The notes: generated by a model from the letters alone, not told the origin. A stretch of 49,398 nucleotides of DNA from a virus (IMGVR_UViG_3300042888_000978:1-49398); one strand, 5' to 3'; shown: positions 1-49,398, numbered from the stretch's first letter. Made by a program: numbers and translations.

Positions 1-696
1 AATAGATCTAAAACAGATGATTTTGTTTTGGTTTTTAGATCAAGTACCAGCGGATTACTTAAACAATCTAGAGATACATTCATAGCTGACCTAGGATTAC
101 CAATTGGTGCTATTCTTCCTTATGCAGGTTCCAGTGCTCCGTATGGATTTTTGTTCTGCGATGGCGGCGAAGTAGAAAGAGGAAAATTTTCTGATTTATA
201 CGATATTATTGGCACAACCTACAACGGCAATGATCCATTAGTTGGAGTTAATACTTTTAGAATTCCTGATCTAAGAGGTAGATTTGCTCTAGGAAGAGAT
301 AACATGGATAATGGTATTACAGTGCCTAACAGTACTGGGGGATATGTAGAAGGCGGTGGCGGAGTGGTAGGAAGAGTATCCGGAACTGAACCTCAGAATG
401 TTGGTCAGTCCAGCGGTGCGTCGACTCAAACATTGTTGATTAGAAATCTACCAGATCATGAGCACGATATGGTAGGTAGTACAGGCGGTCAATATGCTGC
501 TGTAAAGTTAGATACTGCTTTACCAACTGATTTCGGTGCATTTTTAGATGCAGGACCAACAGCAGCAGGTAGATTTAATTATCTTCCTAATTCGGGAGGT
601 ATCAAAACCACAAGTCCGTTAAGTGACGCATTTTCATTGATGAATCCGTTTCTAACTATAAACTACATTATTAGGTCAGGACCACCTGCATTCTAA
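1..696 (+). CDS. Tail fibre/collar protein, C-terminal part (5' end cut by window)
   Basis: The reading frame is open from base 1, so the protein starts upstream of the window; the first in-frame TTG at 28 is probably internal. The visible part carries a phage tail collar domain: a PIGAILPYAG start, a GFLFCDGG segment, and the IPDLRGRF block followed by a GRDNM-like stretch. Towards the end is the NLPDHEH motif usual in collar and short-tail-fibre tips, and the end resembles the IRSG finish of such proteins. The role is probably receptor contact at the tail tip. It is followed after 10 bases by the first of three large paralogous tail proteins, with an AAAGGA ribosome site between. The domain call is firm; which fibre it belongs to is not known. 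Confidence 0.82.
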   Translation, partial: NRSKTDDFVLVFRSSTSGLLKQSRDTFIADLGLPIGAILPYAGSSAPYGFLFCDGGEVERGKFSDLYDIIGTTYNGNDPLVGVNTFRIPDLRGRFALGRDNMDNGITVPNSTGGYVEGGGGVVGRVSGTEPQNVGQSSGASTQTLLIRNLPDHEHDMVGSTGGQYAAVKLDTALPTDFGAFLDAGPTAAGRFNYLPNSGGIKTTSPLSDAFSLMNPFLTINYIIRSGPPAF

Positions 697-706
697 AGGA
701 TAAAAA

Positions 707-2530
707 ATGGCGTATTCAATTAATAAAACAGACGGAACATTATTAGCTACTGTGGCCGACGGTCAAGTTGATGACTTAACAACCGACATTACCTTAATAG
801 GAAAAAATTACAGTGGCTTTGGTGAATCGTTAAATGAAAATTTTATAAAACTTTTAGAAAATTTTGCAAGTACTAGTAGACCCGAGAATCCAATTAGAGG
901 TCAGATATGGTTTGATGCCAGCGAAGCAAAACTAAAAGTTTACACCGGTACAGGATTTGTTCCGGTAAGTTCAGCTAGTATTTCAAATTCTCAGCCCGCT
1001 CAACCGGGTGCCGGAGATTTATGGTTTAACAACATTAGTAAACAATTATACTTTTATGACGGCGTTGGTTTTATTTTACTTGGTCCTGCTTATTCTCAGG
1101 CACAAGGACTCAGTGGATTCAAAGTTGAAACTATTTTAGATTCGTTAAATGCATCCCGTGTTGTAACCTACTTATACAACAATGGAATTTTGTTAGGAAT
1201 ATTTTCCAAAGACGCATTTACGCCTAAATTAAACATAGAAGGTTTTGGCGGAAGTATTGTTCCTGGATTTAATGCTGGAACACTAGCAGGCATAAAATTC
1301 AATGTCACTGCAACTAACGCAGATCGACTTGATAATGTTACTGCATCTCTTTATGCTCGTCGCGACCAAGCAAACAATTTTGCAGAACCGTTGATCATTA
1401 CCAACAACAGTGGACTTAATGTAGGAGCTGGTACTGAAGGAGCATTTAACGTTGCTGCCGGTAATGTGAGATTGTATAACACAGCTTCAAATAAGAATCT
1501 TAGTTTTGCTGTACAAAAAGGAGTTGTAAGCGAAACAGCGGTTAACATTGTTTCACCAACTCGAGAAGTAAAAATTTATGACGGATTTACTGATAGTTTA
1601 ACCACAGTTGGGGGTAGTTTAACAGTGGTAGGTGATCTTGTGGTTCAAGGAAATACAACCACAATTAATACCAGCGTACTTACTATCGAAGACAAAAATG
1701 TTGTTTTAGCCAGTCTCGGTGATAGTTCTTCTAATACCGATGAATACGCCGATGGCGGCGGCCTCATTTTAAGAGGAACCAGTGACCATGAATTTACTTG
1801 GGATAAAAATGTTGGATGGTTCAGCACAGAAAATATCAATTTAGCCGCAGGGCAAAATTATAAAATTGCTGGAAATACAGTGTTAACTTCAACACAATGT
1901 TTTTCAAGTTCTTTTCCTAATTTAAACAATGTAGGAACTTTAATAAATTTGTCAGTAGACAACGTTTTTATAGACAATCAAAGAATATCTACCATAGGTT
2001 CTCTAGATCTAGAGCTAGCACCCGACGGTACTGGAAACATTGTATTAATTGGTTCACCTTTGCTAACAGGATTGATTACTACTAGTCAAAATTCCCCTGT
2101 ACAAACTACTGAAAATACTGGATCAATTGGTACCGCATTAAGTGCTACTGAATTATCCGAAGCTACCAACAAGAAATATGTTCTAAATGTGGTAAGAACT
2201 CGTTCATTGGTATTTAGTATAGATGTATCAGATTTTCCAACCGACGGCGACATTGCTGCAATTTTAACCAGTTTGGCTCCTGTAAACGAATACGAAAACG
2301 GTACATTGGCTAGAATCTTGTGTACAAGGCTTGCAAACATAAGTTCTACCGCCACTACTAGTCTCGGAGCTCCAACTACTGCTGAATTTGTTACTCCAAC
2401 AGGAACTGCATTTGCTATAACAAATCAAACAATTGTGAGTCCTATTAATGTTTCTGCACAACCTATCAGTGTTTTTAGAACTGTTAAAACTTTTATACTA
2501 CAGGCAGGTGTCTGGACATTTAGCTCTTAA
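707..2530 (+). CDS. Large tail fibre/virion structural protein, paralogue 1
   Basis: A 607-residue protein. The first ~110 residues form a module shared with the next two genes: a DGTLLATV-like opening, an IGKNYSGFGE block, NENFIKLLENFA, then GQIWFDAS and a YTGTGF-like strand. This module recurs in virion proteins of marine T4-like phages. The middle is Asn/Thr/Ser/Gly-rich and beta-repetitive, typical of trimeric fibres. It lacks the ADLAEnY-type C-terminal domain of its two paralogues and ends in a different beta-rich tail (VWTFSS). It starts at an ATG behind AAAGGA. It is probably a tail fibre or baseplate-attached structural protein; the exact position in the virion cannot be told. Confidence 0.72.
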   Translation: MAYSINKTDGTLLATVADGQVDDLTTDITLIGKNYSGFGESLNENFIKLLENFASTSRPENPIRGQIWFDASEAKLKVYTGTGFVPVSSASISNSQPAQPGAGDLWFNNISKQLYFYDGVGFILLGPAYSQAQGLSGFKVETILDSLNASRVVTYLYNNGILLGIFSKDAFTPKLNIEGFGGSIVPGFNAGTLAGIKFNVTATNADRLDNVTASLYARRDQANNFAEPLIITNNSGLNVGAGTEGAFNVAAGNVRLYNTASNKNLSFAVQKGVVSETAVNIVSPTREVKIYDGFTDSLTTVGGSLTVVGDLVVQGNTTTINTSVLTIEDKNVVLASLGDSSSNTDEYADGGGLILRGTSDHEFTWDKNVGWFSTENINLAAGQNYKIAGNTVLTSTQCFSSSFPNLNNVGTLINLSVDNVFIDNQRISTIGSLDLELAPDGTGNIVLIGSPLLTGLITTSQNSPVQTTENTGSIGTALSATELSEATNKKYVLNVVRTRSLVFSIDVSDFPTDGDIAAILTSLAPVNEYENGTLARILCTRLANISSTATTSLGAPTTAEFVTPTGTAFAITNQTIVSPINVSAQPISVFRTVKTFILQAGVWTFSS

Positions 2531-2538
2531 GTTAAATA
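2531..2538 (+). promoter_or_regulatory. Weak late-promoter-like octamer (GTTAAATA)
   Basis: The octamer matches the T4 late consensus TATAAATA at 6 of 8 positions and lies 16 bases upstream of the next ATG, in the gap after a stop codon. Similar octamers sit before several neighbouring tail genes, which raises its plausibility. On its own it would be weak. Confidence 0.35.
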
Positions 2539-2554
2539 CATAAGGAGCGAATCA

Positions 2555-4366
2555 ATGCCATACATTATAAACAAATATAGCGGGTCAGAACTTGTTGTTC
2601 TTCAAGACGGAACTTTAGATACTTCTACAAGTATTGGATTGGTTGGTAGAAACTATGTGGGCTATGGAGAAACCCAGAATGAAAATTTTGTGTTTCTCTT
2701 GGAAAATTTTGCCGGAACAAATCCTCCAGCTCGTGCTGTAGAAGGACAAACTTGGTACGACAGTGCCAATAACAAATTAAATACCTATGATGGAATCAAT
2801 TGGGTGCCTGTGGGAGCTGCTACAGCTTCGGAAAATGCACCGCCCGGCCCAACTGAAGGTGCTCTCTGGTATAAAATCTCAACCAAACAATTGTACGTTT
2901 ATTCTAATATATCAGGATGGACACTTGTAGGACCCGAGGGAGTATCTGGTTTCGGTGAAACGAGGATCAAAGCAGCAATTTTAAGAGATACTAACAGTGT
3001 CAATCATGCAGTGTTGTTGGTGTTGGTTAATGATGAAGTATTGTCCATACACAGTTCGGATACTTTTACAATCAATACTTTAGATGCTATTATTGGTTTT
3101 AATGAGTTACAAAAAGGTGTTACGCTATCAACAAACGCAGTGATCTCTGGCAATCTATCAGGTAATTCAACCACCGCTACTAGATTGCAGAACGGAAGAT
3201 TTATTAACAGTGCGTATTTTGATGGCAATAATGATATTACTGTTACTGCTAATACTCCTAGTATTCTAACTAGAGGTACATATTTAACAGGCAGCAATTT
3301 TAACGGCAGTGCAGCGACCACTTGGTCAGTAGATGCATCCTCAGTTAACACCATAGGTAAGGTAGTTGCTAGAGATAGTACGGGTAGTTTTGCAGGCGGA
3401 ACGATAACAGCAGACCAATTTATTGGACCATTAACAGGCAATGTTACTGCAATATCTGGTACAAGTACATTTTACAGTCTTGTAGCCAATAATATACAAG
3501 GTTTTACTTTCAGCGGTCTTGCCGCCCAGGCTAGCACATTAACTCCTGGAAGAGCCATCAACGGCGTGCAATTTAACGGATCACAAGACATCACAGTTAC
3601 CGCCGCAGCCAGCACTTTGAGCGGATCAACATTAGCTGCTGGAATAATTGATTCATCTTTGACTTCAGTGGGAACATTAGCAGGAGTTTCAATTACAGAT
3701 GCAGGCGCAACGATTGGAGATGCAGGCGAAATTCATTTGTTTATAAATGGAAACTCTCCTACTCTAGCTATTACTAACGGGTTGGGTTTTACAATCAGTA
3801 TCAACGATGCATTTCAAACTGGTGATGAAGCAAGTTTTGAGTTTATTTCAAGCTCGGTGGCGCTAGCCGCAGGCGGCTCAGCAGATCCTACTTTTGTAGG
3901 AGATGTTTCAAGCAAATGTAATATAGGACTACCAGGACGAACGTTTGGCAGTGTGTATGCAGATATTTTTAACGGTGTTGCAACCAGCGCACAATATGCT
4001 GACTTAGCTGAAAACTATGTTGCAGATGCAGAGTATCCTCCTGGCACAGTGCTAGAATTTGGCGGCGAATTTGAAGTTACACTTGCACAAGATGGCACCA
4101 ACAGAGTAGCAGGAGTTGTTACTACAAATCCTGCTTATTTAATGAACAGTAACTGTCAAGGAACATATGTGGCCGCTGTAGCATTACAAGGAAGAACACC
4201 CTGTAAAGTTAGAGGCTCAATCAGAAAAGGTGATATGTTAATTAGCGGAGGAAATGGTTTTGCTAGAACTGTCCAAACTCCACAAATGGGCACTGTAATA
4301 GGCAAAGCACTTGGTGATTTCGATGGCACAGAAGGTGTAATTGAAGTTGCAGTGGGTAGATTATAA
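2555..4366 (+). CDS. Large tail fibre/virion structural protein, paralogue 2
   Basis: A 603-residue paralogue of the preceding gene. It has the same N-terminal module (GLVGRNYVGYGE, NENFVFLLENFA, GQTWYDS, then a YDGINWVPVG strand). A long Ser/Thr/Asn/Gly beta-repeat shaft follows. The last ~120 residues are a distinct C-terminal domain: ATSAQYADLAENY, a PPGTVLEFGG strand, a VAGVVTTNPAYLMN block, a KGDML turn and a GTVIGKAL end. The next gene shares this domain. It resembles C-terminal domains of other phage fibres that help trimerisation or are cleaved after assembly, but that role is inferred. Ribosome site AAGGAG lies 8 bases before the ATG. It is probably a late virion component. Confidence 0.72.
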   Translation: MPYIINKYSGSELVVLQDGTLDTSTSIGLVGRNYVGYGETQNENFVFLLENFAGTNPPARAVEGQTWYDSANNKLNTYDGINWVPVGAATASENAPPGPTEGALWYKISTKQLYVYSNISGWTLVGPEGVSGFGETRIKAAILRDTNSVNHAVLLVLVNDEVLSIHSSDTFTINTLDAIIGFNELQKGVTLSTNAVISGNLSGNSTTATRLQNGRFINSAYFDGNNDITVTANTPSILTRGTYLTGSNFNGSAATTWSVDASSVNTIGKVVARDSTGSFAGGTITADQFIGPLTGNVTAISGTSTFYSLVANNIQGFTFSGLAAQASTLTPGRAINGVQFNGSQDITVTAAASTLSGSTLAAGIIDSSLTSVGTLAGVSITDAGATIGDAGEIHLFINGNSPTLAITNGLGFTISINDAFQTGDEASFEFISSSVALAAGGSADPTFVGDVSSKCNIGLPGRTFGSVYADIFNGVATSAQYADLAENYVADAEYPPGTVLEFGGEFEVTLAQDGTNRVAGVVTTNPAYLMNSNCQGTYVAAVALQGRTPCKVRGSIRKGDMLISGGNGFARTVQTPQMGTVIGKALGDFDGTEGVIEVAVGRL

Positions 4367-4378
4367 TAAATCTGCTCA

Positions 4379-4386
4379 GATAAATA
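4379..4386 (+). promoter_or_regulatory. Late-promoter-like octamer (GATAAATA)
   Basis: This matches TATAAATA at 7 of 8 positions and lies in the gap between two tail genes, 24 bases before the next ATG. The position and match fit a T4-type late promoter read by the phage-modified polymerase. Confidence 0.5.
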
Positions 4387-4410
4387 ATAGAATAATATTG
4401 GAGTAGATTG

Positions 4411-6159
4411 ATGGCATATCAAGTAGACAGATTTAATGGCACGTTTTTAGTCTCAGTAGAAGACGGTACCATTGATACCACTACTGATCTACGCTTCTTA
4501 GGTAAAAATTACGCAGGCTATGGCGAAGTACAGAACGAAAATTTCTTACACCTTTTAGAGAATTTTGCCAATACTTCTGCTCCACCGAGAGCTGTGTTAG
4601 GTCAAGTTTGGTACGACAGCACAAACAAAAAGATTAAATTCTATGATGGATCTAGATTTAGAACATCTGGCGGATCGGAAGTTAGTGCAACAGCACCTTC
4701 CGGACTTGTTGCAGGAGATTTTTGGCTAGACACTACCACTGAGCAACTGTATGTATCTAATGGTACATCCTTTGTGCTGGTAGGACCGCAAATAGCAGAA
4801 GACCCCGGAGCCACAGCTGTAGAAGTGGTGGTAGTAAAAGATGTCAGTAACGTAAATCACACAATTATTAAATTTACTGTTAGCAGCGATACGCAATATA
4901 TAATGAGCAAGACTGCGTTTACATTGAGTCCGTCAGTGAATCCTATTACTGGTTTTAGTGAAATCAAGAAAGGTCTTACTTTAATCAATACTCCGTCTAC
5001 CGGGGTGACCACAGATGATCATATTCATTGGGGCACAACTTCTAATGCAGCTAAACTAGGAGGATTTGCAGCCAGTGAATATCTAAGAAATACCAATGCA
5101 CTGTTTCCAAACGGTGCCAAGTTTTATGATGTTGGTTACACCTTGGGTGACACTGATGATTTAAAAGTATTTGTTGAATCCGGTGATCAACCGATTATTT
5201 CTAATCAACTAGGATCTTCTGGATCTCAAACAATCACAGTGAGAATTGTGACATCTGGCGGTGATAGAGACTATGTATTTGGTGCAGATGCCATCTACCC
5301 AGCAGCAAACAATGCAAGAAATCTAGGTGCTACATCTGCAAGATGGGCCACAGTGTTTGCTACCACATTTAATGGGGCTCTTACTGGCAACGTCACTGGC
5401 AACGTCACTGGCAACGTCACTGGCAACGTCACTGGCTCAGTCAACGGATCGTTGACTGGTAATATAATTTCGTCCACAGGAGTCACTGTATTAAATTCCG
5501 GTGCAGGTGCAGGTACAGCGGTATATGTGGGATCTGTAAACGGAACGGCCAGTAATGCCTTGCAATTGAATAATAAAATACAAGATGTTACTGCTGCTGC
5601 CGATACCATTGCGCTAAGAGATGCTAGTGGTAATCTAGTGGCCAATCAATTCACCGGCACAGCTACCCAAGCAGACACACTATTGTGGAGCGGCTCGTAT
5701 AGAACAGCAGCTAGTACTTCAACAGCTAACACTGTTGTGATTAGGGATGCAAGTTCTAACATTTATTGTAATGTTTTAAATGGAACTGCTACTTCAGCAC
5801 AGTATGCTGACCTTGCAGAAAAGTACCTAACAGATCAAGAATACGATACCGGCACAGTGGTAGTTGTCGGCGGCGAAAAAGAAGTCACTGCTAGCACTTG
5901 GGGTAAACGTGCTATTGGTGTAGTAAGTGCTAATCCTGCATTTATGATGAATCGAGATCTAGAAGGCGGTACATATATTGCCCTTAAAGGTCGAGTTCCA
6001 GTAAAAGTAATAGGATCAGTTAAAAAGGGAGACAATCTAATAGCAGCCAATGACGGTTGTGCTTCTGTAGCAGTTCACCATTCCAGTGAAGTGTTTGCAG
6101 TGGCATTAGAATCTAATAGCGATACAAGTGTGAAACTTGTTGAAGCTGTAATATTGTAA
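4411..6159 (+). CDS. Large tail fibre/virion structural protein, paralogue 3
   Basis: A 582-residue third paralogue: N-terminal FLGKNYAGYGE, NENFLHLLENFA, GQVWYDS module, a beta-rich shaft, and the ATSAQYADLAEKY C-terminal domain with its VIGSVKKGDNL turn, matching the preceding gene. The ATG at 4411 is preferred over a TTG three bases upstream because GGAG lies at the right distance. The shaft contains four perfect 12-base direct repeats (GNVT x4), a likely site for length change. It is probably a fibre or tail-spike subunit exposed to the host and under receptor-driven variation; that is inference from repeats and paralogy. Confidence 0.72.
   Translation: MAYQVDRFNGTFLVSVEDGTIDTTTDLRFLGKNYAGYGEVQNENFLHLLENFANTSAPPRAVLGQVWYDSTNKKIKFYDGSRFRTSGGSEVSATAPSGLVAGDFWLDTTTEQLYVSNGTSFVLVGPQIAEDPGATAVEVVVVKDVSNVNHTIIKFTVSSDTQYIMSKTAFTLSPSVNPITGFSEIKKGLTLINTPSTGVTTDDHIHWGTTSNAAKLGGFAASEYLRNTNALFPNGAKFYDVGYTLGDTDDLKVFVESGDQPIISNQLGSSGSQTITVRIVTSGGDRDYVFGADAIYPAANNARNLGATSARWATVFATTFNGALTGNVTGNVTGNVTGNVTGSVNGSLTGNIISSTGVTVLNSGAGAGTAVYVGSVNGTASNALQLNNKIQDVTAAADTIALRDASGNLVANQFTGTATQADTLLWSGSYRTAASTSTANTVVIRDASSNIYCNVLNGTATSAQYADLAEKYLTDQEYDTGTVVVVGGEKEVTASTWGKRAIGVVSANPAFMMNRDLEGGTYIALKGRVPVKVIGSVKKGDNLIAANDGCASVAVHHSSEVFAVALESNSDTSVKLVEAVIL
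5383..5430 (+). repeat. Four perfect tandem 12-base repeats in a fibre gene
   Basis: The unit actggcaacgtc occurs four times head to tail and is followed by a diverged fifth copy (actggctcagtc). It encodes repeated Gly-Asn-Val-Thr. The unit is a multiple of three, so gain or loss keeps the frame and would lengthen or shorten the fibre shaft. Confidence 0.9.
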
Positions 6160-6168
6160 GGATTTAAA

Positions 6169-7056
6169 ATGGCTGCAGGTACAGGATCAATAATTGAAGC
6201 AGTAGACTATAATACAATAAGAACAAAAATTATTGGTATTATGGGAACAGGAGCCGGCCAATCGGGCTACGGCCAAACACTGTTAAGTTCGGCTGTGGCC
6301 TTTGGCAATACAGTGACAAAAGTACAATGGGACAATTTGAGATTTGACATATTCAACGCTAGACTTCATCAAGATGGCTTATCACCAACTATTGTCAATG
6401 CAGTATCAGGGCAACCTGTGAGATTTGGTGCAGGACATCCCAACAATCAATACAACACTCAAGCAGATACTGCAATTGCAAATAAATTTAATATAGGCAC
6501 TGGCCAATTTGTTGTTGAGTCAGCCACGTCGGCTACTCGTTCTACAGCATGGAATTCAAGTCTTACAGCAACAGTTACAGTGACTTTTTCCACAGCTGAT
6601 CAAGCTCGTCACTTTTTTAACAGCGGCAGCAAGGTAAGGTGTGCAAGTTCTAGAACAGGTGGTACAGCAAGTCCACAAAATTCTTCATGGTCAAATATAC
6701 TAGATACTGCTGGTACAGTGGCTTTTGGTGGAAATACCGCAGTATTGAATTTTTATAATTTGACAAATAGTTATCAAACATTTTTTAACTTGACCTCTAG
6801 TGCTCCGTATTCAGCAAATCAATATAGAATCGAAGTGGTTTCAAATGTGGCTGACAACAGTGTGGGCGGCGCAACTGTTTTGACCTTTAGAGTCACGTAT
6901 ACTGATACCTATTCGAATTCTCCAGATAACGTTGATGGTACATTGACTCTTACTGTAGATGAATTAAGAGCATCAGGTACACTGCAACCATTAGGGACTG
7001 GGCCATTTGTTATAACAAGACCCGGTTACTCCATCTCTGGTATATCTGGCTCTTAA
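6169..7056 (+). CDS. Probable virion structural protein, copy A of a duplicated pair
   Basis: A 295-residue protein without a recognised catalytic motif. It starts with a helical ~70-residue part (VDYNTIRTKI, GYGQTLLSS, WDNLRFDIFNARLHQDG), then a beta-rich part with the signature TRSTAWNSS ... FFNSGSKVR ... SSRTGG, and a closing TFRVTYTD strand region. The next gene matches along the whole length, so the two arose by duplication. Relatives sit next to tail genes in marine T4-like phages and are called structural. The start follows AAGGA at 7 bases. It is probably a tail or baseplate decoration protein; no function can be read from the sequence. Confidence 0.62.
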   Translation: MAAGTGSIIEAVDYNTIRTKIIGIMGTGAGQSGYGQTLLSSAVAFGNTVTKVQWDNLRFDIFNARLHQDGLSPTIVNAVSGQPVRFGAGHPNNQYNTQADTAIANKFNIGTGQFVVESATSATRSTAWNSSLTATVTVTFSTADQARHFFNSGSKVRCASSRTGGTASPQNSSWSNILDTAGTVAFGGNTAVLNFYNLTNSYQTFFNLTSSAPYSANQYRIEVVSNVADNSVGGATVLTFRVTYTDTYSNSPDNVDGTLTLTVDELRASGTLQPLGTGPFVITRPGYSISGISGS

Positions 7057-7062
7057 CACCCG

Positions 7063-7070
7063 TATAAATA
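7063..7070 (+). promoter_or_regulatory. Late promoter, perfect TATAAATA
   Basis: A perfect match to the T4 late-promoter octamer, 27 bases upstream of the next ATG, in the short gap after the preceding stop codon. AGGA-type ribosome site and start follow at normal spacing. Confidence 0.7.
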
Positions 7071-7097
7071 GTCTTATGAAAAGGATTAAGGACTACA

Positions 7098-8003
7098 ATG
7101 GCTGTTAATGATCTTATAAAGACCACAGACTACAATAATCTACGTGCCAACATAATTGATATCATTGGCAACGGTTCAGCTACCTATGGATACGGTCAAA
7201 CTTTGCAGAGTTCAGACAAATCTACCCACGAAAAGATTAGTCAAACTGATTGGGATTTACTTCGATTTGATATTGTAAATGCAAGAACACATCAAGATGG
7301 AGTAGCACCAACAATCACAGATATCGATGAAGGTCAACTTTTATCTTTTAGTAATAACACTCAGTATAGCGGAGTAATTACGCCTGCCGTAACAAATAGA
7401 TTCAATATAGGTTCAGGTAGATTTTTGACTGAAAGTGCAGTGAGTTCTACCAGGTCCACACAATGGAATAGTTTAGTTGTGTGTGAAGTCACAGCAACTT
7501 TCGCCAATGCCAATCTATGTCGTTGGTTTTTTAACAGCGGAGGACAGATTAGAATTCAATCTTCTAGAATCGACGGAGCCGGCACTGCTCAAAACAATGA
7601 TTGGTCTAATTTAACCACCACCGCCGGAATGCAAGCATTTGGAAGTCAAACACCGTCTGCTGGATTTAGTCCAATGAACGGTCAAAATTTTTATAGATTA
7701 ACTAACTCTTATCAAAATTTCTATACTTTATCTTCATCCGCCCCATATTCGTCAAATAGTTATAATTTAGATGCCAAGTGTGATGTTGCAGATAATTCTG
7801 CTGGTACAGCTACCACGGTGTTTATCCGAGTTAGATTTGTTGACAATTACACTGATCCAGGAGCACCAGGCCCCGACGACATTATCGACGGAACACTAAC
7901 AGTTACAGTTACTGAAAAAAGAGCCACAGGATCTTTAGTTCCATCTGGAACCTTCACTATCACTAGACCCACATATTCAATCACCGCAATCGGCGGAACA
8001 TAA
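7098..8003 (+). CDS. Probable virion structural protein, copy B of a duplicated pair
   Basis: A 301-residue paralogue of the preceding gene, alignable over its whole length: TTDYNNLRANI, GYGQTLQSS, WDLLRFDIVNARTHQDG, then TRSTQWNSL, FFNSGGQIR, SSRIDG and the VRFVDNYTD strand region near the end. It has its own perfect late promoter upstream, whereas copy A follows the large fibre gene directly, so the two may be expressed at different levels. No signal peptide, membrane segment or enzyme motif is seen. It is likely a tail-associated structural protein; receptor binding or decoration are both possible. Confidence 0.62.
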   Translation: MAVNDLIKTTDYNNLRANIIDIIGNGSATYGYGQTLQSSDKSTHEKISQTDWDLLRFDIVNARTHQDGVAPTITDIDEGQLLSFSNNTQYSGVITPAVTNRFNIGSGRFLTESAVSSTRSTQWNSLVVCEVTATFANANLCRWFFNSGGQIRIQSSRIDGAGTAQNNDWSNLTTTAGMQAFGSQTPSAGFSPMNGQNFYRLTNSYQNFYTLSSSAPYSSNSYNLDAKCDVADNSAGTATTVFIRVRFVDNYTDPGAPGPDDIIDGTLTVTVTEKRATGSLVPSGTFTITRPTYSITAIGGT

Positions 8004-8025
8004 TTTTTCATCGATGACAGCAGCA

Positions 8026-8033
8026 TATAAATA
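8026..8033 (+). promoter_or_regulatory. Late promoter, perfect TATAAATA
   Basis: A second perfect octamer, inside a 56-base intergenic gap and 26 bases before the chosen ATG of the next gene. It probably drives the glycosyltransferase cluster that follows by overlapping start/stop codons. Confidence 0.7.
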
Positions 8034-8059
8034 ATATGCTACTATAACTGAGGATGATT

Positions 8060-8410
8060 ATGGACGACCGTTTACAAACTGCATTGGATTTTTCTAAGTA
8101 TCGCCAAACACTTTCAATACAACGAAGGCTTCTAAAAGAAAAACTACAAGCTAAATTAACCTATGGCACTGCCGGTGGCATTTTTTACATTGATCATTCT
8201 TTAATTTCTTTTGTACAATTATGTATTGATCAAGGGAGAGTATCTGGTATACCGTTAATTGATAGCAATGAAAATCCTGTCCTAATCGATGACTTAATTA
8301 AATTTCGAGATGAAATTTTTGATAGATATTTCTCAGCTAGTTTCCAATATATGAGCGAATATGACGCTATTAAAAAAAGTAGAACAGTTGAAAAATTAGT
8401 AGATTTATGA
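8060..8410 (+). CDS. Conserved small T4-like phage protein, function unknown
   Basis: A 116-residue protein. The ATG at 8060 is chosen over the one at 8054 because GAGG lies 6 bases before it and overlaps the earlier codon. It is mostly helical and charged at the N-terminus (KYRQTLSIQRRLLKEKLQAK), followed by a small beta part around IFYIDHSLISF. Similar short proteins sit downstream of tail genes in marine T4-like phages. It is coupled to the next gene by an ATGA overlap, which places it in the glycosyltransferase operon. No enzymatic motif is seen; it could be a tail accessory protein. Confidence 0.6.
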   Translation: MDDRLQTALDFSKYRQTLSIQRRLLKEKLQAKLTYGTAGGIFYIDHSLISFVQLCIDQGRVSGIPLIDSNENPVLIDDLIKFRDEIFDRYFSASFQYMSEYDAIKKSRTVEKLVDL

Positions 8411-9264
8411 AAAGAGGAATATTAATATTTGCTCACAACAGCAGAGACGTCGATTATGCTTTAATGTCTTTGGTATCTGCAAAGTTTGCAAAAGCAAATT
8501 TACAAGTTCCTGTATCTTTAGTAGTTGATAAATTTACTGTGGAATGGATGCAGACATCTAATATCTATAATCTTTCTCAGGAAATTTTTGATAAAATTAT
8601 AGAAATTGAAAAACCAGTAACTCAAAATACTCGTGTGTTACACGATGGATATACTTCTAAAACAGTTCCTTTTGTAAATTCAAATAGGGCTTCAGTTTGG
8701 GATCTTACTCCATATGACAGAACATTATTAATAGACAGTGATTTTTTGATAATGTCTGACAGACTCGAAGAGTATTGGGAAGTTGATTCGAGTGTAATGT
8801 TATCTTCATCTATGCAAGATGTTAGGGGAGATAGGAAAGGTATTTTAGATTCTTGGGTGTCTGAAACTGGAATTGCCTTATATTGGGCTACCACAGTGAT
8901 GTTTACTAAGAATAATGAATCTAAAATATTTTTTGATCTAGTAGATGTTATTAGAACAAACTACAATTATTTTGCAGACTTATTTAGATTTAATCCTAAA
9001 CAATACAGAAATGACATTGCTTTTAGTATAGCAAAGCATATGCTAAATGGCTTTGAAACTAGAGGAGAAAATCTTCCTCCGATACTAACATTATTAGATA
9101 AAGACCTAATTCATTCTATTGACAAAAATCAACTGCGTGTTTATCTAAATGACAATATGTCTGAGGATCATGTGGTTATTGCATCAATCAAAGATTTAGA
9201 TGTTCACGTAATGAATAAACAAAGCATAATTAGGAATGCAAAAGAATTTTTGGAAATACTATGA
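8407..9264 (+). CDS. Glycosyltransferase-like protein (GT-A fold, DxD)
   Basis: A 285-residue protein with the layout of GT-A transferases. It has a Rossmann-like first strand (ILIFAHNSRD), and DSD at residues 110-112 after a hydrophobic strand (TLLIDSDFLI), which is the metal and nucleotide-sugar binding DxD motif. An ATTVMFTKNN-like acceptor-side segment follows. There are no membrane segments, so it acts in the cytoplasm. It is first of a run of sugar-transferase-like genes coupled by ATGA overlaps. They may glycosylate virion proteins such as the fibres just upstream, DNA, or host surface glycans. The fold call is good; substrate and acceptor are unknown. Confidence 0.66.
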   Translation: MKRGILIFAHNSRDVDYALMSLVSAKFAKANLQVPVSLVVDKFTVEWMQTSNIYNLSQEIFDKIIEIEKPVTQNTRVLHDGYTSKTVPFVNSNRASVWDLTPYDRTLLIDSDFLIMSDRLEEYWEVDSSVMLSSSMQDVRGDRKGILDSWVSETGIALYWATTVMFTKNNESKIFFDLVDVIRTNYNYFADLFRFNPKQYRNDIAFSIAKHMLNGFETRGENLPPILTLLDKDLIHSIDKNQLRVYLNDNMSEDHVVIASIKDLDVHVMNKQSIIRNAKEFLEIL

Positions 9265-10100
9265 CTTTTGGATATCTTATTGTAGTTTCTAAAAACGATT
9301 CGGTTGATTATTTAAAATTGGCCTATGCTCTAGCATTAAGCATTAAAAATACTCAACAAAAAGGATTTGACAAAGTAGCATTAGTAACCGATAATATTGA
9401 AGATGTTAAAAAACTAAAAAGTTCCTGGGTGTTTGATAAAATTATTGAATGGAATCAAGAAACTTTTTGGGATGGTCGAAGTTGGATGGATAAATTAAGT
9501 CCTTGGGATCACACTATATGTCTAGATGCAGACATGTTGTTTTTTAGAGACTGCAGACATTGGGTTGAATACTTTATTGAGAACACTGAATTATATATTC
9601 CCAACAAGGCGTATACCTATCGCGGAGAACTTGTAAAAGATTCATATTATAGAAAAACATTTGAACGTAACGATCTACCTAATTTATATTCTTTTTATAC
9701 ATTCTTTAAAAAAGATTCTAAACTAGCTGAAGAATTCTTTTTACTAGGTAGGTATATTTTAAAAAATCCTAATGAATTTAAAAATCTATTTCTAGAAAAT
9801 TATCTTCCAAAAGTTGTAGGCACAGACGAAGCATTTTCTCTAGCTGCAAAAATTTTAGACATTCAAGATGATATAAGCTATGATTTAGAATTTCCCAAGG
9901 TAGTACATTTAAAACCAATGATACAAAATTGGCCGTGGCCTGCTGATAAAGTTTCTGATCATGTTGGATTTTATTTTGATCTGCAAGGTAAATTAAAAAT
10001 TGGAAATTATCAGCAACAGGATATTGTTCATTACAACGAAAAAAATTACATAACCGACGAAATCACTAACATTTTAGAGGAAATATTATGGAAGAAATAA
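9261..10100 (+). CDS. Glycosyltransferase-like protein (GT-A fold, DxD)
   Basis: A 279-residue protein with an N-terminal GYLIVVSKND strand, a CLDADMLFF strand giving DAD at residues 89-91 (the DxD motif), and a later VVGTDEAFSLAA segment that resembles the acceptor/Asp region of family-8-like transferases. The LSPWDHT stretch before the DxD parallels LTPYDRT in the preceding gene, so the two are related copies. It is coupled by ATGA to the gene before and overlaps the gene after by 13 bases. It is probably one of a set acting in sequence on the same glycan; the acceptor is unknown. Confidence 0.66.
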   Translation: MTFGYLIVVSKNDSVDYLKLAYALALSIKNTQQKGFDKVALVTDNIEDVKKLKSSWVFDKIIEWNQETFWDGRSWMDKLSPWDHTICLDADMLFFRDCRHWVEYFIENTELYIPNKAYTYRGELVKDSYYRKTFERNDLPNLYSFYTFFKKDSKLAEEFFLLGRYILKNPNEFKNLFLENYLPKVVGTDEAFSLAAKILDIQDDISYDLEFPKVVHLKPMIQNWPWPADKVSDHVGFYFDLQGKLKIGNYQQQDIVHYNEKNYITDEITNILEEILWKK

Positions 10101-10678
10101 TTGATTTTGACAGTTGGTTACAACAATATACTGCACCACAAGTAGAATACTGGGCAATTTTTGAACCTACTACTGGTGAAGTCACTGGAATTTATCCCGA
10201 TTCTGCTGCTGATGATAAACAATATAAAATAAAAATTGATAGCGATCTGGCAGAAGATATACATAACGGAATAATTCAAATGAGTTCTTGTTTTGTAGAT
10301 ATAGATTCCGAAACAATTGAAATTGTTACTAAGCACAGTCTTATTAAAATTGACGATGTTTTGCATAGAGTAATTGATAAAAAATATAGGGCAACTCAAA
10401 AAAATGATATTATTATTCAATTTAACGAATTAGAAAATAAAATAATTTTTGTTTTATACAGTTCAACTAACACTAGAAAAATACATCGGGACGGCAGTAC
10501 TGAAATGCAGTTTTTTATCACCTCCTATAATGATCCACATAATCTTTACCAAACAATAACTTTTCAACTAAAAGATTTAGAACAAGGTTCTAAAGAATTT
10601 ATATACACTGGCCCCCACAAACGATTTAGTATTTTTACAAGAAGAATATTAAAAAATTATGTTTTTGAAAAAATATGA
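10088..10678 (+). CDS. Uncharacterised protein within the glycosyltransferase cluster
   Basis: A 196-residue acidic protein not recognised from any family. The N-terminus (YWAIFEPTTGEVTGIYP) has the look of a small beta domain found in phage tail proteins. The middle is rich in Ile/Asp/Lys, and the C-terminal half (QFFITSYNDPHNLY, then a FTRRILKNY end) reads as a beta-rich domain. There is no DxD, signal peptide or membrane segment. It is locked between transferase genes by a 13-base overlap and an ATGA overlap, so it is probably made with them. It might be a target or scaffold for the sugar transferases, but that is a guess from position only. Confidence 0.5.
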   Translation: MEEIIDFDSWLQQYTAPQVEYWAIFEPTTGEVTGIYPDSAADDKQYKIKIDSDLAEDIHNGIIQMSSCFVDIDSETIEIVTKHSLIKIDDVLHRVIDKKYRATQKNDIIIQFNELENKIIFVLYSSTNTRKIHRDGSTEMQFFITSYNDPHNLYQTITFQLKDLEQGSKEFIYTGPHKRFSIFTRRILKNYVFEKI

Positions 10679-11571
10679 AAACCATAGAACTAGATATTGT
10701 ATTTTTAAGCTATGACGAGCCTAATGCAGATTTACATTATGCAGATCTATGCAATAAAGTTCCTTGGGCTAAACGAGTACACGGAATAAAAGGCAGTGAT
10801 GAAGCACACAAAGAAGCTGCAAGACAATCAGAAACAGATTGGGTTGTTACTATAGATGCAGACAATATTGTTGACACAAAATTTTTTAACACAGAGTTTG
10901 ATTCCGATCAAAAAAATTTACAAGTAGTTAGCTGGTTAGCACGTAATAGAATTAATGGATTAAGATATGGCAATGGCGGCCTTAAAATTTGGCGTAAAGA
11001 TTTTATTCTAAATATGAAAACGCACGAAGCTAGTAACAATGAAAGAGCACAGGTAGACTTTTGTTGGGAACAAGGTTATCAACAATTTAAAGAGTGCTAT
11101 AGCGAAACAGTTATCACAGGATCGCCTTTTCAGGCCTGGAGAGCAGGATTTCGTGAAGGAGTAAAAATGACATTGCTTGACGGAGTTCGAGTCCCGCCGG
11201 ATGAAATTCGTGAACGAGTGTGGTGGCATAACTTACATAGACTGCGTATGTGGTCAACTGTGGGCTCACATGAAGAAAATGGTATATATGCTGTCTACGG
11301 AGCTAGACTGGGTACTTGGTTAGCAAATTGCACTAAGTGGAATTATGTGGAAGTTAGAGATTTTGAAATCCTTAAAGATATTTGGAATCAATATGGACGT
11401 CCGTACGAAAAGGTTAATCAAGAAGGACTGGTTGAAGAAATAAAATTACTTGGTGAAAAAATTAAATTAGGATTGGGATTTGATTATCCTTATTTAGATC
11501 CCAAACAAAGTAAGTATACCTTGGACTTGTATAACGAAACAATAAATTTAACAAATACCTATTTAAAATGA
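10675..11571 (+). CDS. Glycosyltransferase-like protein of a marine phage family (DAD motif)
   Basis: A 298-residue protein opening with LDIVFLSYDEPNAD, then AKRVHGIKG and AHKEAARQ, leading to WVVTIDADN with DAD at residues 61-63. This order of motifs (strand, hydrophobic helix, DxD strand) is that of GT-A glycosyltransferases; the YDEPNAD/RVHGIKG signature is shared with the next gene. The C-terminal half (SPFQAWRAGFREG, RLRMWSTVG, NGIYAVYGAR) is a conserved domain likely to bind the acceptor. It is coupled to both neighbours by overlapping codons. The family is seen in marine phages; the substrate is unknown. Confidence 0.62.
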   Translation: MKTIELDIVFLSYDEPNADLHYADLCNKVPWAKRVHGIKGSDEAHKEAARQSETDWVVTIDADNIVDTKFFNTEFDSDQKNLQVVSWLARNRINGLRYGNGGLKIWRKDFILNMKTHEASNNERAQVDFCWEQGYQQFKECYSETVITGSPFQAWRAGFREGVKMTLLDGVRVPPDEIRERVWWHNLHRLRMWSTVGSHEENGIYAVYGARLGTWLANCTKWNYVEVRDFEILKDIWNQYGRPYEKVNQEGLVEEIKLLGEKIKLGLGFDYPYLDPKQSKYTLDLYNETINLTNTYLK

Positions 11572-12656
11572 TCTACGATATTTTTTATGTAAGCAAAAAC
11601 ACCGTTAATGACACCAAGTGGCTATCTTTTAATAAAAGATTTCCATTATCTCAAAAAATTGAAAATATAAAATGTTTCTCAGATATTTCTAACAAAACAT
11701 TTACTAAATTATTTTGGGTAGTTTGGGATGATTTAATTATTTCGAATGATTTTAATTTTAATTATATTGTTCCAAAATGGGATGAAAAATATATTCATGT
11801 TTTTAAAAATGCAGAGCACTTTGATGGCGTAGCATTATTCTCAAAATATTCAGATGTAAGTGACAAAGAATTTGAAAAAAGATTTTACAGAAATCACAAA
11901 AAAATAGATATAATTGCCAGCAACCCAACAGACACTGAACTTTATGATATAGTGTTTATCAGTTATAATGAGCCGACCGCTGATATTAATTTTATAAATT
12001 TAAAATCAAAATTTCCAAGAGCTAAAAGAGTTCACGGAATAAAAGGAATACACCAAGCACATATTACAGCTGCCAAACTAGCAGATACCTGTATGTTTTG
12101 GGTAGTAGATGGTGATGCTGAAATTTTAGAAGATTTTAATTTTGATCATGAAGTATCTACTCATGAAAAAGATATCGTACACGTTTGGCGTAGTAAAAAT
12201 CCTATTAATGATTTAGTATACGGATATGGTGGTGTGAAACTATTGCCAACTTTGTTGACTATGGGTATGGATGTATCTAAGCCAGATATGACAACTAGTA
12301 TATCTAATAAATTTAAAGCAGTTAAAGCTATATCAAACATCACGGCATTTAATACTGATCCGTTTAACACTTGGAAATCAGCGTTTAGAGAATGTTGTAA
12401 ATTATCTAGTAAAATTATTGATAGACAAAAAAGCGAAGAAACATTGTATAGACTTGACGTATGGTGTACGCTAGGTATTGATCGACCGTTTGGACAAGAT
12501 GCGATTGCCGGAGCAATAGCAGGTAAGGAATATGGTAGTGCAAATATAGATAATTTAGAAGCACTAAAAAAGATTAATGATTTTGATTGGTTAAAAGAAT
12601 ATTATGAACAACAAACAAAAAATAAACCTCAAGCAGGCATCAATCGTCTTGACTAA
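11568..12656 (+). CDS. Two-domain glycosyltransferase-like protein with a degenerate N-terminal copy
   Basis: A 362-residue protein. Residues ~125-350 match the preceding gene (YDIVFISYNEPTAD, AKRVHGIKG, FWVVDGDAE with DGD at 181-183, then DPFNTWKSAFRE and RLDVWCTLG). Residues 1-115 look like a decayed copy of the same domain: YDIFYVSK, RFPLSQKIENIK, then FWVVWDDL followed by FNFNYIVP, in parallel with FWVVDGDAEIL and FNFDHEV. In the first copy the DxD is replaced by WDD, so it is probably non-catalytic and may bind substrate. It is coupled by ATGA to the previous gene and ends before a late-promoter-like gap. Confidence 0.6.
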   Translation: MIYDIFYVSKNTVNDTKWLSFNKRFPLSQKIENIKCFSDISNKTFTKLFWVVWDDLIISNDFNFNYIVPKWDEKYIHVFKNAEHFDGVALFSKYSDVSDKEFEKRFYRNHKKIDIIASNPTDTELYDIVFISYNEPTADINFINLKSKFPRAKRVHGIKGIHQAHITAAKLADTCMFWVVDGDAEILEDFNFDHEVSTHEKDIVHVWRSKNPINDLVYGYGGVKLLPTLLTMGMDVSKPDMTTSISNKFKAVKAISNITAFNTDPFNTWKSAFRECCKLSSKIIDRQKSEETLYRLDVWCTLGIDRPFGQDAIAGAIAGKEYGSANIDNLEALKKINDFDWLKEYYEQQTKNKPQAGINRLD

Positions 12657-12680
12657 TCAAATCACAAGACAGTCGTTAGG

Positions 12681-12688
12681 CCTAAATA
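12681..12688 (+). promoter_or_regulatory. Possible late-promoter-like octamer (CCTAAATA)
   Basis: This has the TAAATA core of the T4 late octamer with two mismatches and lies 13 bases before the radical SAM start codon, in the 45-base gap after the transferase cluster. The evidence is weak and mainly positional. Confidence 0.3.
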
Positions 12689-12701
12689 AGAAAAAACTAT
12701 A

Positions 12702-13958
12702 ATGACATCATCTACCCTATGCGCCGTGCCATGGATGCATTTAAATTTTGAACCTAACGGAAAAGTTGTACCATGTTGTTTAACTTCGGCACACAACTAC
12801 TTTGCAGGTGACCTCAATACTCAATCTATTGAGGAGATTTGGAATAGCAATAATATGAAAAATCTCCGTAAAGATATGATAAATGGTGTTGAGCCTAAAG
12901 TGTGCGATAAGTGTTTCAACAGAGAAAAGGTAACTGGTGAAAGTGGCAGATTTTATCACAACCACGACTTTCCAGAGGTAGTGGCAAAAATTCCAAACAT
13001 TACGTTAGCAGATGGAACGTGTACTACTATGGAGTTAAAGTACTGGGACTTCCGTTTTAGTAATCTTTGCAATTTCAAATGTCGAAGTTGTGGCCCACGT
13101 TATAGTTCAGCCTGGGTCCCAGATGCTAAAAAACTAGGACACACTGATCAAGAAAAAGTATGGAACATCGATTCGATAGATAACCAAACCAATTTTGATT
13201 TTCTTAAAGATCAAATTGATGTTGTTAAACGCATTTATTTTGCGGGTGGTGAGCCGTTGTTAATGCCTGAACATTGGCAAATTTTAGACATGCTGGTAGA
13301 GAAGAAACGTTTTGATGTCAAGCTAAGTTATAATACCAATGCGTCCGTATTATCCTATGGCAAAAAGAATATCATCGATTATTGGAGTCAATGGCAGTTC
13401 GGTAAACTGGAAGTATGGCCAAGTATTGATGAAATAGGTGAACGTGCTGAACTAATTCGCTCAGGTACAGTATGGTCCAAGGTAGAAGAAAACTTAAAAG
13501 AACTTGCTAAACACGCTAACATTATGCTTCGCCCAGGGCTTACTATTGGTGCGTGGAATGTACATCGCTTACCTGAAATTATTAATCATTTGATTAGCAT
13601 CGGGGTAATTAGATCTCACCCAACGTCTAAGAATAGCAATTACAATAATTTCTTTATCAACTTGCTAGAACATCCTGTCCACTATCATGTAAACATCCTC
13701 TCCGACGAATATAAAGAACAGATATCTGCTAAACTAAAAGCGTTTGTTATCGAACATAACAAAAAGTATAATACAGATATTACAGCAACATTTAAACACA
13801 TCTTGCACGAATTAGAAAAGCCGTTTAACTTAGAAGCCGCAAAGGAATTCTTAAAGATAACTAGTCAATTGGATATACTGCGGAACGAAGATACATTTAA
13901 GATATTGCCAGAAATGGAAGATGTTAGACGTAGTGTTTTAAAGACGTTTGATGTTTAA
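12702..13958 (+). CDS. Radical SAM enzyme with N-terminal twitch/SPASM-like domain
   Basis: A 418-residue protein. The radical SAM motif CNFKCRSC (Cys 123, 127, 130) binds the 4Fe-4S cluster, and a FAGGEPLL segment near residue 182 contacts SAM. Before the barrel lies a cysteine-rich domain (Cys 7, 25, 26, 68, 71; CAVPWMHLNFEPNG, VVPCCLTS, VCDKCFNRE) of the twitch/SPASM type that holds an auxiliary Fe-S cluster. This N-terminal twitch arrangement is a known phage and bacterial subfamily with unknown substrates. Related enzymes modify peptides or sugars. It closes the glycosyltransferase cluster, so a role in making or attaching a modified sugar, or in modifying a virion protein, is plausible but unproven. 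It is the last plus-strand gene before a convergent terminator. Confidence 0.85.
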   Translation: MTSSTLCAVPWMHLNFEPNGKVVPCCLTSAHNYFAGDLNTQSIEEIWNSNNMKNLRKDMINGVEPKVCDKCFNREKVTGESGRFYHNHDFPEVVAKIPNITLADGTCTTMELKYWDFRFSNLCNFKCRSCGPRYSSAWVPDAKKLGHTDQEKVWNIDSIDNQTNFDFLKDQIDVVKRIYFAGGEPLLMPEHWQILDMLVEKKRFDVKLSYNTNASVLSYGKKNIIDYWSQWQFGKLEVWPSIDEIGERAELIRSGTVWSKVEENLKELAKHANIMLRPGLTIGAWNVHRLPEIINHLISIGVIRSHPTSKNSNYNNFFINLLEHPVHYHVNILSDEYKEQISAKLKAFVIEHNKKYNTDITATFKHILHELEKPFNLEAAKEFLKITSQLDILRNEDTFKILPEMEDVRRSVLKTFDV

Positions 13959-14002
13959 GATAACAAAATGTATTAAACTTTGCAGAGATCCAGTTTTTAA
14001 AC

Positions 14003-14024
14003 AAATTGTTTAAAACAATTTTTT
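14003..14024. terminator. Convergent terminator hairpin
   Basis: A palindrome (AAATTGTTT / AAACAATTT, 9-base arms) followed by a T-run on the plus strand lies between the convergent radical SAM gene and the minus-strand gene, overlapping the stop codon of the latter. The stem is AT-only and so weak, but the symmetry and position fit a terminator used from both sides. Confidence 0.55.
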
Positions 14025-14315
14025 AGTTTTGTCAGTTATGTCTTGCTTCAGCCGTTGAATATCTATAGTAAAATCTACTTTAGTAATTTCTTCTTTATAT
14101 TCTTGAAATGTATCCAAGAGTTTTTCAGCAACGATGTCATTGGTTGCATTGCCAAGCTGCTCTTGAATATCTATTTCCCATATTCTACCATTGTTAAATT
14201 CTAATCGAACACTTTTTAAATATGCCACCGGCATGGTGTTCATATACATATCTTCAAAAACTTCCGGCCACTCCTTAACCAAATGACTAGGTGGCCTAAA
14301 TAAATGTTTAGGCAC
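14010..14315 (-). CDS. Conserved T4-like phage protein, function unknown
   Basis: A 101-residue protein starting at GTG, with the start overlapping the previous gene's stop by 8 bases. The LFRPPSHLVKEWPEVFED opening, a VRLEFNNGRIWEIDIQEQL beta stretch and a long charged helix ending in TKKLF make it a compact mixed protein. It belongs to a group of small proteins widely kept in marine T4-like phages near the structural genes; the role is not known. It is last in the long minus-strand operon. Confidence 0.6.
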   Translation of the reverse strand: MPKHLFRPPSHLVKEWPEVFEDMYMNTMPVAYLKSVRLEFNNGRIWEIDIQEQLGNATNDIVAEKLLDTFQEYKEEITKVDFTIDIQRLKQDITDKTKKLF

Positions 14316-14916
14316 CTTCGGTTTCTTTAGATTTGGTAGCTTTCTTTGCTGGAGGATCTAAATCGTCTGCTTGTTTTCTCAGCCTAGCTGCTTCTTTGTA
14401 CATGGCATCTGCTTGACTTCTAAAATTGCGAGCTATGTCACGATCAGTAAGTACTTCATTAGCTGAGGCAGGTACACTAGTAGATTCTTGAACTGTTTTT
14501 GCAGGTTCTTTCTTAGTAGGAGCACCTTTGGTAAACGTATACAAATCATCTATTGCACAATTTTTTTGTTCTGCAATAAATGAATTTAGTTCATGCAACG
14601 AAATTTCTGAATTCGGAGTGGGCGTCATGATAACAGTATCAGTGGCCACTTTTATCAAACGATTATCTGCCTGCAGGGCCTGTAGCATAGGGCGGCCGTC
14701 GGGGAATGGTCGAGTAAAAAGAATTTCTCCGAATTCCCATGCATCTTGTGCAACATCTTGATCTACAAGATCAATGATTGCATTGTGATATTGATCTGGC
14801 AACGGAGATGTTTGCACAACCAATGCCATATTTGACTCACCGGGTAAGGTTCTAAAAACTACAAGAACTTTTGATCCTGTGTTTTTTATCTTACCTACGT
14901 GTTTGAGATTTTTCAT
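14308..14916 (-). CDS. Conserved phage protein with disordered C-terminal tail
   Basis: A 202-residue protein. The ATG at 14916 is chosen because AAGGA lies 6 bases upstream; a longer in-frame ATG at 14937 lacks one and overlaps the previous gene. Residues ~1-110 form a beta-rich domain (VLVVFRTLPGES, YHNAIIDLVD, WEFGEILFTR). The rest is Lys/Glu/Ala/Ser-rich and likely disordered or coiled, ending in KKATKSKETEG. It lies one base after the stop of its upstream neighbour, so the two are translationally coupled. Head or tail assembly is possible from the location; nothing more specific can be supported. Confidence 0.6.
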   Translation of the reverse strand: MKNLKHVGKIKNTGSKVLVVFRTLPGESNMALVVQTSPLPDQYHNAIIDLVDQDVAQDAWEFGEILFTRPFPDGRPMLQALQADNRLIKVATDTVIMTPTPNSEISLHELNSFIAEQKNCAIDDLYTFTKGAPTKKEPAKTVQESTSVPASANEVLTDRDIARNFRSQADAMYKEAARLRKQADDLDPPAKKATKSKETEGA

Positions 14917-14917
14917 A

Positions 14918-15139
14918 TTATTCCTTTTTGGCTGCAACAGATTCTAGAAAGGTATTTAACTTATTGTAAGCCTTACCTACTGCTTCTAATTCTGCAGCTT
15001 TGAACGCCCCTCGACTACTGGCAACTTCTAGAATACTACGCAAGGAAGCTAGGTCGCTGAGATTAAGATCAGCACTTGCAGCACTTGGTGGTTGTTGAGG
15101 TTGCTCTTGTTCTGGGGTTGTTGTTACTTCTTGGTCCAT
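14918..15139 (-). CDS. Small conserved phage protein, function unknown
   Basis: A 73-residue protein starting at ATG 15139 behind AAGGAG. The N-terminus is a Gln/Glu/Pro/Thr-rich disordered stretch. The C-terminal half is a helical hairpin (LASLRSILEVASSRGAFKAA, then VGKAYNKLNTFLESV), a motif recurrent in marine T4-like phages. The start overlaps the preceding stop as TAATG. The helical hairpin suggests a protein-protein contact role; no function is known. Confidence 0.58.
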   Translation of the reverse strand: MDQEVTTTPEQEQPQQPPSAASADLNLSDLASLRSILEVASSRGAFKAAELEAVGKAYNKLNTFLESVAAKKE

Positions 15140-15411
15140 TAGTTTCTCCTTAGATATGGGCAAGCTAACATAAAATATGTTAGTTCTTTATGATCTTCAA
15201 ATCCCGCAAACATTGCGGATTTCAATCTGCTGTCGTTTTCTATACTTGAAAGTTTCACGACAGCATATCTACCTTTTAATTTGATTCGAATCCAGTTTTC
15301 AACTTCGTTTGTAAAAAAATTTATCTCTTCAAGTTTAATTTTTCCAAAATGTGGAGGCATCACTTGAAGTGATCTTTTGTTTAAAATTTCTAAAGGATTA
15401 TATTCGATCAT
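15139..15411 (-). CDS. Small conserved phage protein, function unknown
   Basis: A 90-residue protein. ATG 15411 is chosen over an upstream TTG at 15435. There is no good ribosome site; instead a perfect late-promoter octamer lies 8 bases upstream, so the message may be leaderless or nearly so. The sequence (YNPLEILNKRSLQVMPPHFG, FTNEVENWIRIKLKGRY) is basic and mixed alpha/beta. It couples to the next gene by TAATG. No family role is known. Confidence 0.52.
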   Translation of the reverse strand: MIEYNPLEILNKRSLQVMPPHFGKIKLEEINFFTNEVENWIRIKLKGRYAVVKLSSIENDSRLKSAMFAGFEDHKELTYFMLACPYLRRN

Positions 15412-15419
15412 TGTGAAAA

Positions 15420-15427
15420 TATTTATA
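15420..15427 (-). promoter_or_regulatory. Late-promoter octamer, perfect TATAAATA, very close to a start codon
   Basis: A perfect T4 late octamer on the minus strand only 8 bases before ATG 15411. In T4 the start of transcription is a few bases after the octamer, so the leader would be almost absent. It probably serves the four genes ending at 14010. Confidence 0.55.
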
Positions 15428-15444
15428 GATAACAAATAAATTGT

Positions 15445-15837
15445 TCAGGATTCTTGGCTAAGTCTTTGATGCATTGCTTTGGCATAACCCATTTTTCTTA
15501 CATCTCCGTGAAACAGATATAATTCAAATGCAGATTTTTCTTTTAGAACAACAATGTGTTTTTTGGTTAAGTGATAGGGAGATTCGATAAATTGATCTAA
15601 CCAAACTAGTATTTGTGGAGTTATACTAATTTCTTTTAATATTTCAACTTTATATGTTTTGATTTGAGAATAAGTTTCTACAAATTCTAGTCCTTGATCA
15701 GTGAGTCTTAGACCGCCACAGTCTTTACCTCTGACATTTTGCCACCAGGCACTGCGGAATTTTTTTATGATATTCTCGTCAAAAGATTGACCAGCAGCTT
15801 TGAGGAATACCGAAGTATAGGTATCCTTTAAATCCAT
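15445..15837 (-). CDS. Conserved T4-like phage protein, function unknown
   Basis: A 130-residue protein following its upstream neighbour directly (TAA then ATG). It has a FRSAWWQNVRGKDCGGLRLTDQG block and a long beta/helix stretch with PYHLTKKHIVVLKEKSAFEL. The LTDQGLEF segment resembles winged-helix-like proteins, so nucleic-acid binding is possible but weakly supported. It is probably cotranscribed from the late promoter at 16153-16160. Confidence 0.57.
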   Translation of the reverse strand: MDLKDTYTSVFLKAAGQSFDENIIKKFRSAWWQNVRGKDCGGLRLTDQGLEFVETYSQIKTYKVEILKEISITPQILVWLDQFIESPYHLTKKHIVVLKEKSAFELYLFHGDVRKMGYAKAMHQRLSQES

Positions 15838-16122
15838 TTAGTCTACTCGCTCTCCAGCATTTAACTTAAACACTGCAAAGTCTGTGGTCTTAAACAACTT
15901 GTTTAACTTTTTGGCCAAGTTTCTTGCGTGTCCTGGATTACTAAAACTGACCTTTTTGTATTTCGGGCCAGGATAACTGGATACCATACTACCACTTTTT
16001 AAGTTGAAAGGTTGTTCTTTGTAAAACACAGCCCAAATGGCATCGCTATCGAGAATTTGCTCAACTTTGTATGTTTCCTTGTTGGTGTATTCAAGAATAA
16101 CTTTGGGTTTTGGTCTACTCAT
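15838..16122 (-). CDS. Small basic phage protein, function unknown
   Basis: A 94-residue basic protein (VILEYTNKETYKVEQI, then a PGPKYKKVSF strand and HARNLAKKLNKLFKT helix). It starts at an ATG 30 bases downstream of a perfect late-promoter octamer, which supports late expression. The alpha/beta pattern with a basic helix would suit nucleic-acid contact, but no family is recognised. Confidence 0.57.
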   Translation of the reverse strand: MSRPKPKVILEYTNKETYKVEQILDSDAIWAVFYKEQPFNLKSGSMVSSYPGPKYKKVSFSNPGHARNLAKKLNKLFKTTDFAVFKLNAGERVD

Positions 16123-16152
16123 ATCTATACGTGTAATAATAAAGCACGTATA

Positions 16153-16160
16153 TATTTATA
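16153..16160 (-). promoter_or_regulatory. Late promoter, perfect TATAAATA
   Basis: A perfect octamer on the minus strand in the 39-base gap upstream of the gene starting at 16122, at a distance that leaves a normal short leader. It splits the small-gene block into a late-expressed part downstream. Confidence 0.62.
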
Positions 16161-16161
16161 C

Positions 16162-16413
16162 CTAACTGAAGTTGCCCCCATCAAATTTAACATTGATATT
16201 GGTAGTAGATTCACGTATTTCCGCCAGCATTGCGTGTATTTCCTGAACGGTTTTTCCTAATTTACTAGTCATTACTGCTAATTCTTGGGTAAGCTCTCTT
16301 GCTTCTTGAATTGTTAATCTTATATCTTTTTGCTGACCACGCTCTGCAACTGCTATGCGTTGAATAAGTTTTTCAACGCCTGGTAACGTATTTGGAATGT
16401 TATTTTGAGACAT
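16162..16413 (-). CDS. Small helical phage protein, function unknown
   Basis: An 83-residue protein that is almost entirely helical, with heptad-like spacing (VEKLIQRIAVAERGQQ, LTIQEARELTQELAVM, VQEIHAMLAEIRE), so a coiled-coil assembly part is likely. It overlaps the upstream gene's end by 14 bases. No family is recognised. Confidence 0.55.
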   Translation of the reverse strand: MSQNNIPNTLPGVEKLIQRIAVAERGQQKDIRLTIQEARELTQELAVMTSKLGKTVQEIHAMLAEIRESTTNINVKFDGGNFS

Positions 16414-16876
16414 TAGCTAATACCTGTTTCATTTCAATTTCGGATTGAAACGGACCTTGATACTCATACCTTTGTAATGTTATCAATTTAGGGCAAAAAC
16501 TTTTTACCCATCCTTTATCAAACCGTATCACATAAAAGCCTGCACAGTATAAACTCTTGCTATCGCCGCTTTTTGTAAACAACGGTAACTTTCTTTTTAT
16601 ATCATACATTGCATTGTGCGGCTCGGCACTTGTGGCATAACCGTGAACTTCGTTGGGTAATGCATCGTTGGCTTCTTTAATAATTTTAGCTACAAAGAAA
16701 TTTTTACCAAATTGTCTAGTAAGGCTTTCTTTTGTGTCGTAGATTTTTACACCTAATTCATTGCTCATAACAAATCTATTATCTTCATTTTTTCTTAGAG
16801 TGGCGAACTTTTCACCATCTCGTTCAACAATCCAAAATTTATCTTTAATAATTGGCTTTGCTTGTATATCGGACAT
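16400..16876 (-). CDS. Conserved T4-like phage protein, function unknown
   Basis: A 158-residue protein with a FWIVERDGEKFATLRK opening, a GKNFFVAKIIKEAND helix and a YEYQGPFQSEIEMKQVL end. ATG 16876 is chosen because GGGAGA lies 6 bases before it. A longer in-frame start at ATG 16945, itself behind GAGG, would add 23 residues with three cysteines and overlap the nuclease gene by 26 bases; it cannot be excluded. The fold looks alpha/beta with a repeated basic strand pattern. The role is unknown. Confidence 0.57.
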   Translation of the reverse strand: MSDIQAKPIIKDKFWIVERDGEKFATLRKNEDNRFVMSNELGVKIYDTKESLTRQFGKNFFVAKIIKEANDALPNEVHGYATSAEPHNAMYDIKRKLPLFTKSGDSKSLYCAGFYVIRFDKGWVKSFCPKLITLQRYEYQGPFQSEIEMKQVLANVSK

Positions 16877-16919
16877 GTTATTCTCCCAGCAGTCAACAGT
16901 TTTTGATTGACACGTATCT

Positions 16920-17927
16920 TCATACGGACAAAGTTTTAATTTCATTTGAATACCTCGCATTCAGTGGCTCAGCATATGCCTGTGCCTGATCAGCAATCTT
17001 TTTAAGATCATAAAGATTACAAAATTTCATTAATCTAATTCCAACTTGACTGATATTTTTATTTGCACCTGTTGCTGTAGCAATTGTTTCTGTAATGATG
17101 TTTTTAATTTCTTCGGGCTGTGCAGAGAGATCAATTAAAATACGATTACGTTCGTAATCATCTAACACACGATGTTCTTTACCTTCGTGGTCGGACCAAC
17201 GCTGAAGCATGAGATTGTTCCACGAGTAGCCTTTTGAGTCTCGGTCACCGTAGGCTTCACGGAGACCAACCTTATTCTTTGTGCCTTTTTCCCGTACTCC
17301 CGGATATGCAGAGAATACATTGTCTGAGGTATCGCCTCGCATACACTTCTCAAAGAGTAACCACTGAGGGTCCGGAATGGCTTTTGGCTCTTGAGTCTTT
17401 TTATCAATAACTCTCTTACCTTTTGCATCAAATATACCTTCATGTGTGATAGTAGTTTCCATAACACCGTTAAATTGTTTAACATTGGGTGCAATTAGTT
17501 GTACAAAATCTGTGTCTGTCGAAATGATCACGTGATTGTCGTTTGGATGACTCTGTATCCAGCCAGCAATAAGATCATCTGCTTCTAGGCGTGAATGTTG
17601 TAAGACTGTGCAATTTGTCTTTTCTGTCACAAATTCTTTAAAAGTATCAAAGGCTTCCCAAAACACTTTCTCTTCTTCTGCTTCTCGTTCTGTATGTGCT
17701 GCACGACTAGCAGCTCGTTGTGCTTTGTAAGGCTTGTAATGATCTTTACGCCAACTGCGTCCCTCTAAACAGAATACTACATGACTTCCACTAAAGTCTT
17801 GCCAGGCCTTTTTAATGCTGTTTAGTGTAATGTGAAAAGCCATGCCTAACTTAATGTCAGCATCACCGTTGATAACGTGTCTAGCACGAAAAAAAGTATT
17901 AGCAGTATCAACTAAAATATATGTCAT
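16920..17927 (-). CDS. rnh: RNase H / 5'-3' flap exonuclease (T4 Rnh-like)
   Basis: A 335-residue protein, close to the 305 residues of T4 RNase H. The FEN/5'-nuclease signature acidic motifs are present: LVDTAN with Asp 7; the LEADDLIAGW helix; STDTDFVQL; and the CMRGDTSDN segment that precedes the helix-hairpin-helix region. These residues hold two metal ions. The family removes RNA primers and short flaps from Okazaki fragments during phage replication. Its start overlaps the upstream gene by 4 bases (ATGA). It lies far from the polymerase gene but in the same transcription direction, and so is likely cotranscribed with nucleotide-metabolism genes. Confidence 0.88.
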   Translation of the reverse strand: MTYILVDTANTFFRARHVINGDADIKLGMAFHITLNSIKKAWQDFSGSHVVFCLEGRSWRKDHYKPYKAQRAASRAAHTEREAEEEKVFWEAFDTFKEFVTEKTNCTVLQHSRLEADDLIAGWIQSHPNDNHVIISTDTDFVQLIAPNVKQFNGVMETTITHEGIFDAKGKRVIDKKTQEPKAIPDPQWLLFEKCMRGDTSDNVFSAYPGVREKGTKNKVGLREAYGDRDSKGYSWNNLMLQRWSDHEGKEHRVLDDYERNRILIDLSAQPEEIKNIITETIATATGANKNISQVGIRLMKFCNLYDLKKIADQAQAYAEPLNARYSNEIKTLSV

Positions 17928-18364
17928 AGATTCTTTTTTCTAACAGAGTTGATATCAATAACGCCAGTATTTACAGCGCCACCAAAATCACCATCAACTA
18001 CTACATTAGCACACAGTTCACGGAACCAACGATCCACAATTTCTTCGTCTTTGTCACCGTCAAAACCATATCCCTCTTGCTTTAATTTTAACACAAAAAG
18101 CTCGTTCCAGTCAAGCTCAAAAAAGCCATTACGTATGTTATCTTTGTTGATGTGTGTATTAAGCACCCCTACCCACGGTTCTTTCAATTTGGTTGCTCGA
18201 TCTTTTGGACTTAGTTTGGCAGTTTCTTCTGCTTCTACAGCACGTTCTGCAGATGCAACTGCGTCTTTAGCAATCTTTGTGGATTCTTCAGCCAACTGTA
18301 CTGCTGCTGCTGTTTCGGCCTTGAGTTTATCAATGCCAAATAATTTTTCTACAAATCGTCTCAT
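17924..18364 (-). CDS. Conserved T4-like phage protein with N-terminal coiled coil
   Basis: A 146-residue protein. ATG 18364 overlaps the stop of the QueE-like gene (TGATG). Residues ~10-55 are an Ala/Glu/Lys helix (AETAAAVQLAEESTKIAKDA) likely to form a coiled coil. The rest is a conserved domain (KEPWVGVLNTHI, NGFFELDWNELFV, DRWFRELCANVV) typical of marine T4-like phages. It may be a virion or replication accessory protein; the sequence gives no enzymatic hint. Confidence 0.6.
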   Translation of the reverse strand: MRRFVEKLFGIDKLKAETAAAVQLAEESTKIAKDAVASAERAVEAEETAKLSPKDRATKLKEPWVGVLNTHINKDNIRNGFFELDWNELFVLKLKQEGYGFDGDKDEEIVDRWFRELCANVVVDGDFGGAVNTGVIDINSVRKKNL

Positions 18365-19209
18365 CAAGTACCCCACTCATTTTTAAATAACGGCACTTGT
18401 AATCTATCACTATAACGCCATCCACGTTTCATAGCTGCCAGTGCCACATTCTTTGCGTTGAGTGTATAAACACTTTCCACACCACCAACTGGCATTAGAT
18501 AAACATGCCCGTTAAATCCAGCATTACGGAATGCACCCACAGCACATTCAGCATCTGAAATATCCTGCTCTGTTGCAACAACAAATTTAAGATAAACTGT
18601 TCCTACTTGTTCATACTCACACACAATTTCTGGACAGATAGCTTCCTCCCACTTCTCTCCACTTGCTGGAAGTTTAGCACTTACACTGAATGTAAGTTCT
18701 TTATTATCTGTCCATTCAATTAGATATTCTTTAAATTTAGGATCAAGTTTTTGAGTACCATTTGTTTCAAAAGTAATCTCTTGCAAGTCACGCATCTTAG
18801 GATGATCTAGTAGATCTGGATAAGCACGTTGCCACCCTAACAATGGTTCGCCGCCTGTAATAACTAAGTGTTCGTCAATCCAATGATCCTGCGGAAGCAT
18901 TTCCATAATTCGATCTACAATAGCTTCGCTAGTAAGCATAGGCGACAAATCTTTAAAGCGTGGATCCCAACTAGCATAGCTGTCACAGCCTGTGCTAACA
19001 AGTGGCAAATCTTTATAATCCTTGTAAGGAATATTGTCGTGAGCAAAAGCAATAGTTTCAACTTCTGTACTTATTTCACCCCGCGGCATACCGAAGCCTG
19101 CACATTTAAAGTTACAGCCGAAGGTTCTAAGGAACACACTGGGCACCCCCATATATCTACCCTCGCCCTGTATAGAGTAGAAAAGTTCCGCTATTTTAAT
19201 CTTGCTCAT
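18364..19209 (-). CDS. queE: QueE-like radical SAM enzyme (7-carboxy-7-deazaguanine synthase family)
   Basis: A 281-residue protein. ATG 19209 is chosen because GGGG lies 6 bases before it. It opens with the QueE signature (ELFYSIQGEGRYMG) and has the VITGGEPLL SAM-binding segment and TFETNGT, as in QueE. This enzyme converts 6-carboxytetrahydropterin to 7-carboxy-7-deazaguanine, the precursor of preQ0. The cluster motif is odd: Cys 32 and Cys 36 are followed by Phe at 39 where the third ligand of CxxxCxxC is expected. A later GCDSYASW (Cys 75) may supply it. It lies in the same operon as FolE-, QueD- and DpdA-like genes, which points to 7-deazaguanine made for phage DNA. Confidence 0.82.
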   Translation of the reverse strand: MSKIKIAELFYSIQGEGRYMGVPSVFLRTFGCNFKCAGFGMPRGEISTEVETIAFAHDNIPYKDYKDLPLVSTGCDSYASWDPRFKDLSPMLTSEAIVDRIMEMLPQDHWIDEHLVITGGEPLLGWQRAYPDLLDHPKMRDLQEITFETNGTQKLDPKFKEYLIEWTDNKELTFSVSAKLPASGEKWEEAICPEIVCEYEQVGTVYLKFVVATEQDISDAECAVGAFRNAGFNGHVYLMPVGGVESVYTLNAKNVALAAMKRGWRYSDRLQVPLFKNEWGT

Positions 19210-19663
19210 GCTCAACCCCACTTTTAAATATATTTGACCATTTTTTTAATTTGGCAATTTTGTTACCTGCTGCCGCAAGCACTTCCTCTTTATCTACTAT
19301 ATTATGATCAATACAAAGATCGATCATGGCCTGTAAATCTCCTAGTTCTTCTGCTAGATGTTGTCTGTTAGTAAGTGGCTTACCGGGTTTGACATTATCT
19401 AAACCGAATCGACTTATCTTGCTGATAGCAACAATTACTTCTGCACATTCCTCTTGAGTAATGTCTAGGATTTCTTTTTCTTTATTATTCATATTACTAG
19501 TATACACTCTTTTTGTCAAAGACCAAGAGCCATTTTGATTATCTTTCCAGTCTAATACATCACCTTCTTTCCAACCTGTTTCTTCGATCATATCTTCAGG
19601 GAATGGTAGTATCAAGTCACCGGTTTCGGGATCGTCTTGTAGTTCAATTGTCCAATTTTTCAA
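19196..19663 (-). CDS. AbrB-like / MazG fusion: NTP pyrophosphohydrolase
   Basis: A 155-residue protein. TTG 19663 is preferred because GGAG lies 6 bases before it and it begins the conserved KNWTIEL strand; longer starts would sit deep in the deaminase gene. Residues 1-50 (DPETGDLILPFP, GWKEGDVLDW) resemble a swapped-hairpin AbrB/MazE DNA-binding domain. Residues ~58-150 are a MazG-type domain with metal ligands EEcaE (71-75) and EElgD (105-109), which hydrolyses NTPs to NMPs and may alter ppGpp or dNTP pools. In related phages the two parts are usually separate small proteins. It overlaps both neighbours by 14-20 bases. Confidence 0.72.
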   Translation of the reverse strand: MKNWTIELQDDPETGDLILPFPEDMIEETGWKEGDVLDWKDNQNGSWSLTKRVYTSNMNNKEKEILDITQEECAEVIVAISKISRFGLDNVKPGKPLTNRQHLAEELGDLQAMIDLCIDHNIVDKEEVLAAAGNKIAKLKKWSNIFKSGVEHEQD

Positions 19664-20165
19664 TGCTAACTCCTGATTTTTTAAGGAACTCGATTCCTGC
19701 ATCGTCTCTATAGTTTTCACCGTAGTAGACACCATTTATGCCAGACTGGTATATAAGTTTGGCGCATTCAATACAAGGGGCATGAGTAATAAAAATATCA
19801 GCACCAAGCCCACTTTCATTGGACTTTGCCAATTTTGCAATAGCATTTGATTCAGCATGAAGTACTTCTGGTTTAGTTTTTAAGGCATATCTTCTAGCAT
19901 ATCCTAGATCGGGATCGATATCCTCTTCTTCAAATGGCCATCGATCATAAATCTCTTCGGGGCTTAGCCAACCCCCAGCATCACCGCCCATGTACTCTTT
20001 GTGCTCACAATCATTATTCCAACCTGCCGGCATACCATTGTAGCCAATACTAATAATACGATCATCTTTAACAACAATAGCACCAACGTGCAATCTACGT
20101 GCGTGACTAAGTTCTGCGAATACCTTTGCGGTCTTCATATAAGTTTGTTTGAACTTTTCCTTCAT
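19644..20165 (-). CDS. dCMP deaminase
   Basis: A 173-residue protein, near the usual phage length. Zinc ligands of the cytidine-deaminase fold are visible: HAE at 103-105 (the Glu shuttles the proton) and PCIEC with Cys 131 and 134. The N-terminal SHARRLHVGAI and GYNGMPAGW parts match the dCMP deaminase subfamily. It turns dCMP into dUMP for thymidylate synthesis, supporting phage DNA made at a different base ratio from the host. It lies beside the MazG fusion, so nucleotide-pool genes cluster here. Confidence 0.9.
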   Translation of the reverse strand: MKEKFKQTYMKTAKVFAELSHARRLHVGAIVVKDDRIISIGYNGMPAGWNNDCEHKEYMGGDAGGWLSPEEIYDRWPFEEEDIDPDLGYARRYALKTKPEVLHAESNAIAKLAKSNESGLGADIFITHAPCIECAKLIYQSGINGVYYGENYRDDAGIEFLKKSGVSIEKLDN

Positions 20166-20346
20166 TTTGTTTCTTCCATTCTTGTTGTTTAAGTTCTCGA
20201 CATTGCTTTTTTACTTCTACGGGAATATCAGGATGCCATTCAGCCATACCACAATCGTATACTCTATATTCAGGCATTGGTGTCAGACTGAGTACTACTA
20301 CCCACATTAAAAATCCTATTGCAAATCCCACTAGATATTTTGTCAT
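20107..20346 (-). CDS. Small membrane-anchored phage protein, function unknown
   Basis: A 79-residue protein. Residues 4-22 (YLVGFAIGFLMWVVVLSLT) form one membrane helix. The short outside part holds a YDCGMAEWHPDIPVEVKKQC motif with two cysteines, seen in other marine phages, then a charged tail. It overlaps the deaminase start by 59 bases, unusual for this compact genome, so the end of the frame could be partly dispensable. Probably in the inner membrane with its tail in the periplasm; no role is known. Confidence 0.6.
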   Translation of the reverse strand: MTKYLVGFAIGFLMWVVVLSLTPMPEYRVYDCGMAEWHPDIPVEVKKQCRELKQQEWKKQNEGKVQTNLYEDRKGIRRT

Positions 20347-20537
20347 AGTCTATCACTTAGTAATAGATTACACATTAATACATCTTGTTCTGTTTTAAAG
20401 AAAAATTTCATATAGTCTGCAGAAACTTCTGTGGTATATCTATGTCCCGGCAATCCGAAATGTTCAATTACCATAGCGCAACTTTCGTTCCACCATTTAT
20501 TTTCCTGCGAGTTCCAAGTTAGATTAACGACGTTCAT
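20343..20537 (-). CDS. Small phage protein, function unknown
   Basis: A 64-residue protein starting at ATG 20537 and coupled to the following gene by ATGA. It contains VIEHFGLPGHRYTTEVSADYMKFFF followed by a Cys-containing end; this pattern of a short strand-turn-strand is shared by small proteins in other phages. The start overlaps the upstream gene by 14 bases. No enzymatic features are seen. Confidence 0.5.
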   Translation of the reverse strand: MNVVNLTWNSQENKWWNESCAMVIEHFGLPGHRYTTEVSADYMKFFFKTEQDVLMCNLLLSDRL

Positions 20538-20715
20538 CAACTAATACTTTTCTAAACCTATGTGTAAAACTTTCTTTTAGGCACGAATATTCGAGATTGT
20601 CTCGGAGACGCATATAGTGTACCCAAGTTTGATTTCCTATATCAACTACATAAATTACTCGAAAATATTCTCGAGCCCCTGCTTCCCACACTTCGCCATT
20701 ACTAACTTCTTGCAT
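20524..20715 (-). CDS. Small phage protein, function unknown
   Basis: A 63-residue protein. ATG 20715 is preferred over the upstream one at 20745 because AAAGGG lies 6 bases before it and the overlap with the preceding gene is shorter. It is beta-rich (GEVWEAGAREYFRVIYVVD, then WVHYMRLRDN). No family is known. Confidence 0.5.
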   Translation of the reverse strand: MQEVSNGEVWEAGAREYFRVIYVVDIGNQTWVHYMRLRDNLEYSCLKESFTHRFRKVLVDERR

Positions 20716-21169
20716 TTTTAGCCCTTTCAGATAGATATGTTTCATTATGAATCCACCTGTTATTTACTAAAAATCCCCATTCACGCTTTTGCGGCCCTGG
20801 CATAAACATAGTCCAGGCAGTCACACTAGGATCAAGCTCAATACGATGATAGCTGTTAGCCCTACATACACGAAAATGGCCGGGTCCTCGCCATTTACAT
20901 ATCTCATTAAATTTACGACCCTGTTCGTCAAATTGAGGAATCCATTCATAATATCCACCTTTAAGTATTAGTGTTGCGTATGGCCAAGGATGATCATGAA
21001 CATCATCTGGATCTGATTTAAGAAATTTATGAATAAAAACATTAAACGGAAACCAATCTCTATCTTTTAGAAAAACGTAATATCTTTCAAGATATGGCTG
21101 ATCGTTCACACGATCCATTATGATTCTTTTACGTTCTAATCGTTCTAAAAAATCGAGAAACCATTTCAT
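20702..21169 (-). CDS. Cupin-like phage protein
   Basis: A 155-residue protein. The DPDDVHDHPWPYATLILKGGYYEW block has the strand order and His spacing of a cupin barrel metal site, followed by FRVCRANSYHRIEL with another His as in the second cupin motif. WTMFMPGPQKREWGF ends the barrel. Cupins bind metal and can act as enzymes or binders; no substrate is apparent. Similar proteins occur in many marine T4-like phages. It is joined to the next gene by ATGA. Confidence 0.62.
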   Translation of the reverse strand: MKWFLDFLERLERKRIIMDRVNDQPYLERYYVFLKDRDWFPFNVFIHKFLKSDPDDVHDHPWPYATLILKGGYYEWIPQFDEQGRKFNEICKWRGPGHFRVCRANSYHRIELDPSVTAWTMFMPGPQKREWGFLVNNRWIHNETYLSERAKNARS

Positions 21170-21381
21170 TTACAAGTCTCCAGAAATTCATTTAACCTAT
21201 GGGCAGCCTCGTTAAAATCTACAGCCCAAACCTTTGCTTTAATTTGATTATCAACAATACTCATATCAAACGGAACAACGCCATTAAATCTGAAGTTATC
21301 TGGGACTTCGGTAGTGACAGTAAACTCGTGCAAGTTCTTCGCTCTAAAAATAAGATTAGTTGCCATGTCTACTGAATTCAT
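21166..21381 (-). CDS. Small conserved phage protein, function unknown
   Basis: A 71-residue protein. ATG 21381 is chosen over a GTG at 21390 because AGGTGG lies before it. It has the FRFNGVVPFDMSIVDNQIKAKVWAVDF type of alternating strands, then a final helix with Asn-Glu-Phe-Leu. No family is recognised. It is coupled to the cupin-like gene by ATGA. Confidence 0.52.
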   Translation of the reverse strand: MNSVDMATNLIFRAKNLHEFTVTTEVPDNFRFNGVVPFDMSIVDNQIKAKVWAVDFNEAAHRLNEFLETCK

Positions 21382-21382
21382 A

Positions 21383-21892
21383 TTATCCACCTTGTGTTGA
21401 GTCTTTTGGAAATACTTCGCTGAACGGCCACGATGTATTTGGATCTGGGCGAGATTTAAGTTTTACATTTTCTTCAATAACTGTACCATCATCTTCGCAC
21501 AGGTCAATTTGATACGGTGCAATAATATGTACGGCAGTGTCTTCTTCTGCCCAATCATGCTCGCCGTCAAATAACCAACCTGCTCCACCTTCGTAGTAGA
21601 GTTCTTTTAGTTCTTGCTGTTCTAGTTCACCAATGTCATCACTGAATTCCCACTCAACGCTAACACTGTCATCAAACTCACAGCCCCAACCACAATCGGT
21701 TCGAGCATAGGCAACTGTATCACCTTCCCAGGGAAGATTGCAATCTAAATCACCTTCGACAAAACCTTGACCCCAACGATATGTTTCGTCAATGTTAAAC
21801 CAACTGACGCTATCATCGGGGTTCCTACGATACATTTCTACATGGTAGACAATGCTTTTCTTTTCTAATGGTTTGATTACGTATACAGTCAT
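21383..21892 (-). CDS. Acidic phage protein, function unknown
   Basis: A 169-residue, strongly acidic protein with several Trp and four Cys (ARTDCGWGCEFD contains two). Strands such as YHVEMYRRN and VSVEWEFSDD suggest a beta sandwich. The high negative charge would suit a DNA-mimic or a protein that binds a basic partner, but that is inference only. It starts one base after the preceding small gene's stop (TAATATG). Confidence 0.52.
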   Translation of the reverse strand: MTVYVIKPLEKKSIVYHVEMYRRNPDDSVSWFNIDETYRWGQGFVEGDLDCNLPWEGDTVAYARTDCGWGCEFDDSVSVEWEFSDDIGELEQQELKELYYEGGAGWLFDGEHDWAEEDTAVHIIAPYQIDLCEDDGTVIEENVKLKSRPDPNTSWPFSEVFPKDSTQGG

Positions 21893-21893
21893 A

Positions 21894-22007
21894 TTAGAGT
21901 TCCATAATAAAATATTTCGATGCAGGATATTGCGTCTGCAACCATTCTAACAGGCCTTCTTCAACTGGCAAACGAACGCTGTCAAATTTGTTAGTAATGT
22001 ATCTCAT
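21894..22007 (-). CDS. 37-residue small protein, function unknown
   Basis: A 37-codon frame: starts as ATGA overlapping the FolE stop, ends in a TAA one base before the next start. It reads MRYITNKFDSVRLP, a helical ...GLLEWLQTQY, and a FIMEL end. The exact fit between neighbours, and the pattern of similarly packed genes, argue that it is translated. No family is known. Confidence 0.5.
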   Translation of the reverse strand: MRYITNKFDSVRLPVEEGLLEWLQTQYPASKYFIMEL

Positions 22008-22750
22008 CGCGGTGCAAACTCCTGTTGTAGTTTAATATTGTCAAAGAATTCTTTCTTTGTATGTGGATCATCTTTAAATGAACCTTTCAATACAGTAGTC
22101 TGTGTTAGACTTGAGTGTGCCATGATGCCGCGATTCTCACAACAGCCATGAACTGCCTGCACGTAGACTGCTACGTTTTCTGATTCGGTTGCTTTGCTGA
22201 TTTCGCGGGCGATGTCGTTGCACAATTCTTCTTGTAATGTTCCACGACGAGCACACCACTGTGCTATTCTGGTATACTTTGAGAGACCAATAAGTTTATT
22301 AGCGGCAATGATACCGATGTAGGCAACCCCAGAAACAGGCTGGTGGTGATGAGAACACATACTTCGTAGCTCACTACGTACCACAAGCATACCCTCGTAA
22401 CGGTCGGCGCTGTCATTTGGAAAAGCTGTTGCATCTGGTGCCGGATCATATCTACCTGCCATTACTTCGTTAAAATACATTTTAGCAAGACGTCTTGCGG
22501 TACCTTTACTATTGGGATCGGTTTCGCGATCAATAAGTAATTTATCAAGCACTTGTTCAAATGCAGGTGTTGCTTCGTCAATTAGTTTCTCTAGATCACC
22601 TTGCCAAAGGTATTCACTAATATTGTCACCGGCCCAAAATCTTTTACCATCACGTTTCATTTTAAAGCGAATATGGTCGCCTAGGTAAGCTTCTGAATAT
22701 CCGCCATCGCCTGCCATTGCGTCTAGGCCTGTTTCTGTTTTATCTGTCAA
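22004..22750 (-). CDS. folE: GTP cyclohydrolase I (FolE)
   Basis: A 248-residue protein starting at TTG 22750 behind CGGAG (8 bases). Zinc and catalytic residues of FolE are present: MCSHHHQPV (Cys 132, His 134-136) and HGCCENRG (His 201, Cys 203/204). LIGLSKYTRIAQWCARRG matches the signature that usually reads GLSKLARIV. The enzyme turns GTP into dihydroneopterin triphosphate, first step for both folate and 7-deazaguanine. With QueE-, QueD- and DpdA-like genes in the same operon, deazaguanine synthesis is the more likely use. Confidence 0.88.
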   Translation of the reverse strand: MTDKTETGLDAMAGDGGYSEAYLGDHIRFKMKRDGKRFWAGDNISEYLWQGDLEKLIDEATPAFEQVLDKLLIDRETDPNSKGTARRLAKMYFNEVMAGRYDPAPDATAFPNDSADRYEGMLVVRSELRSMCSHHHQPVSGVAYIGIIAANKLIGLSKYTRIAQWCARRGTLQEELCNDIAREISKATESENVAVYVQAVHGCCENRGIMAHSSLTQTTVLKGSFKDDPHTKKEFFDNIKLQQEFAPR

Positions 22751-22790
22751 TTTATATTCTCCGAGTTAGTGTCGTGGATGACATACATTA

Positions 22791-23891
22791 TTATTTTAAC
22801 ATCTTTAATAGTTGAGTGCAACTAAAAAAGTTTTCTTTCAGTATATCTACTTGTTTATTTAGGCTAGGCAAGAATTTTTCGTAATTATTCATGTATTGAA
22901 TAATCTTATTACAAATATCAGGTCTGTGTGCCTCGTATGCACTATAGCTTTCAGTCCATTCGCTAGGATATTTAAATGTATCTAATGCCATTTCGCTGTA
23001 GCTTAGTCTATCGGGAACCATAGGAATCGCATCTACAATAGCACCTTCATACCAACTGATGCCAAGCGTTTCTTGTAGGTTAGCACTGAATATCAGTTTA
23101 GCTTCTCCTAACAAATTGTGATATTCATTTTTGGTCAACTGTTGATCTTGACAAACAACAAATTCATATTGCGGCAACTGATGTTTTAGATCACGGAAAA
23201 TTTCTACCTGCTTCTCAGGAGCAATTCGATGTGGGAACAAGATAAGATCACGCTTGGGCATACCTTTGTACATTGCTAATGTATCCTGCATATACTCCAT
23301 GGGCCAACCTGTGCGTACAAACTTAGGATACTCGCCTGCAAGTATTTCTTTAAGTTCTTCTTCGTACCAAGGATTTTCTACAGAATGCCCATTGTTCAAC
23401 AGTTCTCTATTAAACATTTCTATATGAAAGTCAGTGGCAAAGTAGTTGTGATCAAAGGCTGAAAAGAATGATTTCTCTGCATTACGCACCCAAGGCTTAT
23501 TACCAACAAGTCTGCCTAGAAAGTCTTGAGGATCATAACTGCCAGCATGCCACAAGCCATGTGTAACAACTGGAATGCCCAGCAGTTCACTCATGTACTT
23601 GAGATTGATGATGCCAGGGTGCCAAGCATCAGTAAATAAGAAGTGATCATTGGCGCGAATGCTTCCGTCGCAAAATAACCGACCCATCTGCTCAACTTGA
23701 CTAGCCTTGTAGATATTAGTGCCGCCAAAGTTGAGAAATGCCCCAGGAGTGGTAGCACTAGGAATATCCGTAGGACCTGATATAATGTTGACATTGTGTC
23801 CTGCCTTTCGTAGGAGGGTAGGTACATGAGTCTTCCATTGACCAGTGTACCTTGTCTCGACTGCTTCTAGATCAACGAGAAAAACTGTCAT
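22791..23891 (-). CDS. Glycosyltransferase (GT-B fold, family-1/4-like) in the modification cluster
   Basis: A 366-residue protein. ATG 23891 is chosen since it begins the conserved VFLVDLEAVETRYTGQW; a longer frame upstream lies inside another gene. A GT-B plan is visible: an N-terminal Rossmann half with TDAWHPGI and a THGLWHAG segment, then LILFPHRIAPEKQVEIF (start of the second Rossmann half) and a FSANLQETLGISWYEGAI nucleotide-sugar site with Glu. The cytosolic enzyme lies between FolE- and QueD-like genes, so it might add sugar to the modified base in phage DNA, as other phages glucosylate their bases. Acceptor and donor are unknown. Confidence 0.66.
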   Translation of the reverse strand: MTVFLVDLEAVETRYTGQWKTHVPTLLRKAGHNVNIISGPTDIPSATTPGAFLNFGGTNIYKASQVEQMGRLFCDGSIRANDHFLFTDAWHPGIINLKYMSELLGIPVVTHGLWHAGSYDPQDFLGRLVGNKPWVRNAEKSFFSAFDHNYFATDFHIEMFNRELLNNGHSVENPWYEEELKEILAGEYPKFVRTGWPMEYMQDTLAMYKGMPKRDLILFPHRIAPEKQVEIFRDLKHQLPQYEFVVCQDQQLTKNEYHNLLGEAKLIFSANLQETLGISWYEGAIVDAIPMVPDRLSYSEMALDTFKYPSEWTESYSAYEAHRPDICNKIIQYMNNYEKFLPSLNKQVDILKENFFSCTQLLKMLK

Positions 23892-24147
23892 TGCGCTGAC
23901 GGAAGTTATTGTTTCCGCTACGATTGTACTCGCCGCGATTGTTAGTGTACTCACCACGTGGACGACGTGGGCGTGTGCTGTAGTAATAATTATTCCAAAT
24001 CTGACTATCTCTATTGTAGAGATTAGCCTCGTTAAAATCACACAGTTCAAAGCGACAGAAGTCTTTAAACTTTTCCAGATCATCAAAGATTTTAACAATG
24101 TCTGGACGATCTTCGAAATACGAAACGTTTTTATAATTCTTAGCCAT
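23872..24147 (-). CDS. Small conserved T4-like phage protein, Arg/Asn-rich tail
   Basis: A 91-residue protein. The first half (NVSYFEDRPDIVKIFDDLEKF, then FCRFELCDFNEANLYNRD) is conserved in marine T4-like phages. The second half is a disordered Arg/Asn/Gly/Tyr stretch (YYSTRPRRPRGEY, then NRSGNNNFRQRN) that could bind nucleic acid. It overlaps the start of the glycosyltransferase by 20 bases. The role is unknown. Confidence 0.6.
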   Translation of the reverse strand: MAKNYKNVSYFEDRPDIVKIFDDLEKFKDFCRFELCDFNEANLYNRDSQIWNNYYYSTRPRRPRGEYTNNRGEYNRSGNNNFRQRNDSFSR

Positions 24148-24161
24148 TTTAGCTTTTCCTA

Positions 24162-24551
24162 TTAATACTTAATAAATGAACCATTTTCTCCGTCTTCGGA
24201 GACCTCAATCCAAACCTCACGGTTGGGATACTTTTTGGAGATAGCGTCATATAAATCACCTGACATCATCTCACAACTCTTGTAGTCTAACGCTAGTATA
24301 CTATCTTTATAAAGATTTAGCAACCATCGTTTGAACTGAATAAACTCAATATCGCGATCATCGTGTGTTACACCTATCCAAACTTTAAAGTGGAAGATAT
24401 GGCGATGCGGATAGCCTAGAAAACTTACATCATACTCGTCACCTGTAGCAAGATTAGCGTCTGTAAGTGCGGCTGGATATTTGTGCATACCTTCTTTGTT
24501 AAAGGTAACCCAAATCATTTTGTTTGGTCGAATGTCTTGTTTAATAATCAT
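24162..24551 (-). CDS. QueD-like / 6-pyruvoyl-tetrahydropterin synthase-fold protein
   Basis: A 129-residue protein with the T-fold layout of QueD/PTPS: His 23 (EGMHKYPAAL), His 49 and His 51 (PHRHIFHFKVW) sit at the positions of the three zinc ligands, and the order RDIEFIQFKRW, LALDYKSCEMM, then VWIEVSEDGENG matches the family. The enzyme makes 6-carboxytetrahydropterin from dihydroneopterin triphosphate, feeding QueE. Two catalytic residues differ: no Cys near residue 42, and Tyr 90 where His follows the Asp. So it may be altered in activity. It is ATGA-coupled to its upstream gene. Confidence 0.66.
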   Translation of the reverse strand: MIIKQDIRPNKMIWVTFNKEGMHKYPAALTDANLATGDEYDVSFLGYPHRHIFHFKVWIGVTHDDRDIEFIQFKRWLLNLYKDSILALDYKSCEMMSGDLYDAISKKYPNREVWIEVSEDGENGSFIKY

Positions 24552-24775
24552 ACTGATAACAATCCTTTGGCAAATGTTTGAATTTCTTCTTTAGTCATAT
24601 GGAAGTTATAGGTGCTGGTAAAATCTACTTGACCGTTGTCATTGAGGCATTCTTGAATAACATCAAGAGATAAGCAACCTTTAGGACTTACTGCTTCCCA
24701 TGATTCTACACGCACTCTAAATGCAGAATCTTCTTTAACTGTAAACTTTTTTACTTTTAAACTTTCGTGTTTCAT
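24548..24775 (-). CDS. Small phage protein, function unknown
   Basis: A 75-residue protein: charged KVKKFTVKEDSAFRVRVESW strand, then a helix (FHMTKEEIQTFAKGLL). It is coupled to both neighbours by ATGA overlaps. No family is recognised. Confidence 0.52.
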   Translation of the reverse strand: MKHESLKVKKFTVKEDSAFRVRVESWEAVSPKGCLSLDVIQECLNDNGQVDFTSTYNFHMTKEEIQTFAKGLLSV

Positions 24776-25134
24776 CTCAAACTCTCCATAGTGATAATTT
24801 TTGCTAGCTCTTCACCTAGGTCTTTATCGTCTGTGACCACGTGCAGACTGTGTCTATGATCGTCCTTTTGACGATCATACTTGGTTGTTTCAATAATAGT
24901 TCCACCACCAGCACTGTAAACATTTAATCTAAACCCTTGTGACTGAATGTTTGGCCCTTCACTGTCAACGCTGATAACATTTCCACTGTAATCGGCACTA
25001 TCATCCATTATCCAGTTTCGAATTCTTTGTTTAAATGTTAGTTTCATAGGTTTATTTGTCATGTATGATCTGGTCATTGATTTCTGCAATCGATTAACGG
25101 ACTTAGCAGTCGAGGCATACGGGTTTGTTGCCAT
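24772..25134 (-). CDS. Conserved small phage protein, function unknown
   Basis: A 120-residue protein. A basic N-terminus (SVNRLQKSMTRSY, LTFKQRIRNWIMDD) precedes a beta domain with QSQGFRLNVYSAGGGTIIET and a short acidic end with VVTDDKDLGEELAKI. It occurs in marine T4-like phages; no activity is known. It is joined to the gene after it by ATGA and to the one before by TAATG. Confidence 0.57.
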   Translation of the reverse strand: MATNPYASTAKSVNRLQKSMTRSYMTNKPMKLTFKQRIRNWIMDDSADYSGNVISVDSEGPNIQSQGFRLNVYSAGGGTIIETTKYDRQKDDHRHSLHVVTDDKDLGEELAKIITMESLR

Positions 25135-25667
25135 TATTTGATAATCTCATCTTTGCCATATTGATCCCAACTAGTAAACTTATTTCTATCTAGTAGGTCA
25201 TGGAGGTTATGGCACCACACTCCGGGATTAGTTGCTTTAAAATCTTTGTCGTCTATCTTTATTGTAGCATTATATCCCAGCTGTTGTAAATAGGGCAGTT
25301 TAACCGAAATCTGTGGAATGAACTGACGCTTCTCAACCAGACCGCTTTCAAGAAGTCCTTCTACTTGTGCTAGATCTAGATCTAGTGTACACCAAAATTC
25401 ATCATCGGCATCTAGACAAACATAGATCATATTTTCCCAAAGACGCCATTGATCTGCATCGTTGAATTTTAGATTAGGAAAACTTTGATTAGCACCAAAG
25501 TAGATGTGAGTACATCTATGGTTGCGAGCAAGTTCCATGATCATATACTCGTCGTGTACACCTGTTACAAACAAAGTTTTCATTCCGTAAGCAGGAGTCT
25601 TTTCGATCTCGATTCCTGTAAAGAATGTGATGCTGTCTGCAACACCTGATTCGTAATTTCTTTTCAT
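25134..25667 (-). CDS. Conserved phage protein, function unknown, in the modification cluster
   Basis: A 177-residue protein. Conserved pieces include DSITFFTGIEIEKTPAYG, TLFVTGVH, HIYFGANQSFPNL, a LDLDLAQVEGLL helix and a closing NPGVWCHNLHDLLDR. The pattern reads as alpha/beta. It does not contain the SGGxDS loop of QueC, so it cannot be the missing preQ0 synthase. Its place between zinc-site, QueD-like and DpdA-like genes makes it a candidate for an unknown step in base modification; this is only positional. Confidence 0.55.
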   Translation of the reverse strand: MKRNYESGVADSITFFTGIEIEKTPAYGMKTLFVTGVHDEYMIMELARNHRCTHIYFGANQSFPNLKFNDADQWRLWENMIYVCLDADDEFWCTLDLDLAQVEGLLESGLVEKRQFIPQISVKLPYLQQLGYNATIKIDDKDFKATNPGVWCHNLHDLLDRNKFTSWDQYGKDEIIK

Positions 25668-26080
25668 TCTGCAAACCTTTCTTTCATACGTTGTTGACGT
25701 TCTGCTTCGTGATGATCACAGAGAGTCTTAATCCACCCACCTTGTCTACTTTTACCAGGAGCACCACATTCTTCACAACTGGCATCGGCCCACGTTTCCG
25801 CCATACGAACCATTCCATTGATATTTTCGTCACCACCATCGTAGTAGAAACGTAGTCCGCCAAACTTCTCTTTAATCTGTGCTACTGTTACCTGCGGCAC
25901 TACTTCAGACTGTTTGTTCTTCCAATCAATATGATGCTGAATATTACTGCACAACTTTTCTAGAATTGGCCACCAACCTTCACCACATGCAAATCCACCA
26001 TACTTACCACTAAACATCTTTGGAAATCGTTCTTCCATGTGTTTGGCAAAAGCGTCATATTTTTCAAATTCGTCACTCAT
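25664..26080 (-). CDS. Zinc-finger-containing phage protein, function unknown
   Basis: A 138-residue protein. ATG 26080 overlaps the preceding stop as TAATG. The C-terminal part has CEECGAPG followed by GGWIKTLCDHH, giving four Cys/His ligands for a zinc ribbon-like site; proteins with this ending are common in phages. The front half (MEERFPKMFSGKY, GGFACGEGWWPIL) is unlike known enzymes. The zinc site suggests nucleic-acid or protein binding. ATGA joins it to the next gene. Confidence 0.6.
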   Translation of the reverse strand: MSDEFEKYDAFAKHMEERFPKMFSGKYGGFACGEGWWPILEKLCSNIQHHIDWKNKQSEVVPQVTVAQIKEKFGGLRFYYDGGDENINGMVRMAETWADASCEECGAPGKSRQGGWIKTLCDHHEAERQQRMKERFAE

Positions 26081-26268
26081 TACCAAGTACTCACGTCAGT
26101 GTTATCAACTTTAATATCCTTGCCCAGCAATTCAAAATGAACTGTTGTGGTAGGCCCAATACCACTAGAGTGTTCCTCAACAATTTCAAATTGAGGAACC
26201 TCCGGAAAACGATTGGCAATATCTGTCAATGTTTTAATTTGAGTCTGTGTTAATATATATTTTTTCAT
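26080..26268 (-). CDS. Small phage protein, function unknown
   Basis: A 62-residue protein with a helix (YILTQTQIKTLTDIANRF) then strands (QFEIVEEH, TTVHFELLG). Overlapping start and stop codons on both sides put it in one operon. No family is known. Confidence 0.52.
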   Translation of the reverse strand: MKKYILTQTQIKTLTDIANRFPEVPQFEIVEEHSSGIGPTTTVHFELLGKDIKVDNTDVSTW

Positions 26269-26474
26269 CGCTCGTCATCAAAGTCAACAGTTTCGTGATC
26301 GTGTTCCCATTGCTTACGTCTTAGTATAGCAAGTTCGTCTCTTAAAAGCAACCTCTGTTTCTTCAATTCTTGCATTTTCATATCTTCAAACAGTCCATTC
26401 TTTTCTAGTGTATCGATTTTTTGGTCCAACACTCTATGAGATTCCTCTAAATGTTTAATTCTGTTTTCGTACAT
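26265..26474 (-). CDS. YdcH/SlyX-like (DUF465-type) coiled-coil small protein
   Basis: A 69-residue protein. The pattern HLEESHRVLDQKIDTLEK then LKKQRLLLRDELAIL is that of DUF465/YdcH proteins, two helices forming a hairpin or coiled coil. Phages often carry such proteins; their role is unclear. It lies directly after the DpdA-like gene. Confidence 0.6.
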   Translation of the reverse strand: MYENRIKHLEESHRVLDQKIDTLEKNGLFEDMKMQELKKQRLLLRDELAILRRKQWEHDHETVDFDDER

Positions 26475-26483
26475 AGTTACTCC

Positions 26484-28019
26484 TTATTCAGCTACAAGTT
26501 TATCCAATTCACCATCTTCACGATCGTCGTTCCATGAGTCTTTATCTTCGCTGCCTTCTTCGTAGAACAGGTCATTAGAGATATTTGTAACACCACCACG
26601 TAGGCGTGAGCCTTCCAAATTCTGCATAAAGCCTCTGGTCTCTGCATCAGCAATCATTTCAAATGCAGATTCTTTGTTAGGACAATTAAACAGTTCTTCA
26701 ACAAAGCGATCAAAGTACAAGATGTTGCGTGGAACCCAATCACTGTACTCATCACTCATATCACGATCTTTGTTTTTCTTCCACATTCTCCAGTCAGGTC
26801 GAATCTTAGCTTGTTCAATATCTGCCAAGTTGTTAGCACGTTGTACAGCAACAATGTGTTGATAGACATTATGTCCCATCATTAGTGCATAACCGAAGCT
26901 ATCCCACGATGTTTTGCCTTCTTTACCGATCTTGTTTAACATTCCTGGCTTGTAATGACACACATCTGAAACATTAAGTCTACGTCCAATTTCGCTTTCG
27001 AACGGAAACGGAATGTCTGGACGTGATGCAAGTGCTTTGTTATCTGGGGCCTTGTCCATAATAACACTCCAACGCTTGGCTGTATGCTGACTGTTAGTAT
27101 AGACCAGTCCGTGTGCAGTTGCAATAAACGGTGATGCACAGTCAAAGCTGATGGTAAAGTTAGGATTGACGTGTTTACGGATCTGACGTTGAATACTGGT
27201 CAAGTAGCATGACCAATCTAACTGTGCAGTACCCAAGAAGTGCATCCAATCCTTGCCTTCTAACATACCGTCGAAGCGCATAGTGATCAATCGGCGAAGA
27301 GTAATATGCATCTTGCACATGTTAGCACCGCCCATCGCCCAACCTTCGGCGGCTTTATCGCCCCAGACAGTCTTGTCACTGAACTCTTTAACGCCTTCAT
27401 ACCATGCTTCAGCAGTATCCCAGTTACTGCCCTGTAGAACGTTTAAGAACTTAGTAGCACCTAAACGATTTTCTAAGAAGTACTTGTTGTTGTGACGAGT
27501 TTTTTCTAGACAGTCTTCAAAAGACTTCAATCCAGTCTTTGGGGAGTGAATATGATCGCAGGCCCAAGTCGGAACGTCAAGCATCATTGACCAGTCAGCA
27601 GTTAATTCAAGCCAGTTAAGAATATCATCTCGAGTTTTGTTAGCTGCTTTACCTTCAAAGTCTAGCCAATCAAACTTAAGAATACCTTTACCAATCTGAT
27701 AACCGCCAGAGTCACCCAAGATCATTGTCTTGCTACGATCACGTTGTTGAATCATTGAATCATGATCCATTGTTTTAGTAAGATCTAATTGTGCGTGACC
27801 TGCTGAATACAAACCATACTTGTAATAAAAGTATCCTTGCTCCGGGTTTAAAAAGTTCATACCTTCAATGCCACGATCAAATCCTTTAGGAATACGATCT
27901 TTAGGTACGAACTCTTCCTTACGTTGTTTTGCAATGTAAGTGCTGTAGAAACTACTGATTGCAGGCAAATAGACTGCGTAGTCTTTCTGTAGGGGTGTTA
28001 AATCAACTGGTTGTTTCAT
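26484..28019 (-). CDS. dpdA: DpdA-like DNA deazaguanine transglycosylase (tRNA-guanine transglycosylase fold)
   Basis: A 511-residue protein with the landmarks of the TGT/DpdA TIM barrel: LGDSGGYQIGKG (Asp 103, DSGG-YQ), a VLQGS segment, AMGGANM (double Gly), HFLGTAQLDW, then SFDCASPF with Asp 293 in the place of the catalytic nucleophile. It is longer than bacterial Tgt (about 375). DpdA family members exchange guanine in DNA for a 7-deazaguanine. FolE, QueD-like and QueE-like genes in the same operon would make the base. A Tgt-type CxCxxC zinc site is not obvious, as seen in other phage DpdA proteins. Protection from host restriction is the likely purpose, inferred. Confidence 0.8.
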   Translation of the reverse strand: MKQPVDLTPLQKDYAVYLPAISSFYSTYIAKQRKEEFVPKDRIPKGFDRGIEGMNFLNPEQGYFYYKYGLYSAGHAQLDLTKTMDHDSMIQQRDRSKTMILGDSGGYQIGKGILKFDWLDFEGKAANKTRDDILNWLELTADWSMMLDVPTWACDHIHSPKTGLKSFEDCLEKTRHNNKYFLENRLGATKFLNVLQGSNWDTAEAWYEGVKEFSDKTVWGDKAAEGWAMGGANMCKMHITLRRLITMRFDGMLEGKDWMHFLGTAQLDWSCYLTSIQRQIRKHVNPNFTISFDCASPFIATAHGLVYTNSQHTAKRWSVIMDKAPDNKALASRPDIPFPFESEIGRRLNVSDVCHYKPGMLNKIGKEGKTSWDSFGYALMMGHNVYQHIVAVQRANNLADIEQAKIRPDWRMWKKNKDRDMSDEYSDWVPRNILYFDRFVEELFNCPNKESAFEMIADAETRGFMQNLEGSRLRGGVTNISNDLFYEEGSEDKDSWNDDREDGELDKLVAE

Positions 28020-28386
28020 GTTCTCTCGCTAATTTTGCTGTAATGTCTAATTGACGTTTTGCCTGTTCTACGTTTTCTAATGCTATTTTAACAGCCTTGT
28101 TTTCATTTGCCAAGCTCTTCCACATCATTTCTTCGTTACGTTTCTCACGGGCCCAATCTAATAAAGATTCTGCTTCACCATTTAGACCTACACTGGCATA
28201 ATACATATTCAGTATAACCCAATTAGATCCGTCAAACACTTCCATATTTTGATTAGAAGTGTTATAACGCATATTGCCAACACCTTGTGCTCCGTTATAG
28301 CCTCCGCTATAGCCGTTCACATGGGTACTGGTATTACTGCCAGTGACTTGAACATAACGACTCGAAGAAGTAATGTTCTTAATCAT
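28003..28386 (-). CDS. Conserved T4-like phage protein, structural-like
   Basis: A 127-residue protein. The N-terminal half has a SSRYVQVTGSNTS beta repeat and MRYNTSNQNMEVFDGSNWVIL, a strand pattern also seen in tail-fibre proteins. The C-terminal half is a long helix (SLLDWAREKRNEEMM, AVKIALENVEQAKRQL). It overlaps the DpdA-like gene by 17 bases and follows the clamp gene by two bases. It may be a virion protein despite sitting among replication genes. Confidence 0.57.
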   Translation of the reverse strand: MIKNITSSSRYVQVTGSNTSTHVNGYSGGYNGAQGVGNMRYNTSNQNMEVFDGSNWVILNMYYASVGLNGEAESLLDWAREKRNEEMMWKSLANENKAVKIALENVEQAKRQLDITAKLAREHETTS

Positions 28387-28388
28387 AT

Positions 28389-29126
28389 TTAGGCCGCCTG
28401 TGCTGGAATGATATATTTGTAAGTAGCAAGTCCGCTGTCCAAAGTAATCTGAATAGCACCTTCATTGCTCAAGGACATCTTTGTGTTGTTGACATCTGCA
28501 ATCTTGAGAATACTCAAGATTGGTAGCACTGGCCAAGTCCAACCACGATCTAATTTACCAGTAATGCCCATGGCAAATATAAACTCTCCGCCGTGTGTTG
28601 AAGCATCGCCAAAGATAAATTTCAATTTATCACCATCAGTCTTTGCCAAGAATGTTGGATGTTCGTTGTTAGCACCTGCTTGAAAGTTGAAACGTTGCAC
28701 AGCACTAACTGTGGGTTCAACCTCCACGTCCCACTTAACACCTCGAAACTTAACTGTTTTCATTTTTTCATTAATGATCTCAGTATTCATAAAACGATAA
28801 TCGTTTTTAAAATCGCCATCTTTGTTTTCAAAGTGTAGACCAGTTGGAATTGTTTCGCCATTGCGATCTGCGGTAGTGATACTAATCTTGGCATTTTCTT
28901 TGTACTCAGCACCGTCTAACAAATATTTTAATTTGTTTAGTTGCGGCATACCAAATACACCCATCATATCTGGATACGGTGCATTAGTTTCAGCTTCCAT
29001 AATCACTGAACGGTCCTCAGCCATTGAATTGATCACGGTTTTATTTTGATCGCCGGTGACTTTAACTGTGGTTAAAAAGCCTAGGTTCTGTGTGTGCGAT
29101 ACGATATCTTGTAAAATGTCTTTCAT
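28389..29126 (-). CDS. 45: Sliding clamp (T4 gp45-like)
   Basis: A 245-residue protein, near the 228 of T4 gp45. Recognised from MKDILQDIVSHTQNLG at the start, the VFGMPQLNKLKYLLDG segment, the FRGVKWDVEVEPT and GATY-like strand pattern, and the final TLDSGLATYKYIIPA. It forms a ring on DNA that holds the polymerase and, in T4, activates late transcription. A sigma70-type promoter (29150-29178) lies before it, and the polymerase gene is immediately upstream. No clamp-loader genes separate the two. Confidence 0.85.
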   Translation of the reverse strand: MKDILQDIVSHTQNLGFLTTVKVTGDQNKTVINSMAEDRSVIMEAETNAPYPDMMGVFGMPQLNKLKYLLDGAEYKENAKISITTADRNGETIPTGLHFENKDGDFKNDYRFMNTEIINEKMKTVKFRGVKWDVEVEPTVSAVQRFNFQAGANNEHPTFLAKTDGDKLKFIFGDASTHGGEFIFAMGITGKLDRGWTWPVLPILSILKIADVNNTKMSLSNEGAIQITLDSGLATYKYIIPAQAA

Positions 29127-29149
29127 TGAAAGTTCTCCTGTATATTAAG

Positions 29150-29178
29150 ATTATATTTAGATCTAGAGTAAAAAGCAA
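29150..29178 (-). promoter_or_regulatory. Sigma70-type promoter for the clamp gene
   Basis: On the minus strand, TTGCTT and TATAAT are separated by 17 bases, and the clamp ATG lies 23 bases after the -10. AGGAG precedes the start. The polymerase gene ends just upstream, so this gives the clamp its own supply. It is an early/middle-type host-like promoter. Confidence 0.6.
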
Positions 29179-29185
29179 CCGCAAT

Positions 29186-31855
29186 TTACTCAAAGTCAAA
29201 CAATTTTGCAAATGTGTTATCACTGCGAGTTGAACTGATATCCCATTCCAAGACACCAATCAAGTTTTCTAGCTTTTCATCGATGACTGCGTTTTCCATT
29301 TCAGCATCGTTGAAGGGCAAGTCTTTGAACCATTGAGGTAATCTCAGTTCATCTACCGGATAGGCCACTGATGTATACCCCATTGGATTATCTTTGACCT
29401 TGCAGACAATGACTTTAGCACCGTCTGTAATGGCTACAGAGTATTTGTCATCCATCATACGTTTCAAAGTATTCCAGTTAAGACTTGCTCGAACGTGTCC
29501 GGGCATGTTAGTCTTACCTGCTTTCTTTTCTTTGTCGCGATATTGAGAAATGTTATTGGCACGTTTTGGACTACCCTTCTCCCAACCCGGTCTAGTTTTA
29601 AATTCAGTGCGGAAGTTAGTGATATATTCTAACACTTCCTCCTTACCTGCACCGTTGAGCACTTTAGTAAGTACTTCACTAAGAAAATCTTGAATTACTA
29701 CAGGAGTATCAGATCTTTTTAAATCAAGTCCCATTGCTTTGATTTTTCCAGGAGTACCCCCAGTGTCTGTTCTTTTTCCTTCTTTGTCGTAATAAAGGAC
29801 TGCATATCTCTTCTTGGTGATGAATAGTCCTTTGGAAGCAACAATCTCGCGACCTGCTTTGATGACCTCTCCTCGAGACTTCGGGCAGTGAAAAGCATCT
29901 TGCATAAATTTTGGGAAAGTTCCATTGACAGTTTCTCCTATAGTATCATAAAGTTCAACAACTGATTCCTTACTCCAAGGAATTGCTCCTTTCTCAATGT
30001 CCTTCTTTAACGTAGCATACGCTGAGAAGTAACAAGAGTCTGTGTCACCGTAAATGATTGCTTTGCCTATATGATCATTTTCTCCGGTGATAATTTCGTT
30101 TACTTTACCTGCCATGTGACGAGCAATGGCACGCCCTGTAAGTGTAGTCGACTGTCCAATTCGATTGTCAAAGAAACGGCAACCTGGATTCAAAATAGCA
30201 CCATACAGGCTGTTCAAGTTAATTTTCTTGACCAACTGACGTTTGTCCCAATATTCTTCTTCAATTTTATTACCGGCTGCAATACAATCCTTTAACTTAG
30301 CCTGCATGTCTTTACGTTCAGCATACCACCGCTTGAGTAGTCCTGGAATGATACCTTCTTTCTCATAGGTAAAGATTGTACCGTTTGCTGAAAGCATCCA
30401 AGGCTGATTACTTTCAAAGATTAGATCATAGGCCTGTGCTGCACTTAGTGTATCTACTCCTCCATCTTCCCAATCAATAGTAATTTCTCTTCCAACATTT
30501 CGTTCTAACACAGCGGAATATTCTAGTGAACCAAATACGCCTTCCCATGCTGATGCAAATGATTTACCTTTAGCAATTTCGGCAGCAATATAATCTTTAG
30601 TACCATCTTGACGCAGTTGTCCTACAATAGTTTCCGGACCCATGTTCAACGCTCTAATTGCAGAGGGATACAATGAATTAATGTCTAATGAGCCAATCCA
30701 CTCGTGAATGCCTTTTTTGGGATAAGCAACATAAGCACCAGCGGCTTGATTACTAAATCCTTCCTCTCGACTTATTCTATTAGGAACAATCATTCCGCGT
30801 TTGTGAGCTTCGTTGATAATGGCCTGCTCTGTAACAGCCACCGCACCCATTGTTGTTTGAAGTAGCACAGTACATTCATGAGCCAGTGTGTTAGCAAGGG
30901 CTAAGAACTTTAATTTCTTGTCCAACTTTTCCAATAGCATACAGTCTTGTCTATTGTATTCGATAAATCTACGGAAGTCATTGTTGTACAATTGATCAAG
31001 TGTGCCTTCGTAGACAGTTTTATTTTCTCCAATCTCCATCTCACCGATAGCATCTAATCGATATGTATGACGTTCTTCATATGTGTATTTTCGATATAGT
31101 TCGAGACTGTCTAAGTGTACACGACCTATAAGATCATATGTAACCGCAGCCTTGCCATACTTTTCGTATTCACGTTTCTTGGGGAATTGATTCCATAAAC
31201 AAAAACGTCTTGTATCTTCTTTACTGAGCACTTTGGTAACACGATTAACTGTATAAGGAATATCAAAGCCTTCTGAGTTCCAACCACTCAGTACATCCGC
31301 ATCTTGTATTAAATCCAAGAACATGTCTAACATATCTGCTTCGTTATCAAACAAATAAGTGTTAGGAAATTCTTCGACCTGCTTCTTAGCTTCTTCCATA
31401 CTCAACGTTTTGGGCGGAATTGCCAAACAGATCATGGTCTGCATCCATTGTAGGTAGACAGCAATGGCAGTGATTGGCATAAATGCATCTTCTGGTGATG
31501 CATAGCCACGTTCTGGATCAAAGTCTACCTCAATGTCAAAGAACGCTATGTTTAATTTTGGTGCGTCTTGATTGAGATAATGATCTTCCAGGCAACGATA
31601 TATGGGATTGATATCACTTTCAAACAGTTTTTTGTTTGAATGAATTGCAAGTTCTTTGCGATGTTCTTTGACATTTTTGGAACTCACTCTTGAAAGAGGT
31701 TGTCCAAAAATACTTGTGAATTTACCCTTGGCGTCTGGGTAATAAAATATATGACGGGCAGGGTATTCTTTGTAATGCCGTTCGCCTTTATCATTGCGCT
31801 CAACAACATTGATGATATCCTGCTCTCGATTATAGAAAGCGTCTACGTAACTCAA
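29186..31855 (-). CDS. 43: DNA polymerase, family B (T4 gp43-like)
   Basis: An 889-residue protein, close to 898 of T4. The 3'-5' exonuclease motifs are FFDIEVDFD (Asp 107/Glu 109), SGWNSEGFDIPY and YNRQDCMLL. Polymerase motifs A, B and C are SLDINSLYPSAI, KKINLNSLYGA and YGDTDSCY. A short C-terminal NTFAKLFDFE end fits clamp binding. It starts at TTG behind AGGAG (6 bases); a TAG is in frame just upstream, so no other start exists. It is the phage replicative polymerase, with proofreading intact. Confidence 0.96.
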   Translation of the reverse strand: MSYVDAFYNREQDIINVVERNDKGERHYKEYPARHIFYYPDAKGKFTSIFGQPLSRVSSKNVKEHRKELAIHSNKKLFESDINPIYRCLEDHYLNQDAPKLNIAFFDIEVDFDPERGYASPEDAFMPITAIAVYLQWMQTMICLAIPPKTLSMEEAKKQVEEFPNTYLFDNEADMLDMFLDLIQDADVLSGWNSEGFDIPYTVNRVTKVLSKEDTRRFCLWNQFPKKREYEKYGKAAVTYDLIGRVHLDSLELYRKYTYEERHTYRLDAIGEMEIGENKTVYEGTLDQLYNNDFRRFIEYNRQDCMLLEKLDKKLKFLALANTLAHECTVLLQTTMGAVAVTEQAIINEAHKRGMIVPNRISREEGFSNQAAGAYVAYPKKGIHEWIGSLDINSLYPSAIRALNMGPETIVGQLRQDGTKDYIAAEIAKGKSFASAWEGVFGSLEYSAVLERNVGREITIDWEDGGVDTLSAAQAYDLIFESNQPWMLSANGTIFTYEKEGIIPGLLKRWYAERKDMQAKLKDCIAAGNKIEEEYWDKRQLVKKINLNSLYGAILNPGCRFFDNRIGQSTTLTGRAIARHMAGKVNEIITGENDHIGKAIIYGDTDSCYFSAYATLKKDIEKGAIPWSKESVVELYDTIGETVNGTFPKFMQDAFHCPKSRGEVIKAGREIVASKGLFITKKRYAVLYYDKEGKRTDTGGTPGKIKAMGLDLKRSDTPVVIQDFLSEVLTKVLNGAGKEEVLEYITNFRTEFKTRPGWEKGSPKRANNISQYRDKEKKAGKTNMPGHVRASLNWNTLKRMMDDKYSVAITDGAKVIVCKVKDNPMGYTSVAYPVDELRLPQWFKDLPFNDAEMENAVIDEKLENLIGVLEWDISSTRSDNTFAKLFDFE

Positions 31856-31930
31856 ATTTTTCTCCTATGCAATTTACGGCTTGCAAATACCAGTGTGCGG
31901 ATTATGGCCTCGCCTACCTTCTAACTTTAT

Positions 31931-32221
31931 TTAACTAATTAGCATCCGGACGAGTCCGACGGTGTCGATTGCGGTAAGCAAGATATAATTAGCCAGCATA
32001 CCAAAGGAACGACGACTATAAGCACACCAAGCGTATATAGCACAACCTGCAATCCAAATGGGGTACAAGACCAGAAGAGGAGGATTAGGCACGGTTGCGG
32101 CCATAGTGATAGAACAGCCAATAGATATAGCCCAAGCAAGGACCTCAAGACAAAAACGTACTCTATGACTTTTGTAGTCCTCTCGGATCCAGCTAAATGT
32201 TCCACCTAGTATCTCATTCAT
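31931..32221 (-). CDS. Small multi-pass membrane protein
   Basis: A 96-residue protein with about three hydrophobic helices: FCLEVLAWAISIGCSITMAA, LLVLYPIWIAGCAIYAW and ANYILLTAIDTVGLVRML. The N-terminal 20 residues are polar. It belongs to a conserved phage family (PnuC-like or YgjV-like look, weakly) and is positioned between DsbA-like and polymerase genes by an ATGA overlap. Transport or anchoring of replication to the membrane are possible; not established. Confidence 0.62.
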   Translation of the reverse strand: MNEILGGTFSWIREDYKSHRVRFCLEVLAWAISIGCSITMAATVPNPPLLVLYPIWIAGCAIYAWCAYSRRSFGMLANYILLTAIDTVGLVRMLIS

Positions 32222-32481
32222 TCCGGTAGACGTTTAGTGACACCGAGAATCATTTCAATGTCATTCCATTCTTGTTCGTGGTCTTTCCAGTTGTCTTTGT
32301 GTGCAATTCGAATTGCCTTGTTTATGATACTGGGTTTGATCTGCAGTTCTTCTGCCACAGCTTTAACAGTTTCTTTAAGACCCTCTTGCAGATCTTCTAA
32401 TTCACGAAGCACATTAGAACCTTCACTGATCAAACGTTCTAGTTTGGCTTTTTCTTCGGGACCGTACATTCTTGTTGACAT
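32218..32481 (-). CDS. dsbA: T4 DsbA-like protein (double-strand DNA-binding, late transcription)
   Basis: An 87-residue protein, near the 89 of T4 DsbA. Charged helix-rich sequence (LRELEDLQEGLKETVK, AEELQIKPSIINKAIRIAHKDNW) with the conserved HKDN turn late in the protein. In T4, DsbA binds DNA near late promoters. First gene of the replication operon, behind a sigma70-type promoter at 32501-32529. Small size means the call rests on pattern rather than motif. Confidence 0.66.
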   Translation of the reverse strand: MSTRMYGPEEKAKLERLISEGSNVLRELEDLQEGLKETVKAVAEELQIKPSIINKAIRIAHKDNWKDHEQEWNDIEMILGVTKRLPE

Positions 32482-32500
32482 AATTCTCTCCTATAGGACT

Positions 32501-32529
32501 ATTATATAGTCAAAGAAAAAGCCGGTCAA
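32501..32529 (-). promoter_or_regulatory. Sigma70-type promoter for the replication operon
   Basis: On the minus strand, TTGACC and TATAAT are separated by exactly 17 bases; AGGAGA and ATG follow. The -35 sits inside the terminator hairpin of the gene upstream, so a terminator and a promoter share bases. It is probably an early promoter that opens the long replication/modification operon. Confidence 0.72.
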
Positions 32530-32544
32530 CTAATTGCCGGCTTT
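32512..32544 (-). terminator. Intrinsic terminator upstream of the replication operon
   Basis: An 8-base stem (AAAGCCGG / CCGGCTTT) with an 11-base loop is followed on the minus strand by TTTTTCTTT. It stops transcripts of the Lys-rich head-protein operon before the promoter for the replication operon. Confidence 0.82.
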
Positions 32545-32567
32545 ATGTTACCAAACGGCAAATCTAT

Positions 32568-33995
32568 TTAACTAGATCCGTCTCTGCTCATTCCGACTTG
32601 GCTCAAGATCATAATACTTAGTACGCCTGGAATAATTAACCAAGCTGGGCCACCGAAAATTCCTGCGATCGTTGCGGCTGCGCCTCCTAGTATTCCTGTT
32701 AAACTTGTAAGTTTTTCGCCCAAGGTTGCACTTGGATGCCAAGCATCGATGCCACCTAATGTTCCCATACCGCTCTTTGGATCTTTTTTCTTCTGACCAA
32801 AGAAGTCACCAATTGGACCTTCTTCAATGGATTCACTAGCAGCTTCTGGTTTAACACCTAGTGCCTTAGAAATTGCTTTGATATTTGCTAATGTAAAATC
32901 GCTTTTATCTGCACGGTCTTTACCTAACACTTGTTTAGCAACTGATGCCATTTTATCTTTTTCTTCATCTGAAAGTTTTGGTGCTAGTTTAGACATCAGC
33001 ATGCTTTTGACTTTGTCCATCGTGCCTTCATCTAAACGTGAGCGATTTTCAACTATTTTTTTTTTCGACTCGCTCAATACATCATACATTTCAAATGCAC
33101 CACCCATACGTTCGTAGACCATACCAGCATAAACATCAGCCTTCATGCCTTCGCCAATCTTGGTTTTAGCAACACGTTGTGCCCAAGCCCACAGTTGATT
33201 GTCTACGGGATCAATCTGTTGCTGGCCACCACTTTCAACAACCAGTGCCATCATTTCTTTGAATGATAGATTAGATTCAATTGATTCTTTAACGGTCTTC
33301 TTTTTTCCAAAGAATTTTTCTTGAGCAGCACTCATTCCCTTCTTGCCGGCTGGCTTGTTACCGCCTTTGTCAGCAACTGCCTTCTTCATTGGCTCTTTCT
33401 TGTCACCGTCTTTGTCCATGTCTAAGAAGTCTGGCTTAGCACCTTCGTCCATGATCTTGGACATCTTCTTTTTCTTATCTTCTTTTTTCTTCTTGGCCTC
33501 AGCGGCGCTTTCTTCTTTCTTGGCCTCAACCATCTTCATGAACTTGCTTTTGAATTGTGGCTCAATGCTTTCTACTTTCTTGCCATCTTTAACACGAGTC
33601 ACTGAACCCTTGCCGTGTGCTTTTTCATAGTCCTTGCTGTCTTTGGCATGGGCTTTGTCTGCTGCCTTGTCGCCTTCCTTGTCTGCTGCACTTTGTGATT
33701 TAGCATTTGACTTAGGTTCAGTATGCGGGTCATCGCTGAAACGATTTGGATTTTGTTTATGCTTGGTTACGCCTTTTGTTGAACGATCAATAGTTCCACC
33801 TGTAGACGATTTTTCTTCTTTTACATCTTCTTCTTTCTTCTTCTTGGCTTCAGCAACATAAGTTGTTTGGCCAGCTAGAACACGAAGTTGCGCATCTTCG
33901 TTGAGCTGCACAGCTTTGTCTAGTACAGGGGCTGCAGGAGTTGTCGGTGGTGCTTCCATCCCGTCAAGTTTGCTGAGTATTGCTTTAAAGTCCAT
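32568..33995 (-). CDS. Lys/Glu-rich modular protein, putative internal head protein
   Basis: A 475-residue protein with very high Lys/Asp/Glu/Ala content. Recurring parts: poly-Lys runs (EAKKKKEED), a DMDKDGDKKEPMKKA segment like an EF-hand-type calcium loop, a structured middle (WAWAQRVAKTKIGEGMKADVYAGM), and two hydrophobic segments at the C-terminus (LTGILGGAAATIAGIF, LIIPGVLSIMILSQVG). Several hydrophobic-x-Glu / Gly-Ala-Ser spots (VAEA, MDEG, LDEG, IEEG) resemble sites of the T4 prohead protease. It could be packaged in the head or be membrane-linked. The function is inferred, not shown. Confidence 0.5.
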   Translation of the reverse strand: MDFKAILSKLDGMEAPPTTPAAPVLDKAVQLNEDAQLRVLAGQTTYVAEAKKKKEEDVKEEKSSTGGTIDRSTKGVTKHKQNPNRFSDDPHTEPKSNAKSQSAADKEGDKAADKAHAKDSKDYEKAHGKGSVTRVKDGKKVESIEPQFKSKFMKMVEAKKEESAAEAKKKKEDKKKKMSKIMDEGAKPDFLDMDKDGDKKEPMKKAVADKGGNKPAGKKGMSAAQEKFFGKKKTVKESIESNLSFKEMMALVVESGGQQQIDPVDNQLWAWAQRVAKTKIGEGMKADVYAGMVYERMGGAFEMYDVLSESKKKIVENRSRLDEGTMDKVKSMLMSKLAPKLSDEEKDKMASVAKQVLGKDRADKSDFTLANIKAISKALGVKPEAASESIEEGPIGDFFGQKKKDPKSGMGTLGGIDAWHPSATLGEKLTSLTGILGGAAATIAGIFGGPAWLIIPGVLSIMILSQVGMSRDGSS

Positions 33996-33996
33996 T

Positions 33997-34308
33997 TTAG
34001 TTTCCTTGATTTTTTCTGTTCTGCCACTGATCTTTGAGGCTTTGTTTTACTGAGTTTTGAATAGATTCTTCAAAATCTCGAGGTCCTGATTCAATTTGTC
34101 CAGCTGCCATTTTTTCATATTCCATATAGTGATATACGGAACTGATATAATCAGCAGCTTTGGTAATTTTTGATTGTACCCATCCATCTAATTCGTCGTT
34201 TTCTCCGATCAGTTTAAACAATTTGGCAGAGTACTGATTGAGCTTATATAGCTCAGCTCTGGCCATTTTGGCTTCGTGATCGTCGACTGGTTGTTTTTCT
34301 AGGTCCAT
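33997..34308 (-). CDS. Conserved marine phage protein, head-cluster member
   Basis: A 103-residue helical protein. The ARAELYKLNQYSAKLFKLI and ADYISSVYHYMEYE parts are kept across many marine T4-like phages, pointing to a virion role. The start lies five bases after a GATAAATA octamer that overlaps the preceding stop, and no ribosome site is clear. No enzymatic motif is seen. Confidence 0.58.
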   Translation of the reverse strand: MDLEKQPVDDHEAKMARAELYKLNQYSAKLFKLIGENDELDGWVQSKITKAADYISSVYHYMEYEKMAAGQIESGPRDFEESIQNSVKQSLKDQWQNRKNQGN

Positions 34309-34316
34309 AAATGTAT

Positions 34317-34499
34317 TTATCTTCTTATAATAGATTCGCTGGGAGACTTACGTTTTCTTTTTGCAGTGTTATTTTGTTTATAACTGCCGCCAAATAGTGT
34401 GCCTACAGCTGAACCCGTGCCACCTTTAATAAACGTGGCTCCCATACCAGCACTTGTAGCACCTGCTGTAGCTGTTTCCAACAGTTCTTTAATCTTCAT
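34317..34499 (-). CDS. Small peptide with capsid-targeting-like N-terminus
   Basis: A 60-residue protein beginning MKIKELLETA, similar to the T4 capsid-targeting leader. A Gly/Ala-rich hydrophobic middle (TAGATSAGMGATFIKGGTG) leads to a basic end (AKRKRKSPSESIIRR). It may be a packaged DNA-contacting peptide; this is inferred. Confidence 0.45.
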   Translation of the reverse strand: MKIKELLETATAGATSAGMGATFIKGGTGSAVGTLFGGSYKQNNTAKRKRKSPSESIIRR

Positions 34500-34503
34500 A
34501 CTG

Positions 34504-34839
34504 TTATTTATTTTTCTTGGCGCGGCCTGCTTTCATGTTAGCTAACCAATGTGCTAGTTGCCCTTTACGCCCACCAGATTTAGCAGTTTTACGTAAACTA
34601 CTTACTGATGCTTTAGTATTAATACCATGACGTTTAGAATCACCTTTATCTTGTGGATTCCGCCCGTCAGCAAAGTTTTCGTGCTCTACGCTTTCTCCGC
34701 CCCCACCATCGCCACCTTCACCTGAGTCTCCGCTGTAGCCAGCATAGTATCCATAGCCGCCGTACGGTCCCGGTCCGTAAGCAGCCCAACGGGGTCGCTT
34801 ACGTTTTTTTCTTTCAATTATAAATTCTACAGCTCTCAT
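34504..34839 (-). CDS. Basic Gly/Tyr-rich protein with capsid-targeting-like leader
   Basis: A 111-residue protein starting [18 protein letters not shown]. The leader is close to the T4 capsid-targeting sequence (M-K-x-x-x-E-F-I-x-E). A Gly/Tyr-rich repeat follows ([16 protein letters not shown]). The C-terminal module ([30 protein letters not shown], then a GRAKKNK end) is a basic domain seen repeatedly in marine phages. The very basic tail suggests DNA binding inside the head. Joined by ATGA to the IscA-like gene. Confidence 0.52.
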
Positions 34840-35195
34840 TCGTGAAATTGATGATCGTCATGATAATTATCGGCTACAGAGAAACTTGAACCACAGCCAC
34901 AGGATGTTTCTGCATTAGGATTACTAATACTAAATTGACTGCCTGATAGATCTTCTTTATAATCTATACTGGCACCCTGCAGATATTGCATACTGGTAGC
35001 ATCAACTAATACTTTAAAGTTACCTACAGGAAATTCGAAATCGTCTTCATTTTGTTCTTCGTCAAGAGTGAATCCGTAGCTCATACCACTACATCCTCCA
35101 CCCTGCACAAACGTACGAAGTTTAAGATTTGGGTTGCTTTCTTCAGCAAGAAGATCGGTAATTTTAGACTGAGCGTTTTCTGTAATTGTAATCAT
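34836..35195 (-). CDS. IscA/ErpA-like A-type Fe-S carrier
   Basis: A 119-residue protein matching the A-type carrier fold: [11 protein letters not shown] (Cys 35), then SCGCGSSF with Cys 99 and 101, the three ligands of the family. These proteins move Fe-S clusters to client enzymes. The window has two radical SAM enzymes that need clusters, making a phage carrier meaningful. It sits oddly among head-like genes, joined by ATGA on both sides. Confidence 0.85.
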
Positions 35196-35392
35196 ATTGG
35201 TTTTTCTCCTGTTAGGTATGGCTTACTAAACCATAATTGAAACCATTCTTTTGTGCCTGGTTGAATATTATGTTTTTTCATTAGTTCGCCTTTTTCATTG
35301 CCTGTAATACTTATATTGCTGCCGTCGTAGAGTTGATAGCCTTTGAATTCATTAATGCCTGCTAATTTTTTAATATGTTCCAGCTCATCCAT
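35192..35392 (-). CDS. Small phage protein, function unknown
   Basis: A 66-residue protein. ATG 35392 begins the [16 protein letters not shown] helix, one base after the upstream stop; a longer frame start would overlap the next gene deeply. The IKKLAGI motif recurs in marine phage modular proteins. The rest ([21 protein letters not shown]) looks like a short beta domain. The role is unknown. Confidence 0.5.
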
Positions 35393-35393
35393 A

Positions 35394-36416
35394 TCACATT
35401 CCGCCGCCCACAAGGTCTCCTGGTTTAGCCGACTTATTTTTCTTAGCACCATCATTGCGCCACTGGCCTGCTGGTCCTTCCTTGTGTCCAATCTTGGCGC
35501 CAGCAAACATGGAACCCTCGCCGACCTTAGTATCCATTTGTTTTAATAGTTCTTGTGCCTTTTCAACACTAATCATATATCTACCAAAGCGATCGGGATT
35601 GGCAGCCTTTTGTAGATACTGTTTACTAAATCCAGTCGGTGTCGCAGCCGCCGGTGCATCAGCCGCCGATTTATTGTCAGATGGTGCGGTTACTGTTGCT
35701 GTGGGTTTAAATCCACCAGTGTAGCCACCTTGTCCATCGGGTGTAACTCTAGCATTAGCACTACCTGCACCAAATGCCATAGCCCCTGCAAGTCCAGCAG
35801 CAGCAGCACCTTGTTTAATTCCTTTCCAACTAACTTCATCTAAACTTTCTGTAGCTGTTTCGCCTGTAATAGAAACGGTCCATTGCTTACCACTTGATGC
35901 TGATTTTTTAGCAGCCCAATCTTTTAGCTGTTGATAGTGCGCCTGTTCACGCTGATCATCTGCATACCGTCCTCGACCTTTGAATACTTTCCACTTTTTA
36001 CCGTTGATGTAGACAGCAAAATTGTTAGGTGGTTCTGTATTGCCTTCATCCCAATCTTCGGGGTCTCTTACCCTCTCAGCCACACCTTTTTTAGCATCGT
36101 TGTCAAATTGTTTGTTAGTGGCTCGGTTGATGCCTTTGAAACGCTTGTCGCCTCGAGAATAGTTGCCATCTATATCTGCTTTCTTGGCATCTGCTCCAGC
36201 GGCCTTTTTATACTGTGCTAATTTTTCAGTAGACAATTCACTTAAAATACTTTCCATAGTGGCAAGTTCTTTCTTGTGTTTGACATCACCTTGCTTCTCA
36301 GCCTTCTTCTTGTCTTTGTGTTGCCCAGCTTTGCCAGCCAGCGAGGCGTTTTTAGCCACAAAGTTTCGAGGCTTTGATTCTTTTTTTAGTTCTATAATAA
36401 ATTCTTTAGCTTTCAT
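35394..36416 (-). CDS. Modular putative internal head protein
   Basis: A 340-residue protein. ATG 36416 begins MKAKEFIIELKKES, like the T4 capsid-targeting leader, and AAGGA precedes it. Modules in order: a Lys-rich part, a KLAQYKKAAGADAKKADIDG block with GDKRFKGI, a GVAERVRDPEDWDEGNTEPP hinge, a folded NFAVYINGKKWKVFKGRG domain, and a Gly/Ala-rich segment (AAAGLAGAMAFGAGSAN). Many spots (VAER, LDEV, GEGS) fit a head protease. Modules of this type are shared between proteins of marine T4-like phages. The role is inferred only. Confidence 0.5.
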   Translation of the reverse strand: MKAKEFIIELKKESKPRNFVAKNASLAGKAGQHKDKKKAEKQGDVKHKKELATMESILSELSTEKLAQYKKAAGADAKKADIDGNYSRGDKRFKGINRATNKQFDNDAKKGVAERVRDPEDWDEGNTEPPNNFAVYINGKKWKVFKGRGRYADDQREQAHYQQLKDWAAKKSASSGKQWTVSITGETATESLDEVSWKGIKQGAAAAGLAGAMAFGAGSANARVTPDGQGGYTGGFKPTATVTAPSDNKSAADAPAAATPTGFSKQYLQKAANPDRFGRYMISVEKAQELLKQMDTKVGEGSMFAGAKIGHKEGPAGQWRNDGAKKNKSAKPGDLVGGGM

Positions 36417-36426
36417 ACTTGATCCT

Positions 36427-37506
36427 TTAGTCCAACCCAAATCCATCACGAATTTCGTCCATTAGTTCGCTTACACTGGCTTCTGTATTAGGTAGTCGTC
36501 CTTTGAAAGCATCATCGATATGTGGATCACCTTCTTCTACTGTGCCTAATGCGTATGTAAAAAATCCATCCCCAGCATTATCAATAATAGCAATGTACCA
36601 CTGATCCTCAACTTCTGCACCTCTAGTGGTAAACATAAATGCATCATCGTTCATACGCTTGCCTTTCCAGCCCGTGGCTTTCATTGCACTGTTAACTTTG
36701 TTAACAACTTCGGGCCAAGGTAATACATTGCCTAACGATGCTTCCGCCACACCTTGCTTCAATGCAGCCTTTTTGGCTTCAAGGTCTTTAATCTTCTTGG
36801 CGTGCATCTTGTTCATAGAACCTTTGTATTGTGCTGCTGCTTGACCTTGTTGATGAAACGCAATCTTCTTATCAATGTCTGCGGCTGTTTCAGAGCCTTC
36901 CGCCATACCTTGTTCAAGCCAAGGTTCTAATCCTTGACGAACAGCAGAAAATACTTCATCAGCATTTCTTTGTAAGCCTGCTGGCAATCCTGTTTTGAAT
37001 GCATCAAAGTCATTCACAATTGCCGCAGCCCGCATCTTACTTGCACTCATACCTTCAGCACCTTCTGCATCGGGATCTCTAGCACCACTAGACTCAATCT
37101 TGATTGATTTTAAATTATAATCAATGCCGTTTTGTTTATTGAACAATTCTGTAAATGCAGGTACACGATCTGAGCCGCAGATAAAAATAACATTTTCAAA
37201 ACCTTGTTTTTCTAAACTTTGAAGAACGCCAATGGCAGTACCTACAGATGTATCCCCAATATCAATATTGGGAAATGCCTGCTCAATGAACCCCAACTTG
37301 ATATCAAAAGGTAACGGGTTTTCCAATCTTGTTTTGTTCTTGCCTGTGGATTTATGAGTTTGCGATACAAACAAGAAATGAGCATCAGCCTTCTGTTTTA
37401 AGATAGCCGCAACTACTTTCTGGTGACCAATCGTGGGAGGATTCATTCTGCCAAATGCAACGGCAGCAGTCTTACCTGCCTGCTCAAACAGTTCTAGAAG
37501 CTTCAT
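36427..37506 (-). CDS. NMNAT/cytidylyltransferase-like nucleotidyltransferase with linker modules
   Basis: A 359-residue protein. Residues ~11-195 form a nucleotidyltransferase domain: TAAVAFGRMNPPTIGH (HIGH-type TIGH at 25-28), FLFVSQ, ICGSDRV and MSASKMR at 153-159, in the place of ISSTxxR. These bind ATP and NMN-like substrates in NMNATs. The start (MKLLELFEQA) resembles the capsid-targeting leader. Residues ~200-257 are a Lys/Gln linker bounded by GMAEGS and GVAEAS, then a C-terminal domain ending DGFGLD. A role in NAD metabolism or RNA capping inside the head or cell is possible; not proven. Confidence 0.66.
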   Translation of the reverse strand: MKLLELFEQAGKTAAVAFGRMNPPTIGHQKVVAAILKQKADAHFLFVSQTHKSTGKNKTRLENPLPFDIKLGFIEQAFPNIDIGDTSVGTAIGVLQSLEKQGFENVIFICGSDRVPAFTELFNKQNGIDYNLKSIKIESSGARDPDAEGAEGMSASKMRAAAIVNDFDAFKTGLPAGLQRNADEVFSAVRQGLEPWLEQGMAEGSETAADIDKKIAFHQQGQAAAQYKGSMNKMHAKKIKDLEAKKAALKQGVAEASLGNVLPWPEVVNKVNSAMKATGWKGKRMNDDAFMFTTRGAEVEDQWYIAIIDNAGDGFFTYALGTVEEGDPHIDDAFKGRLPNTEASVSELMDEIRDGFGLD

Positions 37507-37841
37507 TATTCGTAGTCGCCTTTTTCCATATGTTTTTCTTGTTCAGTGGCTATCATCTTGGCCAATTCTATCAGTTTGTCTTTGGGAAATTTGTCTTCAG
37601 CACTTTCAATTTCAAACTTTTCACAGTATGCTTCTTTACAAGATTCCAAAGGACGGATATATATTTTATATGCATTTGGATTACCTCGATGTTCTTTATG
37701 ACGATTTACAGCTGGAAAAAAATAATTTTTTAATACAGTATCATCGTTATCGATAAAGAATTTCAAGTCATTAGTCCAGTCTATGTCAGTCTGGTCTGAA
37801 GTAGGTGCCCCTATCGCACTAAACATTTCTCTTAATAACAT
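37506..37841 (-). CDS. Conserved marine phage protein, function unknown
   Basis: A 111-residue protein; ATG 37841 overlaps the preceding stop as TAATG. The DLKFFIDNDDTVLKNYFFPA segment, the AYKIYIRPLESCKEAYCEKF middle and the KFPKDKLIELAKMIA helix are typical of a family in marine T4-like phages. Helical with two nearby Cys. The role is unknown. Confidence 0.58.
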   Translation of the reverse strand: MLLREMFSAIGAPTSDQTDIDWTNDLKFFIDNDDTVLKNYFFPAVNRHKEHRGNPNAYKIYIRPLESCKEAYCEKFEIESAEDKFPKDKLIELAKMIATEQEKHMEKGDYE

Positions 37842-38428
37842 TACCAGCTCCTGCAACTCCAGTAACGGGCTTTGTGGCGCGGTCCTGGATTAGCACAATT
37901 GTGTCTAGCACGGAAACTTTTTCTACGTGCGGGATTTGATTTCTTAATACGCATTTTTTTATCGCCAAAGTTTACTTTGACAACGTTGCCCTGCGGATTT
38001 TTTACATATACTTTAGATTTCTTTACATCACCAGCCATCTTCTTGCCCAGCTGTACTTCGCGACCTTGATATTTTGCTTCATCTACTTCGTCGTCTTCTT
38101 TGATCTTTTCGCAGTCGTTGACACGTTTGCCTGCGTTCTTGCCAGTACCTGGTTGAGTGCCAGTCTTTCTATAACCTTTCCAGCAGCTCTTAGGTCCAGC
38201 AACACCTTCTATAAGTTCACCTTCAAAAAATTGTACGCCTTCGTTGGTTAGCATTTTTAGGGCAGTATCATCTAGTTCAACCACAATGCCGTCTTCTAAA
38301 ACTTCTACTACGTGGGTAGAAATTTCAAAATCAGGACTAAAACTGATACCAAACTCATCTCCAATTTCCGGTGTATTAGGTTCTTCTAAATTTTCTAGTA
38401 TAGATAATTTGTCTAAAAGGTCTCTCAT
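37841..38428 (-). CDS. Modular basic protein, putative virion/head protein
   Basis: A 195-residue protein behind a GATAAATA late octamer. An N-terminal acidic part (MRDLLDKLSILENLEEP), then a small beta domain, a CWKGYRKTGTQPGTGKNAG segment, and a strongly basic C-terminal module with KSFRARHNCANPG, then ARYWSCRSW. That last part, with conserved Cys/His and aromatic residues, occurs in many marine T4-like phages. It could bind DNA in the head or zinc; no enzyme is seen. Confidence 0.57.
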   Translation of the reverse strand: MRDLLDKLSILENLEEPNTPEIGDEFGISFSPDFEISTHVVEVLEDGIVVELDDTALKMLTNEGVQFFEGELIEGVAGPKSCWKGYRKTGTQPGTGKNAGKRVNDCEKIKEDDEVDEAKYQGREVQLGKKMAGDVKKSKVYVKNPQGNVVKVNFGDKKMRIKKSNPARRKSFRARHNCANPGPRHKARYWSCRSW

Positions 38429-38450
38429 AGCATTTCCTAAAGTAATACTA

Positions 38451-38458
38451 TATTTATC
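38451..38458 (-). promoter_or_regulatory. Late-promoter-like octamer (GATAAATA)
   Basis: Seven of eight match to TATAAATA, in the gap after a stop codon and 22 bases before ATG 38428, with AGGA next to the start. It probably drives the head-like gene block late in infection. Confidence 0.55.
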
Positions 38459-38470
38459 GCTTTAGAAAAT

Positions 38471-38848
38471 TTAATAATTATAACGAACTTGCGTTATTGT
38501 GCCTTCGATCAGCCTATAACCGAGACGGATCCAAACAAAATTGCCGGTGAAGTTGCGTATTTCGTTGATTGCAAGCGGTGTGCTATCTAGTGATTCTAGA
38601 TTTTCTGCAGAATTGTCATAGACAACATCTACCCAGTCATTGTCTCCGGGATAAAGTTCTAGTGAACCCTGTAGTTTAACTGATCCTTTGAAGTTGTTAA
38701 ACTCAAACATCACAGTATGCAAGCCACCATTCTTTCTATGATAGCCTGCTGCTTTGAATTTATCAGTGAATACATAGGAAATTCCCGAAGTACCATCCCA
38801 GGTTTCGGTGCTAGTTGCGGATAATAAAATAATGCTTTCTGTGGACAT
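38471..38848 (-). CDS. Uncharacterised beta-rich phage protein
   Basis: A 125-residue protein of alternating strands (ESIILLSATSTETWDG, TVMFEFNNFKGSVKLQG, FVWIRLGYRLIEG), consistent with a small jelly-roll or sandwich domain of a virion protein. A GATAAATA octamer lies four bases before its start. No family is recognised. Confidence 0.52.
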   Translation of the reverse strand: MSTESIILLSATSTETWDGTSGISYVFTDKFKAAGYHRKNGGLHTVMFEFNNFKGSVKLQGSLELYPGDNDWVDVVYDNSAENLESLDSTPLAINEIRNFTGNFVWIRLGYRLIEGTITQVRYNY

Positions 38849-39526
38849 CTAGTATTTATCGACTATGATGTATTCGTAGATCTTGCCTAGCACCTGTGAA
38901 TCACGCATTTTCAACATCAGCAAGGTATTTGCATCTTCAACATACATATATCTTCGATCCCAATACCAATCAGTGTACTGGAACCAACTTTTAACAGATT
39001 CTGAAATCAAAATCCTATGTTGTTGAGTATCTAACCAAGTAAGATAATTGTTTTTCGAATCTGGGTTACCTTTTAATTTATGCGGCAATAGATAAATTTT
39101 GTATCTATACTTGTTATGAGGTAATTTTTTTGTTAGAATAAAATCAGTATTTTCCAGCAGTTCTAAATTATTTCCCGTGGGTGCGTATCTGTTTACAACA
39201 ATAGATTCAAATGTTGATGATAGACTATCAAAAATAGATTCATCGTTCACATACAAATCAATAGTGTTGGATTCAATACGTTGTGCAAAGTCTTGTTTAT
39301 TCAAATTTGATAAAAATGTAGTGAGTGCTAGAAAATTTATCTTATTTTTAAGAGCTTTGTGATGCGAGGAAAACACACTTTTCTTATAGGTTGTGGGACT
39401 TATAAGATAACTAATAGTTTCATTATAGTTCAGTAGTCTATACAAAGACACACCGGGACAAAACAGTGTGATTTTATACAACCACTTGTTGTAAAATTTT
39501 CTCTTTGTAAGTTTAGGTTTCTGCAT
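38849..39526 (-). CDS. Uncharacterised basic phage protein
   Basis: A 225-residue basic protein, rich in Tyr, Lys and Asn. The start ([18 protein letters not shown]) is very basic. The middle includes FAQRIESNTIDLYVND, and the end (DWYWDRRYMYVEDANTLLML) is aromatic. It overlaps the end of clpA by 14 bases. No motif allows a role to be named. Confidence 0.52.
   Translation of the reverse strand: MQKPKLTKRKFYNKWLYKITLFCPGVSLYRLLNYNETISYLISPTTYKKSVFSSHHKALKNKINFLALTTFLSNLNKQDFAQRIESNTIDLYVNDESIFDSLSSTFESIVVNRYAPTGNNLELLENTDFILTKKLPHNKYRYKIYLLPHKLKGNPDSKNNYLTWLDTQQHRILISESVKSWFQYTDWYWDRRYMYVEDANTLLMLKMRDSQVLGKIYEYIIVDKY
38853..38860 (-). promoter_or_regulatory. Possible late octamer (GATAAATA) abutting a start codon
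   Basis: Seven of eight match, but inside the last codons of the upstream gene and only four bases before the next ATG. It could be coincidence from the Asp-Lys-Tyr-stop codons. Confidence 0.25.
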
Positions 39527-41834
39527 TTGATGTGTCGGCTGGCAATATCAAAGCATTTTTCATTGCTTTCTTTTCAGCCTTGGTCAACGGTTTTTGAATT
39601 TCTTCAACTACAAAATCTAAATCATCGTTAACAATATTGATCTTGACCAACCCACCTTCTTTTAAATCACCAAATAGCACTCTACGACTCAATGGAGATT
39701 TGATCTTGTTGTCGATCAATCTTGCTAACGGTCGAGCACCCATCTTTTTATCATAGCCTTTGACTGCTAACCACTTGGTTGTTTCTGCATTTACACTGAT
39801 TTCGATACCCTTGTCCTTTAACTGACTGTTTAGTTCTCCAACAAACTTCTTTACAATCTGTACAACAACTTCTTGACTGAGCTTGGTAAATTTAATTACA
39901 GCATCTAATCTATTACGAAACTCCGGAGCAAAGAATTTTTTAATTGCTTTGTCATCTTCTCCGTCCTTGGCTAGGTCTCCAAATCCTATGGTATTGTTTT
40001 CATTGTCTCTTGCCCCAAGATTGCTGGTCATAACAAGTATGCAATTACGACCATCTGCTTGTTTGCCATTTGATCCTGTGACAAATCCGTTATCCATAAA
40101 CTGCAATAATATATTTGTGACATCTGGATGTGCTTTTTCTATTTCGTCTAGCAACAGCACACAGTTTGGTGTTTCCTGTAACTTGGTTATGAGTTGTCCA
40201 GCATTGTCTTCGTAGCCAACATAACCAGGCGGCGCACCAATCAATCGAGCCACCGAATGTTTTTCTTGATATTCACTCATATCGAATCTCACCAAGGGCA
40301 TTGACATTTTTTCACTGAGCTGTTTAGCAGTTTCAGTTTTGCCGCAGCCGGTCGGACCGAGAAACAAGAAACTGCCAATGGGTTTATTGGGAGTCTTCAT
40401 TCCTGCCTGCGCCACAAATATCTTATCCAATAGATTGTCCACAGCTTGATCTTGCCCAAACACAGCAGATTTCATGCCGTTTTCTAGATCAGCAAGATTT
40501 TTGCTTTCTTTCTGCGCTACATTTTCCAAAGGCATATTGATCATTTTGCTGAGTTCATAGGTAACCTGTTCTACGTCAACAATTTGATCAATACCTTCTT
40601 CGATGACAGCATCTTTAATTTTATATCTTGCGGCAGCGCAGTCTATGATGTCGATGGCCTTGTCCGGTAACTTTTTATCATTCATGTATTTCATTGACAG
40701 TTTTACAGCTTGATCAATAGCAGCATCTGTGATTTTAACATTGTGATGTTGCTCATAGTACTTGCGAATACCTTTGATAATTTTTACACTAAGTTCCGGA
40801 GTAGGCTCGTCAACTGTAACACGTTGGAATCTACGCATTAAGGCACGATCCTTTTCAAAGTGCTTGCGATATTCTTCCCAGGTAGTTGATGCAATTAATT
40901 TAATAACACCCTTAGTTAACATAGGCTTTAACATATTGGCCATATCGTTGCTAGACTGATTAGATGCACCGGCACCTTGCATCATGTGAGCTTCGTCAAT
41001 GAACAAGATAATCTTGCCTTTCTTTTCCAACGCAGTTAATACGGCCTTGATGCGTTCTTCAAAGTCGCCACGATATTTAGATCCAGCAAGTAACGCTGAG
41101 ATATCGAGAGTATATACCTGATGGTCTTGAATAAACTTAGGAACTTTCTTTTCAAAGATCTTGCGGGCTAGTCCTTCTGCAATGGCAGTTTTACCTACAC
41201 CGGGATCGCCCACCATTAAGACATTACATTTGCTACGGCGAGCAAGTATCAATTGTATTTTTTCTAATTCTTCATCTCGACCAATGACTGGATCTATCTT
41301 GCGTTGTTTGGCGTGCAAACTTAAATTTGTACAGAATTGATTTAATATTTTTTCTACTTGATTTACATTCACTACTTGATGCTCGCTTTCTTCTTCTTCT
41401 TGAATTATGTTTTCGTGAATGTATTTCACAAATTTTTCTTTGTGTATTCCGCCTTTATTAAAGAAATAAAACGCAAAACTATTTTTTTCACTTAGTATAC
41501 TTGCAATAACATCAAATATTTCAATCTTTTGTCTGCCACTGAACAACACCTGACTGAAACAACGATTGAGAACTCTTTCTACAGAATGAGTTTTTTTTGG
41601 TTTTTCAACGGCTGTATTTTTAATATCTTCGAGATTATTTTTGAGATAATGCTCTAGATTGGTTTTAATAAAATTAGCATCGGCACCGTATTGCTCTATG
41701 AGTTTGAATGTTGATTCGTCGCTCATCATACCAAATGCTAGATGTTCAATGGTGATATATTCGTGTGTTAGCTGTTTGGCAACTCCTACAGAAAATTCAA
41801 AGATATTTTGTAGACTTTGACTTGGTTCGATCAT
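39513..41834 (-). CDS. clpA: ClpA-like AAA+ unfoldase
   Basis: A 773-residue protein, near the 758 of E. coli ClpA. In order: Clp N-domain (residues 1-145), first AAA+ module with [12 protein letters not shown] (Walker A 209-216), [10 protein letters not shown] Walker B, then a second module with [11 protein letters not shown] and [15 protein letters not shown] segment after the GARDNENN stretch carries the IGF tripeptide with which ClpA/X dock to ClpP. It unfolds proteins and feeds ClpP. No clpP is in the window, so it would use host ClpP or act alone. It has its own sigma70-type promoter and follows dnaJ. Confidence 0.95.
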
Positions 41835-41862
41835 TAGTATTATTTCCTTAATTCAACAACTT

Positions 41863-41891
41863 ATTTTAACAAATTATAAATCTATTGTCAA
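41863..41891 (-). promoter_or_regulatory. Sigma70-type promoter for clpA
   Basis: On the minus strand, TTGACA (perfect) and TAAAAT are spaced by exactly 17 bases, beginning in the stop codon of dnaJ and lying before the clpA start with AAGGA between. It is a strong host-type promoter, probably early. Confidence 0.72.
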
Positions 41892-42721
41892 ATAAATTTC
41901 AACTTTGTTTGTTCAACAACATCTTTTTGTTCAGAGTTTAAATTCTTTGGAATCTCTATCTGTACTTTGATCAACAGATTGCCTCTGACCTTGGTTCTCA
42001 TATTAGGTAGACCTTCACCACGGCAACTTAATACCGTGTCTGGTTGTGTACCTGCTGGAATACCTATAGTCAATGTTTTTTTGTCAATGGTTTCTATAGT
42101 TATTTCGGAGCCCAGTATAGCATCCCAGGGAGAAATAAATTTCTTTATCATCAACATGTCGCCTTGTCTTTGAAACACAGAATGTGGTTTGACCAATATG
42201 TTGACAATTAAATCTCCCGGTGGCACATCTTTTAAGGTATGTTCTCCCATGCCTCTGTATCGTATCTGTTGTCCGCTTTCTATACCAGGCGGCACTTCAA
42301 TGTTTACTAGCCGTTTACTGCCATTGGGTATGCCTATCTCTGCATCTATTACTCTACCTTTGAGTATATCTTCGAGAGTAACCTCAATGTTTACATTCAA
42401 TGTTTTGTTTTTTCTTACTGCCCTGCCAGGACCAAATCCAAAATTACCAAAGACGTCTTCAAAGTTTCCTGTGTTGAAGTGAAATTCAAACGGACTTCCT
42501 TGCCTATAACTAGTATGTTGAGCATTGGGATCTACTCCCATATCAAACATCTGTTTTTTTTGAGGGTCACTGAGTGTTTCGTATGCCTCAGTTACTTCTT
42601 TAAATTTCTTCTCATCGCCGCCGCGATCAGGATGGTGTTTCATGGCCATCTTTCTGTAGGCAGCTTTGATATCTGCTTCCGAAGCAGATTTTGATATACC
42701 GAGTGTATTATAATAATCCAT
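41888..42721 (-). CDS. DnaJ/CbpA-like co-chaperone (type II, no zinc finger)
   Basis: A 277-residue protein. The J domain is complete (YYNTLGISKSASEADIKAAY) with HPD at 30-32, which triggers DnaK ATPase. A Gly/Phe-rich part follows (FEFHFNTGNFEDVFGNFGFG), then two beta-sandwich client-binding domains (VEVPPGIESG-like block, GDLIVNILVKPH). The Cys-rich zinc domain of type I DnaJ is absent, as in CbpA. It probably steers host DnaK to phage clients. It lies between a terminator and the clpA promoter; the short gap has no good ribosome site. Confidence 0.93.
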   Translation of the reverse strand: MDYYNTLGISKSASEADIKAAYRKMAMKHHPDRGGDEKKFKEVTEAYETLSDPQKKQMFDMGVDPNAQHTSYRQGSPFEFHFNTGNFEDVFGNFGFGPGRAVRKNKTLNVNIEVTLEDILKGRVIDAEIGIPNGSKRLVNIEVPPGIESGQQIRYRGMGEHTLKDVPPGDLIVNILVKPHSVFQRQGDMLMIKKFISPWDAILGSEITIETIDKKTLTIGIPAGTQPDTVLSCRGEGLPNMRTKVRGNLLIKVQIEIPKNLNSEQKDVVEQTKLKFI

Positions 42722-42731
42722 GTTCTTAAAT

Positions 42732-42758
42732 AAAAATAGGGTCGCTTGCGACCCTATT
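42732..42758 (-). terminator. Intrinsic terminator between lysis cassette and dnaJ
   Basis: A perfect 11-base inverted repeat (AATAGGGTCGC / GCGACCCTATT) with a tight loop is followed on the minus strand by TTTTTATTT. It would stop the late lysis unit just before dnaJ. It is the strongest hairpin seen in the window. Confidence 0.88.
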
Positions 42759-42778
42759 ATTTAAGCGAAATCTTTTAG

Positions 42779-43009
42779 TTACACAATTTTTATCAATGCA
42801 GAAACTCCATACACCAACATGGTTTTAAATTGTATATCGTCTGCTTCGGATTCTAATATATCGGTTCGAATTAAATCTTGAAGCAGCTCATTGTATTCTG
42901 ATTGGCTAATTTGGCCAGCTTGAAATGCTTCTGTTATCTGCAGAGCATATTGGGCTCTTTGGGCCATTGGACCTTGCCCTTGTGCTAACTGGTGTAATTC
43001 TTGACTCAT
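42779..43009 (-). CDS. Small helical protein in the lysis region
   Basis: A 76-residue helical protein (RAQYALQITEAFQAGQIS, SEYNELLQDLIRTDIL) with a weakly hydrophobic end (FKTMLVYGVSALIKIV). It overlaps the next gene by one base (TAATG type) and is the last gene before a strong terminator. No family is recognised. Confidence 0.52.
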   Translation of the reverse strand: MSQELHQLAQGQGPMAQRAQYALQITEAFQAGQISQSEYNELLQDLIRTDILESEADDIQFKTMLVYGVSALIKIV

Positions 43010-43407
43010 TAGAATCTCCCTATAACAGTTTTAGCCACTGTAGAGCTTTGTGTAATTAAAATCTTCTTTTTTATATCGCAATAGATTTCTGTACCTTGTT
43101 TTTCCAGGCTACGTTTATAAAAGTCGTCTACTGTAGATTCCATAGGTTTAACAAGTGTTAGCACATCTTTGGTTCCCTTGCTATCACTGTACAAAATAAA
43201 CCATTGTATGTTATCTTTAATAATTTTGACCTGTGCAGCATGAGGTTCTTTGCAGTTTAATTTTTCAACACTTTGTCTAATATCAATCACGCTTCTACTT
43301 TGATTGTCATCCCAAAAACTAGGTATTTGATCTTTAATATTTTGAAAAGAAAAGGTTGCACACCCTTGTAGAAGTGCAACCAGGCCTATAAGAACTAGAC
43401 GTTTCAT
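43009..43407 (-). CDS. Putative lipoprotein
   Basis: A 132-residue protein with a lipobox-type signal (VLIGLVALLQGC, Cys 16), so it is probably lipid-anchored. The rest (FWDDNQSRSVIDIRQSV, EKLNCKEPH) is soluble and periplasmic. It may help disrupt the outer membrane or exclude superinfection; unknown. It is joined to the gene before by ATGA. Confidence 0.6.
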   Translation of the reverse strand: MKRLVLIGLVALLQGCATFSFQNIKDQIPSFWDDNQSRSVIDIRQSVEKLNCKEPHAAQVKIIKDNIQWFILYSDSKGTKDVLTLVKPMESTVDDFYKRSLEKQGTEIYCDIKKKILITQSSTVAKTVIGRF

Positions 43408-43628
43408 TTTTTCTTACCGTCAGGTACTTCTGTAGCTTCGTGTTTTTTGTGCTTCTTAACTTCTTTGCACTCTTGCTTGGGCTTTTTGGTTTTTGGATCA
43501 ATAACAGGCTTGCCGTCTTTGCCCTGTAGGTCAACACAGATTTTTTTAGTTTCTGGCGTCTCGCAAGCACCGGCTACAGGAGCCATAGCAACTGCCGAAA
43601 CTAATAATAATGCTAATAAATTTTTCAT
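43404..43628 (-). CDS. Small secreted Lys-rich protein
   Basis: A 74-residue protein from ATG 43628 behind AAAGGA. The first ~20 residues (MKNLLALLLVSAVAMAPVAG) are a signal peptide with likely cleavage before ACETP. The rest is Lys/Asp/Glu with a few Cys (KICVDLQG, KPKQECKEVK). It is probably exported to the periplasm. The role is unknown. Confidence 0.57.
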   Translation of the reverse strand: MKNLLALLLVSAVAMAPVAGACETPETKKICVDLQGKDGKPVIDPKTKKPKQECKEVKKHKKHEATEVPDGKKK

Positions 43629-43638
43629 GATCATTCCT

Positions 43639-44184
43639 TTAAATTTGTGGTTGCTCTGGTTGCATGGGTGCAGGCTTTCCGCCAAACCCTGCAACTACTG
43701 CTGGTGATGAGACTGGAGTTGTTCCCCAGCTTGGTGCTGAATTAAACCCGCCACCTGTTGGTGCTCCAAATCCTGAATTGCCACCAAAGCTGCTCGGTGC
43801 TGGTGAATTATAACCACCGGATGAGCCGAAGCCTCCTGCTTGAGGTTGGCTAAATGTTGAAGGCCCGCTTGCAAATCCTGTTCCTGGTGTTTGTAGTCCG
43901 CCATTGTTTGCTCCTCCTAGTTTTTCCTGTGTGCGACCAAATGCCGCAATACCTAAAACTGCACCCATAGCAATATGGAATAGACCAGCACCTTGAAGTG
44001 TTAGCGGATTCCATTGTGTGAGACCTGTGCCTACAGTAGTTTGTAGCAGACTCCATAAGATAGGAAATACAACCATGTCCATAGTACAAACAAGCATATA
44101 CATCCAACCCATCATTGGACGCCATTTTGAGTTCATCCAATCTTCTTTTTTCTGTTCGCTTGCGCTTTTAGTTTCTTCAGCCAT
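43639..44184 (-). CDS. Holin-like protein (GTA-holin-type 3TM family)
   Basis: A 181-residue protein. The N-terminus is polar (EDWMNSKWRPMMGW), followed by hydrophobic helices (MYMLVCTMDMVVFPILWSLL; AGLFHIAMGAVLGIAAF). The NSKWRPMMGWMY block matches the 3TM holin family of gene-transfer agents and phages. The C-terminal half is an unusual Gly/Ser/Pro-rich disordered tail (GGFGSSGGYNSPAPSSFGG). It would make the inner-membrane hole that releases the endolysin and lipase. Confidence 0.72.
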   Translation of the reverse strand: MAEETKSASEQKKEDWMNSKWRPMMGWMYMLVCTMDMVVFPILWSLLQTTVGTGLTQWNPLTLQGAGLFHIAMGAVLGIAAFGRTQEKLGGANNGGLQTPGTGFASGPSTFSQPQAGGFGSSGGYNSPAPSSFGGNSGFGAPTGGGFNSAPSWGTTPVSSPAVVAGFGGKPAPMQPEQPQI

Positions 44185-44186
44185 GA

Positions 44187-44564
44187 TTACTTCTTCCCAC
44201 CATTAGACAATTGTCTGTCTTTGTGCTTTTCCAACTCTGCTACACGCCATGACAAAGTATCAATGATGGCACGGTTTGCGGCCTCACGGCTCACAGCGTC
44301 TGTGTTGGCTTGCATAAAGTCTTGGCGCAGTTTTTCACGAGCCAGTTCAGCACCCATGTTTGGTGCTTGTTTGTTGTCTGATGTCACCACCAACTGCATC
44401 TTGCCTTCAAGAATGGTAAGTTGATGACTCACACCACTCAGTGCATTCATCAAGTACACCACACAGGCAAACATGATTGGTAGCACAGCAAATGTTACCT
44501 TTTCGATCAGTGCGCCCTTGGCTTCGCCAGCACTCATCTTTTCTTTGATTTGTTCCAATTCCAT
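44187..44564 (-). CDS. Single-pass membrane protein with coiled coil, lysis region
   Basis: A 125-residue protein. A short cytosolic start, one membrane helix (FAVLPIMFACVVYLMNAL), then a long coiled coil (REKLRQDFMQANTDAVSREA). The form is like an i-spanin or antiholin. The better spanin pair is encoded upstream, so an accessory or antiholin role is also possible. Confidence 0.52.
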   Translation of the reverse strand: MELEQIKEKMSAGEAKGALIEKVTFAVLPIMFACVVYLMNALSGVSHQLTILEGKMQLVVTSDNKQAPNMGAELAREKLRQDFMQANTDAVSREAANRAIIDTLSWRVAELEKHKDRQLSNGGKK

Positions 44565-44565
44565 T

Positions 44566-45291
44566 TTATTCTTCTCCTGCTTTTTCTAATTTGGCAATAT
44601 AGTTTGCCATCATGTGATCAAACACACCAATGTACTTTTGCCCTTTGGCTCTAGCTTTTAGTCTACTACGGGCCATGTCTTTCACACGTTGCCAAGGAGT
44701 TAGATCTCTAAACTCACCGTAGAAGTTCATATACTTGTGTGTTCCGTGGTGTGTAAATCCCATCAACATAAAAGGAACTTTGGTCACATCATCACAGTTG
44801 TTCTGCACTCTGTAGTGTTCAACAAACACACTGTCAACAAACTCTTTGTTACCCACTCTCGGCGAACCGAATGTTACCAATGCTGTCACACGATCCTGTA
44901 TACGACTGGCAGCGATGGTGGCCATGGCAGCACCAAGACTATGACCGGTCACGTATAGGTTACCTGGATTGGCTTCTAGTGCGGCAGTGATACTGGGCCA
45001 CAATTTATTGATCTCACCTTTGAAACCAACATGTACCTTACCACCACAGGCTTCTAAGTTCTTACCAGATTTTAGGTCTGCCAACACATCTGACTTTTCA
45101 GTTACCTCAGTGCCTCTAAAACTCAGCACAGTAATAGTATCATTGGTTAACAGATATGCCTGTGCTCCGTCTATGTCGAAGAACTGAATAATCTTATATC
45201 CTAACGCTTTAAACTTGGCAGTGGAGGTTTTAGGATTGTCATATGTAGTTTGCGCTATGTTGGCAAACTCTAATAGTAGTTGTGTTTTCAT
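44566..45291 (-). CDS. Class 3 lipase-like alpha/beta hydrolase
   Basis: A 241-residue protein. ATG 45291 is chosen (TTG at 45303 is less likely). The GHSLGAA nucleophile elbow (Ser 118), NNCDDVTKVP (Asp 167 or 168) and HHGTHKY (His 182 or 185) are the catalytic triad of lipase class 3; TVLSFRGTE is the oxyanion part. No signal peptide is seen, so it could act after the holin opens or on the inner leaflet. The setting between holin and endolysin suggests membrane lipid hydrolysis in lysis. Confidence 0.84.
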   Translation of the reverse strand: MKTQLLLEFANIAQTTYDNPKTSTAKFKALGYKIIQFFDIDGAQAYLLTNDTITVLSFRGTEVTEKSDVLADLKSGKNLEACGGKVHVGFKGEINKLWPSITAALEANPGNLYVTGHSLGAAMATIAASRIQDRVTALVTFGSPRVGNKEFVDSVFVEHYRVQNNCDDVTKVPFMLMGFTHHGTHKYMNFYGEFRDLTPWQRVKDMARSRLKARAKGQKYIGVFDHMMANYIAKLEKAGEE

Positions 45292-45293
45292 TT

Positions 45294-45857
45294 TTATATC
45301 CAAAGGTATAGGCCGTTTAGGCTTAGTAGTATACCAACGCCTGCTACTACAAAACTGCCCCAGAACATGGCTACACTAACTGCTAAAATACTTGCTGATA
45401 GCACAACAATAGCCAATTGGTAGGCCGTGCTTGCATAACCAATCCAAGGACTAGACTTTTTAGCTTCTTCACGAACTGCTTCCATTTCTCTTGCTTTAAC
45501 AGCAATTTCTTTCTTGTCAACATCCATGCGTTCTTTTTCAGCTTGGAATTCTTCTTTTAGTTTTGGATCAGCAGTTGTCTTGGCGGCAATTTCGTATGTA
45601 ACCCCACGACCTGCTTTGGCTTGGTATTGTGCCCAAGTATTGTTGGCACCTAGTGTATTGTTTAATACTGTGCTGGATAGTTTGCCACCATACCATGCAT
45701 TAACTGCCAGCAACAGAGCAAAGATGGAAATAACCATACCTGCTTTGTCTTTTAATTTTGCTTCACGCTCTGATCTTGATCCTACTGGAGGCTTAGGTGC
45801 GTCTGGATCTTTTGGTTGTTTGTTTACTAAATTTAATACTGAATCTATTAATGCCAT
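45294..45857 (-). CDS. DUF4337-like membrane protein
   Basis: A 187-residue protein with an N-terminal membrane helix (MVISIFALLLAVNAWYGG), a long coiled-coil (KEEFQAEKERMDVDKKEI), then two hydrophobic helices at the end (AIVVLSASILAVSVAMFW, SFVVAGVGILLSLNGLYL). The pattern fits DUF4337. It sits between lipase and lipoprotein genes in the lysis unit; the role is unknown. Confidence 0.62.
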   Translation of the reverse strand: MALIDSVLNLVNKQPKDPDAPKPPVGSRSEREAKLKDKAGMVISIFALLLAVNAWYGGKLSSTVLNNTLGANNTWAQYQAKAGRGVTYEIAAKTTADPKLKEEFQAEKERMDVDKKEIAVKAREMEAVREEAKKSSPWIGYASTAYQLAIVVLSASILAVSVAMFWGSFVVAGVGILLSLNGLYLWI

Positions 45858-45889
45858 CTTTCGCTCCTGCTTAATATACTACTATTTAA

Positions 45890-46117
45890 TCAAAATCCAA
45901 ATAAGTTCTTTTTGGGTTCTGTTAAAAACTTCTCTGCAATTGTAGCACCCTTTGCTCTTACGTGAGCATCTGGACTGTGCAACATATCGTTAATCAATGC
46001 AGCCTTGGCCATTTGTTCCATGGTTTTATCTCTAGACACAGATTTTTCAACTTCTGGATTAGACATAATCGCGCAACCCGACAGCATTAGGGCTATAATA
46101 CCAATTGTAATTTTCAT
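45890..46117 (-). CDS. Small putative lipoprotein
   Basis: A 75-residue protein with a lipobox-type signal (IGIIALMLSGC, Cys 15). The mature part (NPEVEKSVSRDKTMEQMAKAA) is helical. ATGA joins it to the preceding o-spanin-like gene. It may sit on the outer-membrane inner face. The role is unknown. Confidence 0.6.
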   Translation of the reverse strand: MKITIGIIALMLSGCAIMSNPEVEKSVSRDKTMEQMAKAALINDMLHSPDAHVRAKGATIAEKFLTEPKKNLFGF

Positions 46118-46380
46118 TTTACACTCTCATAAATGCGTTTTTGTTCCTGATACCAATCATTCCAGCCGTCAACTTTGGCTGCACACTCGTAATACATACC
46201 GTAGTTTTGTACAACTACCTTAAGCATTTCTGTAATAGCAACTCGATCGCCTTCTATTTTTTTAAGACTGTCGCATCTTTCTACTAGGGCTTTAGGAACA
46301 TCTGGAAACTTTTGTTTTACTGGAACAGGAGTAGAACAAGCAGCTAGAACTAGAGTAAGACTTAGAATAATGTATTTCAT
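46114..46380 (-). CDS. o-spanin-like lipoprotein (Rz1-like)
   Basis: An 88-residue protein with a lipobox (LTLVLAACS, Cys 15), then a proline-containing stretch (TPVPVKQKFPDVP) and helices with two further Cys. Short lipoproteins paired with a coiled-coil membrane protein are typical outer spanin subunits, which fuse the two membranes at lysis. It overlaps the i-spanin-like gene by ATGA. Confidence 0.68.
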   Translation of the reverse strand: MKYIILSLTLVLAACSTPVPVKQKFPDVPKALVERCDSLKKIEGDRVAITEMLKVVVQNYGMYYECAAKVDGWNDWYQEQKRIYESVK

Positions 46381-46865
46381 TTCTTACCCTCTGCTGCCTT
46401 GTTCATATCAGCAGCTTGGTTATGTATATCGATGATCTCTTTAGGCACAGGACATTGTTCAATGTATTTGATGATTTCTTCTTTCTTTACAACTTCACGG
46501 TCAAGATATTGTGTAATGTATTCAGTCTTGCCTTTGATTACTTTGGTTTTTTCAACTATTTTTTGTTCTATGACTGTGTTGGTTTCTTTTGATTGTTGTT
46601 CAGCAACAGCAACTCGTGCTTCAGCTTCGGCAACCTTTGCTCGCCATGCCATTTCTGTATCATAACCGCCACGTAGCCACACGCCCAACACCAGCAACAC
46701 AATGCCAACTGGTTGTAGTATCTTTACATAGTTTCCGTAGAATGGAATCCACTTGCCTAACCAACCAGCAAGTACTCCAGTAACACCAGCAGCAATGATG
46801 AGCCAATATAAGCCGCTTAGTACAGCATCAGGTACTAGACCAATCATCCATGCTACTTGGCTCAT
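46377..46865 (-). CDS. i-spanin-like membrane protein (Rz-like)
   Basis: A 162-residue protein. N-terminal hydrophobic helices (YWLIIAAGVTGVLAGWLG; VGIVLLVLGVWL), then a long coiled coil (VAEAEARVAVAEQQSKET, VIEQKIVEKTKVIKG). The layout and its position next to a lipoprotein gene suggest the inner-membrane spanin, though two helices instead of one is unusual. It starts overlapping the endolysin stop. Confidence 0.66.
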   Translation of the reverse strand: MSQVAWMIGLVPDAVLSGLYWLIIAAGVTGVLAGWLGKWIPFYGNYVKILQPVGIVLLVLGVWLRGGYDTEMAWRAKVAEAEARVAVAEQQSKETNTVIEQKIVEKTKVIKGKTEYITQYLDREVVKKEEIIKYIEQCPVPKEIIDIHNQAADMNKAAEGKK

Positions 46866-47494
46866 TAGTGTGCTCCGAAGATATGCAGAGCGTGTTCGTA
46901 ATGTTTAATGCGATCTTCTAGGCCGATAGTCCCGCCGTTGATGCGTTTGGTTAATGTTAGGATATCACCTGCATCTGCCCACTGGTTTAGTTTGTTTTGT
47001 TCCCAGAAGAAACAGGCCGACTGTACAGCACCTTCAAATGTCTGTAGGTATTCGCTGGCTTCTTCAACAGGAATATCTAATGAACCTGCAAAGAATGTGT
47101 AATTGTTCTTGCCAGTCAATTGAATAAGTCCACGACCACAATAACGGAATCCGTCACCACTTGCTTCGTCCCCGTTGCCCATACGGTTAGCGTACACTCG
47201 GTTAGCAATCATTTCACCCTTGCCTGCATATTGAGCAGCCGTAGCATCATCCGGGAAGTACTTGGGAAACACTCTGCGTAGGCTAGCTGCCTTGTAGTTT
47301 AAATTTTCTTTTAGAAAAACAAAGCCACCGCTTTCGTGAGCGCATTGTGCTAGGAAAGCAGCCACCCGTTGTGGAGTTGTAATTTCGTATTCTGGAAGTA
47401 TTTCGTAAATTGCTTCAAACCATTGATCCGCATAGGGATTCTTTGGAATCATTTCTTTTAGCTGTTGTTTGGTAAAATCAAATGTAAAACTCAT
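46865..47494 (-). CDS. Endolysin, glycoside hydrolase family 19
   Basis: A 209-residue protein. The AHESGGF motif gives the catalytic Glu 54, with second Glu 63 nine residues later (LKENLNY). GRGLIQLTGKNNY and the KRINGGTIGLEDR end match the GH19 chitinase-like endolysins, which cut peptidoglycan between sugars. No signal peptide, so it relies on the holin. First of the lysis unit and ATGA-coupled to the conserved structural-like gene before it. Confidence 0.9.
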   Translation of the reverse strand: MSFTFDFTKQQLKEMIPKNPYADQWFEAIYEILPEYEITTPQRVAAFLAQCAHESGGFVFLKENLNYKAASLRRVFPKYFPDDATAAQYAGKGEMIANRVYANRMGNGDEASGDGFRYCGRGLIQLTGKNNYTFFAGSLDIPVEEASEYLQTFEGAVQSACFFWEQNKLNQWADAGDILTLTKRINGGTIGLEDRIKHYEHALHIFGAH

Positions 47495-48240
47495 TGCTCA
47501 ATCCTTTGTAGTAGCATTGCTTGACCACGGTTGTCAAACATAAATTTGTCGCCTACCTTGTTGATATTGTAGTCGCCTAGTATTTTAGTTAGCCAAAATA
47601 TTTCACTAGTGGCTGCATCATCCATTATGATTGCGTCTACTACACCTTCTAGGATAGAATCAGTAGCAGCTTCTTTAACCATACGCAGTTTGACCTGCTT
47701 GTTAAAAGGTTTATGGATTGTGATAACATCACCTTCTAGTGTTAGATCGTCCATTAGAGTTTTGTTGAAGAAACGTTTAATGCCTTCCGTTTGTAATTTA
47801 TTTAGATTGCGATCGTATTTGTCGGGAGTAGGAGGAACAATTCGATCCAATGATTCTTGAGTCATATCAAATTCATCAGTCATCTTGTGATATTTAAATT
47901 TCCAGTTATCTATTCCTGTAAGTTTCTCAACTCCGTGAGTAATTTCTTCAATTTGTTTAGAAATTTGGGGGGTACGATTTAGTTCGACAAATACAAAATA
48001 TTCACCTTTGGCGTTTTCTCCAGAGCTGACATCGGAATCAAGAACAAACTCAAATCCTTTTTCTATAAATTCCATGACGTCCTTGGCAGGATTTCGATCT
48101 TTGACTTTAAAGGTAATTACGCAAACATCTCGGTCTTCACCCATTTTAGATCTATGACTGTCAATCTCGAATAGTGGATAGATCATTTCTTGTAGATCTA
48201 ACGATCTCAATCCTTCGTTAAGCTGCTGGTTGTTCTGCAT
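47491..48240 (-). CDS. Conserved T4-like phage protein, function unknown
   Basis: A 249-residue protein. ATG 48240 lies behind AGGA; a longer frame start at 48294 is inside the preceding gene. Conserved pieces: YPLFEIDSHRSKMGEDRD, VMEFIEKGFEFVLDSDVS, a DKFMFDNRGQAMLL end. It belongs to a protein set conserved in marine T4-like phages next to structural or lysis genes. The first domain looks alpha/beta. The role is unknown. Confidence 0.6.
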   Translation of the reverse strand: MQNNQQLNEGLRSLDLQEMIYPLFEIDSHRSKMGEDRDVCVITFKVKDRNPAKDVMEFIEKGFEFVLDSDVSSGENAKGEYFVFVELNRTPQISKQIEEITHGVEKLTGIDNWKFKYHKMTDEFDMTQESLDRIVPPTPDKYDRNLNKLQTEGIKRFFNKTLMDDLTLEGDVITIHKPFNKQVKLRMVKEAATDSILEGVVDAIIMDDAATSEIFWLTKILGDYNINKVGDKFMFDNRGQAMLLQRIEQ

Positions 48241-48751
48241 TTGCCATATCCTGTACTTGTGCTTCTGCTGCATCGGCCTGAATGTTAACAGCACCCTGTT
48301 GATTTAGAATATCTTCAACTTTATTTTTATCTAGATTACGGTATCCGCGGTTGATATCATTCATTAATTTTTTAGGCATAGTAATTTTGACCATCCATAC
48401 ATCTTCTTGATCAATTTTACCTTTCTTCGTTCCGGGTCTAATATCATCGGGCTTTTTAATTTTTCTAACTTTAGCCAGTTTAGTTTCTGCAAACTGCACT
48501 TTACAGCCATAGTCCAACAGGCGTTTGCCACCTTGCGGTTCGGGCATTTTTTCTTTGGGCCACATGAATGTACACTGCACCCAGTATCTACTTTCAATAG
48601 GACCTTGGACTAGTTCGCCTTCTATCCAATTATCGTAGACGTAGGTGTCTAATTCATCAATAACTCTTTCAAAATCTTTCAAAAGATTGAGACTATTGTT
48701 AGATCCGTATACGTTTTCTATATTAGCTATAATGTCTTTGATGTCGGCCAT
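48218..48751 (-). CDS. Conserved T4-like phage protein, function unknown
   Basis: A 177-residue protein. ATG 48751 is chosen because GGGAG lies 5 bases before it, over an ATG 12 bases further up. Strongly conserved stretches in T4-like marine phages: ERVIDELDTYVYDNWIEGEL, ESRYWVQCTFMWPKEKMP, GGKRLLDYGCKV, RPGTKKGKIDQED. An Ala/Gln-rich tail ends it. A late octamer precedes it. Probably structural or assembly; not known. Confidence 0.66.
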   Translation of the reverse strand: MADIKDIIANIENVYGSNNSLNLLKDFERVIDELDTYVYDNWIEGELVQGPIESRYWVQCTFMWPKEKMPEPQGGKRLLDYGCKVQFAETKLAKVRKIKKPDDIRPGTKKGKIDQEDVWMVKITMPKKLMNDINRGYRNLDKNKVEDILNQQGAVNIQADAAEAQVQDMANAEQPAA

Positions 48752-48765
48752 AGTATCTCCCATTG

Positions 48766-48773
48766 TATTTATT
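48766..48773 (-). promoter_or_regulatory. Late-promoter-like octamer (AATAAATA)
   Basis: Seven of eight match to TATAAATA on the minus strand, 14 bases before the start 48751, with GGGAG between. It probably drives the lysis unit late. Confidence 0.5.
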
Positions 48774-48829
48774 CCGGTAGTTTCTTTAACACAACTTATA
48801 ACTTTTGAAACTTGTTGTTAAATACTGTT

Positions 48830-48874
48830 GTGTTCGGCCACGGACACCAACGGTTTGAGGTCCGTGCCTAACAC
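48830..48874 (+). other. Strong hairpin in the phoH leader
   Basis: An interrupted stem pairs GTGTT with AACAC, GG with CC and CACGGAC with GTCCGTG, with a 14-base loop. It lies between a TTAAATA element upstream and the AGGAGG ribosome site just downstream. No T-run follows, so it is not a simple terminator. It may protect the message, control phoH translation, or be part of a structured RNA. Confidence 0.6.
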
Positions 48875-48895
48875 TTACAGGAGGGCTAACCTTAT

Positions 48896-49398
48896 ATGAA
48901 GAGAAGAAAAGCAGCACCGCTGAAAACAGCTAATGCTCATCATTACCAAACGTCTAACGTCATTAACTTAGTAGATAACACATCTTACAAAAAACGTCCT
49001 AGAGTTCAAATATATCCCAAAAATCTCAGTCAAGAAGACTACCTGTTAAAGCTAAACGATCCAAATAAAATGATTGTGTTTGCTACAGGTCCTGCAGGCA
49101 CGGGTAAAACCATGCTGGCTGTGCAATGGGCTATTGATCAACTCAAATACGGAGATGCTAGCAAGATAATAATTACAAGACCAGCTGTATCAGTAGATGA
49201 AGATCACGGGTTTTTACCCGGGGATCTAAATGAAAAAATGGCCCCTTGGACAAGGCCTATAATGGATGTGATAGCTGAAAATTACAATTCCAAAGAAATT
49301 GAACATATGGTAGCGGAAGGAATCATTGAGACCAGTCCTCTAGCATATATGAGAGGTCGGACTTTTAAAAATTCAGTAATTATAGCAGACGAAATGCA
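48896..49398 (+). CDS. phoH: PhoH-like ATPase (3' end cut by window)
   Basis: The first 167 codons of a protein that runs off the window. The P-loop is ATGPAGTGKTML (GPAGTGKT at 65-72), followed by TRPAVSVDEDHGFLPGDL and the AYMRGRTFKNS and IIADEM parts, all typical of PhoH. The first ~40 residues are basic. PhoH proteins are ATPases with RNA helicase/nuclease links and are a common marine phage gene of unclear purpose. AGGAGG lies 11 bases before the ATG. It is divergent from the minus-strand units. Confidence 0.93.
   Translation, partial: MKRRKAAPLKTANAHHYQTSNVINLVDNTSYKKRPRVQIYPKNLSQEDYLLKLNDPNKMIVFATGPAGTGKTMLAVQWAIDQLKYGDASKIIITRPAVSVDEDHGFLPGDLNEKMAPWTRPIMDVIAENYNSKEIEHMVAEGIIETSPLAYMRGRTFKNSVIIADEM

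Follow-up and report, generated by a model that had tools for sequence, protein, structure and literature searches.

The DNA analysed here (the window), an entire IMG/VR virus record of 49,398 bp, is a fragment of a larger phage. It carries genes for 7-deazaguanine synthesis and for a guanine transglycosylase. Phage 7-deazaguanine DNA modification involves the transglycosylases DpdA or DpdA2 together with FolE, QueD, QueE and QueC (Hutinet 2019, PMC6884629). Like these systems, the window encodes FolE, QueE and a Tgt-fold DpdA whose catalytic aspartates match theirs, but it lacks QueC, its DpdA belongs to a subfamily present in no tested library, its QueD-fold enzyme is devoid of the QueD catalytic residues, and a glycosyltransferase (GT) is linked to the module. 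The genes very probably form a QueC-less 7-deazaguanine DNA-modification system, and comprise the following:

18364..19209, minus strand: QueE, 7-carboxy-7-deazaguanine synthase, a radical SAM enzyme (phrog_2076, 2e-51)
20702..21169, minus strand: cupin/cysteine-dioxygenase-like protein (phrog_4786, 1.7e-35), of uncertain module membership
22004..22750, minus strand: FolE, GTP cyclohydrolase I, with a TTG start (PF01227, 5.2e-39)
22791..23891, minus strand: GT4-type retaining glycosyltransferase, 366 aa (EX7E motif, R222/K227, homologues in Pfam)
24162..24551, minus strand: 129-aa enzyme of the QueD fold (T-fold) that lacks both the catalytic Cys and the Asp-His loop of QueD (AF2 model, Foldseek, residue conservation)
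25134..25667, minus strand: conserved 177-aa protein near DpdA (conserved neighbourhood)
26484..28019, minus strand: DpdA-type guanine transglycosylase, 511 aa, of an unnamed subfamily called here DpdA_W (modelled Tgt fold, two catalytic Asp, hhalign to DpdA2)

Four of these ORFs (DpdA-like, T-fold, FolE and QueE-like) have the coordinates and strand given in an earlier note on this DNA, which overlooked the GT as a fifth member of the module. The note described one operon; the genes do lie on the same strand over 9.7 kb, but about ten other genes are interspersed among them, and promoter and terminator scans across the module are near chance. No near DNA match to the window was found among named phages. 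The same proteins occur in hundreds of viral contigs, which argues against a chance assembly, and contigs related to the window reach 353 kb. QueC, QueF and QueD have no match in the 49,398-bp window, although in a fragment of this size the absence of a gene is weak proof by itself.

FolE and QueE, both named in the earlier note, are clear by profile and by active-site residues. The active-site residues and zinc ligands of FolE (C137, H139, H140 and C208) are retained by practically all 231 relatives. QueE matches the NCBIfam QueE models below their cut-offs; its radical-SAM cysteines C44, C48 and C87 (read-through numbering) are present in 151/151 aligned relatives, and an insertion separates C48 from C87. 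The QueE family is found in 36/36 related records and FolE in 32/34. Together with the Tgt-fold enzyme, these two proteins support the view that the phage makes and inserts a 7-deazaguanine.

Gene neighbourhoods were compared in 159 loci in which the T-fold gene is flanked on each side by 4.5 kb or more; the set is not independent, as it contains many near-identical phages and some contigs twice. The 177-aa protein, which has no Pfam or PHROG match, occurs in 145 of them and lies upstream of the DpdA2 gene of Acidovorax phage ACP17 as well, while the cupin/cysteine-dioxygenase-like gene lies near the module in 105. Elsewhere, the window encodes an A-type iron-sulfur carrier look-alike (IscA/ErpA-like, 34836-35195), a DnaJ-like protein adjoining a ClpA/B-like ATPase (39513-42721) and, downstream of tail-fibre-like genes, several glycosyltransferase-like genes with a radical SAM/SPASM-like protein (8407-13958).

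The 511-aa protein has no family match in Pfam, PHROGs, PADLOC or NCBIfam. PDB sequence searches with the protein or its profile found nothing, so that the fold had to be assigned from structure. The AlphaFold model (pLDDT 89, from an alignment of 64 relatives) has the (beta/alpha)8 fold of Tgt, and 41/41 PDB matches at E<=1e-3 are tRNA-guanine transglycosylases, the best at 3e-8. Both catalytic aspartates are invariant: D103, in the DSGGxQ motif, is present in 290/290 relatives and D293 in 293/293. The DpdA2 family was defined on phage nt-1 (PMC6884629), and an hhalign comparison with a DpdA2 alignment that includes this phage gives a probability of 82 and E of 1e-5, with DSGG/D103 and D293 in register with the DpdA2 motif aspartates; of the named subfamilies this comparison took in DpdA2 only. 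The modelled fold and the presence of both aspartates in every relative indicate that the protein is a DpdA-type enzyme, as previously suggested, of a subfamily named by no library tested. It would act on DNA, and its subfamily may be one of those in Cui et al. 2023.

A third DpdA-like group, with an LDNSGFE motif, lies near the T-fold gene in phages without the GT (L085:10071-11339, L308:7450-8322, L310:7683-8540 and L311:7818-8612). In RHph_I1_18 this protein is fused to a DUF3310 domain.

The model of the 129-aa protein (AF2, pLDDT 93) matches QueD and PTPS structures in Foldseek, with E. coli QueD (4ntk) at a probability of 1.00, and shares with the latter the T-fold, the three-His metal site and the base-anchoring Glu. 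The residues H23, H49 and H51, as well as L45, are found in 298/298 relatives, and E119 in 292/292. Unlike in E. coli QueD, the position of the catalytic Cys (CxxxHGH) is this invariant Leu, and the Asp-His loop is deleted. The hhalign match to phage QueD is weak (E 1e-3), and a separate true QueD/PTPS gene is present in 21 of 34 large related records. The lost catalytic residues and the coexisting true QueD rule out the QueD step that the earlier note assigned to this protein, while the retained His and Glu residues indicate that it probably acts on a bicyclic base related to that of QueD. We propose 7-carboxy-7-deazaguanine (CDG) as this base. The T-fold domain makes up the C-terminal portion of a longer protein in Vibrio phage Bakedbeans (L307:6230-7381) and Chryseobacterium phage MA9V-3 (L311:6464-7345); in MA9V-3 the N-terminus of this protein resembles an HNH-type endonuclease.

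QueC-less phages with dCDG or dDG, and with a predicted CDG decarboxylase DpdL, were reportedly described by Cui et al. in 2023. These systems resemble the window in the absence of QueC and in a CDG-derived base, and DpdL is a candidate for the identity of the T-fold protein. A linked glycosyltransferase is not known to be part of them.

The GT starts at the ATG at 23891, the N-terminus it has in common with its homologues from PA5oct, Phosso and ACP17; the N-terminus of the longer mechanical ORF, which extends to 24098, is spurious. The window protein itself goes undetected by Pfam, and 18 of 44 related members match Glycos_transf_1 (8e-12 for the X1 homologue). The EX7E motif of GT4 enzymes (E274/E282) and the phosphate-site residues R222 and K227 are conserved, and by these residues the protein is classed as a retaining GT4-type glycosyltransferase. 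Like T4 alpha-glucosyltransferase and other phage DNA glycosyltransferases it is phage-encoded, retaining and predicted to be GT-B, and is proposed to act after base insertion, but the acceptor would be a 7-deazaguanine rather than hydroxymethylcytosine, and there is no detectable sequence family match.

Of the 159 partly redundant loci, 154 have the GT near the T-fold gene, 145 have DpdA_W there and 139 have FolE, in every case on one strand. The T-fold gene and the GT are both present in large records selected by DpdA_W alone (13/13); those selected by the GT contain the T-fold gene (11/11), and those selected by the T-fold gene contain the GT (6/6, two of the GT matches being weak). The pair adjoins different DpdA types, DpdA_W or DpdA2, in phages that include the PA5oct/Paride group. 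It also occurs in bacterial chromosomes: in five Magnetospirillum loci (L320-L324) the GT, T-fold, DpdA_W and PTPS/QueD genes follow one another close to a tyrosine integrase gene, and in two of them a CoiA-like nuclease is encoded just upstream of the GT. Pseudooctadecabacter jejudonensis (L325) has, near an integrase, a YhhQ-like gene (Vut_1, just under the cut-off), the GT and DpdA_W, and also another GT that has a relative in BUCT-ZZ01.

The distribution of QueC is largely the reverse of that of the pair. The earlier note described the genes as being without QueC, and this holds for the window and across its relatives, as no QueC match exceeds the cut-off in the 33 T-fold-bearing records among the 34 large ones. 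The remaining record, the DpdA_W-containing Vibrio phage 2.275.O, is the only one with QueC over the cut-off and the only one without the T-fold gene; the GT is missing too, and one of its genes carries the annotation of a QueF-type reductase. Among DpdA2 phages, nt-1 and pf16 contain QueC and no T-fold gene, whereas ACP17, X1 and BUCT-ZZ01 contain the GT/T-fold pair and no QueC over the cut-off. QueC is thus present in each of the three examined DpdA phages without the pair (nt-1, pf16 and 2.275.O). In D479 a partial QueC-family match over the cut-off occurs alongside the T-fold gene. With this match counted against the pattern, Fisher's exact test of T-fold against QueC in 42 records gives p 3e-4, a descriptive value since the records were not randomly sampled. 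QueC and the GT/T-fold pair therefore appear to swap in two DpdA lineages, and the pairing of an altered QueD-like protein with a glycosyltransferase, where other phages use QueC, suggests a sugar-modified DNA base.

A sister of the window GT is found in Xanthomonas phage PhiXhv-12, which has FolE and QueE. There (L328:3669-6903) a gene annotated as GFAT encodes a Gat-QueC fusion and adjoins a PIG-L deacetylase, an oxidoreductase and the sister GT; these genes may represent a second sugar-deazaguanine system. The arrangement recalls MshA/MshB and BshA/BshB, in which a GT4 glycosyltransferase works with a PIG-L deacetylase; the window GT is also GT4-type, but no deacetylase is seen in the window module and the proposed acceptor is a DNA base.

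The best reading, with a probability of about 0.55, is a QueC-less module in which the QueD-fold enzyme processes the carboxy base, DpdA inserts it and the GT glycosylates it. FolE, QueD (from host or phage) and QueE would, by their families, produce CDG. The QueD-fold enzyme, with its metal-site His and base-binding Glu residues, would alter CDG, most simply by decarboxylation or reduction. DpdA_W would exchange guanines in phage DNA for the altered base, and the GT would add to it a sugar from a host nucleotide-sugar. Host nucleases would be blocked by the product, a glycosylated 7-deazaguanine. The link of the GT to the module is strong, but an acceptor group on plain CDG or 7-deazaguanine is not obvious, and in principle the GT may have a different target; the odds that the base is glycosylated are roughly even.

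The second possibility is a deazaguanine that bears no sugar, where the T-fold protein is a DpdL-like CDG decarboxylase yielding 7-deazaguanine, or CDG itself is inserted, and the GT acts elsewhere. It agrees with the retained metal- and base-binding residues of the T-fold protein and with the lack of QueC in the window and in the T-fold-bearing large records. Moreover, four phages (RHph_I1_18, Ahp1, D479 and MA9V-3) combine the T-fold protein, FolE and the third DpdA-like protein without a GT, which shows that the T-fold function is independent of the GT. An unsugared base is nevertheless unlikely, given the near-constant company of the GT next to both DpdA_W and DpdA2 and in bacterial chromosomes, and the position of its sister beside Gat-QueC.

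The earlier note had considered either the carboxy form or preQ0, made by host QueC or by one encoded elsewhere in the genome, as the inserted base. The carboxy form may be inserted, but the linked GT points to a further modified base. PreQ0 has a slim chance, with the T-fold protein and the GT then unrelated to the modification: QueC is present in most bacteria, but phages with a related DpdA that make preQ0-type bases encode their own QueC and have no T-fold gene.

The transglycosylase and the GT might instead modify tRNA to give a glycosylated queuosine-like base. Queuosine of eukaryotic tRNA is known to carry sugar, and the fold matches of DpdA_W are tRNA enzymes. Against this, inspection of the window proteins by eye rather than by profile showed no QueA/QueG-type gene, and PMC6884629 treats DpdA2, the closest phage family with a name, as acting on DNA. 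A DNA polymerase gene is near the module genes in 132 of the 159 partly redundant loci, and a tRNA target is accordingly improbable. Finally, known phage DNA glycosyltransferases usually act on hydroxymethyl-pyrimidines, but T4-like glucosylation of such a base by a GT that shares only the neighbourhood of the module is very improbable, since the thymidylate synthase/dCMP hydroxymethylase family is found in only 15/36 records and is absent from ACP17, X1, BUCT-ZZ01 and 18 others, some of them fragments; hydroxymethylcytosine as the GT substrate is not supported.

No paper joining deazaguanine in phage DNA with a linked glycosyltransferase turned up in the literature, judged by titles and abstracts, and the Paride paper does not mention deazaguanine. 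We know of no precedent for glycosylated 7-deazaguanine as a class of hypermodified guanine. That the DNA of these phages and of some bacteria such as Magnetospirillum contains this base, made without QueC from CDG reworked by the QueD-fold enzyme and decorated by the GT4-type enzyme, is a tentative proposal with slightly less than an even chance. If it is true, phage DNA would have a sugar-decorated guanine besides its known glycosylated pyrimidines, and the QueD-fold enzyme would perform a new chemistry. The modification would extend over a very common aquatic phage group and the PA5oct/Paride group of Pseudomonas phages, and mass spectrometry could test the module directly in a cultivable system. 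The bacterial chromosomal form may then be a defence or a selfish island.
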